Positions 1-64,000 of a stretch of DNA of 64,000 nt are shown here, in pieces. The position numbers and the translations under genes are program-made. This stretch comes from Ferrimicrobium sp. GTDB lineage: Bacteria > Actinomycetota > Acidimicrobiia > Acidimicrobiales > Acidimicrobiaceae. The stretch covers positions 5,550 through 69,549 of the forward strand of contig NZ_DAHXOI010000011.1 in the NCBI RefSeq assembly GCF_027364955.1. Reading direction: 5' to 3'. The notes beneath the pieces were generated by a model that saw only the letters and a program-made list of their open reading frames with translations, had not been told where the DNA came from and made no database searches. Numbering within the stretch: the first letter of the stretch is position 1; each line of letters begins with the position of its first letter.

Positions 1-1
1 A

Positions 2-256
2 GGCAAGCCGAATGAGGCTTTCCTGAAGCTTGCCATCGAGTCGGCGGGAGCTCACTTTCCCACCGAACAAATATGGGTTGTCGGTGACGACGTCACGACT
101 GATATCCGAATGGGCAGGTCCGCCGGAGTGACGACAGTTCAGGTTCGGACTGGAAAGTATGAGGCTCAGAGCGACTTGAATGATCATGCAGGACCGGTCC
201 ATCTGATTGACAGTCTTGCACTGCTTCCGTCGCTGCTCCAAGACATCTCGCCATGA
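2..256 (+). CDS. HAD-superfamily hydrolase, C-terminal part (gene enters from the left edge)
   Basis: Only the last 84 codons are inside the window; the start lies to the left. The translation opens with GKPNEAFLKLAIESAG and contains VVGDDVTTDIRMGRSAG followed by TVQVRTGKY. This is the C-terminal motif of haloacid-dehalogenase phosphatases of the NagD/Hydrolase_like type: the GD(D/S)xxxD acidic pair binds Mg2+, and the preceding GKP lysine contacts phosphate. The family removes phosphate from sugar phosphates or nucleotides in the cytoplasm. The stop codon overlaps the next start (ATGA, 253-256), so translation is probably coupled and this is the most upstream visible gene of the operon running to 7463. 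The substrate cannot be read from this fragment. Confidence 0.85.
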   Translation, partial: GKPNEAFLKLAIESAGAHFPTEQIWVVGDDVTTDIRMGRSAGVTTVQVRTGKYEAQSDLNDHAGPVHLIDSLALLPSLLQDISP

Positions 257-2448
257 CTACCTATTGGCTTGTGTGGGACGGTGCTCCGTATTGGATAACT
301 CAGGAACTTGTGCGTCGAGGGTCGCTACCCGGTCTCGCATCGGTTCAAATGGCTGGCATGGCGACGGGGCTATCCCCGTCGGCGCCGAGTTGCCAAACGC
401 CGCCGGGACTCGCTTGCCTTTTCACGGGAACACAGCCCGCGGATAATGGCGTTACCGGATTTTGGGTACCGGGTGCCCTAGATAATGACATGACCTCCCA
501 GCGGCGTGGATTTGAGCCAGGGGTTTGCCATGCACCGATGCTCTGGCAACGGCTGGGAAAACGTGGAGTGACGTCGATTCTTGTTCATGCCCCCTGGACG
601 TTTCATGCGGACAACTCCGTGGATCCTGGTGTCCTCGGCGCTATCGAAGCCTATAGCGGTCGCGTCGCAAGAGAACGATTCAGTCCTTTAAAGCCTGGCG
701 ACACTTTGGTCTGGGATGATCTCGAAGAATCTGTCCAGATATACCGACCTGATTTCCAACCTCGAGTGATTCTCACTTCTCCCAATGGAGACTCGAACGA
801 AGTTGGCTCGGAGTGGACCAGCTTTCCGTCTCGGTCCGACGGTGCTGGCTGGTATCGAACTGTGACTGTGGGTTCCCAGCTGCTTTGCGTGCGGACTGCC
901 GTCTGGACCACAAGAGTCGCGGGTTTCGACTCTTCCCTGGTTGACGTACTTCAACGAGATATCGCATCGAGTCCGTTCTGCGGCGAGAGCACCGGCGCGC
1001 TGTACCGGGACGGCATCTACGGTCGCAAGCTAGTGGACGGCGGTGACGGGGCTGCCGAGGAAGTCTTGATTTCTGCTTCGAAGCTTGTCGCTGAACGTTT
1101 TCTTCGCTCCACCAGAGCCGCATTGTCCGTCTCAAGCGTCAAGCCTGGACTCGTCGTGATCTACGTTCCGATCACTGACGACCTAGGGCACGAACTGATC
1201 GGCCTGGTCGACCCGAGTCAGATAGCGATCGCACCTGAGACTCGCGAGCATGCCTGGGATCTCCTAGCACGTGGCTACCGGCAAGCTGACAACATCCTCG
1301 CCGAAGTCTTGCGATACGCCGCTGACGATGACACCGTCGTCGTGTCCTCCGACCATGGAATGGCGGCGGTGACCACGACTTTTTACCCGAATAACCTCCT
1401 CGTTAGCGCTGGCCTTGCCGTTCCTGGCGAAGTAGGGGACGACGGGGCAGACCCTGGCCTCTCGCTTGTGTTTTACCACCTTGCTAACAACGGAATGCTG
1501 GTTCGCGGCACCGGCACCCGTTATGACCTCGCTGAGGCCGTCCGACTACTCAAGTCCACTTTACACAGTGCAACAGGACAGCCTGGCGTCGACCAGCACA
1601 TCCCTGCTGCCGGTATCCCCGTCGGAGAGGATGTGATACAGCTTATTTTCGGTGATGGAGTTCTCCCGTCCGCCGAGATTACTGATGATCGACGCGTTTT
1701 CGGGCCACCGCTAAGATCCGCGGCCCACACGACCAACAATGGCGATCCACGCCTGAACGCGATATTTGCGGCAGCAGGCCCGTCGGTCAAGTCAGGGAGT
1801 TCAGCTCCTGCGGTTCGACACAACGGCGATGTAGCTGCGTTCGTCGAGCGATCTTTACTTCTGGCACCGCAGGCGAGTGATCGCAAACACGCAAACCAGA
1901 TCCGGCTTTGCGTGATTGGACAGTCTGGTGCAGGCAAGTCGACCTTTTTCGAGATGGCAAAGGAGTTCGCATCGGTCGGCGGATTGACTATCGCCAGGCT
2001 GAAACTAGCCGAACCGCTCTATACGCTTCAGCAGGCGATTCGATCTGTGGCTGGGGTGACGTTGCCAGCAGATCGACAAGATCAATTGCTGATGGAATCA
2101 CTGGCGTCCCACCTCCGTCGGTTGAACCCTCGAGCACTTGTAGCACCCGTGATCGCGCTGCTCAGTGGCGAACATGCCGACCTGGTGATTATCGACGATC
2201 TTCGCGACCCGTACGTCGACTTTCCAGAACTTTTTGAACACGGTTTCCGGGTAGTGCGTATTGAAGCATCCAGTCAAGTTCGACAGGAGCGTCTCTGTTA
2301 CCGTGGCGACGAAACAACCTCAGGCACTTCAGCGTCCGGCATCGATCAGATCCCTGCTAACTACACTATATTGAACGATGGGTCAATTGATGAATTCCGG
2401 CGTAATGTCAACGAGTTACTGGAGGTTCTAGTTGATTCTCACAGGTAG
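253..2448 (+). CDS. Alkaline-phosphatase-superfamily phosphodiesterase fused to a nucleotide-kinase-like P-loop domain
   Basis: A 731-residue two-domain protein. The N-terminal ~530 residues look like a type I phosphodiesterase/nucleotide pyrophosphatase: QTPPGLACLFTG matches the nucleophile region (Thr or Ser attacks phosphate), VIYVPITDDLGHE carries an Asp/His metal site and VVVSSDHGM the second metal site. Residues ~550-731 form a separate P-loop domain with Walker A GQSGAGKST at 556-564, a DLVIIDDLRDP Walker-B-like segment and a C-terminal half reminiscent of deoxynucleotide or thymidylate kinases. Both halves are predicted cytoplasmic; no signal peptide is visible. It overlaps the HAD gene by 4 nt and the next gene by 17 nt. 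A phosphate-removing domain joined to a phosphate-adding domain is unusual and suggests remodelling of a nucleotide intermediate. The substrate is unknown. Confidence 0.8.
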   Translation: MTTYWLVWDGAPYWITQELVRRGSLPGLASVQMAGMATGLSPSAPSCQTPPGLACLFTGTQPADNGVTGFWVPGALDNDMTSQRRGFEPGVCHAPMLWQRLGKRGVTSILVHAPWTFHADNSVDPGVLGAIEAYSGRVARERFSPLKPGDTLVWDDLEESVQIYRPDFQPRVILTSPNGDSNEVGSEWTSFPSRSDGAGWYRTVTVGSQLLCVRTAVWTTRVAGFDSSLVDVLQRDIASSPFCGESTGALYRDGIYGRKLVDGGDGAAEEVLISASKLVAERFLRSTRAALSVSSVKPGLVVIYVPITDDLGHELIGLVDPSQIAIAPETREHAWDLLARGYRQADNILAEVLRYAADDDTVVVSSDHGMAAVTTTFYPNNLLVSAGLAVPGEVGDDGADPGLSLVFYHLANNGMLVRGTGTRYDLAEAVRLLKSTLHSATGQPGVDQHIPAAGIPVGEDVIQLIFGDGVLPSAEITDDRRVFGPPLRSAAHTTNNGDPRLNAIFAAAGPSVKSGSSAPAVRHNGDVAAFVERSLLLAPQASDRKHANQIRLCVIGQSGAGKSTFFEMAKEFASVGGLTIARLKLAEPLYTLQQAIRSVAGVTLPADRQDQLLMESLASHLRRLNPRALVAPVIALLSGEHADLVIIDDLRDPYVDFPELFEHGFRVVRIEASSQVRQERLCYRGDETTSGTSASGIDQIPANYTILNDGSIDEFRRNVNELLEVLVDSHR

Positions 2449-2974
2449 CGAGATCGCTCTCGAGGTCGAGCGCGGCCGAATCCATATTGATGATTTTGAC
2501 TCAAGCCGTATTGAACCAAACAGCTATGGCTTCCGATTAGGTGCCACTATTCTCGAATACAACGACGAAATACTCGATGCATATCAAGAGGTTCACACAA
2601 CTAGACGCGTTATACCTGAGGTTGGTCTGGTCTTTGAGCCAGGAAAGATTTACCTTGGCGCAACAAAAGAGAGCATGGGCAGCGATTTCTATGCTGCAAC
2701 CCTGTACGCCCGACTGTCTGTGTCGGCCCTCGGCGTATGGATTCAGCATTCGGCACCGTTAGGGCATTGCGGCGCGATGATGCCCTGGACGTTGGAGATT
2801 AGAGTCGCCCAGCCTGTCAGGTTGTACCGGGGCATGCTGATAGGGAAGATAGCGTTCTGGAGTGTGCTGGGGAGTCGACTTAAGTATTCAGGAAGATACT
2901 CCGATTCAAGAGACGCGGTGCCGTCACGGTTTTCCCTTCGAACCCCCGCGACCGGTCAGAGCGGTGTGGCATGA
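2432..2974 (+). CDS. dCTP deaminase/dUTPase-family protein (DCD-like)
   Basis: 180 residues with the layout of dCTP deaminases: N-terminal SRIEPNSYGFRLG (cf. the SIDLRLG strand), a central YARLSVSALGVW segment, WTLEIRV carrying the glutamate that is catalytic in Dcd, and LYRGMLIGKIAFW near the C-terminus. The family deaminates dCTP to dUTP as a trimer or hydrolyses dUTP. The usual RSSLARLG motif is altered here (RLSVSALG), so the second arginine is missing and the substrate may differ. The TTG start at 2432 is chosen because GGAGG at 2421-2425 is well spaced and the product begins MILTGSEI, as deaminases do. It overlaps the genes on both sides, so it belongs to the same operon. Confidence 0.75.
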   Translation: MILTGSEIALEVERGRIHIDDFDSSRIEPNSYGFRLGATILEYNDEILDAYQEVHTTRRVIPEVGLVFEPGKIYLGATKESMGSDFYAATLYARLSVSALGVWIQHSAPLGHCGAMMPWTLEIRVAQPVRLYRGMLIGKIAFWSVLGSRLKYSGRYSDSRDAVPSRFSLRTPATGQSGVA

Positions 2975-4230
2975 AGCTGAACGACCAACGATTGCGCACT
3001 CTTCTCATTGGCACGAACAAATTCGGCATTACTGACACTCTGATCAGCCGTCGTGATCTCCAGGTCACAGTGCTGACCGAACCCTGGTATGCAGAAGCGT
3101 ATCGGGACCGTGGGTTTAGCGACGTCCAAGTTGTCTCCCGAATCACAGACCTCACCGAAGTGCTGCGTGTTGTGACGCCACTCATGCAAGACAGCCCCTT
3201 CGGAGCCGTCTTAGCTCCCTCGGAGCGGAGTGTTCAGATTGCGGCTTTTCTCAGAAGTCGATATGGCATACCGGGGACTTCGTTCGATGTGGCCGTGCGA
3301 TTCACAGCGAAACACGTCATGAAGTCCTGCTTCGCGAACGCGGGACTGCCGATAACAGACTTCGCAACAGTTTACGGACTGGGCGAGCTTCGTGACACAG
3401 TATCCAGAATGGGAGCTCCACTAATCGTTAAGCCAAGTCTGGGAACCGGTACCCGTGGCGCAGTCGTGCTCTCGTCAGACCTAGATGTGAAGCGATTTCT
3501 TGAAGAGCCACCGAAAGAATTGTGTGAACCGGACCCAGCCGCAGTTGTGGAACGATTCCTGACCGTAAGCGCTGAGTTCCACATCGACGGCCTCGTAACA
3601 GACGGAACTACTCGCTTTCTATCTGTCGCTCAATACGGTAAACCGTTGATTCGTCGTAGCCCAGCTGAACCGCTGTGCACCAAGCTTCTCTCAGAGGATC
3701 ATCCGCTTCGCACCGTCTTGTCCGATCTGCACGACCTATCAGTCCGAGCGCTGGGCTTACCTCACGGTATTACCCATCTTGAGGTACTCCAGACAACAGG
3801 CGGCCAACTGGTCGTCGGCGAGATTGCCTGCCGCCCCGGAGGTGGATCAATTGTGCCGTTACTTGATCGGGCCTACGGGATTGACCTGTGGGATCTCTTC
3901 ATAGATGTAGAGGCGGGCCTGCCCGTGAATACAAAGTGTCTACCAACCTCCCCTAAACAGAACATTGCACTGTGCATGCTTAGTGTCGCGGCTGGGAGGG
4001 TGGAATCCGTCACCACGGCACAAACGCTAATGACGATTCCCGGAGTGATTGAGGCCACCGTCCAAGTGATTCCCGGACAAGTATTGGGACCGAGGTTTAC
4101 TTCTTCGTCGCAGGCCGGTTATGTGCTGATCGAGCCTTCAGCAGAACGGCCTTTCGAAGCCGTTCTGCACGATATCAATAACTCATGGCACTTGGAACTC
4201 GTCGATGATGCCACGGAAGGGGCCCAATGA
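2971..4230 (+). CDS. ATP-grasp domain ligase (first of two)
   Basis: 419 residues. The ATP-grasp fold is supported by GAPLIVKPSLGTGTRG (ATP-binding lysine and glycine loop), a VVERFL segment where the adenine-contacting region is expected, and HLEVLQTTGGQLVVGEIACRPGGG, whose Glu/Arg/Gly pattern holds Mg2+ and the acyl phosphate. ATP-grasp enzymes join a carboxylate to an amine or other nucleophile through an acyl-phosphate intermediate. The length and the divergent N-terminus fit carboxylate-amine ligases of peptide or amino-acid-conjugate biosynthesis better than carboxylases. It overlaps neighbours by 4 nt on both sides (ATGA). Together with the second ATP-grasp gene it may perform two successive ligations on a nucleotide-derived core; that role is inference. 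Confidence 0.85.
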   Translation: MKLNDQRLRTLLIGTNKFGITDTLISRRDLQVTVLTEPWYAEAYRDRGFSDVQVVSRITDLTEVLRVVTPLMQDSPFGAVLAPSERSVQIAAFLRSRYGIPGTSFDVAVRFTAKHVMKSCFANAGLPITDFATVYGLGELRDTVSRMGAPLIVKPSLGTGTRGAVVLSSDLDVKRFLEEPPKELCEPDPAAVVERFLTVSAEFHIDGLVTDGTTRFLSVAQYGKPLIRRSPAEPLCTKLLSEDHPLRTVLSDLHDLSVRALGLPHGITHLEVLQTTGGQLVVGEIACRPGGGSIVPLLDRAYGIDLWDLFIDVEAGLPVNTKCLPTSPKQNIALCMLSVAAGRVESVTTAQTLMTIPGVIEATVQVIPGQVLGPRFTSSSQAGYVLIEPSAERPFEAVLHDINNSWHLELVDDATEGAQ

Positions 4231-5414
4231 CACGCATCCTGCTCCTGCAACAGCCTGCTTCGACCTCGCCGCTGGATCGCTGGATCATCGAAGCTGATCC
4301 TTCAACGCAGATCACCATGGTGACTGGCAAGGACCATCGACGAGACCTGGAAGACATGGCACCTGGAACTCAAATTGTGACTGTCGATGATTATTTTTCA
4401 GATGAAGCTACCGGGACGATCATGGATGTAGCTCGAGACCTTAAGCCGGACCGCGTGCTATGCAATGCCGAGGATGATGTTGTGCGCGCAGGAACTCTGC
4501 GTTCGCTTCTGTCAATCCAGGGGACGACTGCATCACTTGCAATGCAGTTTCGCGACAAGCTGCGGATGAAGAGAATCTTTCACAATGCTGCTCTCACGGC
4601 TGTTCGATGGGTCGATTGCCAATCAGTCGATGACTTGTTTGCCGCGTCGGATCAGTTCGGCGCAATTGTCCTCAAGCCACGTGCTGGTGCTGGATCTAAA
4701 GGTATCCGGATCTTTGAGGATAAGGAAACCGTGATACATGCCGTCGCGAAGGATCCTGCACTGCTTGCCAGCCTGCACCAGCACGCGCTAATTGCCGAAG
4801 AGTACGTTGCTGGCGATGTCTTCCATACAGACGCGGTCCTCGACGGGGTGAACGTGTTACTTGCCTCCGTCTCGCGTTACGTATACCCGCCACACACATT
4901 CCAGGAACATCCGGTGATGTCGGTCATGGTGGATAGTGGGTCTCGAGACGCCCAGGACATGTATGAATGCACGGAAGCAATAGCTCAATCACTTCCCGAA
5001 GATCATGGAATTTACCTTATTCATTTAGAGACGTATCGCCGTCCCACCGGCGAGTTACTTGCTGGTGAGATCGCCGCCCGGTTGGGTGGCGGAATGATTA
5101 AGGCCTCGATATCTCGTGCCTACGGTGTTGATCTCTCAAAGGAGTCATACCTTTTGGGCGCAGGACTTCGACACGCGTCTGTCTTGGCGAGCCAGCCCAC
5201 TCCGCCGAAGAAGTTGACGGTCGGACAAGTCTTATGGACATCGACGGATCCGGGTCTTTCCGAAGAGGTACTCCCAGAATGGGCCAGCGGCTACTGGAGC
5301 AAGCCGATTAGACCCGAAGAACACGCTGTTCATTCGACCGACGCGTTTGGGGGTGTACTCGTCGACGGCAAGGATGAAGTCGAAGTCATTGAAAGGATGG
5401 TGTCGCTTGCCTGA
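4227..5414 (+). CDS. ATP-grasp domain ligase (second of two)
   Basis: 395 residues, clearly related in layout to its upstream neighbour but strongly diverged. FGAIVLKPRAGAGSKGIRIF is the ATP-binding lysine and glycine loop, and HLETYRRPTGELLAGEIAARLGGG is the Mg2+-binding C-terminal motif. The N-terminal ~100 residues resemble a pre-ATP-grasp Rossmann-like domain. The start ATG overlaps the previous stop (ATGA, 4227-4230). The paralogous pair suggests duplication followed by specialisation for different amine or acid partners. The enzyme should act in the cytoplasm, using ATP and releasing ADP or AMP plus phosphate; the actual substrates cannot be deduced. Confidence 0.85.
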   Translation: MTRILLLQQPASTSPLDRWIIEADPSTQITMVTGKDHRRDLEDMAPGTQIVTVDDYFSDEATGTIMDVARDLKPDRVLCNAEDDVVRAGTLRSLLSIQGTTASLAMQFRDKLRMKRIFHNAALTAVRWVDCQSVDDLFAASDQFGAIVLKPRAGAGSKGIRIFEDKETVIHAVAKDPALLASLHQHALIAEEYVAGDVFHTDAVLDGVNVLLASVSRYVYPPHTFQEHPVMSVMVDSGSRDAQDMYECTEAIAQSLPEDHGIYLIHLETYRRPTGELLAGEIAARLGGGMIKASISRAYGVDLSKESYLLGAGLRHASVLASQPTPPKKLTVGQVLWTSTDPGLSEEVLPEWASGYWSKPIRPEEHAVHSTDAFGGVLVDGKDEVEVIERMVSLA

Positions 5415-6198
5415 TCAGGATCGACTATCTCCCAAACAGTTGCTCTCTGCGGTCAAACCTTCAACAATTGCTCACCTCTCCGACTTACACCTCGACGGAT
5501 CACGTGAACGCTCTGAGGTGCTTGAGCGGACAATTGCCCTGTTGCAGGAGATGAGCGGAGAGCTTGATTTGATTGTGGTGTCCGGAGACTTATCTGAGCA
5601 GGGGCGACTCAGCGACTACGAAGAACTTATTGCAGCGTTCAAAGCGCTGCAGGTTCCAGTACGCATGTGCCCCGGAAATCACGACGACCGATCAAACTTC
5701 GCGCTCACGGTGCTGGGTCAGCAAGAAGTCAATGGTCCGGCCCACCAGCATTGGCAAGAAAGCTCCGTCTCGGTGTTGGCGCTCGACTCGACCGTCCCTG
5801 GCCGGGACGAAGGAACGCTCACTCCCGAGACCGGCGACTGGCTCGACCGTGAACTCGCGAGAGTACCGACGGGCCGGCACGTCGTTGTTATGCTGCATCA
5901 CACGCCCATCCGCTGGCAAGGACAAGACATCGCCTCTCTTGACGATCAAGGTACCCGTACTCTCGGAGACGTTCTAAATCATGAAGTTGGAGTTACCGCA
6001 ATTCTTGGGGGCCACATGCACAACATGATGATCTCTTCTCTTCGAGGCACACCTGCAATTGCAGCGCCGTCGCTCGCCCCGCGTGTTTCACCGCCATGGA
6101 GTTGCGTGACCACCTCGCAGCTAAACGACCCGGCATTTGCGATACACGCTATTGATGCTAATGGCCTTTTGACGACGTATCTTCAAAGAATTCCGTGA
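5407..6198 (+). CDS. Calcineurin-type metallophosphoesterase (Icc-like)
   Basis: All five metallophosphoesterase blocks are present: AHLSDLHLDG (DxH), VVSGDLSEQG (GD), CPGNHDD (GNHD), VVMLHHTP, and ILGGHMHN (GHxH). Such enzymes bind two metals and cleave phosphomonoesters or phosphodiesters; the closest general type is the Icc/CpdA cyclic-nucleotide phosphodiesterase family. I prefer the TTG at 5407, inside the end of the ATP-grasp gene (TTGCCTGA), because an AAAGGA stretch lies upstream at about 5392-5397 and it avoids a 68-nt overlap. The ATG at 5347 is the alternative and would add 20 residues. It is followed by a 4-nt overlap with the transporter gene. In this operon it may clip a phosphodiester intermediate or a phosphorylated, self-protected product. 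Confidence 0.85.
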   Translation: MPDQDRLSPKQLLSAVKPSTIAHLSDLHLDGSRERSEVLERTIALLQEMSGELDLIVVSGDLSEQGRLSDYEELIAAFKALQVPVRMCPGNHDDRSNFALTVLGQQEVNGPAHQHWQESSVSVLALDSTVPGRDEGTLTPETGDWLDRELARVPTGRHVVVMLHHTPIRWQGQDIASLDDQGTRTLGDVLNHEVGVTAILGGHMHNMMISSLRGTPAIAAPSLAPRVSPPWSCVTTSQLNDPAFAIHAIDANGLLTTYLQRIP

Positions 6199-7463
6199 AG
6201 TTGTTCGGCATCTTTCGGGTCTCTGATTACACGTCGGACCAGCGTCGCTTCACCGTCGCCATGGTGATCAACTCGATAGGTGGAGGCCTCTTCGTCACCG
6301 TATCTGCGCTGTACTTCACTCGCATTGTCGGGATGTCTCTGGAGTTTTTTGGTCTCGTGATCTCCCTCGCAGCCGGATGTGGACTGATAGCTGGCCCTCT
6401 TATAGGACATTATGCAGATACCACGGGAGCACGTCGGCTATACGTAGTCGTGCTTCTCTTCGAGGGCGCAGGCTCCATCTTCTACGTGATTCTTAGAGGG
6501 CCTGCCGTGGTGGCTGTTCTGCTGTGCGCGGTGACGGTCTTCGATCGCGGTGCTGGGGCTACTCGCGGTGCATTCATCGCCGACCTCGTTGCCCGGGAGG
6601 GTCGAGTAAAATTTCGTGCGGCGGTTCGCTCAATGTCTAATGCCGGGGCAGCGGTCGGAGCCGCAGCAGGAGCCGCGATTCTTGCAGTCGATACTCCTTT
6701 CTCCTACAGGGTTGCGATCGGTGTCAATGCCGCTTCTTATGTTGTCACCGCGGCTCTTATATTTTCCACGTCGGCATCGCCGAAACTTCATGCGCCAGAC
6801 AATTCCGGGAAATCTATCGGCCCGGCCCCTCCAAAAGCTCACCTATTCGGTCATGACAGCGCTCTGAGAAATATGCCTTTCATGGTGATCACTCTTCTTA
6901 ACGCCGTCCTGCTCCTGAATGGCAGCATGATCACAGTGGCCTTACCGCTGTGGGTCGCAAAGCGAACTGACGCTCCTCTCTGGATCGTCTCAGTTGTCTT
7001 GGTGATCAACACTGTTGCTGTCGTCTTTCTGCAAGTGCCAGCGAGCCGTCGAGTGAATTCCGTACCCTTGGCAGCACGCGCCGGTCTTCGAGCCGGAATT
7101 GCATTGGCGGCAGCGAGCTTGCTGATTGCACTCAGCGGCTTGACGACTGGAATACTTACCGTCGCGATCATCGTTGCAGTAGCGCTGACCCAAGTTGCGG
7201 GCGAACTGTGGCAGTCAGCGTCATCCTGGGCGCTCGTCTTCGAGTTGGCCCCTGAGCGTTCCCTGGGCCAGTATCAGGGCTTCTTCAATGCTGGGGTGGA
7301 TATCGGTGCTCTCGTCGCTCCGGCTCTCTTCGCCTTGATCGTGGCGGAGGGCGGATTCCAAGGATGGGAAATACTTGCCGGAGTATTCGTTATCTCAGGG
7401 ATGCTCCTGGTCCCGGTCGCACGCTGGGCCAGTCACTCACATGGTTCTGCGCTGCCTCCTTGA
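6195..7463 (+). CDS. Major facilitator superfamily transporter
   Basis: 422 residues with about a dozen hydrophobic segments of 18-22 residues typical of MFS permeases. A conserved inter-helix loop follows the second helix (GHYADTTGARRLY, cf. GxxxDRxGRR). The GTG start at 6195 overlaps the preceding stop (GTGA). Being last in a biosynthetic-type operon, the most likely role is export of the product or self-resistance, although uptake cannot be excluded. The protein should lie in the cytoplasmic membrane. No terminator hairpin with a T-run was recognised just downstream; the operon simply ends before the IS remnants. Confidence 0.85.
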   Translation: MKLFGIFRVSDYTSDQRRFTVAMVINSIGGGLFVTVSALYFTRIVGMSLEFFGLVISLAAGCGLIAGPLIGHYADTTGARRLYVVVLLFEGAGSIFYVILRGPAVVAVLLCAVTVFDRGAGATRGAFIADLVAREGRVKFRAAVRSMSNAGAAVGAAAGAAILAVDTPFSYRVAIGVNAASYVVTAALIFSTSASPKLHAPDNSGKSIGPAPPKAHLFGHDSALRNMPFMVITLLNAVLLLNGSMITVALPLWVAKRTDAPLWIVSVVLVINTVAVVFLQVPASRRVNSVPLAARAGLRAGIALAAASLLIALSGLTTGILTVAIIVAVALTQVAGELWQSASSWALVFELAPERSLGQYQGFFNAGVDIGALVAPALFALIVAEGGFQGWEILAGVFVISGMLLVPVARWASHSHGSALPP

Positions 7464-7750
7464 TCCTGATTGACTCCCCAGGCAAGTGAACGTGCTTCAT
7501 ACTTGCACTGCCCCGATGCACTCGAAAGATTGTGGGATGGGTGCAGCCCAACGCCCTATCTATCTCAAGGTTCAATCCTTTTGCCCGCAGCCGGAATACC
7601 CACTGAGCCACTCATCCGGCGCATTTAGCTGAGCCAGTTGCCCTCAAGGTCTGGGCCGTCACCGACGCACGCCCCACAACTCTGCGCTGCTGCTGAAAGA
7701 ATATTGATCCGCGAGCATCACCGTTCGTGATGATCGGATCGTTGGCGAGT
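7464..7750. other. Intergenic, no gene recognised
   Basis: Between the transporter stop and the IS30 remnant I see no convincing coding frame, tRNA or array. Part of it probably belongs to the end of the IS30 element, but I could not define an inverted repeat by eye. Confidence 0.4.
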
Positions 7751-8279
7751 TCAAGCGGTCAGTGCAACGACAGCAGCACTGTAGCGGTCCTTGGCTGACC
7801 CCCATTGGAAGATTCTCCGAGGCATGGTGTTGAGGCGGTGACTGATCACGTCGAGGTCCTCTTGCGAGTAGACCGAGAGGTCGGTGCCCTTGCCGACGTA
7901 GCATCGAAGGAGCCCGTTGAAATTCTCGTTGGATGGGCGTTCCCACGGACTATGGGGGTTGGCGAAGTAGACATCGATGCCCACGGCGTTGGCGAGGTCG
8001 TCGTGACGAGCCATCTCACGACCTTGATCCCAGGTCAGCGTGCGGTGTAGCTCTGCGGGCACGCGCTCGAGTAGCTCGATGCAGCACGCCAGCACGTTCT
8101 CGGCTCCGTAATTACCGGGTAGGTCACCGATGAGATTCAAGCGGCTGGTCCGGTCGATAAGGGTGACGATGGCCGACTTGCCCCGAGCCCCGATGATGAG
8201 GTCGCCCTCGAAGTGACCGACCTCGCTGCGGGTACTCGCTACCTCGGGGCGCTGGGTGATCAGGTTGAACGTTCCTAGT
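7751..8279 (-). pseudogene. IS30-family transposase, C-terminal part, 5'-truncated
   Basis: Read on the minus strand, the frame gives NLITQRPEV, VGHFEGDLIIG, IVTLIDRTSRL, TLTWDQGREMARH, FANPHSPWERPSNENFNGLLR and a C-terminus with LNTMPRRIFQWGSAKD. This is the DDE catalytic core of IS30-type transposases (D in EGDLI, D in TWDQG, E in NENFNG). The N-terminal DNA-binding part is missing: the frame stops having a start where the IS630 fragment begins at about 8275-8280. The DDE residues themselves are intact, but the gene cannot make a full transposase. It marks an old insertion next to the end of the biosynthetic operon. Confidence 0.85.
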
Positions 8280-8842
8280 GTCCCTCCTCAGAAGTTTGCG
8301 GAGAAACAATAGGCTCCAGGTATTTGCGCATAGAAGCGAAGATCTCGTCGGCGCTCTTGGTCCAGATGAAGGGCTTGGGGTTCTCGTTCCAGGCCTTGGC
8401 CCACTTGGTAATCCCTCGGTCTAAGTTCGGTCACAGTGTGGTGAACGCTGCGCTGGAGGTACTTGGTGGTTAACGCTGAGAACCACCTCTCTACCTGGTT
8501 CATCCAAGAAGAATAGGTTGGGGTGAAGTGGAACTCGAAACGGGGGTGGGCAAGGAGCCAGGTTCTCACCGACTCGGTCTCATGGGCTGCGTAGTTGTCT
8601 AAAACAACGTGAACTCCCAGCTCCTTGGGTACTTGTCGGTCGATGAGCTCTAAGAACTCGATGAACTCTATCGCCCTATGGGCAACCGTCATCTTGGTGA
8701 TGACCTTGCCCGAAGCGACATCGAGTGCAGCATAGAGATTGGAGATACCGTTGCGCTTGTACTCGGTCGTTCGCCGCAGAGGCACCCCTGGCACCATGGG
8801 GAGCATGGGCTGGGTACGATTCAGAGCTTGCACTTGGGTCAT
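8275..8842 (-). pseudogene. IS630-family transposase remnant (5'-truncated and frameshifted)
   Basis: The minus-strand product begins in the middle of the DDE_3 domain (QVQALNRTQPMLPM, normally preceded by the first catalytic Asp) and continues through VVLDNYAAHET and FHFTPTYSSWMNQVERWF, the second Asp and the Glu motifs. After VTEL the reading frame shifts: the genuine C-terminus (ITKWAKAWNENPKPFIW, then IFASMRKYLEP) is read in another frame and ends at a TAG at 8275-8277. The first ~half of the gene is absent beyond 8842. It is therefore dead. It abuts the truncated IS30 gene, which suggests insertion into or recombination with IS30. Confidence 0.85.
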
Positions 8843-8977
8843 CTGTTAACGGTCACGGCTGAGGTGGATCAACTCTTGGGGGAGTCCATCTTCGATCGAG
8901 TAGATCTTTACAACGCCATTCTCCAGGTGCTCCTGCAGTTGGAGACAAGGCTCCTTAGGACACCTAGGAACATATCT

Positions 8978-9211
8978 ATGATTGCTACTGAAATTAGCGG
9001 ATTTCCAAAATTTGATTCTGTGGATGAGCCGGAGATCCGGGAGGCATTGTGGGACTTAGCGCGAGCGAGCCACGGAATGCTTTATGTTGCGGAGGATGGT
9101 ACCGTGTCCGTGCTCGGTTCGATTGATGAGCTGCAACGACGCGTCGTCAATCTGACTGGCGCGGATGTCCCCCCTCGTAGGAAGGGAACGTTTCGGATTG
9201 ATGAGGGCTGA
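8978..9211 (+). CDS. Hypothetical protein (possible 3' remnant)
   Basis: A 77-residue product starting MIATEISGFPKFD and ending RRKGTFRIDEG. The same frame stays open upstream to the break point of the IS630 remnant and reads plausibly (DQLLGESIFDRVDLYNAIL), so this may be the 3' end of a longer gene cut by the insertion sequence rather than a complete small gene. No family was recognised. It contains no signal peptide or membrane segment. Confidence 0.4.
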   Translation: MIATEISGFPKFDSVDEPEIREALWDLARASHGMLYVAEDGTVSVLGSIDELQRRVVNLTGADVPPRRKGTFRIDEG

Positions 9212-9659
9212 GGAAGTTAGTGACATATCCGCTTATTGCCACCGTTTCGTGGACGTATATCGCTTATAGGCTTTGTGCGAAACCAACTAAATGCTCGAAG
9301 CGAAGCGGACCTGGCATGAGGGGCAGTCCAGCGATGTGATGTAAAGGGTCTGTCCTGACGTGGTGAAGAAGGTTCGCTACTCGGCTGCGCATGCCCGATG
9401 AATCAATGGTGTCGAAAAACTGTGTGCGGGGGAACCTCATGGATCCTTTGATAGGGGTCTGCTGGTTCCAGGCGGTGGGCCTGAAGGTGCCCCGCATGGC
9501 CTGGTTGGGACCTCAACCGCGGTTGGACGGTGCTCCAGCAGTGCCCTACCTTACTCGTCTAGCGCGCTAGCGAGGTGACCTAGTATGTCCTCGCGGAGGG
9601 CGGGAGATTGGTCTTCGTTGGGGGTTCCTTGCTTGCTTCGCTGTACGAACGCCATTGCC
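9212..9659. other. No clear gene; possible transposon debris
   Basis: A 77-codon minus-strand frame (9264-9497) is open but has no recognisable domain or convincing ribosome binding site. I see no array or RNA gene. The stretch ends where the IS21 terminal repeats begin. Confidence 0.35.
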
Positions 9660-9664
9660 ACTGG

Positions 9665-9830
9665 CTATTCTTGTACTCCTGAAACCACTTTCTTGTAACT
9701 TGTGAAAGCCGATTCTTCTAACTCCTGAAACCACTTTCTTGTAACTTGTGAAAGCCGCTAATTCTATCTCCTGAAACCACTCGCTTCTAACTCCTGAAAC
9801 CACTCGCTTCTAACTCCTTCAAAGGGTCGG
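9665..9830 (+). repeat. IS21 left terminal iterons
   Basis: About five partly degenerate copies of CTAACTCCTGAAACCACT, spaced by roughly 20-35 nt and interleaved with TTGTAACTTGTGAAAGCC variants. The innermost copy reads TTCTAACTCCTTCAAAG, a shape also found innermost at the other end. They are probable IstA binding sites. Confidence 0.8.
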
Positions 9831-9867
9831 CCGAGCGCTGAGATCCCCTCTCCTCGATCCCCTTTGG

Positions 9868-10632
9868 TTATCCTCCTTCCTCGTCTTGGTTGGACTCCTC
9901 CTGGGCTTTGACTTTGCGCATCGATTCACCGGTGAGCTCAATGACCCGTGAGGCATGAATAATGCGGTCCATGATGGCATCAGCGGCAGTCGCATCCTCC
10001 ATGAGTGCATGGAACTTGGCCACCGGGAACTGAGAGAGAAAGATCGTCGAGCGCAGATCCACTCTAGCATCGATGATCTCTAAGAGTTCCCGAGAGCTCG
10101 TCACCGAGACGGGCGAGAGTCCAAAGTCATCGAGGATGAGCAGATCGAGTCGGCGAAGGTTGGCCATCAGGTTCCGGTAGCTCCCATCGGCCCTCGCGAG
10201 ACTGAGACGCTCGATGAGATCAGAGGTTCGTAGGTAGCGCACCGAGTACTCCCTGCGAATCGCCTCCATGCCAACGAGACAGCCGAGGTAGGTCTTACCG
10301 ACTCCGGTAGGACCGGTGATGATGAGACCATGTCCTTTGTCCATGAACGCAAGTGAGGTAAGGCTCGCAAAGGTCTCCCTTGAGATCCCGCGATGGGTCT
10401 CAAAGGAGAACTCCTCCTTGTAGGCCATGACTCGAAGAGAGGCCTCGCGGAGTTTGCGGGCTACCCGACGGTTGTGACGCATGGTGATCTCCTTGTCGAG
10501 GATGAGATCGAGCCGGTCGATGAAGTGCAAGGACTCGACGGTCGCATCCTGGAGCTGGCGCTCGTACTCGGCTCTGGCATCAGGGAGTCGAAGCGCTCGG
10601 AGGTGTTCGAGATTGGCAAGATGGCTAGACAT
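9868..10632 (-). CDS. istB: IS21-family helper ATPase IstB
   Basis: 254 residues of the DnaA/DnaC-like AAA+ type. Walker A is LIITGPTGVGKTYLG, Walker B is LDLLILDDFGL and the sensor region is near SVTSSRELLEIIDAR. In IS21 elements IstB forms an ATP-dependent oligomer on target DNA and recruits and stimulates the IstA transposase. The length matches the family (about 250-260). The gene follows istA by 6 nt on the same strand and is probably translated from the same mRNA. Confidence 0.95.
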   Translation of the reverse strand: MSSHLANLEHLRALRLPDARAEYERQLQDATVESLHFIDRLDLILDKEITMRHNRRVARKLREASLRVMAYKEEFSFETHRGISRETFASLTSLAFMDKGHGLIITGPTGVGKTYLGCLVGMEAIRREYSVRYLRTSDLIERLSLARADGSYRNLMANLRRLDLLILDDFGLSPVSVTSSRELLEIIDARVDLRSTIFLSQFPVAKFHALMEDATAADAIMDRIIHASRVIELTGESMRKVKAQEESNQDEEGG

Positions 10633-10638
10633 GGGTGC

Positions 10639-12207
10639 TTAGACCCTCCTTTCGGTGTTGGTGAACTCGTCGTGGTGACGGAGGTTGTCATGGATGGGTG
10701 AGACCGGTGGTGCTGGTTGATCCCCGGTGAGATAGACCTTGGTGGTAAGGATGGACACGAGAGAGGCGAGACTCGTCGTATTGTTGGCAAGTGCCCAGCC
10801 ACAGGCAGCCTCGAGCTCATCGGCACCATGGATGTGGTAAAGATCGAGGAGTCGGGTGAGTGAGTGACGCTTTCCCTCTGTGAAGGGAGGCTCACCGCCG
10901 AGAAGCTCGGCGAGTTGACCAACACTTGGACCAGCCTCAATGAGGCGAGCCTTCAAGGTCTCTGACGAGAGTGAGTCAAGATAGGCGGCGTGCTTTGGGT
11001 GCAGGTGGGCCGGATCGGTCATGACCTCACCCGAACGGTAGCTGCGCTGATGAGAGGCCACCCGTTGACCGGCGTGAAAGATCTCCACGATCCCTTCCGT
11101 GATGCGTACCTCAACGGTCTTTCCAGTTAGTACATAGGGCACCGAGTAGGAGACCTCGCCGATGATGAGGTGATAGTTGGGAGGAACCCTGAGGCTCAAC
11201 CAGCGCCCATAGCTAAAGGGTGTCTCGGGGAGGGGACGAAGGTATGGGCGCTCTTGGCAGAAGCGCTCACTCCTCGACCCTTCCATCTTGGTGAAGGGAC
11301 GATCGTTGAGCTCCTTGACCCCGCGAGCGATCGCCTCATTGAGTGCGGCTAGCGAGGTGAAGTGCTCATCACGCAAGGGAGCTAGCACCCAGTTCTGAAC
11401 GGCTTTGACCCGCTCTTCGACCTTGGCCTTATCCCGTGGTCGACGTACCCGTGTGGGGTCGATCCAGAGATGGTAGTAGCTGGCTAGTTCAACAATGGCC
11501 CGAGAGAGTCGGATGACCCGCTTGGTGTGAGAGATAACCCCTGCCTTCAAGTTATCTGGCACCAGGGTGGCCACGACACCGCCAAAGAAGCTAAGAGCAC
11601 GCGCAATCCCATTGACAAAACACTCCTCGGACTGAGCACGCTGGGCCTCGGCGTAGGTGTAGCCAGAGTAGGCGAGGGTGGCAACGAGGATCTGGGCACA
11701 AAAGAGCACCATGTGCGTGATGGCGTCATAGATCGGGATGGTCATGCCGGCATAGTCAAGGTAGCACACCTCACCAGGGGTGTGCGTTAACACCATGGTG
11801 ACCTGGTGGCTTTGCTGGTACTCCCTCAACTGAGCACAGAAGTTGGAGTAGCTATAGACCTCGCCTCCCTCATTGGCCTTTGCGTACTCCTGGTACAGAA
11901 GCGCTCGGGTCATGGATTTGCGACCTAGTTCGGACAGCACCCAGGCGAAGTCGATCGGAGCCTTGGTCGTCGATGGTTTTGGACCAGCTGGATTCGGATA
12001 CATCAACGCTTTGAGCTCAGTGTCGCTAAGCGCCAAGAGCTCGACTCCGCGTTCCCCGGCGAGCGAAAGGATCCGCGTCACGGTCGCATGGGAGATCCCA
12101 AGCGACTGGGCGATCTCGTTACGATTCTTCTCGAGTTCATAGTGGAGGCGAATCACCTCCCTGACATAGTTCATTTCAACTCCCCACGTTTCTTTCTTCT
12201 TTGCCAC
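10639..12207 (-). CDS. istA: IS21-family transposase IstA
   Basis: About 522 residues from the preferred GTG at 12207, which has GGAGGAGGGGG just upstream. A longer reading from 12285 is possible but would put the ribosome binding site inside the gene. The N-terminus has a helix-turn-helix (NRNEIAQSLGISHATVTRIL) that binds the terminal iterons. The rve-type DDE core includes VCYLDYAGMTIPI and TLVPDNLKAGV with a later Glu in the KAKVEERVKAVQ segment. A Mu-transposase-like C-terminal domain follows (VSYSVPYVLTGKTVEVRI). It cuts and joins the element ends together with IstB. Confidence 0.95.
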   Translation of the reverse strand: MAKKKETWGVEMNYVREVIRLHYELEKNRNEIAQSLGISHATVTRILSLAGERGVELLALSDTELKALMYPNPAGPKPSTTKAPIDFAWVLSELGRKSMTRALLYQEYAKANEGGEVYSYSNFCAQLREYQQSHQVTMVLTHTPGEVCYLDYAGMTIPIYDAITHMVLFCAQILVATLAYSGYTYAEAQRAQSEECFVNGIARALSFFGGVVATLVPDNLKAGVISHTKRVIRLSRAIVELASYYHLWIDPTRVRRPRDKAKVEERVKAVQNWVLAPLRDEHFTSLAALNEAIARGVKELNDRPFTKMEGSRSERFCQERPYLRPLPETPFSYGRWLSLRVPPNYHLIIGEVSYSVPYVLTGKTVEVRITEGIVEIFHAGQRVASHQRSYRSGEVMTDPAHLHPKHAAYLDSLSSETLKARLIEAGPSVGQLAELLGGEPPFTEGKRHSLTRLLDLYHIHGADELEAACGWALANNTTSLASLVSILTTKVYLTGDQPAPPVSPIHDNLRHHDEFTNTERRV

Positions 12208-12285
12208 CTGTCGGCCCCCTCCTCCCATGGATCCCCTCTTTGGGGCTCCTATGGACGAGTATGGCCGATTCGTTGTACCCATCAA

Positions 12286-12420
12286 TCACTTGAAGGAGTT
12301 AGAGTTCTCCGGTTTCAGGAGTTAGGGTTCCTCACTTCCAGAAGTTGGAATTGAGAGGTTTCAGAAGTTAGAGTCGATGAGCTTCAGAAGTTAGGGTTGA
12401 GACGTTTCAGAAGTTAGGCC
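12286..12420 (-). repeat. IS21 right terminal iterons
   Basis: Read from the outside on the minus strand this end has six copies of CTAACTTCTGAAAC-like units, the innermost being TCTAACTCCTTCAAG. They mirror the left-end copies in inverted orientation. The promoter of istA must lie within or next to them. Confidence 0.8.
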
Positions 12421-12536
12421 CGTAACCAGCCACCTCCGCTTTTAACGGATCAACCCGCTTTGATGACCCGCCTCGATCGTAGCAGTATTCGTTAGTCATA
12501 TGACTCATGAATCAGGAAACCGGCTAGGGTGGTGAA

Positions 12537-15500
12537 ATGGACTCGACCTACCGAACTCTCCGCGCGGCTGCCGATCTGGGCTCATTCACCATCAAGGCGC
12601 TTGCGCACACGGCGCGCGTCAGCGAGGTGACGGTCCGGACCGTGCTTAAGCGGAACTCCTGCTACTTCGAGCGAGGCACCGACCAACAAGACGTAACGCG
12701 TCAACGAGGTGGACAGGCACACGCGTGGTTGGTCAAGCCGGAGCGACGAGACGCGCTGGAGGACCTACTCGCGGAGCGTCTCGCAAGCCTTGAACGCAGT
12801 CAACTCGCTGTGACAGAGCTAAGTTCGACCGGGCAGCTCACCTTGCGCTCACCAAGTCCTTCACCGGAACTGCTCAGTGCAGACGAGTTGGACAAGGGTT
12901 TACTGATGCCGGAGGTCGAACTTCTTCCGCGCCTTCTTCAGCGCCTCTTTGCGGTGACGAAGGGCCTGAGCGGCCTCACGATCCGTTCCGGTGCTGGAGT
13001 CCTCGTCCAAGGTTACGACGGTGTCGTTCAGTCCCTCGAAGGAGTGCCGCCGTATGTGCCAGCAGGTCCGAGCGTGTGGGAACTCGGCGCGGGAGGAGAT
13101 GCAAAAAAGAAGGCAAATAGCGACATTCGCGAGCGAACGACTAACCCTCGCAATGTCGTGACTAAGCGTACTGCGTTTGTGTTCGTGACCACGCGGCGGT
13201 TGCCCGATTGGACCGGGGGGAAGCACTCCGCTTCTTGGCGCAAGGTTCTAGTCATCGACGCCGACGCCCTCGAAACATGGATGCTCTCGCAGCCGGCGGT
13301 ACACATCTGGGCTTCGGAGATCGTTGGCCTTAAGCCGCTTGAGATCTCGACGATTGAGCACTGGTTCGATATCTGGCGCCAGCACACTCATCCCGTGCTG
13401 CCCGCTCGTCTTCTGGCGCTGGGCAGGGACAAAGAGGCTGCAAAGGTTCGAGAAGTCGCGTTGGGCACAGGAGGCGACGTCGGTATCCACGCAAACTCCA
13501 GAGCGGAGGCGCTGGCGTTCATCGCTTCAACATTGGGCACCACCGAGAACCTCGGGGTCGAGGAGGAATACCGCCTCCGGTCGGCCTTGCTCGTGGAGAC
13601 ACCAAACGAATGGACCCGGCTCGTGGCGAGCCTCAGTTCGGGAATTCTCGTCCCAGATTTCCCCGACGCTGATGTCGCAGCGGCAGTCGGCAAGGGTTTG
13701 ACCGTTTTCGTTCCGCTGGGGCTCGGCGATCCTGTCCGTCACGGCGACATCGTGCTGCCGCGCATTGACCGCGTTCGTGCCGCGGAAATGCTGCGAACCG
13801 AGGTCCTCCTACATGATGTGGAGTTCGGGGTCAGCGAGGAACCAATGAGTCTCCAGGCCGCCGACCAGCTAGCCGCTGAGACCGATCAGAGCTTGACGGC
13901 GTTTCGTCGGAGCCACGGACGGAGTCGAACTAGCGACAAGGCAGCATGGGCAACCGATTCGCGGATATCGACGTGGCTCGCGCCGTTGGTCCTCCTCGGA
14001 AGTTGGGAACCCGCGTGTTACGGTGATAAGGAGATCGTGTCGAGGCTTGTGGCCCGCGAGTACGAGGAGGTCGAACAACAGCTTATTGCGTTAGCCGCTG
14101 CCGAGGACCCACCCTTCTTCAAATCCGGTGGTGCATGGCGACTCTCCGCCCCCGCGGACGCGTTCGAGCAACTTGGCCGAATCATCACAGACGCGACAAG
14201 TGCGCGTTGGGCTGAACTCGCCGTTGATGTACTTGGTGAGTACAACCCAGTCTTTGCGGTCGAGCTACTCGACGACGTCCCTGACGCGTTGCCAGACCAC
14301 CTGACCTACTCCAGTTCGCTTCGCTCGGGAATCGCTCGCGGTGTCGCGTTACTCGCCGTGTTCGGAGATGAGGGCAAATCGATACCAAATGCTCTGGTGC
14401 GATCAGTCGTTCGAAACATGCTTGAGCCACTCGATATCGTGTGCTGGTGTTCGGCAGCGCCGACGTTTCAGTCGCTTGCAGAGGCAGATCCCGATGCCTT
14501 CCTCGCTGCGGTCAATAGTGCGCTGCGAGATCCGGGAAGGCCGTTGGAGGCGATGTTCCGCGACCGCGGGTACGGAGGCTTCGGTGGCACATCACCCCAC
14601 GTCTATCTGGTGTGGGCGCTAGAACTCCTCTGTCGGTCCCGTGACCATGCGCCAGCCGCGTGTTTTGCGCTTGCCGGGCTAGCGCAGGTCGACCCTGGGG
14701 GAAGAAATGGCAATCGGCCGGCCGACAGCCTTCGCAAGGTGCTCCTACCTTGGTCGCCGCAACTAAATGCCACGGTTGGTCAGCGACTTGACATTGCGAG
14801 TGTGATTCTGGAGCAGTACCCATCGGTCGGCTGGCAGCTACTCATAGGTCTTCTGCCGCAGCTGCATGATTGGACCGGGTCGATACCGGAGCCGACCTTC
14901 CGCAACTGGAGAATCGGCCTGGACAACCCTACCGACAAGGTCTATTACTGGCAAGCGCTTGTATCGTTGGCAATCAGCGCAGCCGGCGGCGACCCGGTCC
15001 GTTTGGAAGAACTCGTGAAGCGGCTACCTGCCCTCGGAACCAATGAACGTGAGTCGATTGTCAAGGCGCTTGAGCAAACGGACATCAGCAGCTATCCCGA
15101 TGCTGTGCGGACGAGGGTCTGGCAGGCACTGCACGACGAGGTCGCGCATCACCGCCAGTTTCCCGATGCCCCTTGGCGATTACCGGACTCGTTATTGGTA
15201 CAACTTGAACAGGTGATCGAAGCCTGGAAACCGAACGATCGTATCGCCCGATCGGCGATGTACTTCCAGCGCCATCCTCAGCTCCCATTGCCCAACCTAG
15301 CTGACTACGAGAACTATCAGCGCGCCGTCGAAGAGCGTCGCATCGCCTCATTCTCTGAGCTCTGGCAAAACGAGGCCGCTGCAGGACTTGAGCGCCTCGC
15401 TGTCGAGGCACCTGAACCGGACACAGTGGGATGGGCGGCGGCATCTCTCTTGGGTGACGAAGTGAGATCGCTCATGCTCGGCTGGCTTCCCGTTGACACC

Positions 15501-16613
15501 CCGAAGAGTCAAGTCGCCGTCGGGTGGCTCGGACATATGGCTGCGAACCAGCCCAATGGTTGGGTCGAGCCATTCCTTGAGGAACTTGGTAAACGCGACT
15601 CTGCCACGAAATTGGCTGGCTATCGGGCGCTCCAAGACCGTCCGGAGACGATCGCACGAATCTCAACAGAGGATGCAGAACTTCAGCGAGGTTTCTGGCA
15701 GAGCGCTGACCAGCGGATGCATTGGAATCCCAACGTCGAGGGTGTCGTCCGCGGTCTCGTTGCACACGGGCAGGCGAGTAGTGCAATCCACGTGTTGGGG
15801 CTGAAGCTCGGTACCGATGTCGTCACACCCGACCTCGTCAAATCGACACTCGATGCGGAACTTGCGGCGGATACCGATGCTGCACCAGCCGACGCGATGC
15901 GGGGGTTTCACATCGGCCGTCTGCTCGATTTCCTTGGTCAGAACGGCGTCGACCGTAGCCAACTCGCGCGCCTTGAGTTCTCGTTCATCCTGGTCCCTGG
16001 GATCGAGCACCAGCCGACATCGCTCCATTCCTTGCTCGGTGAGGACCCAAAGTTGTTTGTAGAGCTTGTCGGCTACCTCGTGGGTCGTGGTAGTGATGAA
16101 ACCAGCAGCAAACAGGTCGTGACGGTTCTCGGGCATCGCAGTTACTATGTGCTTCGACAGTGGAGGACCCCTCCGGGTTCGAAGCCAGGAGGCGAGATCG
16201 ACATTGACATCTTGGAGGAGTGGGTCTACGCAGCTCGTGAGCTTTTTGCGCAGGAAGACCTAAGCGATCTCGGGGACGAGTTCATTGGTCAACTCTTGTC
16301 GGGTGTTGGCGAGGGTGCCGATGGCATCTGGCCGAGTGAGCCGGTGCGAGTTGTTCTCCGAGAGGTGCCGTCAGATCATCTTCGAGCGGGCATCTCCATC
16401 GGTCGTTTCAACGCGCGTGGCGTGACGATTCGGGATCCATTCGACGGTGGTCAGCAAGAGCGATCACTCTTGGAGGTGTATGCGAGTGGAGCGAGGAAAC
16501 TGGCGGCGCGGTGGCCCGAGACTGCCCGCCTGCTCCGAGAGCTGGCTGACCACTACCGCGACCTTGCGAATCAACAGGACCACATCGCCGATCGCTTTCG
16601 AGATGGGCGGTGA
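12537..16613 (+). CDS. Large (1358 aa) protein with N-terminal winged-helix-like domain, possible defence protein
   Basis: I do not recognise a named family with certainty. Residues ~5-45 look like a helix-turn-helix (FTIKALAHTARVSEVTVRTV). Residues ~165-270 contain a module with PSVWELG, GGDAKKKANSDIRERT, a run of hydrophobic strand residues FVFVTTRRL and ALETWMLSQPAVHIWASE. This pattern (WE...KA..D...RT) recurs in my experience in large uncharacterised proteins of defence islands and may be a nuclease-like domain. Residues ~290-520 resemble a degenerate STAND-type NTPase without a classical Walker A. The remaining ~800 residues are predicted alpha-helical repeats, suited to sensing. It stands alone between an IS21 element and an AlbA_2/hsdR-remnant pair. 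The function is inferred only from architecture and context. Confidence 0.75.
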   Translation: MDSTYRTLRAAADLGSFTIKALAHTARVSEVTVRTVLKRNSCYFERGTDQQDVTRQRGGQAHAWLVKPERRDALEDLLAERLASLERSQLAVTELSSTGQLTLRSPSPSPELLSADELDKGLLMPEVELLPRLLQRLFAVTKGLSGLTIRSGAGVLVQGYDGVVQSLEGVPPYVPAGPSVWELGAGGDAKKKANSDIRERTTNPRNVVTKRTAFVFVTTRRLPDWTGGKHSASWRKVLVIDADALETWMLSQPAVHIWASEIVGLKPLEISTIEHWFDIWRQHTHPVLPARLLALGRDKEAAKVREVALGTGGDVGIHANSRAEALAFIASTLGTTENLGVEEEYRLRSALLVETPNEWTRLVASLSSGILVPDFPDADVAAAVGKGLTVFVPLGLGDPVRHGDIVLPRIDRVRAAEMLRTEVLLHDVEFGVSEEPMSLQAADQLAAETDQSLTAFRRSHGRSRTSDKAAWATDSRISTWLAPLVLLGSWEPACYGDKEIVSRLVAREYEEVEQQLIALAAAEDPPFFKSGGAWRLSAPADAFEQLGRIITDATSARWAELAVDVLGEYNPVFAVELLDDVPDALPDHLTYSSSLRSGIARGVALLAVFGDEGKSIPNALVRSVVRNMLEPLDIVCWCSAAPTFQSLAEADPDAFLAAVNSALRDPGRPLEAMFRDRGYGGFGGTSPHVYLVWALELLCRSRDHAPAACFALAGLAQVDPGGRNGNRPADSLRKVLLPWSPQLNATVGQRLDIASVILEQYPSVGWQLLIGLLPQLHDWTGSIPEPTFRNWRIGLDNPTDKVYYWQALVSLAISAAGGDPVRLEELVKRLPALGTNERESIVKALEQTDISSYPDAVRTRVWQALHDEVAHHRQFPDAPWRLPDSLLVQLEQVIEAWKPNDRIARSAMYFQRHPQLPLPNLADYENYQRAVEERRIASFSELWQNEAAAGLERLAVEAPEPDTVGWAAASLLGDEVRSLMLGWLPVDTPKSQVAVGWLGHMAANQPNGWVEPFLEELGKRDSATKLAGYRALQDRPETIARISTEDAELQRGFWQSADQRMHWNPNVEGVVRGLVAHGQASSAIHVLGLKLGTDVVTPDLVKSTLDAELAADTDAAPADAMRGFHIGRLLDFLGQNGVDRSQLARLEFSFILVPGIEHQPTSLHSLLGEDPKLFVELVGYLVGRGSDETSSKQVVTVLGHRSYYVLRQWRTPPGSKPGGEIDIDILEEWVYAARELFAQEDLSDLGDEFIGQLLSGVGEGADGIWPSEPVRVVLREVPSDHLRAGISIGRFNARGVTIRDPFDGGQQERSLLEVYASGARKLAARWPETARLLRELADHYRDLANQQDHIADRFRDGR

Positions 16614-17460
16614 GTAACCCGTCGGGAGCCTTGTAGAGGGCGATTTGTCGGGCCGAAGTGCGAGTTCGGCGCCCGACGACGGGAAGTTCTCTCCCGCCGC
16701 CCAACTTTGCCCGTTCAAGGACTATTCAGGAGCCGAGAGCGAATGGATGCTGTACTCAGTCTGTCGTAACTTACGGAAGCTTGCCAGTGAAAGAGTGAAT
16801 GTAGGGTTGGTGCTGGTTAGAACGCGAGTGAATAGCTTCAACTTGGGATCATCGAGCCAAATTTGAGACCGAAGCTAAGAATTCAAAGACCACAACCCGA
16901 ATTTGGGCAGATTCTGGGGCCCCAGTCCTGGATCCGGGAGGGGATTCGGACCGACGTCCCTAGTAGAAGGGATGTAGCAGACCCTAATCGGGTAGCGCTT
17001 GCTCAAGCAGTGGTATGCATCAAGATCATACATGTTGCGGTGAATATCTGTATATCCAACTTGGAGAATGAAGTTGGGTGCTACACCAAGTACTGCACTC
17101 GTCCCTAGGTCTCAATAGAGGTATGTACAGATATTGTGTACGGAGCATTCTAAATCCGTGATCAGGACCAGTTTGGATGTCGGTTGCTGACAGGCTAACC
17201 AAGCAGGTGTGACTCCTCTTCAAGCTTCTGTGTTGATGGCAGCAGTGGATACCAGCGAGAGACATCTACAGGACGGATAGATTGACGCTGGCGCATGCTA
17301 CTTGGGTGCAGCTGTGGATGAACTGCTTAATTTTGTCCGTAAATCGAAGAGAGATCACGGCGCTACAAGTGTCGGCGGACGGAAAGCAGCCAGATGGCGA
17401 GCCGGTGTGGAGCCGTCAATTTCGACTTTCCCAACGGCCTAAAATAGGTTTTGGGCGAGA
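16614..17460. other. About 850 bp without a recognised gene
   Basis: Short frames occur on both strands (for example 16645-16866 and 17282-17539), but none has a clear start signal, family motif or coding-type third-position bias. No RNA gene or repeat was recognised. Confidence 0.4.
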
Positions 17461-18744
17461 TCAAGCCAGCCTGGTTCTAACCATCGTACGCACATCGTCG
17501 GCCGAAGCAGGAAACGTCGTGGCTCCTCGGCGAATGTAGTAATGTGGGTTCGCTGGATCGACGCCGTAAGGCGGTGAGGTGCCTTCTTGGACCTCGACGT
17601 GAAGAACCCTCAGCCCATGTTCGTGCCAAAGGATGTCAAGAGAGAAATCAAGGTGTGGATCAATAAGATCTGCTATCCAGTGTGTGACTGTGTCCTTGAG
17701 AGTTCGGCCGTCATGGTCGGTGTTAATCCCGACGATCTGGCCGTCGTCATCCACGCCGAATAACAGGTGTCCGCCGTGGTCGTTCGCGAATGCGGCCAAG
17801 GTTCGACACACCTTTTTCCGCTCATCCCGAGTTTCTGGAGCCTGTCGTTTGAACTCGATTTGTGGTCCTTCCCCTGCCGCGACCAATGCCTCGATCATCG
17901 AGACGGGCTCCTCTATGATCTCGACACCTGGATCCGGACTCGAATATTGCCAGTTCAGAAACTTTCGGTCCACGCAAGTAGCAGCCGTCTTTAGCACGAC
18001 CCATGCCTGCGCACCCAACCCGTCCGGGGTAGGAAGCTCAACGGTTTGGCAGCGAGCCCTATCCTGGAGCCGCACTTGGGGTCCCGGCACCTGTCCCGCG
18101 AGCTCAAGGGTGAGTCCTGACAACGTCTCGCCTTCGAGATGAACTTCGACTTTCGTCGGGTGGATAACCACTGAGCTGATGCGGCCAGTGCGGTCCTGCG
18201 TCCGTATCGATGAGCTCGGAAGTTGCGAAATGATCCCGGTCACCCCTGTTGCTAACCCGAGGAATGCTGTGGCCGCATCCAAGAACCCGAGGAATGATGG
18301 TGCCCCTTCTGCAATGAGCATTTCTGTTGGTACGTAGGAACCCCCACCAGACCTAGGAAGTGTGTAGGACGTAGCTGGCCAAGTCAGTGGCATATAGGAA
18401 TCCCAGCTTTGACGACTAGCCAGCCCGTAGGCTTGTATAGTGGCATTCGGATTATCAAGTGGCAGATCGGGGAGCGCGACTTCGAGATTGCCGAAGATCA
18501 CCTTGCCAGTCTCAAGCCAATCTGCGATGTTTTGACCGTTCTCCACGAAGGCGTAGAACACAACGCCGGGGTACTTCCAAGTTCGCTCCTCCCAGTCAGG
18601 TGGTTGCGCCAATGCGACTGCATCGAAAGCCAACACTGTCCAGGTCTTCTCCTTGAGCGCAGCTCCGATGCGCACCCAGATGCGTTCTTGGGAGCGAACT
18701 GCGGCGACAAGCTCCTGGAAGGTCACCTGACCGTTCTCGATCAA
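17461..18744 (-). CDS. AlbA_2/Schlafen-type putative ATP-binding protein
   Basis: 427 residues from the preferred TTG at 18744, which has AGAGG seven bases upstream and overlaps the previous frame as TTGA. The last third carries the AlbA_2 (Schlafen AAA-4-like) signature: EGPQIEFKRQ, ERKKVCRTLAAFANDHGGHLLFGVDDDGQIVG and later PPYGVDPANPHYYIRRGATTFPA. These domains occur in putative regulators and antiviral proteins. The first two thirds are unassigned and include one hydrophobic stretch (FLDAATAFLGLATGVTGII) that could be a membrane segment. It directly follows the decayed end of an hsdR gene on the same strand, so it may have been part of a restriction cluster. Confidence 0.75.
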   Translation of the reverse strand: MIENGQVTFQELVAAVRSQERIWVRIGAALKEKTWTVLAFDAVALAQPPDWEERTWKYPGVVFYAFVENGQNIADWLETGKVIFGNLEVALPDLPLDNPNATIQAYGLASRQSWDSYMPLTWPATSYTLPRSGGGSYVPTEMLIAEGAPSFLGFLDAATAFLGLATGVTGIISQLPSSSIRTQDRTGRISSVVIHPTKVEVHLEGETLSGLTLELAGQVPGPQVRLQDRARCQTVELPTPDGLGAQAWVVLKTAATCVDRKFLNWQYSSPDPGVEIIEEPVSMIEALVAAGEGPQIEFKRQAPETRDERKKVCRTLAAFANDHGGHLLFGVDDDGQIVGINTDHDGRTLKDTVTHWIADLIDPHLDFSLDILWHEHGLRVLHVEVQEGTSPPYGVDPANPHYYIRRGATTFPASADDVRTMVRTRLA

Positions 18745-19318
18745 GCTACGGCCTCTGCGGCCAGACGTTCGGTCTGGTCCATCACGAGGGCGATGGTGCA
18801 CTCCTGCTTGTCGGGAGAGTAGCAGTACTTCACTAGGAGACACCTGATACGACTGGGTGACAATGCACGGACCTCTCCCACTTCGTCCCAATCGACACTC
18901 GTGTTGCGCCGTCCAATGGTAACCACTTCTCGGGCGATCTCTTTGAGGGTCTCATCTCAGAGTTCCATGATAGCCGAGCCGCTCTGGCTCACCGCATCTT
19001 CGAAGGCCAGCTTGTCGCCATGGAGACCCGTTTGGTTCCGCGGTCATACTCCAGGTTGAGCTGCTGGGCCATTCCCTCAATCTTCGTAATCACTCCCGTG
19101 ACGAAGAGCGAGCGTTGATTGTAGAACCGTATAGGTCGTGCCAACATTTCGATGAAGTTTCGTTTGGAAACGATGTTGATCTTTGAGAGGCTGCGGACCT
19201 GTGAGTAGAGGAATTGGCGGAGCAGTTCGGTTCGGTGACTGGGCTTTGTGTCGGTCGCGCCACGAACGGCGACACCCTTGTTGATGAGGCTCAGATCGGT
19301 TGCGCCACAAAGTGGCAT
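18741..19318 (-). pseudogene. hsdR: Type I restriction endonuclease subunit HsdR, C-terminal remnant
   Basis: Minus-strand frames read like the C-terminal helical domain of HsdR: NFIEMLARPIRFYNQRSL, VITKIEGMAQQL, then after a frame change near 19020 GDKLAFEDAVSQSGSA, an in-frame stop (TGA, about 18958), ETLKEIAREVVTIGRRNTSVDW and VKYCYSPDKQECTIALV, the equivalent of the family's KYGYPPDKQE. At least one frameshift and one stop interrupt it, and nothing of the nuclease or helicase domains is present here. The assignment rests on remembered family patterns, so it is good but not proven. Confidence 0.75.
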
Positions 19319-19351
19319 AACCAGTTCCAGGGCAACTTTCAGTTTACGTTC

Positions 19352-22300
19352 TTATCGCCCATCAGTACGGTATCCATACCCCCTGCCGCCCCTAGTGGAA
19401 TCCCCCTTTGACGAACCAGGCGATGATGGATAGGGAGAATCATGACGTGATGCCTTACGCTCTTCGTCGCGAGCCTTCTCCCTGGCCTCCACTTGCGCGA
19501 GCTTGGCGAGTAGCCTCGCACTGGGCGCGTAGGTCTCGCCAGGGACTATTTCGCGAGGCTTGGTGATGTCGACTATCTCGTTAATTCTTGCAGAGGTGAG
19601 GTGGTGCTCGACTGAGTTGCGGTACAGGTGGCTGATCACCCGCTCCCTTCGCGCATAGTCAACGGCCCAGGTACCGTCGTCGGCTTTGTAGAAGAATCCC
19701 TTAACCCAGTCACGTTTGACCCCTTGGGGAGCCGCCTTGGAGTCTGGCTGAACCGGGGATGACACCTCGTTCGCAGGTGCCACAACGTCAGTCTCGCTGT
19801 GTTCTTCGACAGATGGCCTTGGCCTTCTCGCTTTGCGCCACTGAATTTGGGGCATGGGCTCACACGCTGAATGATTAGTCGCAACAGTGGTGTCGGCACC
19901 GCTACTCGGACTTCCCGCAGGCGGCACCCACTCAACGGTATCCCATCCAATATCATCGATGTACTCATCCTCAGACGCTATGTTTGTGATGGGTAGCTCA
20001 TCGTCTCCAATGTCAATACCGTTCCAATCCTCGTCACCGTAGTAGTCATCACTCGCGTCATCGTCACTAAAGTCCGGCGCGATCTGATCCCACGACTTCG
20101 CCTCTGCTTCACGTTCTCTAATCTGTGCGACTGATTCGCTTACCCGATCAACCAGTGCGACAAGGGCTGGGTCAACATTGGCCTTGAGCGACTCCTCTCG
20201 TAGGGCCCTGAGCGTCAGCTGGTGGCCAACAGGGGTGGGGTTGAGCCGCCCAATAGCTATGGCCGCCATTGCTTCTCGGATGCGTCCTCGATCGCGATCG
20301 GTGATCTCAAGACGACGAAGGGCCGCCTCGATCGTGATACCCTCACGCATCATCTGGTCGTAGATGTTGTCCGCGATTACCATCCAGTCTGAGGCCACGC
20401 GGTAGCTCACGTTGCTAAAGAGCTTGGCCCTCTTGGCCTCCTCGCTGCCCTCTTCACTCTCGAAGACTTCACGCGCTGACATGTCAACGACCTCGCGCGA
20501 GGTGTTCTCGGGGAGAGGAACCTCTATCCTCTCGGGCGCATCGACCCACGCGCCCTGATCCTCAGCGATTGCGATGGCATCGTCGACGAGTGCAATACGA
20601 TCTCGGACATAGCGTGCATCAAGCACTACCTTGCCCTCGGAGTCACCGAGGGCACCCTTGGCATGTCCGATAAAGGCATCAAAGAATCCCATGCGAGTGA
20701 GTTCTCTGTCAAGGGAGGCTACTGCCACTGAAGTGTGATCGATCTCAGTACCAAGGTGGGTCTGCATCTCGGGATCATCGGTCCCACGGAGTCGTTCTTC
20801 GAGTTGGCTGAGGCGATCCATGAGGTGCTCGCGCTCCTCGTGAGCGGCCCGGGTGGAGGTATCAAATGATACCTCTAGTTCGCCACTTCGCAGGTGGTCA
20901 TTGAGCCAAACGTGTAGCTCGTTCAGCATCCCGATATCAGTCGTTACCGCGAGCGTGAGGGTCTCGCGCTCTCTTGCTAAGCGCAGATAGGCAGAGTCTG
21001 GTTCTTCTCCTCGGCTCTGGCGAGCAAGGTAGAGAGTGAGGGTAGCACGAGCAACCTCTGCCTTGTCGGCCTGGGCCAAGCGCTTCTCAGTACCCTGATC
21101 GTTCTCGGTGTCGAGTGCTGATCGGAAGATGAAGTTGGTGTGTTGTCGTGCTCGCGATGCTGCTACCAAGAGAGCATCTAGGTTCATACCCTCGGTCCCG
21201 ATGACTAGAGCGTTCCCATCGCGTGCCTCAACATTGACCCGCTTCATACGATCAGCCGTCTCTTGGCTGAGGGTAACTCGAGATCGCTCAACGGTAGCGA
21301 CCCTGCCATCTTCTAGTCGAACGGTGATCTTGTCGCCCTTGTCCTCTAAGAAGGTGGCCTCGACCCTGCGCAAGTGCTCTGGTCCGCGCTTTCGCATCCT
21401 TACCAGTACTGGCGTATCTGCGACGAGGGCACCTTGCGAGTCAGCCACTGCAAGAGAACCCCCGGACATGCCGAGCTCCATCGATTGGGTGCGAAACACG
21501 GTGGAGGCCCAACCATAGGAGAACATCCCTCGGTTGTTCTCCTCGTTGATGACCGATCTTGGAATGCGGACATGGCGGGCTGAGGATTCGTCCTCAATGT
21601 AGAGCACCACGCTCTTGTCGGTGATATCGACGATGCGGCCACGTTGACCGTTGAAGAGTCGAGTCGTCTTGGCGACCTTCACACTGCGCCGGATAGCGAC
21701 CAGATCACCCATTCGCAACTCCAATGTTGACCCCGCGAACTCAGCTCCGAGCACCGGGTTCTCATCGCGAGCACGGTGTAAGCGTTGCTCATAGAGCTCG
21801 TTTGAGATTCGGTGATGCTGCTTTTGGGTCTTTAGGTACCCCTGGACCCACGCGAGGCGGTACTCATCCCAGATCTCATGAGCCAAAGCGTTTGCCGCCA
21901 TCTCTTCTGACTTGGTGTTGGTGATAACGAAGGAGTCAGTACCCAGGCTGAACTCATTGCGCAACCAGGCACTGGCTGATTCCATAAGTGCGAGACCGTC
22001 GTCGGCGACCTCGATCCTTCCCATCTGGTCGTAGGTGCGAAGCGCCTCTCGAAGATCACCCATGCGCAGAGATGCCTGAGCAACACGATCACCCGCATTC
22101 GCTGCTCGTCTGGTCGTTACCAATCGCGTACCACCGAGCTTTGCATACAGGGTTGCAAACATTCCTCCATAGCGCACCGATCCAAGCTGGCGATCATCTC
22201 CGACCAGGATGAGCTTGGCTCCAGCATCTCGCACGATGTTGAGCACCTCACCTAGCTCAAGTGTGTCTACCTGAGAGGACTCATCCAAGATGATGCAGGT

Positions 22301-24091
22301 GTTGGCCGGGACCTTCAAGAACCCAGCGTTGACCTGCCAGACGAAGGACTCGATCGTCAAAGCCTTGGCTGTTGGATCAGTTATGTGCAAGGTATCTGCG
22401 AGCTTTTGCACAGCGGTCCCCTGGGGAGCAAGGCCCCAGACGGTGATGTCATTCGCCTGGGCGAGCTTGGTGAAGTGGCGAAACAGTGTGGTTTTACCCG
22501 CTCCTTGTGCCCCCATGAGGAGTGCTACTGTCGTGTCAGCACAAAAGAGGTGCCTTAATGCATCTTGTTGTTCCCCGGAGAGGAGATACTGCCCGGCCTC
22601 TCGTTGAGCCTTGAGGGTCTGGGCCAGGTAGTCATTCACCACATCAGGGCCAAGTATGCCAGCCATTGTGGGCTCGGATGCGATCTCTAGAACGGTCTTC
22701 TCGGAGTTCAGCACTCCAGATGTTGCGTAGTAGCGAATCGGCACCCGCTCTGGATTGACGCGCTTGTCTCTGACAAAGAGCGCGGGTACGAGTGGCACCA
22801 GACACAAGGTGGGATCGCGTCCCTCGCCAGTCACCAGCTTTGCTATGGTCTCTTTGAGCACATCACCATCGACGAACCCACCAACCAAGTTATAGACACT
22901 CGCGTGGATGTCCTGGACCGTGACATATGCCTTGGAGCTGAGCACACCCTCCTTGGGTCCAGACCCATAGAAGAGCACTCGAGCGAGATAGTCCACCAGC
23001 TCGTCTGCGTTCTCGACCAGGGGTATCGGCCCATAGAGCCCAAGATGGGTAGGGATACGTAACCACAGACCCGCTTGGTGCACATCGGGACGAGGATCTT
23101 CATAGACTCCGAGGATCTGATCCCACTCACTATCTCCTAAGTTCCACACGGACTTGAGTTGAGCATGTAACTCCTCTCGAACCTCGTCGATCTTGGCATC
23201 ACCTTGGCCAAAGTCCTTGGCCTTGCGGGTGCGTACCGCAACCGATCTGCGTGTCTTTGGTGAGATCGTGCCGGTAGGGGAGAGGTTCTCAAGACGCTCG
23301 CGTAACTCGGCCGCCTCCTTGTGGCGCATTGAGAAGGCCGGCAACAACTCCGCACCATCCCCACCTCGCCATTCGGCAAGCCCGGTGAGTTCTGCTCGCC
23401 ATCCATCGGAGTGGATACTCCATTCAGCGTTGGTGAGGTGACCCATGTGTTCTCGTAGGCTTGCCCGATAGATCGCGCCTGCGCTCATGTACCAGCGATA
23501 GAGCTCCTTATTGTGCAAAGACCGCCACTTGCCGTCCTCGCATCGCACGACATTGGGTACGAGAACATGGGTGTGTAGGTGGGGTTCGATATCGCGATTG
23601 GTGTAGTGGGTGAATCCCGCAAAGACCATCTCACCCGGTGCAATAGACACCTCGCCCTTGACCGTCAAGCGAGTTATCCCGGCCTTCTCCTGTAAGAATG
23701 CGATCGCATTGTTCACAGCCAAGCGGTGGGCGAGTGCTAGCGCATCTCGGGTGCGCTCGTCAGGATGGGCAAGGTAGGCCAGGGAGATCGACTTGGCTGC
23801 TGAGAAGGTGAGATCGTACCCGGGTGCGCGTGGCCGCTCAAGACTTGCCTGATGCTCTTCAATGTCGTTGATGCCGTAGGTGGCTCGTTGATCCGATGCA
23901 ATAGCGACGGCTGCTTTGGGTCCAATCGCACAGAGTGCATAGAGATCGTCGGCATTGACGGGCTGACCTTGGCTGAAGCCAAGCGCGTAAGCACCAAGAC
24001 CGTACCAGTAGCTACTGTTCAAAGACAGTGCAGCCATCCGGGCGTAGTAGTCACGGACTGCCTGTGCAGCGATGGGCGTGATGTTCAGCAT
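19352..24091 (-). CDS. traA: Conjugative relaxase/helicase, MobF (TrwC/TraI-like)
   Basis: 1579 residues from the ATG at 24091. The N-terminal ~300 residues form a TrwC relaxase domain: MLNITPIAAQAVRDYY with a candidate catalytic tyrosine pair, and EPHLHTHVLVPN, the metal-binding histidine cluster. Around residue 526 a RecD-like superfamily I helicase begins with Walker A LLMGAQGAGKTTLF, followed by ILDESSQVD and LVGDDRQLGSV. The C-terminal ~400 residues are acidic and low-complexity. The enzyme nicks the plasmid at oriT, becomes covalently attached and unwinds the strand for transfer. A longer reading to 24352 is open, but the product before MLNITP has no family similarity, and the element promoter motif ends just before this ATG. 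No type IV secretion genes are visible, so the element may be mobilisable only. Confidence 0.92.
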   Translation of the reverse strand: MLNITPIAAQAVRDYYARMAALSLNSSYWYGLGAYALGFSQGQPVNADDLYALCAIGPKAAVAIASDQRATYGINDIEEHQASLERPRAPGYDLTFSAAKSISLAYLAHPDERTRDALALAHRLAVNNAIAFLQEKAGITRLTVKGEVSIAPGEMVFAGFTHYTNRDIEPHLHTHVLVPNVVRCEDGKWRSLHNKELYRWYMSAGAIYRASLREHMGHLTNAEWSIHSDGWRAELTGLAEWRGGDGAELLPAFSMRHKEAAELRERLENLSPTGTISPKTRRSVAVRTRKAKDFGQGDAKIDEVREELHAQLKSVWNLGDSEWDQILGVYEDPRPDVHQAGLWLRIPTHLGLYGPIPLVENADELVDYLARVLFYGSGPKEGVLSSKAYVTVQDIHASVYNLVGGFVDGDVLKETIAKLVTGEGRDPTLCLVPLVPALFVRDKRVNPERVPIRYYATSGVLNSEKTVLEIASEPTMAGILGPDVVNDYLAQTLKAQREAGQYLLSGEQQDALRHLFCADTTVALLMGAQGAGKTTLFRHFTKLAQANDITVWGLAPQGTAVQKLADTLHITDPTAKALTIESFVWQVNAGFLKVPANTCIILDESSQVDTLELGEVLNIVRDAGAKLILVGDDRQLGSVRYGGMFATLYAKLGGTRLVTTRRAANAGDRVAQASLRMGDLREALRTYDQMGRIEVADDGLALMESASAWLRNEFSLGTDSFVITNTKSEEMAANALAHEIWDEYRLAWVQGYLKTQKQHHRISNELYEQRLHRARDENPVLGAEFAGSTLELRMGDLVAIRRSVKVAKTTRLFNGQRGRIVDITDKSVVLYIEDESSARHVRIPRSVINEENNRGMFSYGWASTVFRTQSMELGMSGGSLAVADSQGALVADTPVLVRMRKRGPEHLRRVEATFLEDKGDKITVRLEDGRVATVERSRVTLSQETADRMKRVNVEARDGNALVIGTEGMNLDALLVAASRARQHTNFIFRSALDTENDQGTEKRLAQADKAEVARATLTLYLARQSRGEEPDSAYLRLARERETLTLAVTTDIGMLNELHVWLNDHLRSGELEVSFDTSTRAAHEEREHLMDRLSQLEERLRGTDDPEMQTHLGTEIDHTSVAVASLDRELTRMGFFDAFIGHAKGALGDSEGKVVLDARYVRDRIALVDDAIAIAEDQGAWVDAPERIEVPLPENTSREVVDMSAREVFESEEGSEEAKRAKLFSNVSYRVASDWMVIADNIYDQMMREGITIEAALRRLEITDRDRGRIREAMAAIAIGRLNPTPVGHQLTLRALREESLKANVDPALVALVDRVSESVAQIREREAEAKSWDQIAPDFSDDDASDDYYGDEDWNGIDIGDDELPITNIASEDEYIDDIGWDTVEWVPPAGSPSSGADTTVATNHSACEPMPQIQWRKARRPRPSVEEHSETDVVAPANEVSSPVQPDSKAAPQGVKRDWVKGFFYKADDGTWAVDYARRERVISHLYRNSVEHHLTSARINEIVDITKPREIVPGETYAPSARLLAKLAQVEAREKARDEERKASRHDSPYPSSPGSSKGDSTRGGRGYGYRTDGR

Positions 24092-24095
24092 GCCT

Positions 24096-24108
24096 ATGGA
24101 TATGCACC
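24096..24108 (-). promoter_or_regulatory. Element promoter motif of the relaxase gene
   Basis: On the minus strand GTGCATATCC lies about 7 nt upstream of the relaxase ATG. It matches the GTGCATATAT motif that recurs upstream of other genes in this element. If it is a -10 region, the mRNA would have almost no leader. Confidence 0.5.
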
Positions 24109-24175
24109 GGCAAGGGCTGATTTGGGGAAGTTTTACCATCTTGTCCAAACATCGCTCTGACCAGCGGTTTTCAAG

Positions 24176-24201
24176 ACTGCTTAAGGTGTGGTCACCACGA
24201 A
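24176..24201. repeat. 26-bp direct repeat, copy 1 (candidate oriT or recombination site)
   Basis: The 26-bp sequence runs from ACTGCTTAAGG through GTGGTCACCAC to CGAA; the inner part is a palindrome with a one-base centre. It lies 85 bp upstream of the relaxase start, the normal place for oriT. An identical second copy is at 25556-25581. Confidence 0.75.
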
Positions 24202-24422
24202 TACATCCTCCGACCCCCCTTCTACGCGCTTCCAGAACCACCATCCAGCCACACCAACCCGAATCCGAACCCCACCCAATACCAGCCACCCATGAATCCA
24301 GACCCGCTCGCTCGCTGCCAAATGCCACCGACACGCCTATCACGACACGCAACCATGACAGGTACCGGCAGCAGGTGCCTTTGGGTCAAAAGGATGCAAT
24401 ACCTCGGAGAGGCATTGCTGAG

Positions 24423-25127
24423 TTAGAGTCGTGGTCCTCGCGGTGAGCCAGGAGGCGTGGACGAGTCAGGATGCTGCTCGCCCTTTGGCTGTGGACGGTT
24501 CTGTAGGTCGGCGAGTCGCTTGCGCGCATCTGCGACGCTTGCCGGTCGGCTTTCAGCGTCAGGTCGACCAGATGGACGGCGCGGAAATAGTGTCTTGAAT
24601 TGTTCAACATCCAGGCCAGCAGACTCTGCATAACGGATGAGAACGGGCAGTACCCGGCGGTCCTTTGGACGGTTCGCTTCGCGTTTGGACCGAATAACAT
24701 CCACGAGCGAAGCGACGAACACAGTACGACCCCCGACTGGAAGTGCCGTCGCGCGGGCAATGAGATCGTGGTATCCATCAGAAGCCGTTGGCGCAAACAC
24801 GAGGTCGAAGTCACCCGCTGTGCAGGTGAGATTAAGTATCGTGACACCTGATAGAGAAGCTGCATTATGGGCGAAGGGGATCGGCTCAGAACCATCGACT
24901 CGGATTCCAGCACCCAGCTCGTCGATTGCGTCAGACAGACGAGTAAGGTTTTCATCGTCGTCTGCTGGCGTGAAGTCGACATCTCGTGTCGGTTCAGGTA
25001 GGACGACTCCTGCAGCTTCGGCGGCGGAGGCACCTACCACGACGAAGTTGACGGCGTGTCGTTGGAAAACATCAATGATCGCCCCGACATCAAGATTAGG
25101 ACGGGGAGTTGTCGGCGAGCCACTCAC
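24423..25127 (-). CDS. Nucleotidyltransferase-like protein, probable toxin partner
   Basis: 234 residues. FVVVGASAAEAAG followed by PTRDVDFTPADD resembles the GG/S...D-x-D core of the MNT/AbiEii-type nucleotidyltransferase fold, where the acidic pair binds metal for NMP transfer. Later FVASLVDVIRSKREANRPKDR is the family's helix that lies near the active site. The start overlaps the stop of the XRE gene by 4 nt (25124-25127), the standard arrangement for a toxin-antitoxin pair in which an XRE regulator comes first. The C-terminal ~50 residues are Arg/Pro-rich. The pair lies between two 26-bp direct repeats, suggesting a cassette. Confidence 0.7.
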   Translation of the reverse strand: MSGSPTTPRPNLDVGAIIDVFQRHAVNFVVVGASAAEAAGVVLPEPTRDVDFTPADDDENLTRLSDAIDELGAGIRVDGSEPIPFAHNAASLSGVTILNLTCTAGDFDLVFAPTASDGYHDLIARATALPVGGRTVFVASLVDVIRSKREANRPKDRRVLPVLIRYAESAGLDVEQFKTLFPRRPSGRPDAESRPASVADARKRLADLQNRPQPKGEQHPDSSTPPGSPRGPRL

Positions 25128-25474
25128 GCGGTCTCTGCCGATATTTGTTGGAACATCGCTCGATTACGAGTCTGACGCTCATCGGCTTGCCGCCTTTCAT
25201 CGTCGCTCATCGCGTCGTAGAGGTTGGAAAGCACCTGATCATGGTCATCGTAAGCGACAAGGTAGACTCGTGCCTCCAAACCTGCTCCACTAAGGATCTT
25301 TTGAAGAACAGGGAACGACGGCTCGATCTCACCGCGTTCGATTCGTGATATCTTCGACTGAGAAACGCCGGACCTGCGGGCAAGTTCGTTCTGGGAGAGT
25401 CCCGAAATAAACCGGGCCTCCCACACGTAGGTCCCAAGAACCCCCCTTGATGCGTCTGCGACATTGAAAGCCAT
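25124..25474 (-). CDS. XRE-family helix-turn-helix regulator (probable antitoxin)
   Basis: 116 residues. ARFISGLSQNELARRSGVS and SQSKISRIERGEIEPSFPVL form a canonical XRE/Cro helix-turn-helix, followed by a short C-terminal extension ending in NRAMFQQISAETA. A TATAAT-like box (GGTATAATG) lies about 13 bp before the ATG, so the transcript is nearly leaderless, and the protein probably represses its own promoter. The coupled downstream nucleotidyltransferase suggests an antitoxin role. Confidence 0.8.
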   Translation of the reverse strand: MAFNVADASRGVLGTYVWEARFISGLSQNELARRSGVSQSKISRIERGEIEPSFPVLQKILSGAGLEARVYLVAYDDHDQVLSNLYDAMSDDERRQADERQTRNRAMFQQISAETA

Positions 25475-25555
25475 ATGAACATTATACCTGATCTGGCATA
25501 ACTCATGCGAACCTCCGTCCGCTTACAGAAGGGGATTACGCTCCCGTTCGTTCAA

Positions 25556-25581
25556 ACTGCTTAAGGTGTGGTCACCACGAA
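25556..25581. repeat. 26-bp direct repeat, copy 2
   Basis: Identical to 24176-24201 and in the same orientation, 1380 bp away. The two copies bracket the XRE/nucleotidyltransferase pair. A crossover between them would excise exactly that module. Confidence 0.75.
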
Positions 25582-25590
25582 CACCCCACA

Positions 25591-25618
25591 AGCCCCTGAC
25601 TCCACCCAGCCAGGGGCT
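25591..25618 (-). terminator. Hairpin after the pentapeptide gene
   Basis: AGCCCCTG (25591-25598) pairs perfectly with CAGGGGCT (25611-25618) over a 12-nt loop, just beyond the stop of the pentapeptide-repeat gene. It lacks a T-run, so it may be a weak terminator or a 3' stabilising stem. Confidence 0.4.
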
Positions 25619-25629
25619 CGCAGAATAGC

Positions 25630-25965
25630 TCAAACTCTCACCACGCGCCCATTCTCGATCGCATACCCGACCGGCAGAATCGTTGACTCATCGATCAACG
25701 CGCCCCTGAGATCAGCACCAGTCAGATCAGCACCAGTCAGGTCAGCTCCCCGAAGATCGCTGTATCTCAGGTTCGCCCTCCTGAAATCCGCGTCTCGCAA
25801 ATCAGCGCGCCGAAGATCTCCGCGCTTTAGGTTCGCCCTCCTGAAGTCCTCGCCCCTGAGCGGTATGTCTGCAAAGTCGGCTCTTTGGAAGTTGTTGGCA
25901 AGGCGATCCATGATTCCGCCTGTTCTCCCATAGTTCTCCGGCTGCCTCACAAAATATCGAATCAC
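25630..25965 (-). CDS. Small pentapeptide-repeat protein
   Basis: 111 residues with about ten consecutive A(D/N)LxX pentapeptides (for example ADFADIPLRGEDFRRANL and GADLTGADLTGADLRG). These fold as a right-handed quadrilateral beta-helix; long versions such as Qnr/MfpA mimic DNA and protect gyrase, but short ones have no known common role. The GTG at 25965 follows a GGGAGGGACTAA ribosome binding site and one of the four conserved hairpin leaders. The C-terminus (ILPVGYAIENGRVV) is shared by several mobile-element pentapeptide proteins as I recall. Confidence 0.8.
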   Translation of the reverse strand: MIRYFVRQPENYGRTGGIMDRLANNFQRADFADIPLRGEDFRRANLKRGDLRRADLRDADFRRANLRYSDLRGADLTGADLTGADLRGALIDESTILPVGYAIENGRVVRV

Positions 25966-25984
25966 TTAGTCCCTCCCTCATTCC

Positions 25985-26019
25985 CCCTGCTCACCAGGGC
26001 TAATTGTTATATACGCACA
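25985..26019 (-). promoter_or_regulatory. Hairpin leader and promoter motif, pentapeptide gene
   Basis: Minus strand: GTGCGTATATAAC (26007-26019), then a stem CCCTG/CAGGG with a 5-nt loop (25985-25999), then GGGAATGAGGGAGG before the start. It is one of four matching modules. Confidence 0.65.
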
Positions 26020-26350
26020 CCGATGCCCGCGCAAATGCCTGGCACCCAATCACCCGTCCTCCAGAGCGCACCAACCGTGCAGGCACCAACAGGTCCCCAC
26101 GGTCCCCCGCGTAGTCCAGTACCAGCCCCGAGACGATGTGAAACGTGCCCGGTTCAGCATCGGGCAACCCAGTCACCTGTCCAAAGCGAGTCCGCATCAC
26201 CGGCACAACCGTGCCATCGAGATCGAGCACCTCAGCCTTCTCTTCGAGCACCTCGACCCGTGCGACCAGGCCACTTGGTGGAACGCTCAACACAACCTTG
26301 CCCATGTTCATGAGCCGCGTGGTGTGAGGTACCAAACTAACGATTCTCAT
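26000..26350 (-). CDS. Hypothetical protein, phage/plasmid type
   Basis: 116 residues starting at the ATG at 26350, which overlaps the stop of the preceding small gene. IVSLVPHTTRLMNMGKVV, then FGQVTGLPDAEPGTFHIVSGLV and RDG-like DLLVPARLVRSGGRVIGCQAF, form a pattern I associate with small proteins of actinobacterial phages and plasmids whose function is unknown. Its last codons (VCVYNN) are encoded inside the promoter motif of the next gene. Confidence 0.65.
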   Translation of the reverse strand: MRIVSLVPHTTRLMNMGKVVLSVPPSGLVARVEVLEEKAEVLDLDGTVVPVMRTRFGQVTGLPDAEPGTFHIVSGLVLDYAGDRGDLLVPARLVRSGGRVIGCQAFARASVCVYNN

Positions 26351-26570
26351 GCTCTCGTGCCTCTTGCATGAACTTATCCCGCAACGCAGAGCGATGGAAT
26401 GCCTTCGCCTCCTTGTACTCGGCCTCAAGCCTTCGTGCCTCGACTCGATTCGCCTCAGTAGGGTCTGCGCGGTACCTGTAGTAGGCCATGCTGTAAGCCT
26501 TGCTTGCCTCATGCTGCAGGTCAATTGCCATGCTGAGGATGCAATCGAACATCTCCATCTCGTCGTCCAT
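26337..26570 (-). CDS. Small charged helical protein
   Basis: 77 residues, starting at the ATG at 26570 (AAAAGGAG six bases upstream). The sequence (MDDEMEMFDCILSMAIDL, then AYSMAYYRYRADPTEANR, ARRLEAEYKEAKAFH) is highly helical and probably a coiled coil. It is translationally coupled to the next gene by a 14-nt overlap. No family was recognised. Confidence 0.6.
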   Translation of the reverse strand: MDDEMEMFDCILSMAIDLQHEASKAYSMAYYRYRADPTEANRVEARRLEAEYKEAKAFHRSALRDKFMQEAREHENR

Positions 26571-26583
26571 CTCGATCTCCTTT

Positions 26584-26609
26584 TCCCTACTCACAAGGGA
26601 TATACTCAC
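26584..26609 (-). promoter_or_regulatory. Hairpin leader and promoter motif, 26570 gene
   Basis: Minus strand GTGAGTATATC (26599-26609), overlapping a stem TCCCT/AGGGA (26584-26588 with 26596-26600), then AAAAGGAG and the start. It is a compressed version of the other three modules. Confidence 0.55.
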
Positions 26610-26661
26610 CCGGTCTCGTCAATGCGAGCGATACTCACGCACACCCGATAGCGTTTTGACC

Positions 26662-27018
26662 TCAGATCATTTTGAGAGCTAGCGGCCAGGCTGGGAAGTT
26701 GTGTTCACACCGTCCGTCGGGCTCTACGGAGTCACACCCGTCGGTAGCACTGCACACGCCGTCGCTGATCATTTCTCGGAGCTCGTTGTAGCCTGGCTGC
26801 ATTCCGCGACGATACCGTACCCAACCCTTGGCCAGCTTGTGCTCCACATACTCGGCGGGGCTGATTCCCTCCACGATGATCGCCCAGGCTTTCCACCCGC
26901 TGGTCAGGGGGTTCTTGTACAGCACATGGCCGTCCGAGCGTATCGCGTACCGGTTGCCAGACTTGTAGCTGAATAGGTTTGCGATCACACTGGCCGATTT
27001 GGCGCTAAGTTGTGCCAT
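26662..27018 (-). CDS. Hypothetical protein
   Basis: 118 residues from the ATG at 27018 with AAGGAG at ideal distance. MAQLSAKSASVIANLFSYK, then NRYAIRSDGHVLYKNPLTSGWKA is reminiscent of small phage or plasmid proteins with a beta-rich core. The C-terminus has Cys residues (GVCSATDGCDSV, GRCEHNF). No function can be assigned. It is preceded by the hairpin leader at 27038-27069. Confidence 0.6.
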   Translation of the reverse strand: MAQLSAKSASVIANLFSYKSGNRYAIRSDGHVLYKNPLTSGWKAWAIIVEGISPAEYVEHKLAKGWVRYRRGMQPGYNELREMISDGVCSATDGCDSVEPDGRCEHNFPAWPLALKMI

Positions 27019-27037
27019 CCTGAACTCCTTCTCGTTC

Positions 27038-27069
27038 CCCTGTACTAGGGCTGAGTGCGATATATGCAC
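27038..27069 (-). promoter_or_regulatory. Hairpin leader and promoter motif, 27018 gene
   Basis: Minus strand GTGCATATATC (27059-27069), 8 nt, stem CCCT/AGGG with a 5-nt loop (27038-27050), then AGAAGGAG and the start codon. Confidence 0.65.
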
Positions 27070-27225
27070 CTCGTCCCACCCGCACGAGACTCAGCAATCG
27101 GGCTAATCACCCACTGAACGCGCTCACAAAGCCCATAAGACACAATTGGCACCCATTCACCACTCTCCGTGGCTTCCTGACCGTCTGAGAGCGCAATGTG
27201 AGCACACGAGACCCATCACCCAGGG

Positions 27226-27453
27226 CTAGCGTTCCTTGCGTTGGTGCGCAGTGGGAGTAAAACCCATGGCGGTCAGGTGGTCCAACAGTTCGGCTCGTTC
27301 TTCTTCGTCTCCAACCCAAAAGAACTCTTCGTAGATATTCACCAGCTCAACATGGGCATCTTGGCATTCGGGACAGACAGACAAGTCCCGATGCCGACAG
27401 GCGACACCACCTCCGCTTACGGGTTTCCAACCCTTTGGTAGTCGATTGCTCAA
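27226..27453 (-). CDS. Small zinc-finger-like protein
   Basis: 75 residues from a TTG at 27453 preceded by AGGAGGG. ACRHRDLSVCPECQDAHV offers a Cys/His/Cys-Cys cluster suited to one zinc ion, followed by an acidic helix (VGDEEERAELLDHLTAMGF). Function unknown; small zinc proteins of this kind are common on plasmids and phages. Confidence 0.55.
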   Translation of the reverse strand: MSNRLPKGWKPVSGGGVACRHRDLSVCPECQDAHVELVNIYEEFFWVGDEEERAELLDHLTAMGFTPTAHQRKER

Positions 27454-27518
27454 GATCCCTCCTTGAGTAGGTAGCGCGCCCGGCCATCGTCGTTGATAAC
27501 CAGGCGTGCCTGTCAGCT

Positions 27519-27914
27519 CTAACCCGCTATTACCGGTCGCCCGCATGAGGCACAGACCTTGTTAACCCCTGGTGCGGGCACCAAAATCGGATCGCTAAGA
27601 CCCCGTTCACGCCGCTTGAGCTTCATCACAACGCCCTTGGCAGCGTAGGTCTCGTCCAGTGCGGTTCTCCAGCAGAATGCGATACTTGGCAGTTCCCCAT
27701 CAGGTCCGCGAACGAAGAGTTCACGCGCTCTCGAGTCCACCTGTGCCCGGTCCTCCCTGTTCAACACCCTGAATCGGAGCCGATCATGATCATTGTGGGG
27801 TCCAGAACCAAACAGTCCGCATTTCAGGCTCTCTGAAAGGCGATACCATCCGTCACCGTCTGGGTCACTCGGTAGTTCTATCCATTCACCCTTGCGACTT
27901 CTGAAACCTGCCAT
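27519..27914 (-). CDS. Hypothetical protein with C-terminal zinc-knuckle-like pair
   Basis: 131 residues from the ATG at 27914 (GAAGGAG upstream). It starts MAGFRSRKGEWIELPSD, has a basic/aromatic core and ends KVCASCGRPVIAG; a single CxxC could be half of a zinc site. It is preceded by a hairpin leader. No family was recognised. Confidence 0.6.
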   Translation of the reverse strand: MAGFRSRKGEWIELPSDPDGDGWYRLSESLKCGLFGSGPHNDHDRLRFRVLNREDRAQVDSRARELFVRGPDGELPSIAFCWRTALDETYAAKGVVMKLKRRERGLSDPILVPAPGVNKVCASCGRPVIAG

Positions 27915-28113
27915 CTTGTTCTCCTTCACATTCCCCCTGTTCACCAGGGCCACTTGGGATATATGCCCACGATTTGTTCCCGCAGTCCTTCAGATGTACC
28001 CACTGACCAGCGTGAGCAGTCGCGTACTCCCCTTGGATTGCTGTAGCAATGGTGGTCATCGGTGGCCTTGCCCAGGCCAAAGCTATTTCCTGGCGTTTGT
28101 CTACGTTGTTCAT
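27886..28113 (-). CDS. Possible small protein
   Basis: 75 codons starting MNNVDKRQEIALAWARPP and containing HAGQWVHLKDCGNKSWAYIPSG. A similar beginning (NNVDQRQDIAFG) occurs again about 150 bp upstream, so a small gene was partly duplicated. The frame runs into the hairpin leader of the next gene and no ribosome binding site is seen, hence low confidence. Confidence 0.35.
   Translation of the reverse strand: MNNVDKRQEIALAWARPPMTTIATAIQGEYATAHAGQWVHLKDCGNKSWAYIPSGPGEQGECEGEQDGRFQKSQG
27935..27968 (-). promoter_or_regulatory. Hairpin leader and promoter motif, 27914 gene
   Basis: Minus strand GGGCATATATC (27958-27968), 8 nt, stem CCCTG/CAGGG with a 5-nt loop (27935-27949), GGGAATGTGAAGGAG and the start. 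It is almost identical to the leader of the pentapeptide gene. Confidence 0.65.
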
Positions 28114-28265
28114 CAAATACCAGCGTTTAATGGGCGAGTACCAGCGCTGCAAACGGGGGTGTGCATATTCTCGGCTCGGTAAAGAGTTCCAGCATGGAAG
28201 GCGCAGAAAGCAGAAGCCAGGCCAAAGGCTATGTCTTGACGTTGGTCTACGTTGTTCGTGGATTT
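28064..28265. repeat. Two diverged direct repeats of about 50 bp
   Basis: CAGGCCAAAGCTATTTCCTG at about 28074 and CAGGCCAAAGGCTATGTCTT at about 28220 are each followed by a similar tract ending in GTCTACGTTGTTC. On the minus strand both encode NNVD(K/Q)RQ(E/D)IA. Confidence 0.6.
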
Positions 28266-28337
28266 TGCAGTGCTCGACAACATATTTATAGAAAAGCGGC
28301 CTATCAATATCCATAGAGAGCAAAAGGAGCAGCGAAA

Positions 28338-29300
28338 ATGATGAATAAGGGGTCATCCACCCAAATCATCCGAGCCCACTTCGACGAGATCACTCTGTCG
28401 CGTTCCCAGGGTGCCTCTTGGTCGGCAATAGGTAATGGACTACAAGTGCACGCGAACACACTCAGCATCCTTTACCGGCGTGAACTCGCGCGACGCAGCT
28501 CCCCTGAGTACATCGTGGCCTCGCATTGGGTCGCAGATAACCAAGCCACAATCACAAACCTCCGGTCTCGTGGGTTTAGTTGGGTTTCCATCACAAACCT
28601 TATTCCTGTCGTTCCAGGGTCGGATAGTACAATACCCACGCTTGAGATGCTCATCACGGAATACGAGTCCGTCGCTGCTTCACACGGTGACACACCTGAT
28701 CATCGTGCCCTCGAATCTGAGTCAAGTATCGATTCCAAGTCCAATCCCAGCCCGGCATCCGTTGTACCGGGCGATCCACTACCGCAACAAGGCATTCAGG
28801 CTCTTGCTCAACCCCGTGAAACCGAAGATGATTCTCCATTGATCTGCACTCCCAGCAGAGGAGCGCTGCTTACACAAATGGTCCGAGTTCACTTCGATGA
28901 GATCATTGAGTGGCGTGCACGGGGTGTTCGCTGGTCAGAGATAGCCAAACAGATGCAAGTAGCCAGTAGAGAGATGAATAGCAACACGCTTCGCACTCTT
29001 TATCGACGCGAACTTATCCGACGAGGTTCCCCTTGCTCTGTCGCAGCCGCTCAGTGGGCACTTGCCAACAGAGGCGAGATTGCCGAACTACGTGAGCTAG
29101 GCGCAACCTGGCTGGCGATTCTAGATAGCATTCCGCCTCAACCTGCTAGTGACGGCGCAATCCCTACCGTCGAGATGCTCGTCACCGAGTACGGACTCGT
29201 CGCAGGTCGCACGCCCGTCTCCGCATCTATCCCTATACGCAAGATTGGCAGAGAAGTGGGAACGTACTTAGGGACAGTCCGAGTCAGTTCCGTTGAGTGA
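28338..29300 (+). CDS. Element-specific protein with two copies of an HTH-like module
   Basis: 320 residues; AGGAG lies eight bases before the ATG. The N-terminal module (IIRAHFDEITLSRSQGASWSAI, then NTLSILYRRELARRSSPEY, WVADNQATITNLRSRGFSW) is repeated after residue ~185 (VRVHFDEIIEWRARG, NTLRTLYRRELIRRGSP, LANRGEIAELRELGATW). The pattern LRxxGxxWxxI suggests paired helix-turn-helix units, so DNA binding is possible. A linker rich in Ser/Pro separates the two. Two other proteins of the element (29332-30801 and 58494-59015) share the module. The N-terminal coding DNA is nearly identical to that of the next gene, indicating recent duplication. No known family name can be given. Confidence 0.7.
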   Translation: MMNKGSSTQIIRAHFDEITLSRSQGASWSAIGNGLQVHANTLSILYRRELARRSSPEYIVASHWVADNQATITNLRSRGFSWVSITNLIPVVPGSDSTIPTLEMLITEYESVAASHGDTPDHRALESESSIDSKSNPSPASVVPGDPLPQQGIQALAQPRETEDDSPLICTPSRGALLTQMVRVHFDEIIEWRARGVRWSEIAKQMQVASREMNSNTLRTLYRRELIRRGSPCSVAAAQWALANRGEIAELRELGATWLAILDSIPPQPASDGAIPTVEMLVTEYGLVAGRTPVSASIPIRKIGREVGTYLGTVRVSSVE

Positions 29301-29331
29301 TGCGGTGGCCACAAGCATCAAGGAGATAGAG

Positions 29332-30801
29332 ATGACGATCGAATACACGCCAACCCAAATCATCCGAGCCCACTTCGACGAGATCACCCTGTGGCGAGCC
29401 GATGGGATCTCATGGGCGCAGATTAACAAAGAACTTCAATTGTCCGACAAGATCAAAAACGTGAGTGCTCTCCGCGCCATCTACCAGTATGAACGCCAAC
29501 GGCGCACGACTCCCCAATATCGTGCAGCTCAGCGTTGGGTAGCAGCCCATCAACGCGAGATAACCGATCTCCGTGCCCAGGGCTTCAGTTGGCTAGAAGT
29601 GATGGACATGATCCCGTCAGCAGAGTCCAGCGACGGCTCAACCTCGTCTCCTGAAAGTGTCCCACCCAAACCACCTTACAAGATCCTGATCGAGATATAC
29701 ACGTCCATCGTCGGCCGAGTCGCATCAAATCGAACGTTAGCCCCACCGCACGAAACCACCCCTAACCCCAACCTCGCCACCAGCACCAACCACGACGACC
29801 CTCCTGCGCCGCAACCCATCCCCGACCCAACCCCAGTCGCGCTCCAGTCTCCCACAAACCCGCCGTCCCAGCCCAAGACACCCGGCCCCCTCCCCAATCC
29901 CACACCCCAGCCTGTCACCACTCAGAGCCAAGAGGTGAAGGGTCCCTTCACGGGACGAATGAAGGAATACAATGCCCTGTTCATGGAGGCTGACGCGAAA
30001 AGGAAAGCAGAGGATGCAAAGGCACAGAGAAAGAAGGAGTACCAGATGAACAGAAAGAGCGTCTTTCATGTGAAGGAGGATCCTTACGTAAGCGTGGCAG
30101 AACTCAGAGCAGAGTACGACAAGTGGTGCAAGATCCACAGTGAACGCTTCAGTCTCTACCACGAGATCCCAGATGACGACGAGAGCCAAGCCGACCTCAA
30201 GTTCGAGCACCAACGGCTCCTCGATGACGCCGAGGAGATGACAAGCGGGTATTACAAGCTCATTAACGCACGCGCCAGTCATCGTCTCACCAACCGATCA
30301 AAGCTCTGCGTACTCTCAACCGCCGCCCTCGCCTGTGGCGTCTACGTCCTTGCCGATACGAACACGCCCGCACCACCCGACGCGATAACCCTCTACGGCT
30401 TTGACCGCCCTGACACGATCCCAGGAATGTCCGAGATCCCCGACCCCGTGATTATCCGAGCAAACCTCACTCCGGATGAGATCGAGCGCCGAGATGCCGC
30501 CTACGCGACAACCGAGTACGCCGCCGCTCAGGTGCCAGCCTCGCCCAAGAGGCTCCTTGCCGAGGCTCTCATCCTCCGTGGAGCCTACGAGTTCCGGCAT
30601 AACGGGTGGATCCGCTATGACGAAGTAGTTGAGCTTTCTGGCGACGATATCCCCACACCCTCGCTGTGTGGACACCCTGCGAGCCGTACCGAACTCACCC
30701 TCGCGCCACCACCGTTACCCGATGATCCCATGAAGGACGACTACCCAAGCGATCACCGACGCGATCTTGCACGCCAGCAACTTAAAGGAGATTGGCTATG
30801 A
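29332..30801 (+). CDS. Larger paralogue with one HTH-like module, Pro-rich linker and coiled coil
   Basis: 489 residues from the ATG at 29332 (AAGGAG at the right distance); the frame is open upstream to a TTG at 29293 that would overlap the previous gene. Residues ~5-90 carry the RAHFDEITLWRADGISWAQI, LRAIYQYERQRRTTPQY and REITDLRAQGFSWLEV module. A proline-rich linker (~120-200), a Lys/Glu-rich probable coiled coil (DAKRKAEDAKAQRKKEYQMN) and a C-terminal domain with one hydrophobic segment (KLCVLSTAALACGVYVLA) follow. It sits in a three-gene operon. Partition or relaxosome accessory roles are possible but unproven. Confidence 0.7.
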   Translation: MTIEYTPTQIIRAHFDEITLWRADGISWAQINKELQLSDKIKNVSALRAIYQYERQRRTTPQYRAAQRWVAAHQREITDLRAQGFSWLEVMDMIPSAESSDGSTSSPESVPPKPPYKILIEIYTSIVGRVASNRTLAPPHETTPNPNLATSTNHDDPPAPQPIPDPTPVALQSPTNPPSQPKTPGPLPNPTPQPVTTQSQEVKGPFTGRMKEYNALFMEADAKRKAEDAKAQRKKEYQMNRKSVFHVKEDPYVSVAELRAEYDKWCKIHSERFSLYHEIPDDDESQADLKFEHQRLLDDAEEMTSGYYKLINARASHRLTNRSKLCVLSTAALACGVYVLADTNTPAPPDAITLYGFDRPDTIPGMSEIPDPVIIRANLTPDEIERRDAAYATTEYAAAQVPASPKRLLAEALILRGAYEFRHNGWIRYDEVVELSGDDIPTPSLCGHPASRTELTLAPPPLPDDPMKDDYPSDHRRDLARQQLKGDWL

Positions 30802-31121
30802 ACCTACGCGAACAAGCCCTACAACAACTCACAGACCTTCATCAGCGCCAAGTGGTGGAGACCCTAGCCCAAATGCAAGGCTTGCCCGATGATCACCCGA
30901 TATGGGCCACTGTTGCCCTACTCGGCACCGTCATCGCCAAGGGAGGGGAGGGGAGTGAAACCCAAGCCACCCTTGAGGCCACCGCTCAGCTCAACCGCCA
31001 GATGCCCGCGTTCCTTGCCAGACTCGAAGAGGTGCTGGGCGCGATGCAGAACTCGCTCATGGCTATTGAGGCCCGTCTGGCCAGACTCGAAGCTCATTCA
31101 CGCGGTCACCAAGGAAGTTAA
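30798..31121 (+). CDS. Small helical protein, third gene of the operon
   Basis: 107 residues; ATG at 30798 overlaps the previous stop (ATGA) with AAAGGAG upstream. The C-terminal half (LNRQMPAFLARLEEVLGAMQ, EARLARLEAHS) is a heptad-like helix and likely a coiled coil. A second, truncated copy of the C-terminal half occurs at 31845-31985. Translational coupling suggests it works with the 489-residue protein. Confidence 0.7.
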   Translation: MNLREQALQQLTDLHQRQVVETLAQMQGLPDDHPIWATVALLGTVIAKGGEGSETQATLEATAQLNRQMPAFLARLEEVLGAMQNSLMAIEARLARLEAHSRGHQGS

Positions 31122-31169
31122 CGAACCACTGTGATCCGACCTGGTGTACCCAATGGGGACGTTGAACAT

Positions 31170-31607
31170 CTATGTCACACTGCCAAAGCCGAAATCACGT
31201 TTGGATCTTGGGATCGACGTCTCCTGACCAGCTCGAAGTGCCCCGGCATTGCTCGCCATAACGCCGATAATTTCCTGTTCAACATTGTCTCCACGAGCAG
31301 CGAGGAGAAGATAATCGCTGATTCGGGTATCGTCCGGCGGTATGTATATTTCTGGATCGTAACCATTGGCTTGCAGCACAAAATGGGCAACAGCTAGTGC
31401 TGTTCGCTTGTTGCCCTCCGTGAATGCTTGTGACCGCGCTAATCGACTCATCAACAAGCCAGCCAACAAGATGGGATCGGAGATGTTCTCTGAAGCCTGA
31501 AGTACTCTTTCGACTCGGTCTAGATCGTCTTCATCGTCGAAAAACTCATCCGGGTCCCTGACTGAGGTATTGATGATGACAATCAGAGCCAGCGAAGGAC
31601 GAATCAA
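31170..31607 (-). CDS. Doc/Fic-family toxin-like protein with altered catalytic His
   Basis: 145 residues from a TTG that overlaps the antitoxin stop (31604-31607). SQAFTEGNKRTALAVAHFVLQANGYD is the Doc motif HxFx(D/E)GNKR, but the catalytic histidine is glutamine (codon CAA, one base from CAC/CAT). Doc enzymes phosphorylate elongation factor EF-Tu and Fic enzymes transfer AMP; both need the His. Either the toxin is inactive, with the module maintained for other reasons, or this is a decaying gene. The rest of the fold (YLLLAARGDNVEQEI, C-terminal helices) looks intact. It forms an operon with the 65-residue upstream gene. Confidence 0.75.
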   Translation of the reverse strand: MIRPSLALIVIINTSVRDPDEFFDDEDDLDRVERVLQASENISDPILLAGLLMSRLARSQAFTEGNKRTALAVAHFVLQANGYDPEIYIPPDDTRISDYLLLAARGDNVEQEIIGVMASNAGALRAGQETSIPRSKRDFGFGSVT

Positions 31608-31801
31608 TGACTTTGCAAGTATTCGAGCATCCCTGCGTAGCGATTACGAAAGTCATCGAGCCACGCCTCAAAGTCTTCTTGACGAAGAGTTACCTCACAT
31701 GCGCTCGTATCTGCCTCTACAATAACGCTTATGTCACCTGTTTGAATTGGAGCGCTCACTAGCGGTACGCGTCTACCATCGCTCTGAACTCTAGCGTTCA
31801 T
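31604..31801 (-). CDS. Probable antitoxin of the Doc-like protein
   Basis: 65 residues from the ATG at 31801 with GAGGAG-type Shine-Dalgarno upstream and a TATAAT-like -10 (GGTATAATGG) about 30 bp before the start. Sequence: ISVIVEADTSACEVTLRQ, EAWLDDFRNRYAGMLEYL. It has no obvious HTH; short and coupled to a Doc-like gene, it fits an antitoxin that wraps the toxin. No family assigned. Confidence 0.6.
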   Translation of the reverse strand: MNARVQSDGRRVPLVSAPIQTGDISVIVEADTSACEVTLRQEDFEAWLDDFRNRYAGMLEYLQSH

Positions 31802-31844
31802 GTTGCCCCTCACTCCTCTTGCTTAGCCATTATACCCCCCGCAA

Positions 31845-31985
31845 ATGGCCCAACTCAACCGTCAGATGCCCGCGTTCTTATCCCGACTCGAAGAGGTGCT
31901 GGCCTCTACCCAGAAGACCCTCGCGACTATCGGGTCTCGCCTGGCCAGACTGGAAGCCCGTTCATGCGATAGGGATCGAGACTAA
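31845..31985 (+). pseudogene. Truncated duplicate of the 30798 gene
   Basis: 46 codons reading MAQLNRQMPAFLSRLEEV then TLATIGSRLARLEARS, a close copy of the C-terminal half of the 30798-31121 product. The Doc/antitoxin pair (opposite strand) lies exactly between the original and this copy, as if it had been inserted into, or arisen by, a tandem duplication. Confidence 0.65.
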
Positions 31986-32053
31986 CGCATCTTTCGTCGG
32001 TGTTGCACGGCTGGTGTGTCTCGAACTGTGTCTGTTGTCCTCGGCGCGCTCCG

Positions 32054-32899
32054 TTAGTCGTTGGCCTTTGCATCATTGGCTTTTTCATCTGCCAACCGCT
32101 GGAGAAGCCCCGTAGGTCCCAAAAACTTCTCGCGCTTGGGAAGCGACTGCGATGGTTCGTCGAGGGCAATCATCGCTCCCTCCAACACCGTCGCTGCCAA
32201 CGCGGTTTTGACCCGATGCCAGGTGAGCAACAACGTCGCGCTAAGGATGGGATCAGACTGTGCCGCTATTTCGGAGATAGACAACGGGCTGCGATGAATC
32301 GCCTCAAGCGTAGATGCGGGAATCTTTCTGATTTCCATCGTTCTTGCTCCCATCCGTGCCATTGCATCTGCACGAATATCGTACCAGAACGGCTGACCGC
32401 GATAGGAACATTGAAAGAGCGGTCGAATGATCGTGAGATGTTTTAGCTCGACAGCAGAGAGCATCCCGCCATCCATGCTCGTAAACAAACCGTCGTCGTC
32501 TCCGATGTTCGTAACCCGATCTGCGTTGATCGCCAAAGACCAGGCGACTCGAGGTTCACGCCCCAACGTTGCCAACACCATGGGAAGCTCGTCGAAGATA
32601 CGTACTCCACTTGCAGGGGTATTGACAATCACGTACTGTGCGTCGAGTGATTCGACTGCCTTGCCCAGCAGTTCTATCCCTGACTCGTCCGTGAGACTCG
32701 ACAGATCGACGTTGGCTACACGAACCTCTGGGTGAGAGCCATACTTGGCCTCAAGTGACGGAGAACGCTCGTCGCCCTCCAAACAGGCAACCGTGGCCTC
32801 TCCCTCGAGTAGAGCCTCCACCATCAGGATCGCTAGTGTGGACTTGCCAACCCCACCCTTCGCGCCCGTTGAAAAGATCAGCTTCTTGTCGGTCTCCAT
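32054..32899 (-). CDS. ParA/MinD-type P-loop ATPase
   Basis: 281 residues from the second ATG at 32899, which is better spaced from GGAGGAG than the ATG at 32905. LIFSTGAKGGVGKSTLAIL is a deviant Walker A with the signature lysine, and YVIVNTPASG the Walker-B/switch region. The rest differs from classic ParA and is closer to plasmid-borne MobD/ParA-like proteins. The expected role is plasmid partition or positioning of transfer machinery; no obvious ParB lies next to it. An element promoter motif lies upstream at 32931-32944. Confidence 0.8.
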   Translation of the reverse strand: METDKKLIFSTGAKGGVGKSTLAILMVEALLEGEATVACLEGDERSPSLEAKYGSHPEVRVANVDLSSLTDESGIELLGKAVESLDAQYVIVNTPASGVRIFDELPMVLATLGREPRVAWSLAINADRVTNIGDDDGLFTSMDGGMLSAVELKHLTIIRPLFQCSYRGQPFWYDIRADAMARMGARTMEIRKIPASTLEAIHRSPLSISEIAAQSDPILSATLLLTWHRVKTALAATVLEGAMIALDEPSQSLPKREKFLGPTGLLQRLADEKANDAKAND

Positions 32900-32930
32900 A
32901 TCCATCTCCTCCGTTCAAGGTCGTTACCAA

Positions 32931-32944
32931 TACATATAGGCCAC
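32931..32944 (-). promoter_or_regulatory. Element promoter motif of the ParA-like gene
   Basis: Minus strand GTGGCCTATATGTA, variant of the recurring motif; the same variant precedes the small gene at 50875. Confidence 0.55.
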
Positions 32945-33826
32945 TTTCTCGATCTTCTTCATTGACAGGCGCACAGAAGCGCTGTTTAGCGAAGGTAGGG
33001 TTCGCGTTCCCGTATGTTCGGAGTCTCCTAGAGACGTACGTTCCGAGATTGGCGACATCTAGAGAAATCAAAGAAAGTAAAACCAAGATGGCTGTGCTGA
33101 CCACTTCGACGCCAGCGTTCGGAAGAGATCCCAATCGAACCCACCGCGCCCATGACTGGTCGAGTTGCATTTCAACTTCGCATGACGCTCGCAGCTAATA
33201 CGCAATCGCGAATGGATTCCCTCTAGCTAATGCTCAATTGAGAGCTGTTCGGCACTGCACGAATTTTGAGCGTCGGATGCGTATGCAAGGTACTGCTAAG
33301 GCGGCGAAGCGGTCGTAAGGGTACTGTCTATTCTGATTGGGAGCCATGTTCGGTGGTTACAGCCGCCTGATAATATCGTTGCCCTCCAGACTATTGCCAG
33401 CCCGCACCTGGTTCTCGAAAGCGTTGCGGCGGAAGTTTTGGTCGAGGCGGTTGCTTAGCTATTCTCGTACCCTGGACTACGGTTTCGCTGCACTGCAAGC
33501 AAGCGGAGGTGCCGATATCCACGCGCGAGACCAGGGGATCGATCGTGATGGACTGCGAGATCGCTGTGAGGGATTGTCAGCCGAAGGCATCGGTAGCCGT
33601 GTTGTCGGCGATGCACCAAGAGGTGTGCTTTTTGATGGGCAGATGGTGATGTTGGGAGGTATCAGAGGTACTTCACAGTAAACGCCCCTCAAGCTTGGTG
33701 GGGCCAGGATCCAGCTAGGGTAGCCCGCCGACGACGTGTGTGCCCGGAAGGGATTTGCTTACCCGAGCTGGTATGCACAATCCAGGCGCTAAAGCATCAA
33801 TGCATTCGGGGTGCTATAGCAGTGGA
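32945..33826. other. About 880 bp without a clear gene
   Basis: A + strand frame of 114 codons (33337-33681) is open, but its product (GADIHARDQGIDRDG, RGVLFDGQMVMLGGI) matches no family I know, and its start lacks a ribosome binding site. It might be a remnant. No array or RNA gene was seen. Confidence 0.4.
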
Positions 33827-34558
33827 TCACGCCGGATTTGCCGCAATGGTGTATTGAGGACTTCGCTTATTAGTCGTAGCCGATAGGAGCGATGCGAGGA
33901 GCGGATGAGGTGTGCCAGGCTTGCTTGAGGTTTGGGGAACAAAGAGGGTCGCGACGAAGAAGGGATGGGAGGAAAGCTCAAGGATTCGGGGTTCGCCCCC
34001 GCTGTCGGTCCCACTGAGCGTCAACCCTGCGTGGATAAGGGTATCGAGATAGTCCGGGTTCAGGCCGAAGTTGCAATAATAGCGTTCATTGACTGTCGCG
34101 GTTCGATAAGCGGCCGCTGCTAAGGTTCCCTCTTTGATATGAACAGTCATAGTCTGCCCAGCCAGGGAACACGAGAGCGGGGTGATAAAGAGCGTGGATG
34201 CATACGGATTGTATTCGGCGTGGTGAGCTTCCGGGAAACCAAGCACGTTCCGGGCGAATTCCAAGACGATATGTTGAAATCCACCACACGTTCCGAGCAG
34301 AGGCACTCCTTGTTGACGGGCGTGCTTGATTGCTTCTAATGCTCCATCGAGGCTGCGATACGGTGAGCCAGGAGCGATCACCATACCATCAAAGGGGGCA
34401 AGCGTCGCTGCTACCTGATCCGCGATCTGGTCGGTTCCAATCCACGAAACCTCCAATGCAACACCTAATTGATCGGCGGCATGTCTGAGGGCTGCACTAG
34501 TCGCAACGTGAGTCTCGTTGTCCGGGTCGTGATCTCCAATGACAGCGATTTGGATCAT
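33827..34558 (-). CDS. Stand-alone glutamine amidotransferase like the C-terminal domain of CTP synthase
   Basis: 243 residues. LLGTCGGFQHIVLEFARNVLG holds the nucleophilic Cys of class I amidotransferases, and the His/Glu dyad is at LSSHPFFVATLF-like context (SHPFFVAT). FDGMVIAPGSPYRSLDG and the GTCGGFQH motif match the GATase domain of CTP synthase, but the synthetase half is absent. Such free domains occur in actinobacteria and may supply ammonia to another enzyme or hydrolyse a gamma-glutamyl compound. It lies next to an Ada-type repair gene but 200 bp apart. Confidence 0.8.
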   Translation of the reverse strand: MIQIAVIGDHDPDNETHVATSAALRHAADQLGVALEVSWIGTDQIADQVAATLAPFDGMVIAPGSPYRSLDGALEAIKHARQQGVPLLGTCGGFQHIVLEFARNVLGFPEAHHAEYNPYASTLFITPLSCSLAGQTMTVHIKEGTLAAAAYRTATVNERYYCNFGLNPDYLDTLIHAGLTLSGTDSGGEPRILELSSHPFFVATLFVPQTSSKPGTPHPLLASLLSATTNKRSPQYTIAANPA

Positions 34559-34764
34559 TCTGAGAGTCTAACGGCCTTACTCGGCGTGGAGGTAGCCCTA
34601 GATCTCCCTATCTGCTCCATACGCTCGTCGGCGAAGTCTCGTAGTCTATGGAGCGGTTGTACTTGTCGCGCTCGTGCCTCGCGACGAAGCCCGGTCTCAA
34701 TGCCTTCGCCGAGCGATGCCTCTATGCCATACAGTCAGCGTTGTGTCGTTGTGGTGAGAGGGCC

Positions 34765-35625
34765 CTACGCCATTTGCAATCGAGCATGCTCCCACGCCAG
34801 CATCACCTGCTTCCTTGTTGTTCCCCAGTGATACCCCCCAAGCCCGCCATTTGCCTGAATTACCCGGTGACAGGGGATGAGATACGCTATTGGGTTCGCG
34901 CCTACTGCATGACCTATGGCTCTTGCTGATCCTGGTTGACCGATGAAGTTCGCAATCTGCGCATAGCTCGCGACAGAGCCAGGAGGGATCCGCAGGAGCG
35001 CTTTCCATACGTTGATCTGAAAGTTCGTCCCGGAAACGTACAATGAGAGCGAACTCTTCGAGTCATTGGTTTGCCTGAACATCGCGGCGACTACCTTCTG
35101 GGTTGAGTGCTGACTCTCATGTAGGACCGCATGTGGCCACCTTTGCCGTAGATCCTCCATGAGCTCGGAGATGTCTTTGCTCTCGGAAAATGCGATGTTG
35201 CAGACGCCCCTCGGCGTTGTTGCGATGAACGCATTCCCAAATGGCGTGTTGTGTACTCCAAATTCGATAGTCAAGCCCGTACCTTGGGCCTTGTACTCTC
35301 CAGGTGTCACGGCTTCCATATGGACGAAGTGATCGTACAGGCGAGAACTGCTACTGAGACCCAGAATGTTCGACGTCTCTAGCACTGATTTTGAATCGCT
35401 AAGTAGTTGCTTTGCTTGTTCTAACGTAAGCACCTGCAGGTACTTCTTCGGGGACACGCCTGCCCAGCGCGAGAAGATGCGCTGAAAGTGATAGGGGCTT
35501 AGGTTCAGATGGTCTGCTACTTCTTCTAGCGTCGGTTGCTCACACACGCGATCGGTGATGAAGGTAATGGCCTCTGCAACGCGGTCATAGTCTGTGGCAT
35601 CAGATTTCGAACTCGAGCACGTCAC
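34765..35625 (-). CDS. Ada-like protein: AraC-type HTH plus O6-alkylguanine-DNA methyltransferase
   Basis: 286 residues from the GTG at 35625, chosen because AGAAGGAAGAG lies just upstream; longer ATG starts at the 5' side overlap the previous gene more. Residues ~10-110 form an AraC helix-turn-helix pair (LEEVADHLNLSPYHFQRIF, VTPGEYKAQG). The C-terminal ~160 residues are the methyltransferase: SVASYAQIANFIG, AIGHAVGANPIAYLIPCHRV with the alkyl-accepting Cys in PCHRV, and GGLGGYHWG. The N-terminal Zn-Cys domain of classical Ada is missing. It repairs O6-methylguanine and may regulate its own operon. It overlaps the flavin-reductase-like gene upstream. Confidence 0.9.
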   Translation of the reverse strand: MTCSSSKSDATDYDRVAEAITFITDRVCEQPTLEEVADHLNLSPYHFQRIFSRWAGVSPKKYLQVLTLEQAKQLLSDSKSVLETSNILGLSSSSRLYDHFVHMEAVTPGEYKAQGTGLTIEFGVHNTPFGNAFIATTPRGVCNIAFSESKDISELMEDLRQRWPHAVLHESQHSTQKVVAAMFRQTNDSKSSLSLYVSGTNFQINVWKALLRIPPGSVASYAQIANFIGQPGSARAIGHAVGANPIAYLIPCHRVIQANGGLGGYHWGTTRKQVMLAWEHARLQMA

Positions 35626-36301
35626 AGGTCTCTTCCTTCTGCACATTGGCATGGTCGACATCAGGGCTTCGGTACAGGGACTCTGGAATCTCCCCTAGTG
35701 TAGAGTGGGCGAGTTTGGACCCGAGCCCGTAGAACTGCTGGAAACTCATGATGAGTGGTCGCCACTTGTCAGGGTCTATCTGGTTCGGTTCGTGTTCCAT
35801 CATGATCCTCTCTTCGATATGCACTCGCTGGACCCGAACCTCGATATTGACAAGATTGCCGCGTAGTAGCAGGTTTTGCTCAGCGATACCGTGAATTGCC
35901 TCTACCACAGCCTCAAGTTGCACAGGACACTCTTGGACTCGCGGTGCCCCAACTGTCTCCGAGCCTACAGGCGTCAAGCCACTGATAGCGAACTTGTCAG
36001 GTTCGTATCGGTATCCCTTGCGAACCTTAGACTCTGGTACTGAGCTGGATCCAGTGGTACGGGCGAGCCGGTTCACCGCTGCAACCTCTCGGACCGAAGG
36101 TAAGTTCAAGACACACTCGCCGGTGCGCACTATGTTCTGCGTGGTCTTTGACTTCGCCGACAGACCAAGGATGCATCGCCATCCAAGCCAAAACGCCGAA
36201 GACATTGGCGCAAGGTTGTACGTGTCGTCTTCATTGAGAGTGCCAATCAGCACTACAGGAGTTCCAAAGTAAAGAATCGACGGCTGACACGCAATATGCA
36301 T
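35600..36301 (-). CDS. Flavin-reductase-like domain protein
   Basis: 233 residues. The N-terminus (PVVLIGTLNEDDTYNLAPMSS, AFWLGWRCILGLS, TGECVLNLPS) has the FMN-binding split-barrel pattern of the flavin reductase-like family. The ATG at 36301 has AGAGGAT upstream. Members reduce flavins with NAD(P)H or use bound FMN for reduction of other compounds. The 26-nt overlap with the Ada-like gene suggests an operon that may respond to alkylating agents. Confidence 0.8.
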   Translation of the reverse strand: MHIACQPSILYFGTPVVLIGTLNEDDTYNLAPMSSAFWLGWRCILGLSAKSKTTQNIVRTGECVLNLPSVREVAAVNRLARTTGSSSVPESKVRKGYRYEPDKFAISGLTPVGSETVGAPRVQECPVQLEAVVEAIHGIAEQNLLLRGNLVNIEVRVQRVHIEERIMMEHEPNQIDPDKWRPLIMSFQQFYGLGSKLAHSTLGEIPESLYRSPDVDHANVQKEETCDVLEFEI

Positions 36302-36567
36302 TGTTTATCCTCTCGTTGTTGCTCGCACTTTGCCAGGCATGCCACAAGTTAGTGATGGGATCGCTGGAAACCAAGCCGAATCTTGCTCTCCTGGGGGCTG
36401 TCATTCACCGTTGATGGTGTTCGCCATCCCGTGTCAAGGCAGCGTCAGGTAACCACATGATCTTCACGCTGGTTTGATTCATGGCAATCACGAGGATGTA
36501 CCCCAGCACATAGCGTTAAAGGGGGACATGGACACCCAAGTTCTCTCGGACGGCCCACATCAGCACA

Positions 36568-37173
36568 CTAGCTCTTAACAGCGTGGAGTTTGACCACTCC
36601 TATCCACTCGTGCAACGCATCCACAGCATCGACCGACAGCCGGTCACGAGCAAAAGCACACACAGCACAAAGCTCGACCTCATCAGCATGATCTAGCACC
36701 CAGGCGTCACATGCCTCGATACAGCTCCTTCGCCACCTAGTCACGTCCGCGATTAGTACCAGCGCTGCATCGAACGGGTCCGTCTCCGACGCCGAGAAAC
36801 TCGCATGCCGTAGCCCGATATTCTCATCGTCGCTGATGGAGAAACCCAAAACGGTGTCGAAGATCCCGCCAATATCGGATTCGAACCATCCCCAGTCGGG
36901 ACTCAGCCATACGGTATCTGCGCTTATCGTCCAGCTCAGCTCATTTTCGATTGTGACGCGACTATTGAGCATCACGGTCAGAAAATCTAAGACTCGCCCA
37001 AGGTCTCGCTGTCCAATGATGTCGTCCATCAGCGGGTACTGTCGACAGAGCTCGCCAACGCGATAGTGCTCCCAAGCAGCTAGACACTCTGGTGAGCAGC
37101 AGCCACGCTCGTGATGCCATGCCTGTGTACCTATGCTGGTATCGATCTCTTTCCCACATTCGATGCAATGCAC
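36568..37173 (-). CDS. Hypothetical protein with N-terminal zinc-binding motif
   Basis: 201 residues from the GTG at 37173 (AAGGAGGTAAC upstream). MHCIECGKEIDTSIG and RGCCSPECLAAWEHY give two CxxC-like pairs, a zinc-ribbon arrangement, and the remainder is acidic and probably helical. No known domain beyond this. Confidence 0.6.
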   Translation of the reverse strand: MHCIECGKEIDTSIGTQAWHHERGCCSPECLAAWEHYRVGELCRQYPLMDDIIGQRDLGRVLDFLTVMLNSRVTIENELSWTISADTVWLSPDWGWFESDIGGIFDTVLGFSISDDENIGLRHASFSASETDPFDAALVLIADVTRWRRSCIEACDAWVLDHADEVELCAVCAFARDRLSVDAVDALHEWIGVVKLHAVKS

Positions 37174-37265
37174 GATGTTACCTCCTTGTTGTCGCCCAAT
37201 TAGGACTCATTGGCGCTATCGAAGAGAACCGGTAGTGACTCCACTACCGGTTCGATCTTTTGTTG

Positions 37266-38225
37266 TTATTCTGCCGCTGTCGTCTGCGCTGATGCCGCGA
37301 GGTGTTTGATTAGTTGCGACGCCTCGGATCGGGTCAGATCTCTGAGAGTGGTAATCCCATGGCCGACAAATTGGGCTACGTACTCGGGTCGAAGCTCGCG
37401 AGCGATGCTGAGCGCGTCAAAGTACTCTTTGATTGCGTTGATCTGCCCATCTACCGCAGGGGCGTATCCCGCATCTACTGGCGTTGTCTCTGCCACCGGG
37501 GGAGTGGTCTCACCCTCGCCATCAACCACCGACAGTGTGGCTGTCTTAGCCGTCGTCGGGCTGGTCTTGGCAGAGGTTGCGGTGTTCGCCTTGGACCCTC
37601 TTGCGCCACTTGGAGCACTACTTGGCTCCTGTGACGCCTGAGCCATCTCATCAACCGTGTAGAGACCCGACAACTCCTGGGGGAACGCTTTGCGTAGAGC
37701 CAGAGCCTCCGCGCACTTAGCGAGTTGATTGTCACCCATCGTCGCCCACATCCGCACGACCTCCCCTGCGTTGGTCCGCTGCACATAGGAGGCATAGCGC
37801 GCTACGGCTGAGCTTGTGGTGATCACCCCACCAAGGAGCTTCTTGACAACTACCCTTGCTGCGGCCGGTGGCGTGTCCTCAAGCCAGACATCCTTCCACA
37901 CACCATCCTTACCACACCAGAACGGTCCATCCTGACCCGCATAGGCGTGCGTGCGCTCCGCGATGAGCCGAAACCCATCGATAGATGTCTGGATACTCAG
38001 GATCTCGCGCTTTGCCCTCTTGTCGTAGCGCTTGATCGCATACACCTGGCGCGCGAAGGGATCCAATCCAGTGCGCTCACAGACCTCGATAAGCAGGTCA
38101 AACTCGTTGTCAGTCAGGGGAGAGTTCCCCTTGTTCGCTAGATCTTCGTCGATCGTGCGCCGCAACAGTTCCTTATTCAGCCCCAACCCTCGACTGTTGC
38201 TACTGGTCTCCACAGCCTTTAACAT
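37266..38225 (-). CDS. RecT/Bet-family single-strand annealing recombinase
   Basis: 319 residues. [75 protein letters not shown] and [10 protein letters not shown] are classical Bet/RecT motifs. It anneals complementary single strands, as in phage beta protein; no exonuclease partner is next to it. The C-terminal part is an Ala/Thr-rich low-complexity tail. The ATG at 38225 has GGAG upstream, and an element promoter motif (38269-38281) lies 40 bp further up. Confidence 0.92.
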
Positions 38226-38268
38226 CGCCGTCTCCTTTGCATATCTCGCGATCTCTTGACCGCTGCCG

Positions 38269-38281
38269 GATATATATGCAC
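38269..38281 (-). promoter_or_regulatory. Element promoter motif of the recT-like gene
   Basis: Minus strand GTGCATATATATC, the strongest copy of the motif, 44 nt upstream of the start codon. Confidence 0.6.
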
Positions 38282-38339
38282 ATATTTCGGTGACGACGCG
38301 CCCGATCGTGCCTATTGATACTGGTAGAGACCCAGATAC

Positions 38340-38543
38340 ATGAGGAGCCCCGTTGTGCTAGTGACCAGAGACAAGACCAAGCAAACCCTGGTGGTTGCGT
38401 TCATCATGATAGGCCTAGGCGCGTTTGGATGGGCGAGTTCTCGTCCCAGTCCGCTCCCAATCATGCCCCATCACCCAGCGCAGGGCATCTACCTACCAAC
38501 CATAACCCCCAGCGCCCCCACCCACCAGCCATTACTACCCTGA
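38340..38543 (+). CDS. Small membrane-anchored or secreted protein
   Basis: 67 residues: short basic N-terminus, one hydrophobic stretch [16 protein letters not shown] and a Pro-rich tail ([14 protein letters not shown]). It ends 12 nt before the kinase start, so both probably share a transcript. No family recognised. Confidence 0.5.
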
Positions 38544-38554
38544 GAGGACCCACC

Positions 38555-39127
38555 ATGTCGGACCAACCCCTAGTTGTCCTGTTAGCCGGTCTCCCTGGAT
38601 CAGGCAAATCCACCTTTGCCCCACATCTAGCGAAAGCCATAGAGGCCAGTGTGCTCGACACCGACAAGCTCTTCGACGCGCCCCGTATTGCGGTTGGAGC
38701 GGCCTTAGGGCTAGGGACTCGGGTGGTGGATGAGCCCCAATGGAAAGATGCAGTGCATGGGCGACTCCTCAGCCTGTTTCTCGCTTTCGCCTCCACCGCT
38801 GCAACTCCTGAGCATCCAGTGATAGCCGTATCGCCCTGGACGGGTTTTCGCCAGCACTATCCCGAGGCGTTCGATCAGGCATGTGCTGGGCTCACATCGC
38901 AGTTCCGATGGGTGATCGCGACCTGTCCACCCGAGATTCGGCACCGACGCATTCGATCACGTGCCCGTGTAATGGATGCGATCAAGATCGCCACACTGGC
39001 AAGACCCGACCCTGTCCTCACAACCCCGCTCGGTGCCATCACAGTAGACCTTGGCTGTGATCTCGGGTCATATCCCACGCTCGCCTATCAAATAGCGCTC
39101 GAGTTAGCGAAGCCGCGTTTGGTATAA
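38555..39127 (+). CDS. AAA_33-type P-loop kinase-like protein
   Basis: 190 residues from the ATG at 38555 with AGAGGA upstream. VVLLAGLPGSGKSTFAPHLA is Walker A, VLDTDKLFDA matches the family's D-x-D region and RHRRIRSRARVMD is a lid-like arginine cluster. Members phosphorylate small molecules or act as zeta-toxin-like enzymes; without a recognisable antitoxin I call it a kinase of unknown substrate. A longer open frame runs upstream but reads as low-complexity DNA. Confidence 0.75.
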   Translation: MSDQPLVVLLAGLPGSGKSTFAPHLAKAIEASVLDTDKLFDAPRIAVGAALGLGTRVVDEPQWKDAVHGRLLSLFLAFASTAATPEHPVIAVSPWTGFRQHYPEAFDQACAGLTSQFRWVIATCPPEIRHRRIRSRARVMDAIKIATLARPDPVLTTPLGAITVDLGCDLGSYPTLAYQIALELAKPRLV

Positions 39128-39202
39128 GAGCGACTGCGCCCGGAGCACCAGTCCCTTTGATGAGGGAGGGGAGGGGATCAACACCCTCAACCCACTGGCC
39201 TT

Positions 39203-39216
39203 GGTGCATATACATG
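39203..39216 (+). promoter_or_regulatory. Element promoter motif of the primase-polymerase gene
   Basis: GGTGCATATACATG on the + strand runs directly into the first candidate start codon. If it is a -10 element the mRNA would be leaderless from ATG 39220. Confidence 0.55.
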
Positions 39217-40254
39217 AGCATGCAACTCACAAAGACCGGCCTTGAGAACATCATCGTCACCCAGGAGTACGCCGCACGCGGATGGGCAACCTACCCATTG
39301 GCGCCCGGATCGAAGAAGCCACTGAAGGGATCGCATGGATTCCATGATGCAACGACGGATCAATCCGCTCTCCTTGATGCGTTCTCTGATCCACCCGACC
39401 TCAACATCGGCATCCGCACCGGTGAGGCATCAGGTATCATCGTGATCGACATTGATGCCCACGAGGGAGCCGCGAATGGGTATGACTCAATGCGTGCTCT
39501 TGCGTCTCAAGGATTCCGATTCCCAACTGGCAACAGTCGCATAGGGTGTGCAATAGCCAAGACCCCAAGTGGAGGTCTACATCTCTACTATGCAGCCCCT
39601 CCTGAGGCAAAGATCAAGTCAACCACCGGTGTTCTGGCCCCTGGCCTAGATACTCGCGGCGAGGGTGGCTATATCGTTGCTCCGCCATCTGCGACCGACA
39701 AGGGTAGGTATGTATGGAAGCAGTGCCCAGACACGCTTCTCGAGTTACCCTGTTGGGTGATCGAACGGTGCAAAGTCACCCCCGTTCCAGAACGACCCAG
39801 GGTCGAGCCAACCGAGACGATTCCACCCACCGTTGCACAGATGCTCAGAGACCGCCTCGATCGCATCGCCCAAGCATCGAATGGTCAACGCAATGCGACC
39901 CTTAACCGCGAGGCATTCTATCTAGCTCAGTACGTGGGCATGGGTTTTGACCAACAGCAGTTGACCGAATGGCTCAGACACGCTGCCCTCAAGTCCGAGA
40001 TGCCAGAATACGAGGCGCAACGGACCATCCGAAGTGCGCTTGACCGTGCACCGATGTCTCGCGCGTCGGACCCACAACCCCAGGCTGCCAACCGTGATTC
40101 GCACTGTACAATACCAACCATAGCCAGCACGAACCAAACGATGCCCCTCATTCGACATGCGACAGAGCGAAGTTCACACACCCAGGCTTCGAAGTCCCCA
40201 GCAGACGGTGCCTCCGAGGAGGCCCATGGGGGATATCGGCATCGACTCTGCTAG
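39214..40254 (+). CDS. Bifunctional DNA primase/polymerase (prim-pol) domain protein
   Basis: 346 residues from ATG 39214 (or 344 from 39220). TYPLAPGSKKPLKGSHGF, NIGIRTGEASGIIVIDIDAHEG, AKTPSGGLHLYYAAP and LDTRGEGGYIVAPPS are the prim-pol (AEP) motifs; the DxD in VIDIDAH and the later His bind the metal. Such proteins start plasmid or phage replication. The C-terminal helicase domain normally fused or adjacent is missing, and the last ~20 residues look like run-on sequence, so the gene may be truncated at the boundary with the CRISPR-Cas locus. Confidence 0.88.
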   Translation: MSMQLTKTGLENIIVTQEYAARGWATYPLAPGSKKPLKGSHGFHDATTDQSALLDAFSDPPDLNIGIRTGEASGIIVIDIDAHEGAANGYDSMRALASQGFRFPTGNSRIGCAIAKTPSGGLHLYYAAPPEAKIKSTTGVLAPGLDTRGEGGYIVAPPSATDKGRYVWKQCPDTLLELPCWVIERCKVTPVPERPRVEPTETIPPTVAQMLRDRLDRIAQASNGQRNATLNREAFYLAQYVGMGFDQQQLTEWLRHAALKSEMPEYEAQRTIRSALDRAPMSRASDPQPQAANRDSHCTIPTIASTNQTMPLIRHATERSSHTQASKSPADGASEEAHGGYRHRLC

Positions 40255-40376
40255 ATGTCGAGCTAGTTTTGCGGGCCAGAAAACTAAAGAGGTTACCAAT
40301 CCCTGCCGAAGTCACCTGATGCCAGTGACCTCCTGCTTAACGGAAGCCGCAGGCAAAGGCGAAAGAAGCGATTGCA

Positions 40377-41267
40377 ATGCCAGGAGCTTGGAGGATAGTC
40401 GATCTAACCGGGTACGAGGGCAAGGTCTCGGCCGGCAAAGGGTCTTTGTATGTCGGAGATGCGACGGTACCACTGGCGGATCTTGCTGTTGTCCTCGTTG
40501 GACCACACTGTCTGCTGCACGAGAGCATTTTTGATCGAGCAGCTGCTTTCGACATAGCAATTATGCATTGTGATTGGCGCGCAGTGCCTATTGCCACGAC
40601 GTTAACCTGGTCCAATAATTCCCGAGTCGCGACACGCCAGCGATGTCAGATTACAATGTCTATCCCGCGTCAAAAGAATGCTTGGATGCGGATTGTTCAA
40701 GCAAAAATCCGTGGCCAAGCCAACGCCCTTGCGGTATGCGATCGGCCCCATGCAAGTGAGGTCCGTGATCTAGCGAAGCTGGTTCGTTCCGGCGATCCCT
40801 CCAACGTGGAAGCTCGCGCCGCGCGAGCCTATTGGAGTGCTTTGTTTGATCAACCTCGGTTCCGTCGCAAACCAGGGAGTAGGGTAGATGCCAATAGTTA
40901 TTTGGACTATACCTATGCGATTGTGCGGGGATTTTGTGTACGTGCCGTTGTGGCTGCCGGTCTAAATCCGACCCTCGGAGTGTGGCATCATCAACGGTCC
41001 AACAACTTCTCCCTCGTAGATGATATTATCGAACCCTTCCGACCTGCTGCCGATGTGGTTGCCATGCAGGCATATGGAAGCTATGATTCAATGACCCCTG
41101 ACTGCAAACGGCAACTTGCGAGTGTATGTGATAGAAAATTCGCATCGGATGGCCGGACGACAGGTTCAAGCATCACCCACTTTACACAGAGTCTTGCTAA
41201 TTACATGGAAGGGGAAGGCACGACTGTGCAGGTACCGGTGTTTGAGGGATCCCGTGAAGACGGATGA
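40377..41267 (+). CDS. cas1: CRISPR-associated endonuclease Cas1, type II
   Basis: 296 residues. The Cas1 metal site is visible as the Glu in NVEARAARAYW, the His in LGVWHHQRSNNFSL and the Glu in DDIIEPFRP. The protein cuts and integrates spacers together with Cas2. No cas4 or csn2 is present, so the system is type II-C. It starts at the ATG 122 bp after the primase stop with only a weak ribosome binding site. Its 3' end overlaps cas2 by 14 nt. Confidence 0.95.
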   Translation: MPGAWRIVDLTGYEGKVSAGKGSLYVGDATVPLADLAVVLVGPHCLLHESIFDRAAAFDIAIMHCDWRAVPIATTLTWSNNSRVATRQRCQITMSIPRQKNAWMRIVQAKIRGQANALAVCDRPHASEVRDLAKLVRSGDPSNVEARAARAYWSALFDQPRFRRKPGSRVDANSYLDYTYAIVRGFCVRAVVAAGLNPTLGVWHHQRSNNFSLVDDIIEPFRPAADVVAMQAYGSYDSMTPDCKRQLASVCDRKFASDGRTTGSSITHFTQSLANYMEGEGTTVQVPVFEGSREDG

Positions 41268-41577
41268 ACCCGTGTGGGCTGTCGTCTTTTTTGATCTTCC
41301 AGTTGACACAAAGGCGCATCGCCGTGATGCTACCCGTTATCGAGTTCAGTTGTTGGAGCTCGGTTTCGGCAGGATACAGCTGAGCGTCTACGCAAAGTAC
41401 CTTATCAATTCCTCCGGACTTGATTGGCTGTCCTCTCGTATTGCACTGGGAATCCCTGACGGTGGATTCGTAAGAATGCTTCACGTCAGCGATATTGAGT
41501 GGTCCAAGATGGTGCGGATAGAGGGAAGGAAGCTGATCGAAAGCGAATCTCGGCCACAGCAGCTGACCATCTTCTAG
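41254..41577 (+). CDS. cas2: CRISPR-associated protein Cas2
   Basis: 107 residues from the GTG at 41254 (VKTDEPVWAVVFFDLPVDT); a longer open frame upstream is the alternate frame of cas1. FFDLPVDTKAHRRDATRYR holds the conserved Asp of the ferredoxin-like fold, and FGRIQLSVYAKY matches the family. Cas2 is the structural partner of Cas1 in the integration complex. Its TAG stop (41575-41577) lies inside the first repeat of the array, so gene and array are fused end to end. Confidence 0.95.
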   Translation: MKTDEPVWAVVFFDLPVDTKAHRRDATRYRVQLLELGFGRIQLSVYAKYLINSSGLDWLSSRIALGIPDGGFVRMLHVSDIEWSKMVRIEGRKLIESESRPQQLTIF

Positions 41578-43401
41578 GGAAGTGCATAGACTCCCCCCGG
41601 CTAAACTGGACTACGAACGTGGGGTAGTGCTGTACCTGCTGGGAAGTGCATAGACTCCCCCCGGCTAAACTGGTGAACAGGTGCGCCATGTGAGCGATGG
41701 CGCTGGGAAGTGCATAGACTCCCCCCGGCTAAACTGGGCAAGACCAAGGCGAACCGCAGTGAGTGGCTGGGAAGTGCATAGACTCCCCCCGGCTAAACTG
41801 GCAGGTTCCCGTCCAGCTTTGAGAATCCAGCTGGGAAGTGCATAGACTCCCCCCGGCTAAACTGGCACCCAAACCTCCACCGTCCAGCCCTATGCTGGGA
41901 AGTGCATAGACTCCCCCCGGCTAAACTGGCAAGCTCGGCACCAAGCTCATACGTGAGGCTGGGAAGTGCATAGACTCCCCCCGGCTAAACTGGGACAGTG
42001 GGTTTGGTGGTTGAAGCCCCAGCTGGGAAGTGCATAGACTCCCCCCGGCTAAACTGGTGGATCGGCCGGCAGGACATACGTACAAGCTGGGAAGTGCATA
42101 GACTCCCCCCGGCTAAACTGGAACCCCCAAACAGTGCCGTCCTTATCCTGCTGGGAAGTGCATAGACTCCCCCCGGCTAAACTGGACTATTGATCGGGAT
42201 CGGCGCGGTGACGGCTGGGAAGTGCATAGACTCCCCCCGGCTAAACTGGGGCTGTTCCGGCCACGTCAATGATCGTTGCTGGGAAGTGCATAGACTCCCC
42301 CCGGCTAAACTGGTGGCCACTCTCAAGCTCTGCAAGCCTATGCTGGGAAGTGCATAGACTCCCCCCGGCTAAACTGGTTGTTGAAGTCCCTGGCGAGGTT
42401 GACATGCTGGGAAGTGCATAGACTCCCCCCGGCTAAACTGGGACGTGATGGGGTTGAGACCGTGCTCGCGCTGGGAAGTGCATAGACTCCCCCCGGCTAA
42501 ACTGGTTATCGACAAGATGGAGCGACCAGCCTAGCTGGGAAGTGCATAGACTCCCCCCGGCTAAACTGGAAGAAGCCACGCAGCCAACGAGAGCCGAGCT
42601 GGGAAGTGCATAGACTCCCCCCGGCTAAACTGGGCAAGCCTCGGCAAGGGCTCATCAGTGGGCTGGGAAGTGCATAGACTCCCCCCGGCTAAACTGGCAT
42701 CCCGATCCCGACCGGAGTGTACGTCGCTGGGAAGTGCATAGACTCCCCCCGGCTAAACTGGTTTCACTCACGGTGTGGGACCTCCTCCGGCTGGGAAGTG
42801 CATAGACTCCCCCCGGCTAAACTGGACTCACACGCTGAACAAGAGCGCCCGACGCTGGGAAGTGCATAGACTCCCCCCGGCTAAACTGGAGGGAACTTGC
42901 ACCCCGCTGGCTTAGAGGCTGGGAAGTGCATAGACTCCCCCCGGCTAAACTGGCCACTCTCCTGCGTGCCTTGATCGGATCGCTGGGAAGTGCATAGACT
43001 CCCCCCGGCTAAACTGGATGTTCGGGTGGTCGTGCTCGGGAACTAGCTGGGAAGTGCATAGACTCCCCCCGGCTAAACTGGAGATGCTCCACGTCGAGCG
43101 CGTCGTCCTGCTGGGAAGTGCATAGACTCCCCCCGGCTAAACTGGTCCAAGGAGAGCGGCGACAAATACGAGTGCTGGGAAGTGCATAGACTCCCCCCGG
43201 CTAAACTGGACGCTTTAGTCTTTCCGCGAATCTTGTCGCTGGGAAGTGCATAGACTCCCCCCGGCTAAACTGGCGTGGCCGTCGCCCCAACCGGAGCCTT
43301 CGCTGGGAAGTGCATAGACTCCCCCCGGCTAAACTGGTACCATGCGAGCGTACTTGAACATCGTCGCTGGGAAGTGCATAGACTCCCCCCGGCTAAACTG
43401 G
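41574..43401 (+). CRISPR. CRISPR array, 29 repeats of 36 bp, 28 spacers of 28 bp
   Basis: Repeats begin every 64 bp from 41574 to 43366 without a single deviation, each 36 bp long: GCTGGGAAGTGCATAGACT at the 5' end, a run of C, and CCGGCTAAACTGG at the 3' end. All spacers are 28 nt. Repeat 1 differs at its first three bases (CTA instead of GCT) because it contains the cas2 stop codon; all others look identical. The 5' half pairs with an anti-repeat at 47069-47091, so crRNAs are read from the + strand. The array is bounded by cas2 on the left and a terminator hairpin on the right. Spacers are unmatched here; I did not find protospacers by eye. Confidence 0.99.
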
Positions 43402-43411
43402 ACGAGACGGA

Positions 43412-43441
43412 AGGGAACCCTGGTGGGAGCCAGGGTTCCCT
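43412..43441 (+). terminator. Terminator hairpin after the CRISPR array
   Basis: A perfect 12-bp stem (AGGGAACCCTGG at 43412-43423 with CCAGGGTTCCCT at 43430-43441) and a 6-nt loop, followed by GTTGTTTG. It should end transcription of the array before it runs into the convergent cas9 gene, whose stop is at 43480. Confidence 0.8.
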
Positions 43442-43479
43442 GTTGTTTGCGTGTCGAAAAATGGTTCACACGCATTCCA

Positions 43480-46400
43480 TTAGTCTGTTGTGAGGCCATT
43501 TTTGCCATCGTCTAATAGTCTGATGGCTTCTTTAGATGGACTCCAACTCGTGGGTAGCGTATCAGAATGCCACCTGGGTCGTCCTAGTGTGGTGCGCCGG
43601 ATGACCTGAAGAGTGGCGACTGCGCACACGTCGTTTACCACTGGCCGCCAACCCTTGCCCTTTATAACTTTGTGTATTATTGGATCCGGTTTGCCCAACA
43701 ATCCTTCGGCAGCGAGATAGAGTGGTCGCAGGGTTAGGTTGGTAGCTGAGTCGTAGCCCGCAATCCTCCAACGTGTCTCGGGATAGTGGGTAAAGAACTC
43801 ATGTGATTCTTTTCCCGGCATAGTCGCGATAGATCCAAAGTCCAGTTCGTCACCATCCGTTAGCCACCCGATGTACTGGGCTCCCTCTGAGGCTATTGCC
43901 GCCAATACTCTGTTATCAGCAAGTCGCCACGACTCCGACCACGATGGCAGCTCGGCTCGGAATAAATTTACCCCCTTTTTGCGGAACCCTATTCGGCCGA
44001 ATTCTCCGCCAAAGACTCGGATCATTCCATAGCTAATGTTGCCCTTCCTATCACGCCAAGCGTATACGCGAGCATGGTGTATCGTGCCTAGGTTGAACCC
44101 ACTGGTTCCAATGCGAAGCATCCCACCGCCTCCGTCAAAGAGCGTAATCTTGTCGCTGCCCCCGAGCGAAACCCCATGCTCATCGACTGCAAATCGGTTT
44201 GGATCTTCGGGGATCGCCCTTTCGTCATCCAGTTCCATGAATAACGCCTGGTACACGCGTCTGTCGGTTATACGCTGAATCTCCTGGGAGCTGAAGGTAT
44301 CCCCTAGCTGCTTCGTGAGTAATGATCGTCCGGTATCGTCATGCATTCGTCCGATTTGAGGCCGGAGACGCAGAGGATAGATGACTGGCAACCCATCTTC
44401 ATCGATGAGGGTCTTGGTAAGATCGCTTAGGATCTCCATCGTGCCTAACCACTGGCGAAAGAGTGTTTGATCTGCAAAGCTCTCTCCATAGAACTCTCTA
44501 GAGTTGTCGGAGAGCTCACCAAGTCGAGAGGCCTTGTAGAGATCATCACGTTCGACAAGCACCTTCGCCACCGATTGGCGCATTGAGGTCAGCACAATCG
44601 CGTCGAGAGCATGATGACGACGGTCCAGTCGCGTTTTCTTGGATTCGCCACGCAACATGATCTTCTGGTTAAACTGGCCTTGAATACGCGCTAGGGATGT
44701 TATGTTCCCGCTAAAAACCCGGACTCTCTGGTGTTGATCATTGGGGTCGTAGCCAGGTTGGCTCTCCAAGAACTGCTCGACCCGCTCTCGCACCGCCACT
44801 GCGGCGTATGAAGTGGGTGCCAAGCTTCTTTCATCGAGTGGGTCGTCGTTGGAGGTGCGCTTCAGCCTAGTGATCACGTCTTTCTTGTAGTTCGCGAATT
44901 CCTTGTTGATTTGCCTCTGTTGTTTGCCTTTGTCAAGCGCACCCACCTGTCGATCCCAGTTATTCACTCGTTCGATCGCAGCACCCAAACTAACTTCAGG
45001 GCGTGATGCCATTTTCGCCCATTGGCCAAAGGGTTGTTTGCCCTTCTCGGCGTTGCATCGGCGGCATACCGCTGCCAGGTTAGAGACCCGGTTTGACCCG
45101 CCTGTTGCACGAGGGACGATGTGGTCAATCTCGGTGTTGTCCCATCCGATTGACGTTCCGCAGTACAAACATTGGGAGCCCTGTCGCTCGATGAAGGTGT
45201 ACTTGGCTATGTCTCTACGGGATGGGTTAGAAACTCCCTGGCTTTGGAGATGGACACGGATATGGTCATTGAAGATCCTGCGCTTGTCTTGCTCGTTCTT
45301 CAGCTCCCTCAACGCCACATCACCAAGGGATGCCTCTCGTGCAAGTTCTATGACGACCTTGCTTGGCGCTCCCCACTTGGCGGTCGCTGCGCTAAGAAAC
45401 CGGCCCACGATCTTGAGATTCCGGTCTACAGTCGGTTGGCCGGTTGGCACGGCGAATGAGTCCTTAGACGGCTTCCAGTATTCATCCACGACATTGCCCT
45501 GGTGATCAAAAGGGTACGCCCGCTGCCTTGCCGTGTAGAGATCGCAGGATTGTTCGCGCATGATCTCATTCATTCGTGACAATGATCTCAACCCATAGGC
45601 CGCACGCCCACTCGGCAACTTGAGATCATCTAAGTTGGCGAGTTCCTTATCCGAAAGCCCTTCGCGCAGGTTCTCCAGCATTTCATTGTCGTAATTACCC
45701 GTACTGTCGCTGAGGCCAAGTACAAGATCTCCTCGCATATCCGAATCGGCGCTAGCCCACCACTGGGCCAGTGCCGGGATTTGTGAGTGTTCGATCGTGA
45801 CCGAAGTGGTGTCTATCGGAGCACGAGTGCCGCTGGTCTCACTCAGACGTATCTCAAAGTGTTCCTCCACATTCTGCCAGCTAGGCGCGTTTTCGTCTCG
45901 CCAGCTGAGCAGATACTGTACGATGTCTTCCGAAATCCCTGGTGTGAGTGGCTCCTTCGCCTCGCGGGTCCGAAGATTGGCTATCGTAGTTCTAATGCGA
46001 AACTCCTGAAATGTTAGGCTAGCCATTGGAGCACGGAGTGTGCCGTCGAGGTCATCCCTGCCAATGCGGTCCGAGCGAACCGTCGGGGCTTCTTGTTTGA
46101 ATAGCGCTTCACTGACTTGGTCGAAGAAGTCATCATCCAATTGTTGTACTTGAGCAATGAGTTGTAGTTCGTTATAGATATCCTCCTGTCGGATTTGCTC
46201 GAACAATATCTTGTCCTCTTTGGGTGCGCTCTTAGCATCCTTCCCCTCCCGCCTCTTTCGCTTGGCCGAGATCTGCCGTGGGCGAAACCAAAGATCGGAA
46301 TCTAGTGTCAAGAGCGTCGCAGCTAGCTCGCCAATAGTACGCGTATTTTCCACATCTACGCCAAGACGCTCGGCAGCCTTGGTTCTCATCTTCTTCAAGT

Positions 46401-46896
46401 TGGCGCTAGGGCCTTGGTCTGCCAAGTTTGCGAGTTGGTTGAGCTTCGACCAGGGGTTCCGCCATCCTCGATAGCGTCCCATGTGCATGATTGCCAGTGC
46501 CAACAATCGGCTTCGTTCATCATCATTGTCAATCTTGTTCTGAGTTAACGCTGCCCTCGCTAGCCATGGTGCATGAAGGTCAACACTATCCAAATTGGGT
46601 GCCACACACCCAAAACTACTTAGTACCCGTTCGAGCTCGAGGAGACGTGCTCGACGTCGCCTTCTGAGCCGTCGCGTTCTGCGCGCTGTCCCCGCTCTGG
46701 CTTTGCGGCTTTCATTAACTTGGCCGTCAGGGTCAGCTCCACCGTCATGGATGTATGACACTGCTGCGAGGATTGTAGGTACTTCCTCTTCCGACGGGTA
46801 TTCAACAGCAGCCAACCCAACGGAGTGTTCGCCCACGTCGATCCCCAAAGTCCAGTTGAGCGTGTTGGCACCATTGCTCTCCACGTTGTCGCGCAT
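43480..46896 (-). CDS. cas9: Cas9 endonuclease, type II-C
   Basis: 1138 residues from the ATG at 46896 (AAGGAG four bases upstream). A frame open to 47016 would overlap the tracrRNA and is rejected. RuvC-I: LGIDVGEHSVG with Asp20. Arginine-rich bridge helix: GTARRTRRLRRRRRARLLEL (about 64-83). RuvC-II: VVIELAREAS with Glu517. HNH: CLYCG, EIDHIVPRATGG with His592 and CRRCN; the two CxxC pairs suggest a zinc-bound HNH. RuvC-III: RRHHALDAIV with His761/His762 and Asp765. All catalytic residues are present. The length equals that remembered for Acidothermus cellulolyticus Cas9, and the repeat is similar too, so the PAM may be related, which only experiment can show. It converges on the array. Confidence 0.98.
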   Translation of the reverse strand: MRDNVESNGANTLNWTLGIDVGEHSVGLAAVEYPSEEEVPTILAAVSYIHDGGADPDGQVNESRKARAGTARRTRRLRRRRRARLLELERVLSSFGCVAPNLDSVDLHAPWLARAALTQNKIDNDDERSRLLALAIMHMGRYRGWRNPWSKLNQLANLADQGPSANLKKMRTKAAERLGVDVENTRTIGELAATLLTLDSDLWFRPRQISAKRKRREGKDAKSAPKEDKILFEQIRQEDIYNELQLIAQVQQLDDDFFDQVSEALFKQEAPTVRSDRIGRDDLDGTLRAPMASLTFQEFRIRTTIANLRTREAKEPLTPGISEDIVQYLLSWRDENAPSWQNVEEHFEIRLSETSGTRAPIDTTSVTIEHSQIPALAQWWASADSDMRGDLVLGLSDSTGNYDNEMLENLREGLSDKELANLDDLKLPSGRAAYGLRSLSRMNEIMREQSCDLYTARQRAYPFDHQGNVVDEYWKPSKDSFAVPTGQPTVDRNLKIVGRFLSAATAKWGAPSKVVIELAREASLGDVALRELKNEQDKRRIFNDHIRVHLQSQGVSNPSRRDIAKYTFIERQGSQCLYCGTSIGWDNTEIDHIVPRATGGSNRVSNLAAVCRRCNAEKGKQPFGQWAKMASRPEVSLGAAIERVNNWDRQVGALDKGKQQRQINKEFANYKKDVITRLKRTSNDDPLDERSLAPTSYAAVAVRERVEQFLESQPGYDPNDQHQRVRVFSGNITSLARIQGQFNQKIMLRGESKKTRLDRRHHALDAIVLTSMRQSVAKVLVERDDLYKASRLGELSDNSREFYGESFADQTLFRQWLGTMEILSDLTKTLIDEDGLPVIYPLRLRPQIGRMHDDTGRSLLTKQLGDTFSSQEIQRITDRRVYQALFMELDDERAIPEDPNRFAVDEHGVSLGGSDKITLFDGGGGMLRIGTSGFNLGTIHHARVYAWRDRKGNISYGMIRVFGGEFGRIGFRKKGVNLFRAELPSWSESWRLADNRVLAAIASEGAQYIGWLTDGDELDFGSIATMPGKESHEFFTHYPETRWRIAGYDSATNLTLRPLYLAAEGLLGKPDPIIHKVIKGKGWRPVVNDVCAVATLQVIRRTTLGRPRWHSDTLPTSWSPSKEAIRLLDDGKNGLTTD

Positions 46897-46987
46897 GCGT
46901 CTCCTTAGTATCCCTGTAGGGGAAAGATTACAAAAGCCCCTGATGCTAGTATGGCCGCAAACTCGGACACTGGACAAGCAAGGCGCC

Positions 46988-47100
46988 AAAAAAACGATTC
47001 CCCTCCGGACTTTCATCCAGAAGGGGAATTAGAAATCAATTTCATACCGGCAAACCAGTACGAAACTTGCTGAGAGCATTGCATAGACTCCTGGATGACA
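46988..47100 (-). ncRNA. tracrRNA: tracrRNA (anti-repeat plus terminator)
   Basis: The + strand at 47069-47091 reads GCTGAGAGCAT then TGCATAGACTCC, matching the repeat's GCTG and TGCATAGACTCC with a mismatched bulge in between. Transcribed from the minus strand, it can pair with the crRNA repeat in the usual stem-bulge-stem shape. Downstream, ATTCCCCT (minus strand, from 47030) pairs with AGGGGAAT ending at 46997 and is followed by seven T (46994-46988), a Rho-independent terminator that also forms the 3' hairpin. The 5' end is uncertain: a TATAAT box near 47145 or a TATGCTAGAT box nearer the anti-repeat could drive it. It is followed by the cas9 promoter region on the same strand. Confidence 0.85.
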
Positions 47101-47648
47101 ATCTAGCATACGTGGGTGCTTGGTCGGCCGCAGGTTTGCATGTAATTATACTCGTTCCCCTGACTGTAGAACCGAAGTACAACAAGCCCGCTGGTCCGGA
47201 CAGCTTCGGCACACCAGATGGAGTCGCCAACACCTCTGACAGAAACCGAATCAAACACGACGTAACGGACCTATGGGAAGAACACGTTCCACTAGAGCGA
47301 TGGCCAGAACCACCGCACCAGATCTTCGCCCAAACGTGTTTGGCCAAAGTGCAGGTCCTACGACTGGTAAGGAGCATGTGGCCGGTGCACTACGCTAGCG
47401 TGCTTGCCTCTGTGGGTGGGCGACGCGGTATGGCCTCAAGCACGAAGCCCTGATTACGAATTACTGGCCGAGTACCCATTTGTATTTCGGACGTGAGATG
47501 GGCAAGCGAAACTACGCGACCAGCAGAACGCGATACGGGGACTTCACCCGTAAACAACTCGCCGTCAGCATGCACAACAATCCTTACGTCGATGCAGATG
47601 GAAGGTCCCTCGAGGACGGAGCCTGTTCCGCCACTCGCAACTCATCAG
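47101..47648. other. About 550 bp without a clear gene
   Basis: Contains the likely tracrRNA promoter. The + strand frame 47067-47453 is open for 128 codons (VPLTVEPKYNKPAGPDSFG) but starts inside the anti-repeat and matches no family. No other structure seen. Confidence 0.35.
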
Positions 47649-48056
47649 TCACAAGTGGCGTCCCCTCATTGCAACGTTCACGGAGTTCGCCCCTAGGTTC
47701 TCATCACCCTCACTTCTCCGTCCAGTCAGTGCAACTTGGGCCAACCTGGCAAATGCCGCAGTGACATCATCGACACTCGGAGTCTCACCCCATATCATGG
47801 TCTGGCAGAATTGCTCGTACCGAATTCGCGTGTCATCATCGCAAACGTGACCAAGCTCGCCGTGGAGGACTTCATAGGGAGAATCAGCAAAGACCTCGAA
47901 CTGGCGACCATAGGTTTCAACATCGCGCTCAATAGTAAGGGCGACCAGGTCACTAAGCTGCCCCCCCAAACTCAATCGCATCAAAGCCAGGTGAACTTGG
48001 CAGCTTTGCATGCACATAGTGGGTGTCGCACTTGTGGCGCACCAAGCGGTCGTCAT
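47649..48056 (-). CDS. Hypothetical protein, start uncertain
   Basis: Up to 135 residues; the convincing part begins around MRLSLGGQLSDLVALTIERD (ATG at 47981) and runs through ETYGRQFEVFADSPYEVLHG and DDDTRIRYEQFCQTMIWGE. Helix-rich, no family recognised. A run of seven C bases near 47960 sits at the beginning of the good region and could be a site of frameshift. Confidence 0.4.
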   Translation of the reverse strand: MTTAWCATSATPTMCMQSCQVHLALMRLSLGGQLSDLVALTIERDVETYGRQFEVFADSPYEVLHGELGHVCDDDTRIRYEQFCQTMIWGETPSVDDVTAAFARLAQVALTGRRSEGDENLGANSVNVAMRGRHL

Positions 48057-48123
48057 AGTCTCCTCGAGTAAGACCGCTTCGTCCCTGAGAGGCGCGGAGT
48101 AGATCTGAGTTCACGCGTAATGA

Positions 48124-49164
48124 TTACAAGTGTCGTCCGAATCCATGTCCAAAACCACCGATCGTCTGTTGAGGTTGTTCAGGTTGTGAGAGTGTAGCGG
48201 CTGCTTCCAAGAAATCTGTGGCCACCATACGGAATGTTTGGGAGACCTCATCAAACAATGGTTTTGACCCGTACACGAGGTCATCGACAAAGACGGCATA
48301 GTTTTCATGGGCCTCTATATCGGTTGCGAGAAGGTCGAGCTCATCTCGCAAAACACTCACAGGACGCTCCTTGAAAACAGGAAACCTTTCACCGCCGTAT
48401 TGTTGTGTTTCTAGGGCGAGCGTCTCGGCGAAGATAGGAGCGGCCTCACCGATTACAGAGGGATTCGCCTCAACTATGCGGTGCACATCGTAAAGGTGCC
48501 TTACGAGTCGCGGATCATACCGATAGGTCAGTTCTGGATTCGCCTTGTGTTCAGCCGTGCGGCGAAGATACGAAATTACCTTGTCGGATACGATATCAGG
48601 CAAAGACACCATTGGGATCGCGTGTTCTTTAGACTGATCTCCCAGCTCATGCCTTTCCAGAATGTTTTGTACCGCTCGATTCTCAATGCCGAATGGCCGA
48701 TCTACCCCCATCAGTTCCACCTTGACGAACGGGCGTAGTGCAGTTTGTCTTGGTGTAAATGCTGAATCATAGACCACCGAGGCTCGGATGTAGCGGTTAC
48801 TATCCCTGCCGATAATCTCACCGTCAATCTCGAAGCCTGCGCCGCGTAGAGCATGGCCAAGCTCCGCCTTCAGTCTTGACAGCGCCTTGGATTTGGAGTT
48901 CTTGGATGGAAAATTTGGCGCGACAACACGGAAGTCCACATCTTCGGATATCCGCTCAATTAAACCCCAGCCCTGCGACAATGAAGTTCCGCCGGAAAAT
49001 ACAAGCTCGAAGCCGGAATCCCTGCCAACTTTTGCAACTTCAAGGACCACTTCTTTGACGATGACTTCTTTCTCAAGTATCAACGGCAGAAGAGCCTGTA
49101 AAGCGCCGGATTGGCCGCGCAGGACTTTTATGCCGGCGAGCTGTTGTTGGCTAAGACTTCTCAT
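48124..49164 (-). CDS. AbiEii-type nucleotidyltransferase toxin
   Basis: 346 residues from the ATG at 49164 with GGAGGAG upstream. FELVFSGGTSLSQGWGLIERISEDVDFRV is the AbiEii core: GG-T-S-L motif and the (D/E)-x-D metal pair, followed by RPFVKVELMG. AbiEii toxins transfer GTP or other nucleotides and are neutralised by AbiEi. The 14-nt overlap with the upstream antitoxin gene is typical. AbiE systems give abortive phage resistance and also stabilise plasmids, both plausible next to a CRISPR-Cas locus. Confidence 0.85.
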   Translation of the reverse strand: MRSLSQQQLAGIKVLRGQSGALQALLPLILEKEVIVKEVVLEVAKVGRDSGFELVFSGGTSLSQGWGLIERISEDVDFRVVAPNFPSKNSKSKALSRLKAELGHALRGAGFEIDGEIIGRDSNRYIRASVVYDSAFTPRQTALRPFVKVELMGVDRPFGIENRAVQNILERHELGDQSKEHAIPMVSLPDIVSDKVISYLRRTAEHKANPELTYRYDPRLVRHLYDVHRIVEANPSVIGEAAPIFAETLALETQQYGGERFPVFKERPVSVLRDELDLLATDIEAHENYAVFVDDLVYGSKPLFDEVSQTFRMVATDFLEAAATLSQPEQPQQTIGGFGHGFGRHL

Positions 49165-49618
49165 ATTTGACTCCTCCATTGAAGAGCTTGCGCCGGATAC
49201 GGCTTTTCCCCACATCAATAATTGCGTAGGGAGGTACCTGGGTGGATCGGCCTTCGTTGTACTCTCGAACCAGCAAACCCGGACGTGGGTCCACATCCAT
49301 CTTTATTAAGAAATCCTCCGCCACAGAAGAGTTGTCAAACTTCTGGATCTTATACCCAGCGTAAGGCCCATCGGCAAAGGCCCTGGACGGCGTGTAGACT
49401 CCATAGCCTACGCGGTACAAAGTCTCGTCCTCCATTAGTTTGCGAAGCGCACGGGCAACCGTGGATCGGCTTCCGAACCGCACAAACTCACTGGTGAGGA
49501 ATGCGGCATCTGATGATGAAGCTATGTACTCGCGTATTCTCTCTTCTACCGTAGCCAATGCTCTCACCTCATCCCGTGTGAAGATCGTTCCAACAAGTTC
49601 AATTATAGTAGCCCACAT
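49151..49618 (-). CDS. AbiEi-type antitoxin/regulator (DUF6088-like)
   Basis: 155 residues. The N-terminal part (LATVEERIREYIASSS, FGSRSTVARALRKLMEDETLYRVGYGVY) is the winged-helix domain of AbiEi-type antitoxins, which represses the operon promoter; the C-terminal part binds or inhibits the toxin's effect. A TATAAT (ACTATAAT) occurs just inside the 5' end and a CATATAGTACATG element precedes the ATG, so the true start may be internal and the message leaderless. Confidence 0.75.
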   Translation of the reverse strand: MWATIIELVGTIFTRDEVRALATVEERIREYIASSSDAAFLTSEFVRFGSRSTVARALRKLMEDETLYRVGYGVYTPSRAFADGPYAGYKIQKFDNSSVAEDFLIKMDVDPRPGLLVREYNEGRSTQVPPYAIIDVGKSRIRRKLFNGGVKYEKS

Positions 49619-49621
49619 GTA

Positions 49622-49780
49622 CTATATGTGCTGTTCACCGGTATGGGAGCGCAAGAAGGTAGCCTCACTTGGACGATCGTTCAGATACTTCTCAATCGCG
49701 GGTCTGATTTTCGAGGTGTACATATCTCCCTTATAGGTAGGTTGGTGAACTCGGCACATGTGTGCAGCCGAATTCATCAT
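49622..49780 (-). CDS. Small hypothetical protein downstream of the WhiB gene
   Basis: 52 residues from the ATG at 49780, 12 nt after the WhiB stop, with AGGTGGGAG at good distance. KIRPAIEKYLNDRPSEATFL looks like a real helical protein. Not recognised. Confidence 0.45.
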   Translation of the reverse strand: MMNSAAHMCRVHQPTYKGDMYTSKIRPAIEKYLNDRPSEATFLRSHTGEQHI

Positions 49781-49791
49781 GCTGCTCCCAC

Positions 49792-50010
49792 CTACAGAGT
49801 CTTTAAGAGCTGCTGGCGAGCACTCGGAAAAGAATGTCCGCCCCAAATCCCGTGCGTGGTGGGATTGGCCAGCGCCTCGTCGAGACATAGCGCTCTGGCT
49901 GCACAATCGGTACAAATCTCTTGTGCTAGATGAGCGTTCTCAGACTCGAACCACCATTTGGTAGGTAGTCCTACACAGACTGCCTGTTGTCGCCAGGCGT
50001 TGTCCTTCAC
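49792..50010 (-). CDS. WhiB-family iron-sulfur regulator
   Basis: 72 residues from the GTG at 50010 (AAGGAGGG upstream). Four cysteines in the WhiB pattern (AVC, ICTDCAARALC) bind a [4Fe-4S] cluster, and GIWGG is the family's conserved turn before the basic C-terminus. WhiB proteins work with the primary sigma factor and sense redox or NO. A copy inside a mobile element could control element genes. The start overlaps the stop of the preceding small gene. Confidence 0.9.
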   Translation of the reverse strand: MKDNAWRQQAVCVGLPTKWWFESENAHLAQEICTDCAARALCLDEALANPTTHGIWGGHSFPSARQQLLKTL

Positions 50011-50210
50011 GATCCCTCCTTATGGTAGACATTGCGCGCACGAGCAGAGCGCAACGCCGACCGTGGAGCCTGACGCACACTGTGGACCATGCCTTCTGAA
50101 TCGTAACAACCATTGGAGCTCTCGCAAAGATGGAACTTGCGCAACTCTGCCTCAAGCTCAAGTACCCTCACCCGCAATGCCTTACAATCTGTCAGTTTCC
50201 AACTGTCCAT
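50007..50210 (-). CDS. Small hypothetical protein, coupled to WhiB
   Basis: 67 residues from the ATG at 50210 with AAGGAGGATACG upstream. KALRVRVLELEAELRKFHL is a short coiled-coil segment; the rest is basic. Overlaps both neighbours by about four bases, forming a three- or four-gene operon ending with WhiB. Confidence 0.6.
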   Translation of the reverse strand: MDSWKLTDCKALRVRVLELEAELRKFHLCESSNGCYDSEGMVHSVRQAPRSALRSARARNVYHKEGS

Positions 50211-50524
50211 TACGTATCCTCCTTCCTCTCTATATAGAGGTCGCAGACCACTCGTGCCAGCCCCTTGAGAAACATCAAGCACATCCGCTGCACCTCGAAC
50301 AGGTATGTCTCACTCGCGATGTCCTCCACAGTTATCGCCTGCCCATCGGTGGCCACCCTGATCACAATGGCGGTGAAGTCTCCAAGAGGCAGCTTCGCTG
50401 GATTGATCGTGTCGATCCCCGCTACGTTCCACAGAAGTGCCCGTACATGTGCACGCAGATCATCATCCGCACCGGCAATGGCCCACGAGTATTCATTGGC
50501 TAGGACTGCTCGGTTCTCCGACAT
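50210..50524 (-). CDS. Hypothetical protein
   Basis: 104 residues. SWAIAGADDDLRAHVRALLW, GDFTAIVIRVATDGQAITVEDIA. Its stop is one base from the start of the next gene. No motif recognised; soluble. Confidence 0.55.
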   Translation of the reverse strand: MSENRAVLANEYSWAIAGADDDLRAHVRALLWNVAGIDTINPAKLPLGDFTAIVIRVATDGQAITVEDIASETYLFEVQRMCLMFLKGLARVVCDLYIERKEDT

Positions 50525-50552
50525 CGCTTAACCCCCTACGTGTAGCGACACT

Positions 50553-50726
50553 TCATGGACCCGGGCGCACAAAGTACATCACCGACATGGATAGCACCGC
50601 GGCCGCGCCTACCAGTACAAGAGAGGCGGCCCCAGGCCCAACCGCACCAGCAGTTACACCCAGAATCACGTCGACGACCAAGCACGCTATCATCAACATC
50701 AGGTTTGTATCATCCCTGATTCTCAT
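50553..50726 (-). CDS. Small membrane protein
   Basis: 57 residues from the ATG at 50726 (GAGGAG upstream); two hydrophobic segments, LMLMIACLVVDVILGV and ASLVLVGAAAVLSMSVMYF. It immediately follows the 48-residue gene, overlapping region of ribosome binding site and stop. Confidence 0.55.
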   Translation of the reverse strand: MRIRDDTNLMLMIACLVVDVILGVTAGAVGPGAASLVLVGAAAVLSMSVMYFVRPGP

Positions 50727-50728
50727 CG

Positions 50729-50875
50729 CTAGAACTCCTCGATATGATGGGGTAGCGTACACTCACCCTCGCGTTCGATGCTGGCAAGTCCCAGCTCCGC
50801 CTGCTCTAGATATGTGTATTCCCCTGATCGATACTCATCACAGACGATCACATACCTCTTCGTTAATCTTGGCAT
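50729..50875 (-). CDS. 48-residue protein under the element promoter motif
   Basis: Frame starts MPRLTKRYVIVCDEYRSG and ends PHHIEEF; AGGAGG precedes the ATG and the element motif lies at 50891-50905. Its last codons contain the ribosome binding site of the membrane protein, so the two are coupled. No homologue is known to me. Confidence 0.55.
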   Translation of the reverse strand: MPRLTKRYVIVCDEYRSGEYTYLEQAELGLASIEREGECTLPHHIEEF

Positions 50876-50890
50876 CTTTCCTCCTCACCA

Positions 50891-50905
50891 GTACATATAG
50901 GCACG
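50891..50905 (-). promoter_or_regulatory. Element promoter motif of the 50875 gene
   Basis: Minus strand CGTGCCTATATGTAC, nearly the same as the ParA-like gene's motif at 32931-32944. Confidence 0.55.
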
Positions 50906-50978
50906 TCTCCAATAATTATTTGCCACTGCCGTTAATATCTCACGGACGATTCCCCGAACCGAGGCCTATGCCCTCTCG

Positions 50979-51338
50979 CTAAGACACGAGGTAGCCTCTA
51001 GTAACCGCCGGGCAATGGATTCGATGCTCACGGTCTCTTGCCTTTCCGGGCCCCCGATCTGCTCGCAACAAACAAGGTGTGCCCATCTGAAACGCAAACA
51101 GGTCTGCGTGCGCGAATCGATCGCTCTGACAACAATCACCCGTACACTCTCGTCCGTCTGGAAGCGCGAAGGGTTCCACGTGGTGGCTGCGACAATGATC
51201 GCAGTACCCATCGGTACCCGCTTTACCCTCACAACGGTCGTAGTAGGGGTCGGACACCTGGAATTCCCGCGGAGTGCCTTCTGCCAAGTAACGCGCAACG
51301 CATCGACAACGTAGCTCGGGATTCGGGTCAGTGGCCAT
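50979..51338 (-). CDS. Cysteine-rich hypothetical protein
   Basis: 119 residues with Cys/His clusters (LRCRCVARYLAEG, RCEGKAGTDGYCDHCRSHH, ECTGDCCQSDRF) that could bind zinc. It is followed by no clear operon partner. No family recognised. Confidence 0.55.
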   Translation of the reverse strand: MATDPNPELRCRCVARYLAEGTPREFQVSDPYYDRCEGKAGTDGYCDHCRSHHVEPFALPDGRECTGDCCQSDRFAHADLFAFQMGTPCLLRADRGPGKARDREHRIHCPAVTRGYLVS

Positions 51339-51350
51339 GTCGTTTCCCTG

Positions 51351-52073
51351 CTAAAGATGTAGTTTGCCTAGCGCCCTGCTTAGAGAGGGGACCGCAGGCA
51401 GCGAATGTGCACTGAAGATAACCGGATGGCGTGAGAACCACAGGCCCGCTCCACCAATGACGAGCACATAGAGCACCAGGGCGAATACCTTCTCAGGCTT
51501 CCCGCCAGTCGTGCCAAAGACCGGTAAGCTCTGCCGTGAGCGATTTGGGTACAGTAGAGGGATACCCCCACTGGTTAGGAAGTCACCGGTCATGTGCGTC
51601 AGCCAGCCAAGGGCAAGAAATGCGATCAACAAAAACCCAGAGAACGGATGAAAGTGGTAGAAGGCATATCCGCCACCGATCCCGACAAACAGATACAACC
51701 GACGCAGCCCCGTGAACCACGGCACCACAATCCTCCACGCACCAGCAGCCAGGATGCCAAAGACGACTGCACTTGCCAATGGTCCAGTCGCCACCAGCAC
51801 TAGGACCAACGTAATGATGCCAAGACCAAGAAGTGAGTGGGTGAGCTTGCGGTGCCCACCCGAGACCTTGTTCACGATCCAGGAGACCCCGTGACTGATG
51901 AATCCAAACTCATGGGCAACACTCGAACCTGGTTCGTCAATGTCAGGCAAGATCGATGCACCACAGGTTGCCACCGAAGCTATCATCCAAGTAGGGGAGT
52001 GAACCCCAAAGACCGCCAGTCCCACCCCGGCCCCGATTGCCAACCCAGTCGCTGCGTGTGCTTTACCCATCAT
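51351..52073 (-). CDS. YdjM-type membrane-bound metal-dependent hydrolase
   Basis: 240 residues from the ATG at 52073 (or 52070). ASILPDIDEPGSSVAHEFG, GHRKLTHSLLG and LTHMTGDFLTSGGIPLLYP are the motifs of the LexA-regulated, membrane-bound metal-dependent hydrolase family; several transmembrane helices are visible. Substrate unknown. The element motif GTGCATATATATGG ends six bases before the ATG, so the transcript may be leaderless; a longer reading to 52136 would run through the promoter and is rejected. Confidence 0.85.
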   Translation of the reverse strand: MMGKAHAATGLAIGAGVGLAVFGVHSPTWMIASVATCGASILPDIDEPGSSVAHEFGFISHGVSWIVNKVSGGHRKLTHSLLGLGIITLVLVLVATGPLASAVVFGILAAGAWRIVVPWFTGLRRLYLFVGIGGGYAFYHFHPFSGFLLIAFLALGWLTHMTGDFLTSGGIPLLYPNRSRQSLPVFGTTGGKPEKVFALVLYVLVIGGAGLWFSRHPVIFSAHSLPAVPSLSRALGKLHL

Positions 52074-52078
52074 GTGCC

Positions 52079-52091
52079 ATATATATGCACC
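52079..52091 (-). promoter_or_regulatory. Element promoter motif of the YdjM-like gene
   Basis: Minus strand GGTGCATATATAT, five to six bases before the start codon. Confidence 0.6.
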
Positions 52092-52223
52092 AGGTAGGTT
52101 TACACGTAGGAAAGCGCCCGGATGAGACCGCGACAACCGGACGCAAGGGCAGGGAGGATGTCACCGACCCATCAGCGGCGCATACATGGAAATTAGAAAT
52201 CAGGAGGTCCAATCCGAGTCATA

Positions 52224-52592
52224 GTGTGTGGGGGTAGGGAATACACGGATAGCGATGCAATCCGCGAGCGACTTACTCAGCTACAGGCGGTAGAGCCAAT
52301 GACGGTGATAATCCACGGGGCAGCACCTGGTGCTGATCTCTTAGCAGGGCACATCGCAGGAACACTGGGTTACAAGGTTGAGGCGCACCCAGCAGACTGG
52401 GCTCGACACGGGAAGGCTGCCGGCCCCATTCGGAACCAGAAGATGCTCGATGCCGGAGCAGATCTTGTGATCGCCTTTCCAGGTGGGAGGGGTACAAGAG
52501 ACATGATCAACCGAGCTGAGAAGGCAGGTGTTCGCGTTGAGCGGATCGAGTCAAAGCCAACGGAAACGGAAACCGGTCAGCGATGCGAGTGA
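52224..52592 (+). CDS. DUF2493/SLOG-fold protein (YspA, cpYpsA-related)
   Basis: 122 residues from the GTG at 52224. VCGGREYTDSDAIRERL, HGAAPGADLLAG and WARHGKAAGPIRNQKMLDAGADLVIAFPGGRGTRDMI are the SLOG-type nucleotide- or ligand-binding motifs. The family start is usually M-R-V-x-V-C-G-G-R; here that alignment would need a start at ATC (52212), four bases after AGGAGG, while GTG is too far from it. Either GTG or a non-standard codon is used. Its stop codon region overlaps the Fic gene on the other strand. Confidence 0.75.
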   Translation: MCGGREYTDSDAIRERLTQLQAVEPMTVIIHGAAPGADLLAGHIAGTLGYKVEAHPADWARHGKAAGPIRNQKMLDAGADLVIAFPGGRGTRDMINRAEKAGVRVERIESKPTETETGQRCE

Positions 52593-53467
52593 GGTGGCTT
52601 CGCAACGTGAGGACCGGGCGACAAATGAAGCACCTCTTCATACACGGTCAGCGTCCGCTCCATACCATGGGCCACAACCTGGATAATCGGGTTCGTTTCG
52701 CCCCGGTCTGCCGACTGTAAGGCGGCGTAGTATTGGAGTCGGTCCGCAGGTTCTATCAACGCAGGCAGATATTCATGTTGCAGCAGCCAGAGGTTGAGAA
52801 GCAATCGACCGGTACGCCCATTGCCATCGACGAAGGGATGTATCGCCATCAGTCGTGCGTGCATCTTGGCACCAACCGCAACAGGGTGTCCCTCTGATTG
52901 GTGCCATTGTGCAAACAAATCGTCAACCTTGCCCGGAACAGATAGAGGATCAGGCGGAATGAGTGTGCTACCCGAGATCGCTACAGGCACCTCGCGGTAG
53001 TGCCCTGCTTCGCCGGGTTGTGAACGACACAACACCAGCGCATGAAGTGACCGCAAGAGCCAGGGAGTAAGCGGTTGATCGGATTGTGACCACCGGATCA
53101 TCGCATCCCAGGCTTCTGCGTGGTCAATCGCTTCTAGATGATCGCGCAGAGGTTTCCCTCCCACGGTGATGCCTTCAAGTACCACCTGCGTCTCAGCGAG
53201 CGTGAGATGATTGCCCTCAATAGCGTTGGATGTGTAGGTGATGCGTACTCTGAGCGCGTCTGCAAGGGAACGGCTGGTTTCTGAGGGCAATGGACGTAGC
53301 TGGTGAAGATTGTGCATTCGCTGGTCCAGCGATGCTAGCAAGTGTTCGGACTCGTTAATGATACCCCCTTTCCCTTGATCGTATCCTGACTTGGCTTCAC
53401 CTCGACCGTAATGCTGGGGACAGGCGGCCCCGTCTTCGCCGCTGGTTGCGATCCTAGGTAAGATCAT
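52577..53467 (-). CDS. Fic-family AMPylation enzyme with inhibitory motif
   Basis: Up to 296 residues. HPFVDGNGRTGRLLLNLW is an intact HPFxxGNGRxxR motif, and TYTSNAIEGNHLTLAET contains the (S/T)xxxE(G/N) inhibitory helix near the N-terminus, as in self-inhibited class II Fic proteins. They attach AMP (or other NMP) to hydroxyls of target proteins. The true start may lie after the low-complexity first ~40 residues; no good ATG is present there. It overlaps a small upstream gene (ATGA). Confidence 0.88.
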   Translation of the reverse strand: MILPRIATSGEDGAACPQHYGRGEAKSGYDQGKGGIINESEHLLASLDQRMHNLHQLRPLPSETSRSLADALRVRITYTSNAIEGNHLTLAETQVVLEGITVGGKPLRDHLEAIDHAEAWDAMIRWSQSDQPLTPWLLRSLHALVLCRSQPGEAGHYREVPVAISGSTLIPPDPLSVPGKVDDLFAQWHQSEGHPVAVGAKMHARLMAIHPFVDGNGRTGRLLLNLWLLQHEYLPALIEPADRLQYYAALQSADRGETNPIIQVVAHGMERTLTVYEEVLHLSPGPHVAKPPHSHR

Positions 53468-53658
53468 CGCCTTCTCCTGACACCTTCAACCTCACCAAGG
53501 GCGCTGTTAGCAGCTCGGACAACCGCTTCCAAGGCTCGGTGTGCTGCGGCAAGCGCGTGGATCGCCTCTACTCTATCATGGCAGAACCTCTGTAATGCCT
53601 CGCCATTATGACGCCATCCCCAAATCCTGTACGTGCTTGATGATCCGCACTTTGTCAC
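53464..53658 (-). CDS. Small protein coupled to the Fic gene
   Basis: Up to 64 codons; the later part (ALQRFCHDRVEAIHALAAAH, VVRAANSALGEVEGVRRR) is a clear alpha-helical coding pattern. It ends with ATGA overlapping the Fic start. Start codon uncertain because its 5' part overlaps the previous gene. It has no Fic-inhibitory motif, so an antitoxin role is only a guess. Confidence 0.45.
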   Translation of the reverse strand: MTKCGSSSTYRIWGWRHNGEALQRFCHDRVEAIHALAAAHRALEAVVRAANSALGEVEGVRRRR

Positions 53659-54067
53659 CGTTTGGCATGACCTCTAGCTTCACGGTGAAGAGCACTCTGT
53701 GCCCAAGAAGACTCTGGGCAAGGTGCGCGACTCTGAGACCGTTTGGGTTGTCGGTCCTGTCTGTGCGAGCTGTCTCTTTGCCGTCTGGGTGCCGATCACT
53801 CGGGTTGCAATCCATGTAGACCACACCCCTGGTGGAACTTGGTTCCTTCACCACCTTGGTGATCGTGCCGACAAAGCGCTTAGCTTCGGGATCGAGCACG
53901 TCGTCTACAACGTTGGCCAGCGGTGAGCGTGGGGCGCATAGAGCTGCAACCCTAGCCACGGTATTGGCCAATCTTTCGTTGTATGTATCCTCGCCTTCGC
54001 CCGCAGCAGGCTCACCAGCTAACGTCAGAGCCGAGAGGATTAATCTGGCTTTGGTATCGTCGTCCAT
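53606..54067 (-). CDS. Hypothetical protein
   Basis: 153 residues from the ATG at 54067 (AGAAAGGAAC upstream). MDDDTKARLILSALTLAGE, a middle AKRFVGTITKVVKEPSST and GHRVLFTVKLEVMPNGDKVR suggest a helical N-terminus and beta-rich OB-like C-terminus. No family recognised. Element promoter motif at 54097-54109. Confidence 0.65.
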   Translation of the reverse strand: MDDDTKARLILSALTLAGEPAAGEGEDTYNERLANTVARVAALCAPRSPLANVVDDVLDPEAKRFVGTITKVVKEPSSTRGVVYMDCNPSDRHPDGKETARTDRTDNPNGLRVAHLAQSLLGHRVLFTVKLEVMPNGDKVRIIKHVQDLGMAS

Positions 54068-54096
54068 CGTTCGTTCCTTTCTGAGATGTCTGTCCG

Positions 54097-54109
54097 TTAT
54101 ATACACACC
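54097..54109 (-). promoter_or_regulatory. Element promoter motif of the 54067 gene
   Basis: Minus strand GTGTGTATATAAC, 30 bp upstream of the start codon. Confidence 0.55.
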
Positions 54110-54196
54110 TAAGTCACGGGCGGCTGGAAAAACTTGATTGAATCGGCCCCAGCTCCTGGCGGTCTAGGTACGAGTCACCTCTCGGCAATGGCCGAA

Positions 54197-55159
54197 CTAT
54201 GCCCAAGCGGGTTCCAACGCCTCCCGTGCTGACCCCTGCATCTCCTGTCGGGTCCTAAATGTGGAGTGAGCCAAGATCTCCCTCAACGACACACGAGCTA
54301 CCATACCGCGCTGGCGTGGGAGGAGAATGGCTATCTCGTCGATCCCAAATTGATCCTGGCTATCAAGTGCGACGTAGGCGATCATCTGCCCTAGTGCTCC
54401 CAACCAGAGCCTCTCTGGATGAATGGTGCACTTCACGTCGAACAGGGTGTGCTCCACAATAAAATCCCCGTCCGCTCCACCAACCCATTTGGCTCCTGCG
54501 AATACAGGGTTGTCAATGAAGCTACCGCTGGTAATCTGGGCCCAACCCTCACTCCCAGCTGCTGTGTCTGATACCCGTGCAATATCGTCTAGAACATCCT
54601 CGCTCACCGGCAATAGCTCAGCCAAAACCTGAACACAGGGGTGATCACTTGGCTCCACCCCGGCAATCTTTCCCGATCTTGCCAGAGCTATCTCTTGGGC
54701 AAACCCCTGCCAATCCGGCAGAGGTGCGAGCTCGCCTAATACACGCTCCACTAGAACAAAACCCTCGGTGCGCCCACTGCGATAGATCCCCTCCGAGATC
54801 CCCGCGAAGTACATGACCCAGGCGTTCTCATGGCTCGTGAGAGTGTCGTTTTGATGAGCATCCCACAGGAGTGCCAGTGCATCGTGAAAGAGTCTGGTGA
54901 TGCTAGGGGAGTTGCTCACCCGTGCGGTAGATGCCGTAGTCGCAAAGTATGGAGTAGCTCGTGTTTGTCGTAACCGGAACTCAACCGCATGGCCTACAGT
55001 TGCCCAGGGGTAGTCCTTCAGGTAACCCGTGGGTCGAATGGTCTCTGTCGAACCTACTTGGGTGCCCAATAGCACAGCTACCGCGTCGAGTTCAAAGTTG
55101 GCAGCCAGCCACCGCGACGCCTTACTCTGTGGATTGCTTAATTCCTTGGTGATCGACAT
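54197..55159 (-). CDS. Putative PD-(D/E)xK-type nuclease
   Basis: 320 residues. VGGADGDFIVEHTLFDVKCT resembles the catalytic D...(D/E)xK core seen in hypothetical phage and plasmid proteins (ADxDLIVxxxLIDIKTT). A Gln/Tyr-containing helix (LWLGALGQMIAYVAL) and strand (IDEIAILLPR) follow as expected. The N-terminal ~180 residues are helical and unassigned. ATG at 55159 has CAGGAG upstream. Could be a restriction-like defence or DNA-processing enzyme; evidence is motif-level only. Confidence 0.6.
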   Translation of the reverse strand: MSITKELSNPQSKASRWLAANFELDAVAVLLGTQVGSTETIRPTGYLKDYPWATVGHAVEFRLRQTRATPYFATTASTARVSNSPSITRLFHDALALLWDAHQNDTLTSHENAWVMYFAGISEGIYRSGRTEGFVLVERVLGELAPLPDWQGFAQEIALARSGKIAGVEPSDHPCVQVLAELLPVSEDVLDDIARVSDTAAGSEGWAQITSGSFIDNPVFAGAKWVGGADGDFIVEHTLFDVKCTIHPERLWLGALGQMIAYVALDSQDQFGIDEIAILLPRQRGMVARVSLREILAHSTFRTRQEMQGSAREALEPAWA

Positions 55160-55186
55160 CGTGGCTCCTGTTCTGTGATCCTGGAT

Positions 55187-55199
55187 GATATGTATGCAC
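55187..55199 (-). promoter_or_regulatory. Element promoter motif of the 55159 gene
   Basis: Minus strand CGTGCATACATAT, about 30 bp upstream of the start. Confidence 0.5.
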
Positions 55200-55208
55200 G
55201 CCAGTGGC

Positions 55209-55580
55209 TCAAGGCTCTAGCATCTTCCACCCCAGCTCGTGAATACGATCTTCTGGCTTGTGATCCAGGAGAGCAAATAGAACTGCCCTGAGTTCAGACT
55301 TGAGAGCCAACGTTGCGAACTCTGTGCGATTGGCATCTTCACCGGCGGTGGCGATAATGTCGTTGAACTCATACTGAGCCCTGGATAGCACGTGTGAAAA
55401 TTACTGCTCCAAGTTGGACTTGGTGGCCTCTAGCCACCCGTAGCTTTCATCCGGCACCAGTTCCAAGAGGTCGTCAAAGTTCTCACCTATGCGCAGCATC
55501 TCCCACTCCTGGTGTTCAGTGAGGTCATTTGAGGCTCGATGAATCGTAACATAGCGAGGATGCTTGACCTCTACCCGCAT
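55209..55580 (-). pseudogene. RNA-ligase-like C-terminal fragment with in-frame stop
   Basis: The minus-strand frame reads RVEVKHPRYVTIHRASNDL, LLELVPDESYGWLEATKS, NLEQ, a TAA stop, FSHVLSRAQYEFNDII, TEFATLALKSELRAVLFALL and HELGWKMLEP. It resembles the C-terminal region of T4-Rnl1-like RNA ligases (VKxxxPxYVxLHR, LPDE, helical end with the W near the C-terminus). The nucleotidyltransferase core is absent. A second copy of the LEATKSNLEQ part is present at 58.2 kb. Clearly non-functional. Confidence 0.65.
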
Positions 55581-55585
55581 TCTCG

Positions 55586-55899
55586 AACCGATTCACCCAA
55601 CATTACAGACCCTATTGAACTGGTTGCTTCCAATGGATTCAGCTTCAAAACTTCGCACAGTGCCAGGCAACTATGCCCCTTGGGAACATTCGTGATTGCT
55701 GCTGACTAATCCTGGGGTAGGCGTCTACAGTGGCGTAGTCGAGACGGTTGAGTGCATACATTTGCCTCGGCATTGCGGGTGCGGATTGGGCTTCAATCTG
55801 CTAAGGCTAACCTCGGCCCAAGTCGTTAGGGGCCGATTGACTTGGAGCTATCATGCGAGAGGATAGATCTAACTTCGTCAGAGTCAATTGAGCCGGTTT
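55586..55899. other. Intergenic, nothing recognised
   Basis: A stretch of ~310 bp between the RNA-ligase fragment and the secreted peptidase, with no convincing frame or structure. Confidence 0.35.
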
Positions 55900-57834
55900 T
55901 CAACCAGTATAATTCACCGAGAAACTGTCGTCTGATATCGAGGACGGTTGTGAAACTGTAACCCCGTTCTGGACCATGTTCACATCAATTTGTTGCTGTA
56001 CACCACCATTGAGGTGGTTGCCAAACTTGAGATTGCTAAACTGCACGCCGGCAAACGGGGTAAGGTACGATTCTTGACCGTTGATCGTAGTCGCCTCGGT
56101 GATCCACTCGGCTGATGCTGCGTTGCCGTAGTACTGAAGATTAGGTATCAGATCGCCCTGCCCGGTAGTCTCATCTTCAATGTCGATTGTCCAGTTATTG
56201 TCATCACCGTTTTGGTAGATATCAACATACATCGTATCACCAGCACGAACCGTAAAGTTAGTCAGGTTCTGCTGGCTGGCTGGTAATATCTCCCACCACG
56301 GATTTACTCTGTATTCGTCAGTACCACTGATGGGCGATTCTTCGATGCCTGCCTGTATGAGGTTGGATGTGCCATTACCGCCGATACCGACCCACTCAGT
56401 CATCGCACAGTTGGTGCTGGGATAACCGTAGGATGTGTCATTGCATCCGGCAGGAGGGGTGTACAGAGAACCGACAGTGAACGTCGCGCTCGCAGCATCA
56501 AAGTCTTGCCCACTTTCTATGTAACCAGACCAGTTATTAAAGGCAGTAGAGGTGAACTGAGGCGATACCGTCAAGTTCAATGAAGCCGAGACGCTCGCCC
56601 CGCCCGAATCGGTTACCGTGACGTCGACGGTGGCATTCGATGACGTAGCGAATACAGGAGCGCCGCTGATCACTCCGGACGCGGACAAGGCGAGTCCATT
56701 TGGCAGGCCTGTTGCCGACCATGAATCTTGACCCGTTCCCCCAGATGCCACGAGTGTGACTGCGTAATCAGTGCCGACTGTTGCGGAAGGTAACGATGAC
56801 GTGGTGATGGCAAGAGTCTGGGAGATGGTCGGTGGTGGAGTAGTGGTTGTGGTGGTCGATGAGCTAGAGGGGACAATAGCTATGACTGCACTATTGGGTG
56901 ACCCGTCAAGTGAGAGGTTGGGAGCACCGCCAATGGCGATCACCTTCCCGTTAGAACACGCAATGTAGTAGCCCTGCCCGTCGGGATTGGGAAGTATCGA
57001 TGTAACTGGCGCTGGCAACGGGTGTGAACCTCCAAGTCCTGTGTAACCGTAGTCATAGGCTGACCCTGAGAACTTCGCATCGCCGAAGTTAAATACCCCA
57101 CCGTCGGCCGCCACCATGTAATAGCCCTGTCCATTGAGTGATGGATAGACGTTTACCACTGGTGCATCGAGTGGATGACTGCCCCGAAGCCCAGTGAGGC
57201 CCAAGCTGTAGGTCGACCCGTAGAACGGGGCTGTACCAAAGTTGAAGATACCGCCGTCCGAGGCCACGAGCCAATAGCCATTTCCCGTAGGGTCCGCAAC
57301 CATACCAACGATTGGTTCGTTCAGCGGATGGGATCCTGTGAGTCCTGTGATCCCATAGGAATAGGTCGATCCGAGAAAGGAAGCATCACCGAAGTTAAAT
57401 ACCCCACCATCAGCTGCCACAAGCCAGTAGCCCTTGCCATTTGCGGTCGGAGCACCACCAACAATCGGAGCGCTCAGCGGATGGGATCCCGTGAGTCCTG
57501 TGATCCCGTCAGTGTAGGTGTCCCCGTAAAACTGGGCACTCCCAAAGGGAAATACACGCCCGCTGCTCGATACCATCCAGTAGCCCCCACCACCAGGTAC
57601 GGCGAACGACGCAACGATATCTGCCTTGTGGTTAGTAAGGGCGCCGTCATCAGAAGACTGCCCTGCAGGGATTACGGTACCGGTGTTGGTGACCAAGTAG
57701 TAGCTGGAGGTGGCCGCAGGTAAAGCGTAGGCATCATTGCTAGCTACCAATGGGGCGATGACTAAAGACGAGGAAGACATCGCCATTATCATTAACAACC
57801 GACTACGACGCATGGTTCCCGATCTCATTACCAC
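55900..57834 (-). CDS. Secreted G1 (eqolisin-type) peptidase with propeller-like repeats
   Basis: 644 residues. Signal peptide: basic MRRSRLLMIMAMSSSSLVIA then cleavage near NDAYA-LP. Residues ~60-310 carry repeats of about 50 residues with GYWLVAADGGVFNFGDASF-type units, a beta-propeller-like pattern common in secreted actinobacterial proteins. A Thr-rich linker (SSSSTTTTTTPPP) and an Ig-like domain (~345-430) follow. The C-terminal ~210 residues look like peptidase family G1: NWSGYI, MTEWVGIGGNGTSN, YRVNPWWEILP, SAEWITEA (Glu) and LTPFAGVQFSN. G1 enzymes use Gln and Glu and work at acidic pH, fitting an acidophile. It is flanked by RNA-ligase remnants, so it was probably acquired. Confidence 0.8.
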   Translation of the reverse strand: MVMRSGTMRRSRLLMIMAMSSSSLVIAPLVASNDAYALPAATSSYYLVTNTGTVIPAGQSSDDGALTNHKADIVASFAVPGGGGYWMVSSSGRVFPFGSAQFYGDTYTDGITGLTGSHPLSAPIVGGAPTANGKGYWLVAADGGVFNFGDASFLGSTYSYGITGLTGSHPLNEPIVGMVADPTGNGYWLVASDGGIFNFGTAPFYGSTYSLGLTGLRGSHPLDAPVVNVYPSLNGQGYYMVAADGGVFNFGDAKFSGSAYDYGYTGLGGSHPLPAPVTSILPNPDGQGYYIACSNGKVIAIGGAPNLSLDGSPNSAVIAIVPSSSSTTTTTTPPPTISQTLAITTSSLPSATVGTDYAVTLVASGGTGQDSWSATGLPNGLALSASGVISGAPVFATSSNATVDVTVTDSGGASVSASLNLTVSPQFTSTAFNNWSGYIESGQDFDAASATFTVGSLYTPPAGCNDTSYGYPSTNCAMTEWVGIGGNGTSNLIQAGIEESPISGTDEYRVNPWWEILPASQQNLTNFTVRAGDTMYVDIYQNGDDNNWTIDIEDETTGQGDLIPNLQYYGNAASAEWITEATTINGQESYLTPFAGVQFSNLKFGNHLNGGVQQQIDVNMVQNGVTVSQPSSISDDSFSVNYTG

Positions 57835-58047
57835 TCCAGTCTGGTCACACTAAGCGACATAGTGCTGCTCCTGTCACTATATCAGCGTTGGGCCACGAAG
57901 CAAGACTGGTAAGTCCCCGTTCTCCAGCAGCTGTTACGATCCATCTCTAAGACGATGGCGGTCGTCTTGATTAGTCCAGTTATCGTGGTTTTCGTCTTGA
58001 TAGATAATGGGTTACATGGTCTCGCCAGTTCCTGCTAGGCACAGAAG
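57835..58047. other. Promoter region of the peptidase gene
   Basis: About 210 bp with no gene; the upstream signal of the peptidase must be here, but I do not see a copy of the element motif. Confidence 0.3.
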
Positions 58048-58308
58048 TTAATTGATGTTGTCAACAGTTCTCATGACGCACGTTTGGACAGACACTGAAG
58101 AAGACGTGCTGTACGGAGTGAATGCTTGCAACAAGACCCGGTGATGATGCGGATCGCACTGAGTCTCGGATAACGCGTTTGAAAACTGCTGTTCCAAGTC
58201 GGACTTGGTGGCATCTAGCCACAACGCTCGCACAGCTCGTTTGCGCAGTTCCTCTCGGCCCAGCCGGACGGTGCTATCCACAATCTGGCACCACCTGGTC
58301 GGTGGCAA
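58048..58308 (-). pseudogene. Second RNA-ligase-like remnant
   Basis: Contains RALWLDATKSDLEQQFSNALSETQ, closely matching WLEATKSNLEQ-FSHVLSRAQ at 55.4 kb both in protein and in DNA (about 34 bp, with the TCCAAGTYGGACTTGGTGGC segment). The sequences on either side differ. No complete gene. The two remnants bracket the peptidase region. Confidence 0.55.
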
Positions 58309-58493
58309 GGGTCGGTTATCAGACGCTCCATGCTTGTGCTCCCATACCCCTCGGCCAAGCTCGTCCGTGCGTCATTTTGGAGTCTGGTCCACTCAAACCG
58401 TTAAACCACAGCCTCCAGATGCTACGCGGACCCGTCGAGATGCGGCCCTGACCGTCGCGGTGTCATCAACAGCTGCTAGCACGTCTCCTCCTG

Positions 58494-59015
58494 TCAGCCT
58501 CCTGAGATGTCAGCGAGAATGTGCGTTAGCTCGTTAGACACCTGTTCGAGCCGAGTAAGTACTGTGACGACTCGCGGCTCCGATGCCACCACAGGAGGTT
58601 TGTTGTACCGTGATGAAATCTCAATCATCTGGTCATAGAAGGCATCGACCCGGGCGAACACGGCAACCTGGTGACGCTGATGCCACGCAAAGGCGGCGTC
58701 GATCACCTCAATGGGTGGGACCCCCTCCGGGTAGTAGTCAAATGGAATCTCCACCAGGATCGCTTCCCACGTATAGCCCTTACCCCTAAGATCCTCAAGC
58801 TCGCTCTCGTGGTTGCGTGTCCACCGGTGTGCATGAGCTCGAGGTGGTGATCTGTGCTCAAGTTCAGCGTGCCACGCGCGGCTAAGCGTGTTTCTATGGA
58901 TCTCTGAAAGACCGAGCTTGAACCTCACCTCGCCCCAGGTGTCTCCGTTGCAACGCCACTCGGTGATCTCATCGAAACGCTTGCGCATGATAGAAGTTGT
59001 TCCGTATCCTGACAT
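58494..59015 (-). CDS. Third member of the HTH-like module family
   Basis: 173 residues from the ATG at 59015 with AGGAGGACGGGAG upstream. RKRFDEITEWRCNGDTWGEV, NTLSRAWHAELEHRSPP and ESELEDLRGKGYTWEAILVE align with the modules in 28338-29300 and 29332-30801. The C-terminal ~60 residues are helical. The family seems specific to this element and may bind DNA, but no known family is named. Confidence 0.7.
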   Translation of the reverse strand: MSGYGTTSIMRKRFDEITEWRCNGDTWGEVRFKLGLSEIHRNTLSRAWHAELEHRSPPRAHAHRWTRNHESELEDLRGKGYTWEAILVEIPFDYYPEGVPPIEVIDAAFAWHQRHQVAVFARVDAFYDQMIEISSRYNKPPVVASEPRVVTVLTRLEQVSNELTHILADISGG

Positions 59016-59041
59016 CTCCCGTCCTCCTTGTCGAATCACTT

Positions 59042-59054
59042 GCTATATATGCAA
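59042..59054 (-). promoter_or_regulatory. Element promoter motif of the 59015 gene
   Basis: Minus strand TTGCATATATAGC, about 30 bp upstream of the start. Confidence 0.55.
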
Positions 59055-59115
59055 TAGATGTACTCATGCATGAAGGTAACGTATATCTCACAGCAACTAA
59101 TACGTGCTAAACTGG

Positions 59116-59121
59116 TTGACA
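59116..59121 (+). promoter_or_regulatory. TTGACA -35 box of the EAL gene
   Basis: TTGACA followed about 18 nt later by a CTGATA/TGATAG -10-like box, 25-40 bp upstream of the EAL start. A conventional housekeeping-type promoter, in contrast to the element motif. Confidence 0.4.
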
Positions 59122-59156
59122 TCAGCACGAGGTGACGGGCTGATAGAGGGGGTTGG

Positions 59157-59894
59157 ATGTCTGGCATCATGGCGTTAACTCAAAGCGAACTAATCCAGGA
59201 CCAAAACAAGAGGCTGGTCGCAACGTTTGCGATGCAGGCAATTGTCGATGCCAAGACCGGCCTAGTGTTCGGCTACGAACTCCTAGCCCGTGATGTGCGA
59301 GGAAAGGACCGCTCGGCGGCGGGGATCATTGAGAGGCTCACAAGCACTGGTCGCAGGCGCTTGGCCCTTGAAGCAGTGAGCTATGCCCAAGTCATGGCCC
59401 AGGTTACACAGAGCCCCCGCTTGCACGTCAATCTCGATATTGAGGATCTCGACCTGGTGACCAGAATGGGAGACCTAACCAACATCACCATTGAGATCGT
59501 CGAGGGCTTTGTCGACCCGGAGGTGCTCGCTAGTGCTATTGAGATGATTCACGAGCGAGGCGGGCACGCCGCAGTGGATGACTTTGGCTCGCCATTATGG
59601 TCTGAGAATGCCCTGGAACACGATTGGGATCTGGTCAAGCTCGATAAGTGTGTTCTTTCCTGGGACATGGGGCGCTGTCTCAACCTACACCGCCAACTTA
59701 GCGCCCTCTGCAGGACAGCCAAGGTCTGTTTGGAGGGGGTGGAATCAGCTATACACTGTCAGGCATCTGATTGGGTTGGTGCAGATCTGTTGCAGGGATA
59801 TAAGTTTGGTCAACCGATGATACCAGCGATACATCCACAGATTGAGTTTCAGGCCAATGAGGTTTTGCAACCGAAAGCGAAATCCCTGTGGTGA
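59157..59894 (+). CDS. EAL-domain protein, probable c-di-GMP phosphodiesterase
   Basis: 245 residues, essentially one EAL domain. GYELLARDVRG stands for the EAL/ELL signature with its Glu, HVNLDIEDL holds the conserved Asn, IEIVEGF the second Glu, AAVDDFGSPLW the Asp-Asp pair, VKLDKCVL the Lys, CLEGVES the Glu and LLQGYKFGQP the Gln, so the catalytic set appears complete. It should cleave c-di-GMP to pGpG. No sensor or membrane region. Unusual inside a conjugative element; it could alter host motility or surface for transfer. Confidence 0.85.
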   Translation: MSGIMALTQSELIQDQNKRLVATFAMQAIVDAKTGLVFGYELLARDVRGKDRSAAGIIERLTSTGRRRLALEAVSYAQVMAQVTQSPRLHVNLDIEDLDLVTRMGDLTNITIEIVEGFVDPEVLASAIEMIHERGGHAAVDDFGSPLWSENALEHDWDLVKLDKCVLSWDMGRCLNLHRQLSALCRTAKVCLEGVESAIHCQASDWVGADLLQGYKFGQPMIPAIHPQIEFQANEVLQPKAKSLW

Positions 59895-59996
59895 GGAAAT
59901 CCATCAGCGATCCAGCAGCGATCCAGCAACAGGTTCGATTCACGATCACCTGCACCTGTCGCATTTAACCCAATCTCCGAGGAAGGTCGTTGCCCA

Positions 59997-62093
59997 GTGA
60001 GCAATATCAAGATGAGTCGACCCGCCGATGCGCTGGTCGAGGTCGCTGACGAGCATCTGGACAAAGTGCTTCACTCAATGGCGGGTGAGACCGCAGTGGC
60101 CCATGATGATCAACGCGCCGCAGTCCATGCTCTCGTGGCAAAGGGGGCTCGCGTGCTCGTGGTCCAGGCAACTGGGTGGGGTAAGTCAGCAGTCTATTGG
60201 GCCACAACTTCGGCGATCAGGTCACTTGGTGGAGGGCCAACCCTTGTGGTTTCACCTCTGCTGTCGCTGATGCGAGACCAGGTGAAGGCTGCCGAATTAG
60301 CGGGCCTGCGAAGCGCGACCATCAACTCCGCAAACGTGGGGGATTGGGATACTGTTATGAAGAACATGGAGTCTGGGGACATCGATGTGTTGCTCGTATC
60401 CCCAGAACGGCTGGCGAATCCCAAATTCGCACAACGCATCGTACCGATCATTGAACATGCTGGCCTCATCGTCATCGATGAGGCTCACTGTATCTCAGAC
60501 TGGGGTTTTGATTTCCGACCCGACTACCAGCGTCTCTCGCACATCCTCACGGCATCAGGTGCGACCCCTGTATTGGCAACCACAGCGACGGCGAACAAAC
60601 GTGTTACCGCTGACGTAGCCAAGCAACTAGGCGATTCGACTCTGGTTCTACGAGGGAGCCTGGCGAGATCATCGCTTCGACTCTCGGTGGTTCCAGGCCT
60701 TGGGCCACTTGAGCGCTATGCGTGGGTCGATGAAGCGTTGGGTCGTATCGATGGCTCAGGGATCATCTATGTGCCTACAGTCGCAGATACCGAGCGTCTC
60801 TCGGGGTTTCTCGCATCGCGAGGTCACCGTGTCGTGGCCTACTCAGGACGGCTGGAGGCAGGGGAGAGGGAACGAGTCGAAGACGAACTTCGTGCTAACC
60901 AAGTCAAAGCGGTTATCGCCACGTCAGCTCTAGGGATGGGTTATGGCAAGCCTGATCTCAGTTTTTGTATTCATGTTGGTTCTCCAGACTCTCCTGTTGC
61001 CTACTACCAGCAGGTTGGGCGCGCAGGACGAGCCATAGAGCGTGCAGATGCGATCTTGTTGCCAGCCGAAACGGACGAGGATCTCTGGAAGTTCTTCGCC
61101 ACTGCTTCCATTCCCGACGTCGACAATATCGACACGGTGCTTCAAACCCTCAAAGAGAGTGGCGAGCCCATGAGTGTGCCGACTCTTGAGGGGATTACTG
61201 GTATTCGCCGTGGTCGTCTCGAATCGCTCCTTAAGATCGTCGCCGTTGAGGGGGCGGTGGAGCGCAGGGATGACGGCTGGAGATCTACCGGCAAACCCTA
61301 TGTCTATGACGAGCAGAAATGGGCTGCTATCCGGACCGCTAGAGCAGCGGAGGCTGAACTCATGCGCGCCTATGCCAGTGGACGTGGTTGCCTTATGGAG
61401 TATCTACAGCGAGCTCTCGATGACCCCGAACCAGGACCGTGCGGGCGATGCTCAGTCTGCACCCAAGAACTACCCCTAGGGGGATTTGCTATCAGTGGGG
61501 AATCGGTGAATGCTGCCCAGGTGTATCTACGTGGTGCCGACGTCATTATCGAACCTAGAAAGCTCTGGCCAAAAGGTGTGGAGGATGGCCGCAATGGCAA
61601 GATTGTTGGTGCTGGACCTGGTCGAGCACTTACCTATGCCGACTCTCCGGGGTGGCGTGAAATTGGTAGAGTGATGAGCGGCCCAGATTTACCCCTAGGC
61701 GCCGAGATCTTTGATGGCATCGTCTCCGTCCTTGGTAGATGGCGAAAGCAGTGGCAACGACCTGTCGCTGTTGTCCCTATGCCGTCTCGCCACCATCGGC
61801 TGATGATCACGGATCTTGCTACCCGGATTGCCAAGATTGGCAAGCTTGCCATCATCGACGCACTCGAGGTGACAGGACCGGCTCCACCAGATGACGCCGC
61901 TTCGCTTGTCAAGGTTCAGGCGCTTGTTGCAGGTCTTCATCTAAAACCCGGCGTGACATTGCCGACTGACGGACCCGTACTACTTGTGGACGATACCTAC
62001 CGGAGTGGCTGGACGATGACGATCGCTGCGTCGATCCTGCGCAAAGCCGGGGTCCCTGCAGTGCTTCCCTTGGTGGTCCATCAGCTCCCTTGA
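59997..62093 (+). CDS. RecQ-family helicase fused to a phosphoribosyltransferase domain
   Basis: 698 residues from a GTG with GGAAGG upstream. Helicase motifs: VVQATGWGKSAVYW (Walker A), VVSPLLSLMRDQVKA, VIDEAHCISDWGFDFRPDY (DEAH), VLATTATANKR, YSGRLEAGERERVEDELR and VIATSALGMGYGKPDL, HVGSPDSPVAYYQQVGRAGR (motif VI). Cys cluster GRGCLMEYL...CGRCSVC is the RecQ zinc site. The C-terminal ~150 residues are PRTase-like, with VLLVDDTYRSGWTMT as the PRPP-binding loop and VVPMPSRHH upstream. This fusion exists in actinobacteria and Proteobacteria of defence or competence context as I recall. Probable DNA repair or anti-phage role. Confidence 0.88.
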   Translation: MSNIKMSRPADALVEVADEHLDKVLHSMAGETAVAHDDQRAAVHALVAKGARVLVVQATGWGKSAVYWATTSAIRSLGGGPTLVVSPLLSLMRDQVKAAELAGLRSATINSANVGDWDTVMKNMESGDIDVLLVSPERLANPKFAQRIVPIIEHAGLIVIDEAHCISDWGFDFRPDYQRLSHILTASGATPVLATTATANKRVTADVAKQLGDSTLVLRGSLARSSLRLSVVPGLGPLERYAWVDEALGRIDGSGIIYVPTVADTERLSGFLASRGHRVVAYSGRLEAGERERVEDELRANQVKAVIATSALGMGYGKPDLSFCIHVGSPDSPVAYYQQVGRAGRAIERADAILLPAETDEDLWKFFATASIPDVDNIDTVLQTLKESGEPMSVPTLEGITGIRRGRLESLLKIVAVEGAVERRDDGWRSTGKPYVYDEQKWAAIRTARAAEAELMRAYASGRGCLMEYLQRALDDPEPGPCGRCSVCTQELPLGGFAISGESVNAAQVYLRGADVIIEPRKLWPKGVEDGRNGKIVGAGPGRALTYADSPGWREIGRVMSGPDLPLGAEIFDGIVSVLGRWRKQWQRPVAVVPMPSRHHRLMITDLATRIAKIGKLAIIDALEVTGPAPPDDAASLVKVQALVAGLHLKPGVTLPTDGPVLLVDDTYRSGWTMTIAASILRKAGVPAVLPLVVHQLP

Positions 62094-62159
62094 CCGCATC
62101 CAACAATGCCTCGACTTGAGTTTCGAAGATGCCTCCACATCGAAGTGTGAAGTAGTCAC

Positions 62160-62417
62160 TCATCTCGGATCGTTGTTGGTTCTTCTAGTAATGATATACA
62201 GTGGGCGTCCATTGTCGACGTCGAGGAATCGTGACACCTTCACGCTGCTGGTTCCGTGATGGGCCGCCCACACATCGAAGAGGTCTTGTACGTGGAAATC
62301 GAGAAGATCCATCGCGTCCAGCGCTACGGTCATCTGTCCCGCTTCAAGTTGCGCATGTGCGGTCTGGATCACCTCTTGCCAGGTCTTCTGGTAGTTGTTA
62401 CTGACTTGTAAGTGCAT
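62160..62417 (-). CDS. Small hypothetical protein
   Basis: 85 residues from the ATG at 62417 (AGGAGGACGA upstream). KTWQEVIQTAHAQLEAGQMT and DVDNGRPLYIITRR; helical then beta. The last gene in the window that carries the element promoter motif. No family. Confidence 0.6.
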   Translation of the reverse strand: MHLQVSNNYQKTWQEVIQTAHAQLEAGQMTVALDAMDLLDFHVQDLFDVWAAHHGTSSVKVSRFLDVDNGRPLYIITRRTNNDPR

Positions 62418-62437
62418 TCGTCCTCCTGTTGGGTTAT

Positions 62438-62452
62438 TGATATATATGCGGG
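62438..62452 (-). promoter_or_regulatory. Element promoter motif of the 62417 gene
   Basis: Minus strand CGCATATATATCAA; the rightmost copy, marking the visible end of the element-like region. Confidence 0.5.
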
Positions 62453-62463
62453 TGCGTGGCCCA

Positions 62464-62985
62464 CTAGTTCGTTTTGCTGTCTAAACACTCGGCAGAGTTC
62501 TCCATCGCCTCTAACTTGTCCACGAGCCGTTGGACCGTCTCGGATGAGTCGGACCAATCGTGCACTCGATGTGGTCCAGGATCTCCTTTAAGCACATTCG
62601 CGATTTCGATGAGCAACTTACTCTGTCGCAAAGCAAGTCGGCCATAGAGGTCCAGTTCGGTTTGAAGCTCGACCACCTCAGGTCAGGCAGTTGCTCAAGG
62701 GCTGTCTTCCGGTCACACCGGCCCTGCCCTATGCGCCAGGCACTAGTCAGTGCCTGGTTATCCGAAGGGTCGATAGAGGGCTTACAGACCGCTCCGAGGA
62801 GGGCGTCTGTCGACGCTGCGACGATCTCAGAGGTCGCCAGGGACTTCTTCATGTAGTTATGAATCTTCTCAGACACAGCCGCCCACGCTCCGGCAAGCTC
62901 ACCATGGATAAGTTCCCAGGCGTTCCCACAGACGGCCAAGGTCATCGTTGGCACCGATTTTCCTACCGAGCTCGAGATTGTGCAT
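62464..62985 (-). pseudogene. Frameshifted hypothetical gene
   Basis: Three consecutive minus-strand frames read like one protein: MHNLELGRKIGANDDLG and ERLGTYP; then ELAGAWAAVSEKIHNYMKKS, LATSEIVAASTDALLGAVCK and CDRKTALEQLPDL; then VVELQTELDLYGRLALRQSK and NVLKGDPGPHRVHDWSD. Each change of frame has no overlapping start signal, except a GTG at 62676 for the last part. Either two frameshift mutations (or sequencing errors) or separate small genes. Family unknown. Confidence 0.45.
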
Positions 62986-63035
62986 GGCAACAACCGGGCA
63001 CTCCACACTCCGAATGGATGTCTATGATTTCACCT

Positions 63036-63755
63036 ATGGACATTCGCAGCACTTTTGCCCCCACGGGCACTCTACGCGCCTCGATCAATCTTGGTAATCC
63101 GGTGCTTGCACAAGGGACACCGGAAGTTCCAAGCGGAGTAACAATCGACATTGCCAAGGAACTTGCAGCTCGGCTCGACCTCCCGGTGGAGTTCCTCTGC
63201 TTTGGCGCTGCACGCGAGTCTTTCGAAGCAATGAAGGCTGGTAAGGCTGATCTCTGTTTTCTCGCCGTAGATCCTGCGCGTGAAAGCTCAGTCGCCTTCA
63301 CTGCACCCTATGTCCTCATCCAGGGGGTCTTTGCCGTCCCCATCGATTCTCCTGTCAGTACTGCCGAGGCCGTCGATCGTGAGGGCGTTCGCGTGGGAGT
63401 GAAGGATGGGTCTGCATACGATCTCTTCCTCTCGCGCACCTTGGTTCATGCCCAAGTCGTACGTGGCGAAGAGGGGGTAACGGTGTTTCTTGAACAACAC
63501 CTTGAAGTTGCCGCCGGTATCCGCCAACCGATGGAGGACTTTATTCGATCCCAAGGCGGTATGCGACTGTTAGAGCCGCACTTTATGGAAATCAAGCAAG
63601 CGGTGGGTATTCCCCCTAGTCGCGGCCATGATACCATTCGATTCCTCCAAGAGTTCGTAGAGGAACTCAAATCCAATGGGTTTATTGCAGAGGCGCTACG
63701 TCGCTCTGGCCGCACTGATGCGACCGTCGCACTGCCTAGTGTGTCGTCATCTTGA
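63036..63755 (+). CDS. Cytoplasmic solute-binding-protein-like (SBP_bac_3) protein
   Basis: 239 residues from ATG 63036; upstream ATGs at 63018 and 63024 are alternatives. MDIRSTFAPTGTLRASINLGNPVLAQ, VTIDIAKELAARLDLPVEFL, ADLCFLAVDPARESSVAFTAPYV and RVGVKDGSAYDLFLSR are the periplasmic-binding-protein type 2 pattern for amino-acid-like ligands. No signal peptide is seen, so the protein may be cytoplasmic and act as a ligand-binding or enzyme-like protein rather than a transport receptor. The frame is open further upstream, but that part is the antisense of the frameshifted gene. Confidence 0.8.
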   Translation: MDIRSTFAPTGTLRASINLGNPVLAQGTPEVPSGVTIDIAKELAARLDLPVEFLCFGAARESFEAMKAGKADLCFLAVDPARESSVAFTAPYVLIQGVFAVPIDSPVSTAEAVDREGVRVGVKDGSAYDLFLSRTLVHAQVVRGEEGVTVFLEQHLEVAAGIRQPMEDFIRSQGGMRLLEPHFMEIKQAVGIPPSRGHDTIRFLQEFVEELKSNGFIAEALRRSGRTDATVALPSVSSS

Positions 63756-64000
63756 TCCTGGAGCGATCCCCCTCCGATGATCTCGCCCTGTATTCGGCGT
63801 CACGTACCACAACCAGGACGTTAGCCGAGAAGCGCCGTCAAAGTTTTGTGAGCTATCCGGGAAGGCTGTTTATCGGCTGCGTAAAGTTTGTCGTCATGTC
63901 TCTTTCATTCCACCCCCGATGAACTGGAATAATACTCCAGTTGGCTATCGCCTTGATGGTCAATTGTGTATTGCGGTGCGAGCTCGGTTGCCGCTATCCA
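63756..64000. other. Right end, no gene recognised
   Basis: 245 bp after the solute-binding-like gene with no complete frame or known motif; a gene might begin near the edge. Confidence 0.3.

Follow-up and report, generated by a model that had tools for sequence, protein, structure and literature searches.

How does an actinobacterium come to carry a complete CRISPR-Cas9 system among the genes of a mobile element, and against what does the system act? The question arises in a Ferrimicrobium sp., whose 3.08-Mb draft genome is in 84 contigs; we analysed one stretch of 64,000 nucleotides as a whole, here called the window (G000:C11:5550-69549; Table 1). An earlier note on its sequence had placed a type II-C system, complete with cas1, cas2, a 29-repeat array, an 1138-aa Cas9 and a tracrRNA, at 40377-47100 between a primase and an AbiE pair on a relaxase-bearing element. 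The protein families, the array and the tracrRNA were all confirmed, as were the neighbors, with Prim-Pol, AbiEi/AbiEii and MobF families found on the contig. Open reading frames and families between 38 and 50 kb give cas9, cas1 and cas2 without csn2 or cas4, which fits type II-C; Rfam gave no match. With very high confidence in its basic identity, the locus is a complete and apparently intact type II-C CRISPR-Cas9 system, ordinary in kind. What is new lies in the orientation of its leader and array, in the discordance of Cas1-Cas2 with Cas9, and in the viral match of spacer 5.

Table 1. Features of the CRISPR-Cas locus and of its host element (positions in the window).
Feature	Position	Strand	Remarks
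MobF (TrwC) relaxase	19352..24352	-	same contig
ParA-like partition ATPase	32054..32905	-	backbone; 99.6% aa identity to G001:C13
Prim-Pol primase	39220..40254	+	left slot border; homology to G006:C132 stops at 40256
cas1	40377..41267	+	296 aa, type II/NMENI; TIGR03639 cas1_NMENI 201 bits; PADLOC Cas1_II 258 bits
cas2	41254..41577	+	107 aa; PADLOC Cas2_II 100 bits; TAG stop inside repeat 1
CRISPR array	41574..43401	+	29 x 36-nt repeats, 28 x 28-nt spacers
Spacer 5	41866..41893	+	convincing viral protospacer; 25/28, flank GAACC, mismatches silent
Leader-end hairpin	43402..43441	+	13-bp stem, weak T-tail; adjoins last repeat
cas9	43480..46896	-	1138 aa, AceCas9-like II-C; TIGR01865 219 bits, with Cas9-specific and HNH Pfam domains
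tracrRNA	46985..47100 (approx.)	-	anti-repeat, stem, terminator
Right slot border	47201..47533		homology to G003:C51 resumes (63%)
AbiEii/AbiEi pair	48124..49637	-	88% identical DNA in G003:C51, there without adjoining CRISPR

The Cas9 protein has Cas9_a, RuvC_III, HNH, b_hairpin, Topo and Cas9_C domains in a II-C type arrangement, and its RuvC residues D20, E517, H762 and D765 and HNH residues H592 and N615 are invariant in a three-way alignment, so that all catalytic residues are present, as had been claimed. The tracrRNA folds with a z score of -4.2 and closes with a terminal hairpin and a T-run. Among proteins of solved structure, the nearest is AceCas9 (8d2k, 640 bits over 1110 residues), the II-C enzyme of Acidothermus cellulolyticus (PDB 8d2k, 6wbr; PAM NNNCC), which has exactly the same length; no Cas9 closer than 43 to 44% identity was found in IMG/VR, GTDB contigs or the family genomes. 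AceCas9 contacts its PAM through E1044, R1088 and R1091 (PMC7733487). These align with D1049, K1081 and R1084 here, one residue being identical and two conservatively changed (E1044 to D, R1088 to K); a C-rich, NNNCC-like PAM is therefore expected, by homology and from the one protospacer flank, GAACC, that matching of the spacers provided and that fits NNNCC. The earlier suggestion of a compact Cas9 with its own PAM is accordingly weakened, since the protein belongs with AceCas9 and neither its size nor such a PAM is new; a compact Cas9 is the normal case in II-C.

The repeat, GCTGGGAAGTGCATAGACTCCCCCCGGCTAAACTGG, is identical in all 29 copies save repeat 1, which starts with CTA instead of GCT and is otherwise the same, and every one of the 28 spacers is exactly 28 nt long. 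The array starts on the stop codon of cas2, with no gap between the two. The 5' half of the plus-strand repeat forms a duplex of -36 kcal/mol with an anti-repeat on the minus strand (~47100-47070), indicating that crRNAs are read on the plus strand, in the direction that leads from cas2 to cas9. In II-C arrays of Campylobacter and other bacteria, new spacers enter via the last repeat, and the first ("extra") repeat accumulates changes (PMC12080349). The present array resembles them, with its altered repeat next to cas2 and its leader hairpin (stem-loop at 43412-43441), after the last repeat, next to cas9; it differs in having no upstream intergenic region, as repeat 1 overlaps the cas2 stop. 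Each repeat may have its own -10 element: TAAACT lies at the repeat 3' end, and a simple scan for promoter-like sites gave one in the array, not a systematic pattern.

A second question is how this layout arose. In type II-C systems, the array commonly lies beyond cas2 with the crRNA strand pointing towards cas2, an arrangement that is usual but does not define the subtype. We compared II-C loci of the same family (G028, G030, G034 and G023), all with the gene order cas9-cas1-cas2; a more distant locus, G485, was left out of the orientation comparison. The cas9 gene of G034:C11 (L004 / L035) contains an in-frame TGA, with cas1 and cas2 intact. In G028, G030 and G023, the repeat starts with GCTGGGAAGT and ends in GCTA(A/G)ACT, as here, and a hairpin likewise lies next to the crRNA-3' repeat, the hairpin sequences being unrelated. 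In these three loci the crRNA strand points to cas2 and the leader lies between array and cas2, and a crRNA strand towards cas2 is also found in G055, G031, G574 and G544, judged from repeat ends only. Here, in contrast, the leader adjoins cas9, and the array runs away from cas2 in the same direction as cas1-cas2. The leader-array block has thus kept its orientation to cas9, with cas1-cas2 lying inverted at its distal end.

The proteins also differ in their affinities. Cas1 shares 60% identity and Cas2 78% with its counterpart in G023, against 45 to 49% for G028, G030 and G034 (over all four loci, 47 to 60% for Cas1 and 45 to 78% for Cas2); Cas9 is 41% identical to that of G023 and 43 to 44% to those of the other three. 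In phylogenetic trees, Cas1 and Cas2 pair with G023 (support 86/94 and 97/97), and Cas9 falls outside a group of G023 and G028 (88/91). This suggests, with moderate confidence given moderate support and few taxa, that the adaptation module cas1-cas2 was exchanged between lineages. A further-reaching reading, which we offer tentatively and consider doubtful, is that the system was assembled from two lineages, one giving cas1-cas2 and the other Cas9, tracrRNA and the leader-array block, and that fusion of the array to the cas2 stop placed cas1-cas2 and the crRNAs on a shared transcript with the leader facing cas9.

The earlier note had also taken the system to be carried by a mobile element, a claim that would be contradicted if the chromosomes of relatives had the locus in one conserved position. 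No such conservation was seen in congeners: neither Cas1 nor Cas9 was found in any of the six other genomes of the genus, an absence that is not absolute because these genomes are drafts. A 12-kb chromosomal control matched all six nearly end to end (68 to 92%), whereas the window matched them in patches only (its 20- to 36-kb part was compared with fetched loci only). In G006:C132, the primase DNA match ends and is followed by a 264-aa ORF, this cargo beside the primase being flanked by 400-bp direct repeats (80%; L041:1466-4151); in G003:C51, the AbiE pair adjoins a 318-aa homolog of the same ORF. Homologs of both flanks thus occur without CRISPR, indicating that the CRISPR block occupies a variable slot. 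We conclude with high confidence that the locus is accessory, exchangeable cargo that a plasmid-like element carries between its primase and its AbiE module.

The contig carries genes for a relaxase, for partition and for replication (MobF, ParA and Prim-Pol), and on it neither a tyrosine integrase nor a TrwB-type coupling protein was found; the 86,281-bp contig has no terminal overlap and is open. The element is likely a plasmid, which we hold with moderate confidence and not as proven for a contig that is not closed. Of the claimed mobility, the accessory, relaxase-bearing nature stands. Accessory carriage on a relaxase-bearing element is shared with plasmid-borne CRISPR-Cas systems in general, among which class 2 is poorly represented (PMC9071438).

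Several other features of the genome and window were observed. The RecT/ORF/ParA backbone occurs a second time, on G000:C58 (L048) at 79 to 92% DNA identity, and two related elements may coexist in this genome. A GATase and flavin-reductase segment at 33198-36568 represents a separate cargo insertion, as G001:C13 lacks it between the corresponding backbone genes. The AbiE pair is nested in the remnants of an older AbiE operon (47649-49915), with an AbiEii C-terminal piece at 47649-48056 and an AbiEi N-terminal piece at 49622-49915, a mark left by replacement through recombination. A PsyrT-like RecQ-family helicase (59997-62093; PADLOC, 628 bits) stands beside an ORF for an EAL-domain protein (59157-59894) that is no evident PsyrA, and a 1358-aa ORF (12537-16613) has no match in Pfam, NCBIfam or PADLOC.

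What, then, does the array remember? Searches of the array against 72,556 plasmids and phage records (blastn, E up to 10) gave chance matches only, as did searches of the spacers against 42 family genomes and the fetched related elements, and exact 20-mers of spacers 25 to 28 were absent from IMG/VR. Among 397 genomes of the order, four non-self matches were obtained, and spacer 5 alone stands out, with a protospacer at G388:C136:12575-12602 (L093), against a chance expectation of ~0.2 matches with at most three mismatches and ~0.02 with NNNCC. None of the three mismatches alters the protein encoded by a 421-aa ORF, which reads TQTSTVQPY in both (chance 0.018). Matches of spacers 13, 15, 18, 23 and 24 were ruled out by mismatches, flank or non-silent changes, and self-targeting was rejected (best own-genome match 22/28, flank CTAGT). 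The remaining 27 of the 28 spacers have no convincing protospacer.

The matching contig, L093 (G388:C136:1-18428), is 18,428 bp long and belongs to a genome of the same order. Its packaging ATPase, of tectivirus type, has relatives in Rhodococcus phage Toil and in the Streptomyces phages WheeHeim and Forthebois, its family B DNA polymerase falls just below the PF03175 cut-off with motifs recognizable in the sequence, and it encodes an endolysin and WhiB. The order polymerase, ATPase, endolysin is shared with WheeHeim, and inverted terminal repeats of ~410 bp contain internal tandem repeats. L093 is a tectivirus-like linear virus, with no relatives in IMG/VR by three protein probes. The target of spacer 5 is viral with high confidence, and the spacer most likely derives from a relative of the L093 virus.

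These results bear on what the system is for. Had the element used it mainly against rival plasmids, as the earlier note proposed, it would agree with the general bias of plasmid-borne arrays to plasmid targets (PMC9071438) and with the family of related elements in the genus, one of them in the same genome; but for no spacer do matches to the plasmids, the fetched related elements, the genome itself or the family genomes exceed chance, and the sole convincing target is viral, unlike that bias. Competition between plasmids is hence unsupported, and we regard this use as improbable. An inactive or relic system is more improbable still: the 27 unmatched spacers would agree with it, but all ORFs and catalytic residues are intact, the repeats are identical and the tracrRNA is whole, in contrast to G034 with its stop in cas9.

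A rather unlikely alternative, the strongest of the three, concerns the carrier: the locus could sit in an integrated chromosomal island, with the relaxase and ParA genes as relics. An open contig that carries metabolic genes and has neither a coupling protein nor an integrase is in keeping with this, yet the missing integrase also argues against an integrative element. Moreover, the searched window contains no conserved chromosomal DNA, in contrast to the chromosomal control, and the backbone genes are met again on small mosaic contigs of congeners and on G000:C58.

The reading that we prefer, and consider probable, is an antiviral II-C system of AceCas9-type working that hitchhikes as exchangeable cargo on a plasmid-like element. 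Cas1-Cas2 would insert 28-nt spacers at the leader end, facing cas9, in a locus rebuilt so that cas1-cas2, of a lineage other than that of Cas9, stands inverted at the distal end of the array. The crRNAs would be transcribed on the plus strand, and since the array follows cas2 without a gap, transcription of cas1-cas2 could run into it; each crRNA would pair with tracrRNA transcribed from the region upstream of cas9, and Cas9 would cut DNA beside an NNNCC-like PAM. With at least one memory of a tectivirus-like phage, the main role would be antiviral defense of the cell and its element.

For this organism, the locus represents an intact II-C system from an acid habitat, borne by an accessory element, with a concrete PAM prediction, NNNCC-like, and with the reading of inter-plasmid competition removed for now. 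It is a case in which array inversion in type II-C and the swapping of its adaptation module can be put to the test. If the two-lineage reading is true, II-C adaptation modules would be exchangeable between Cas9 lineages only ~41% identical, and spacer acquisition would be coupled to crRNA output. The match of spacer 5 provides a lead that ties the CRISPR memory of an actinobacterium to a tectivirus-like phage.
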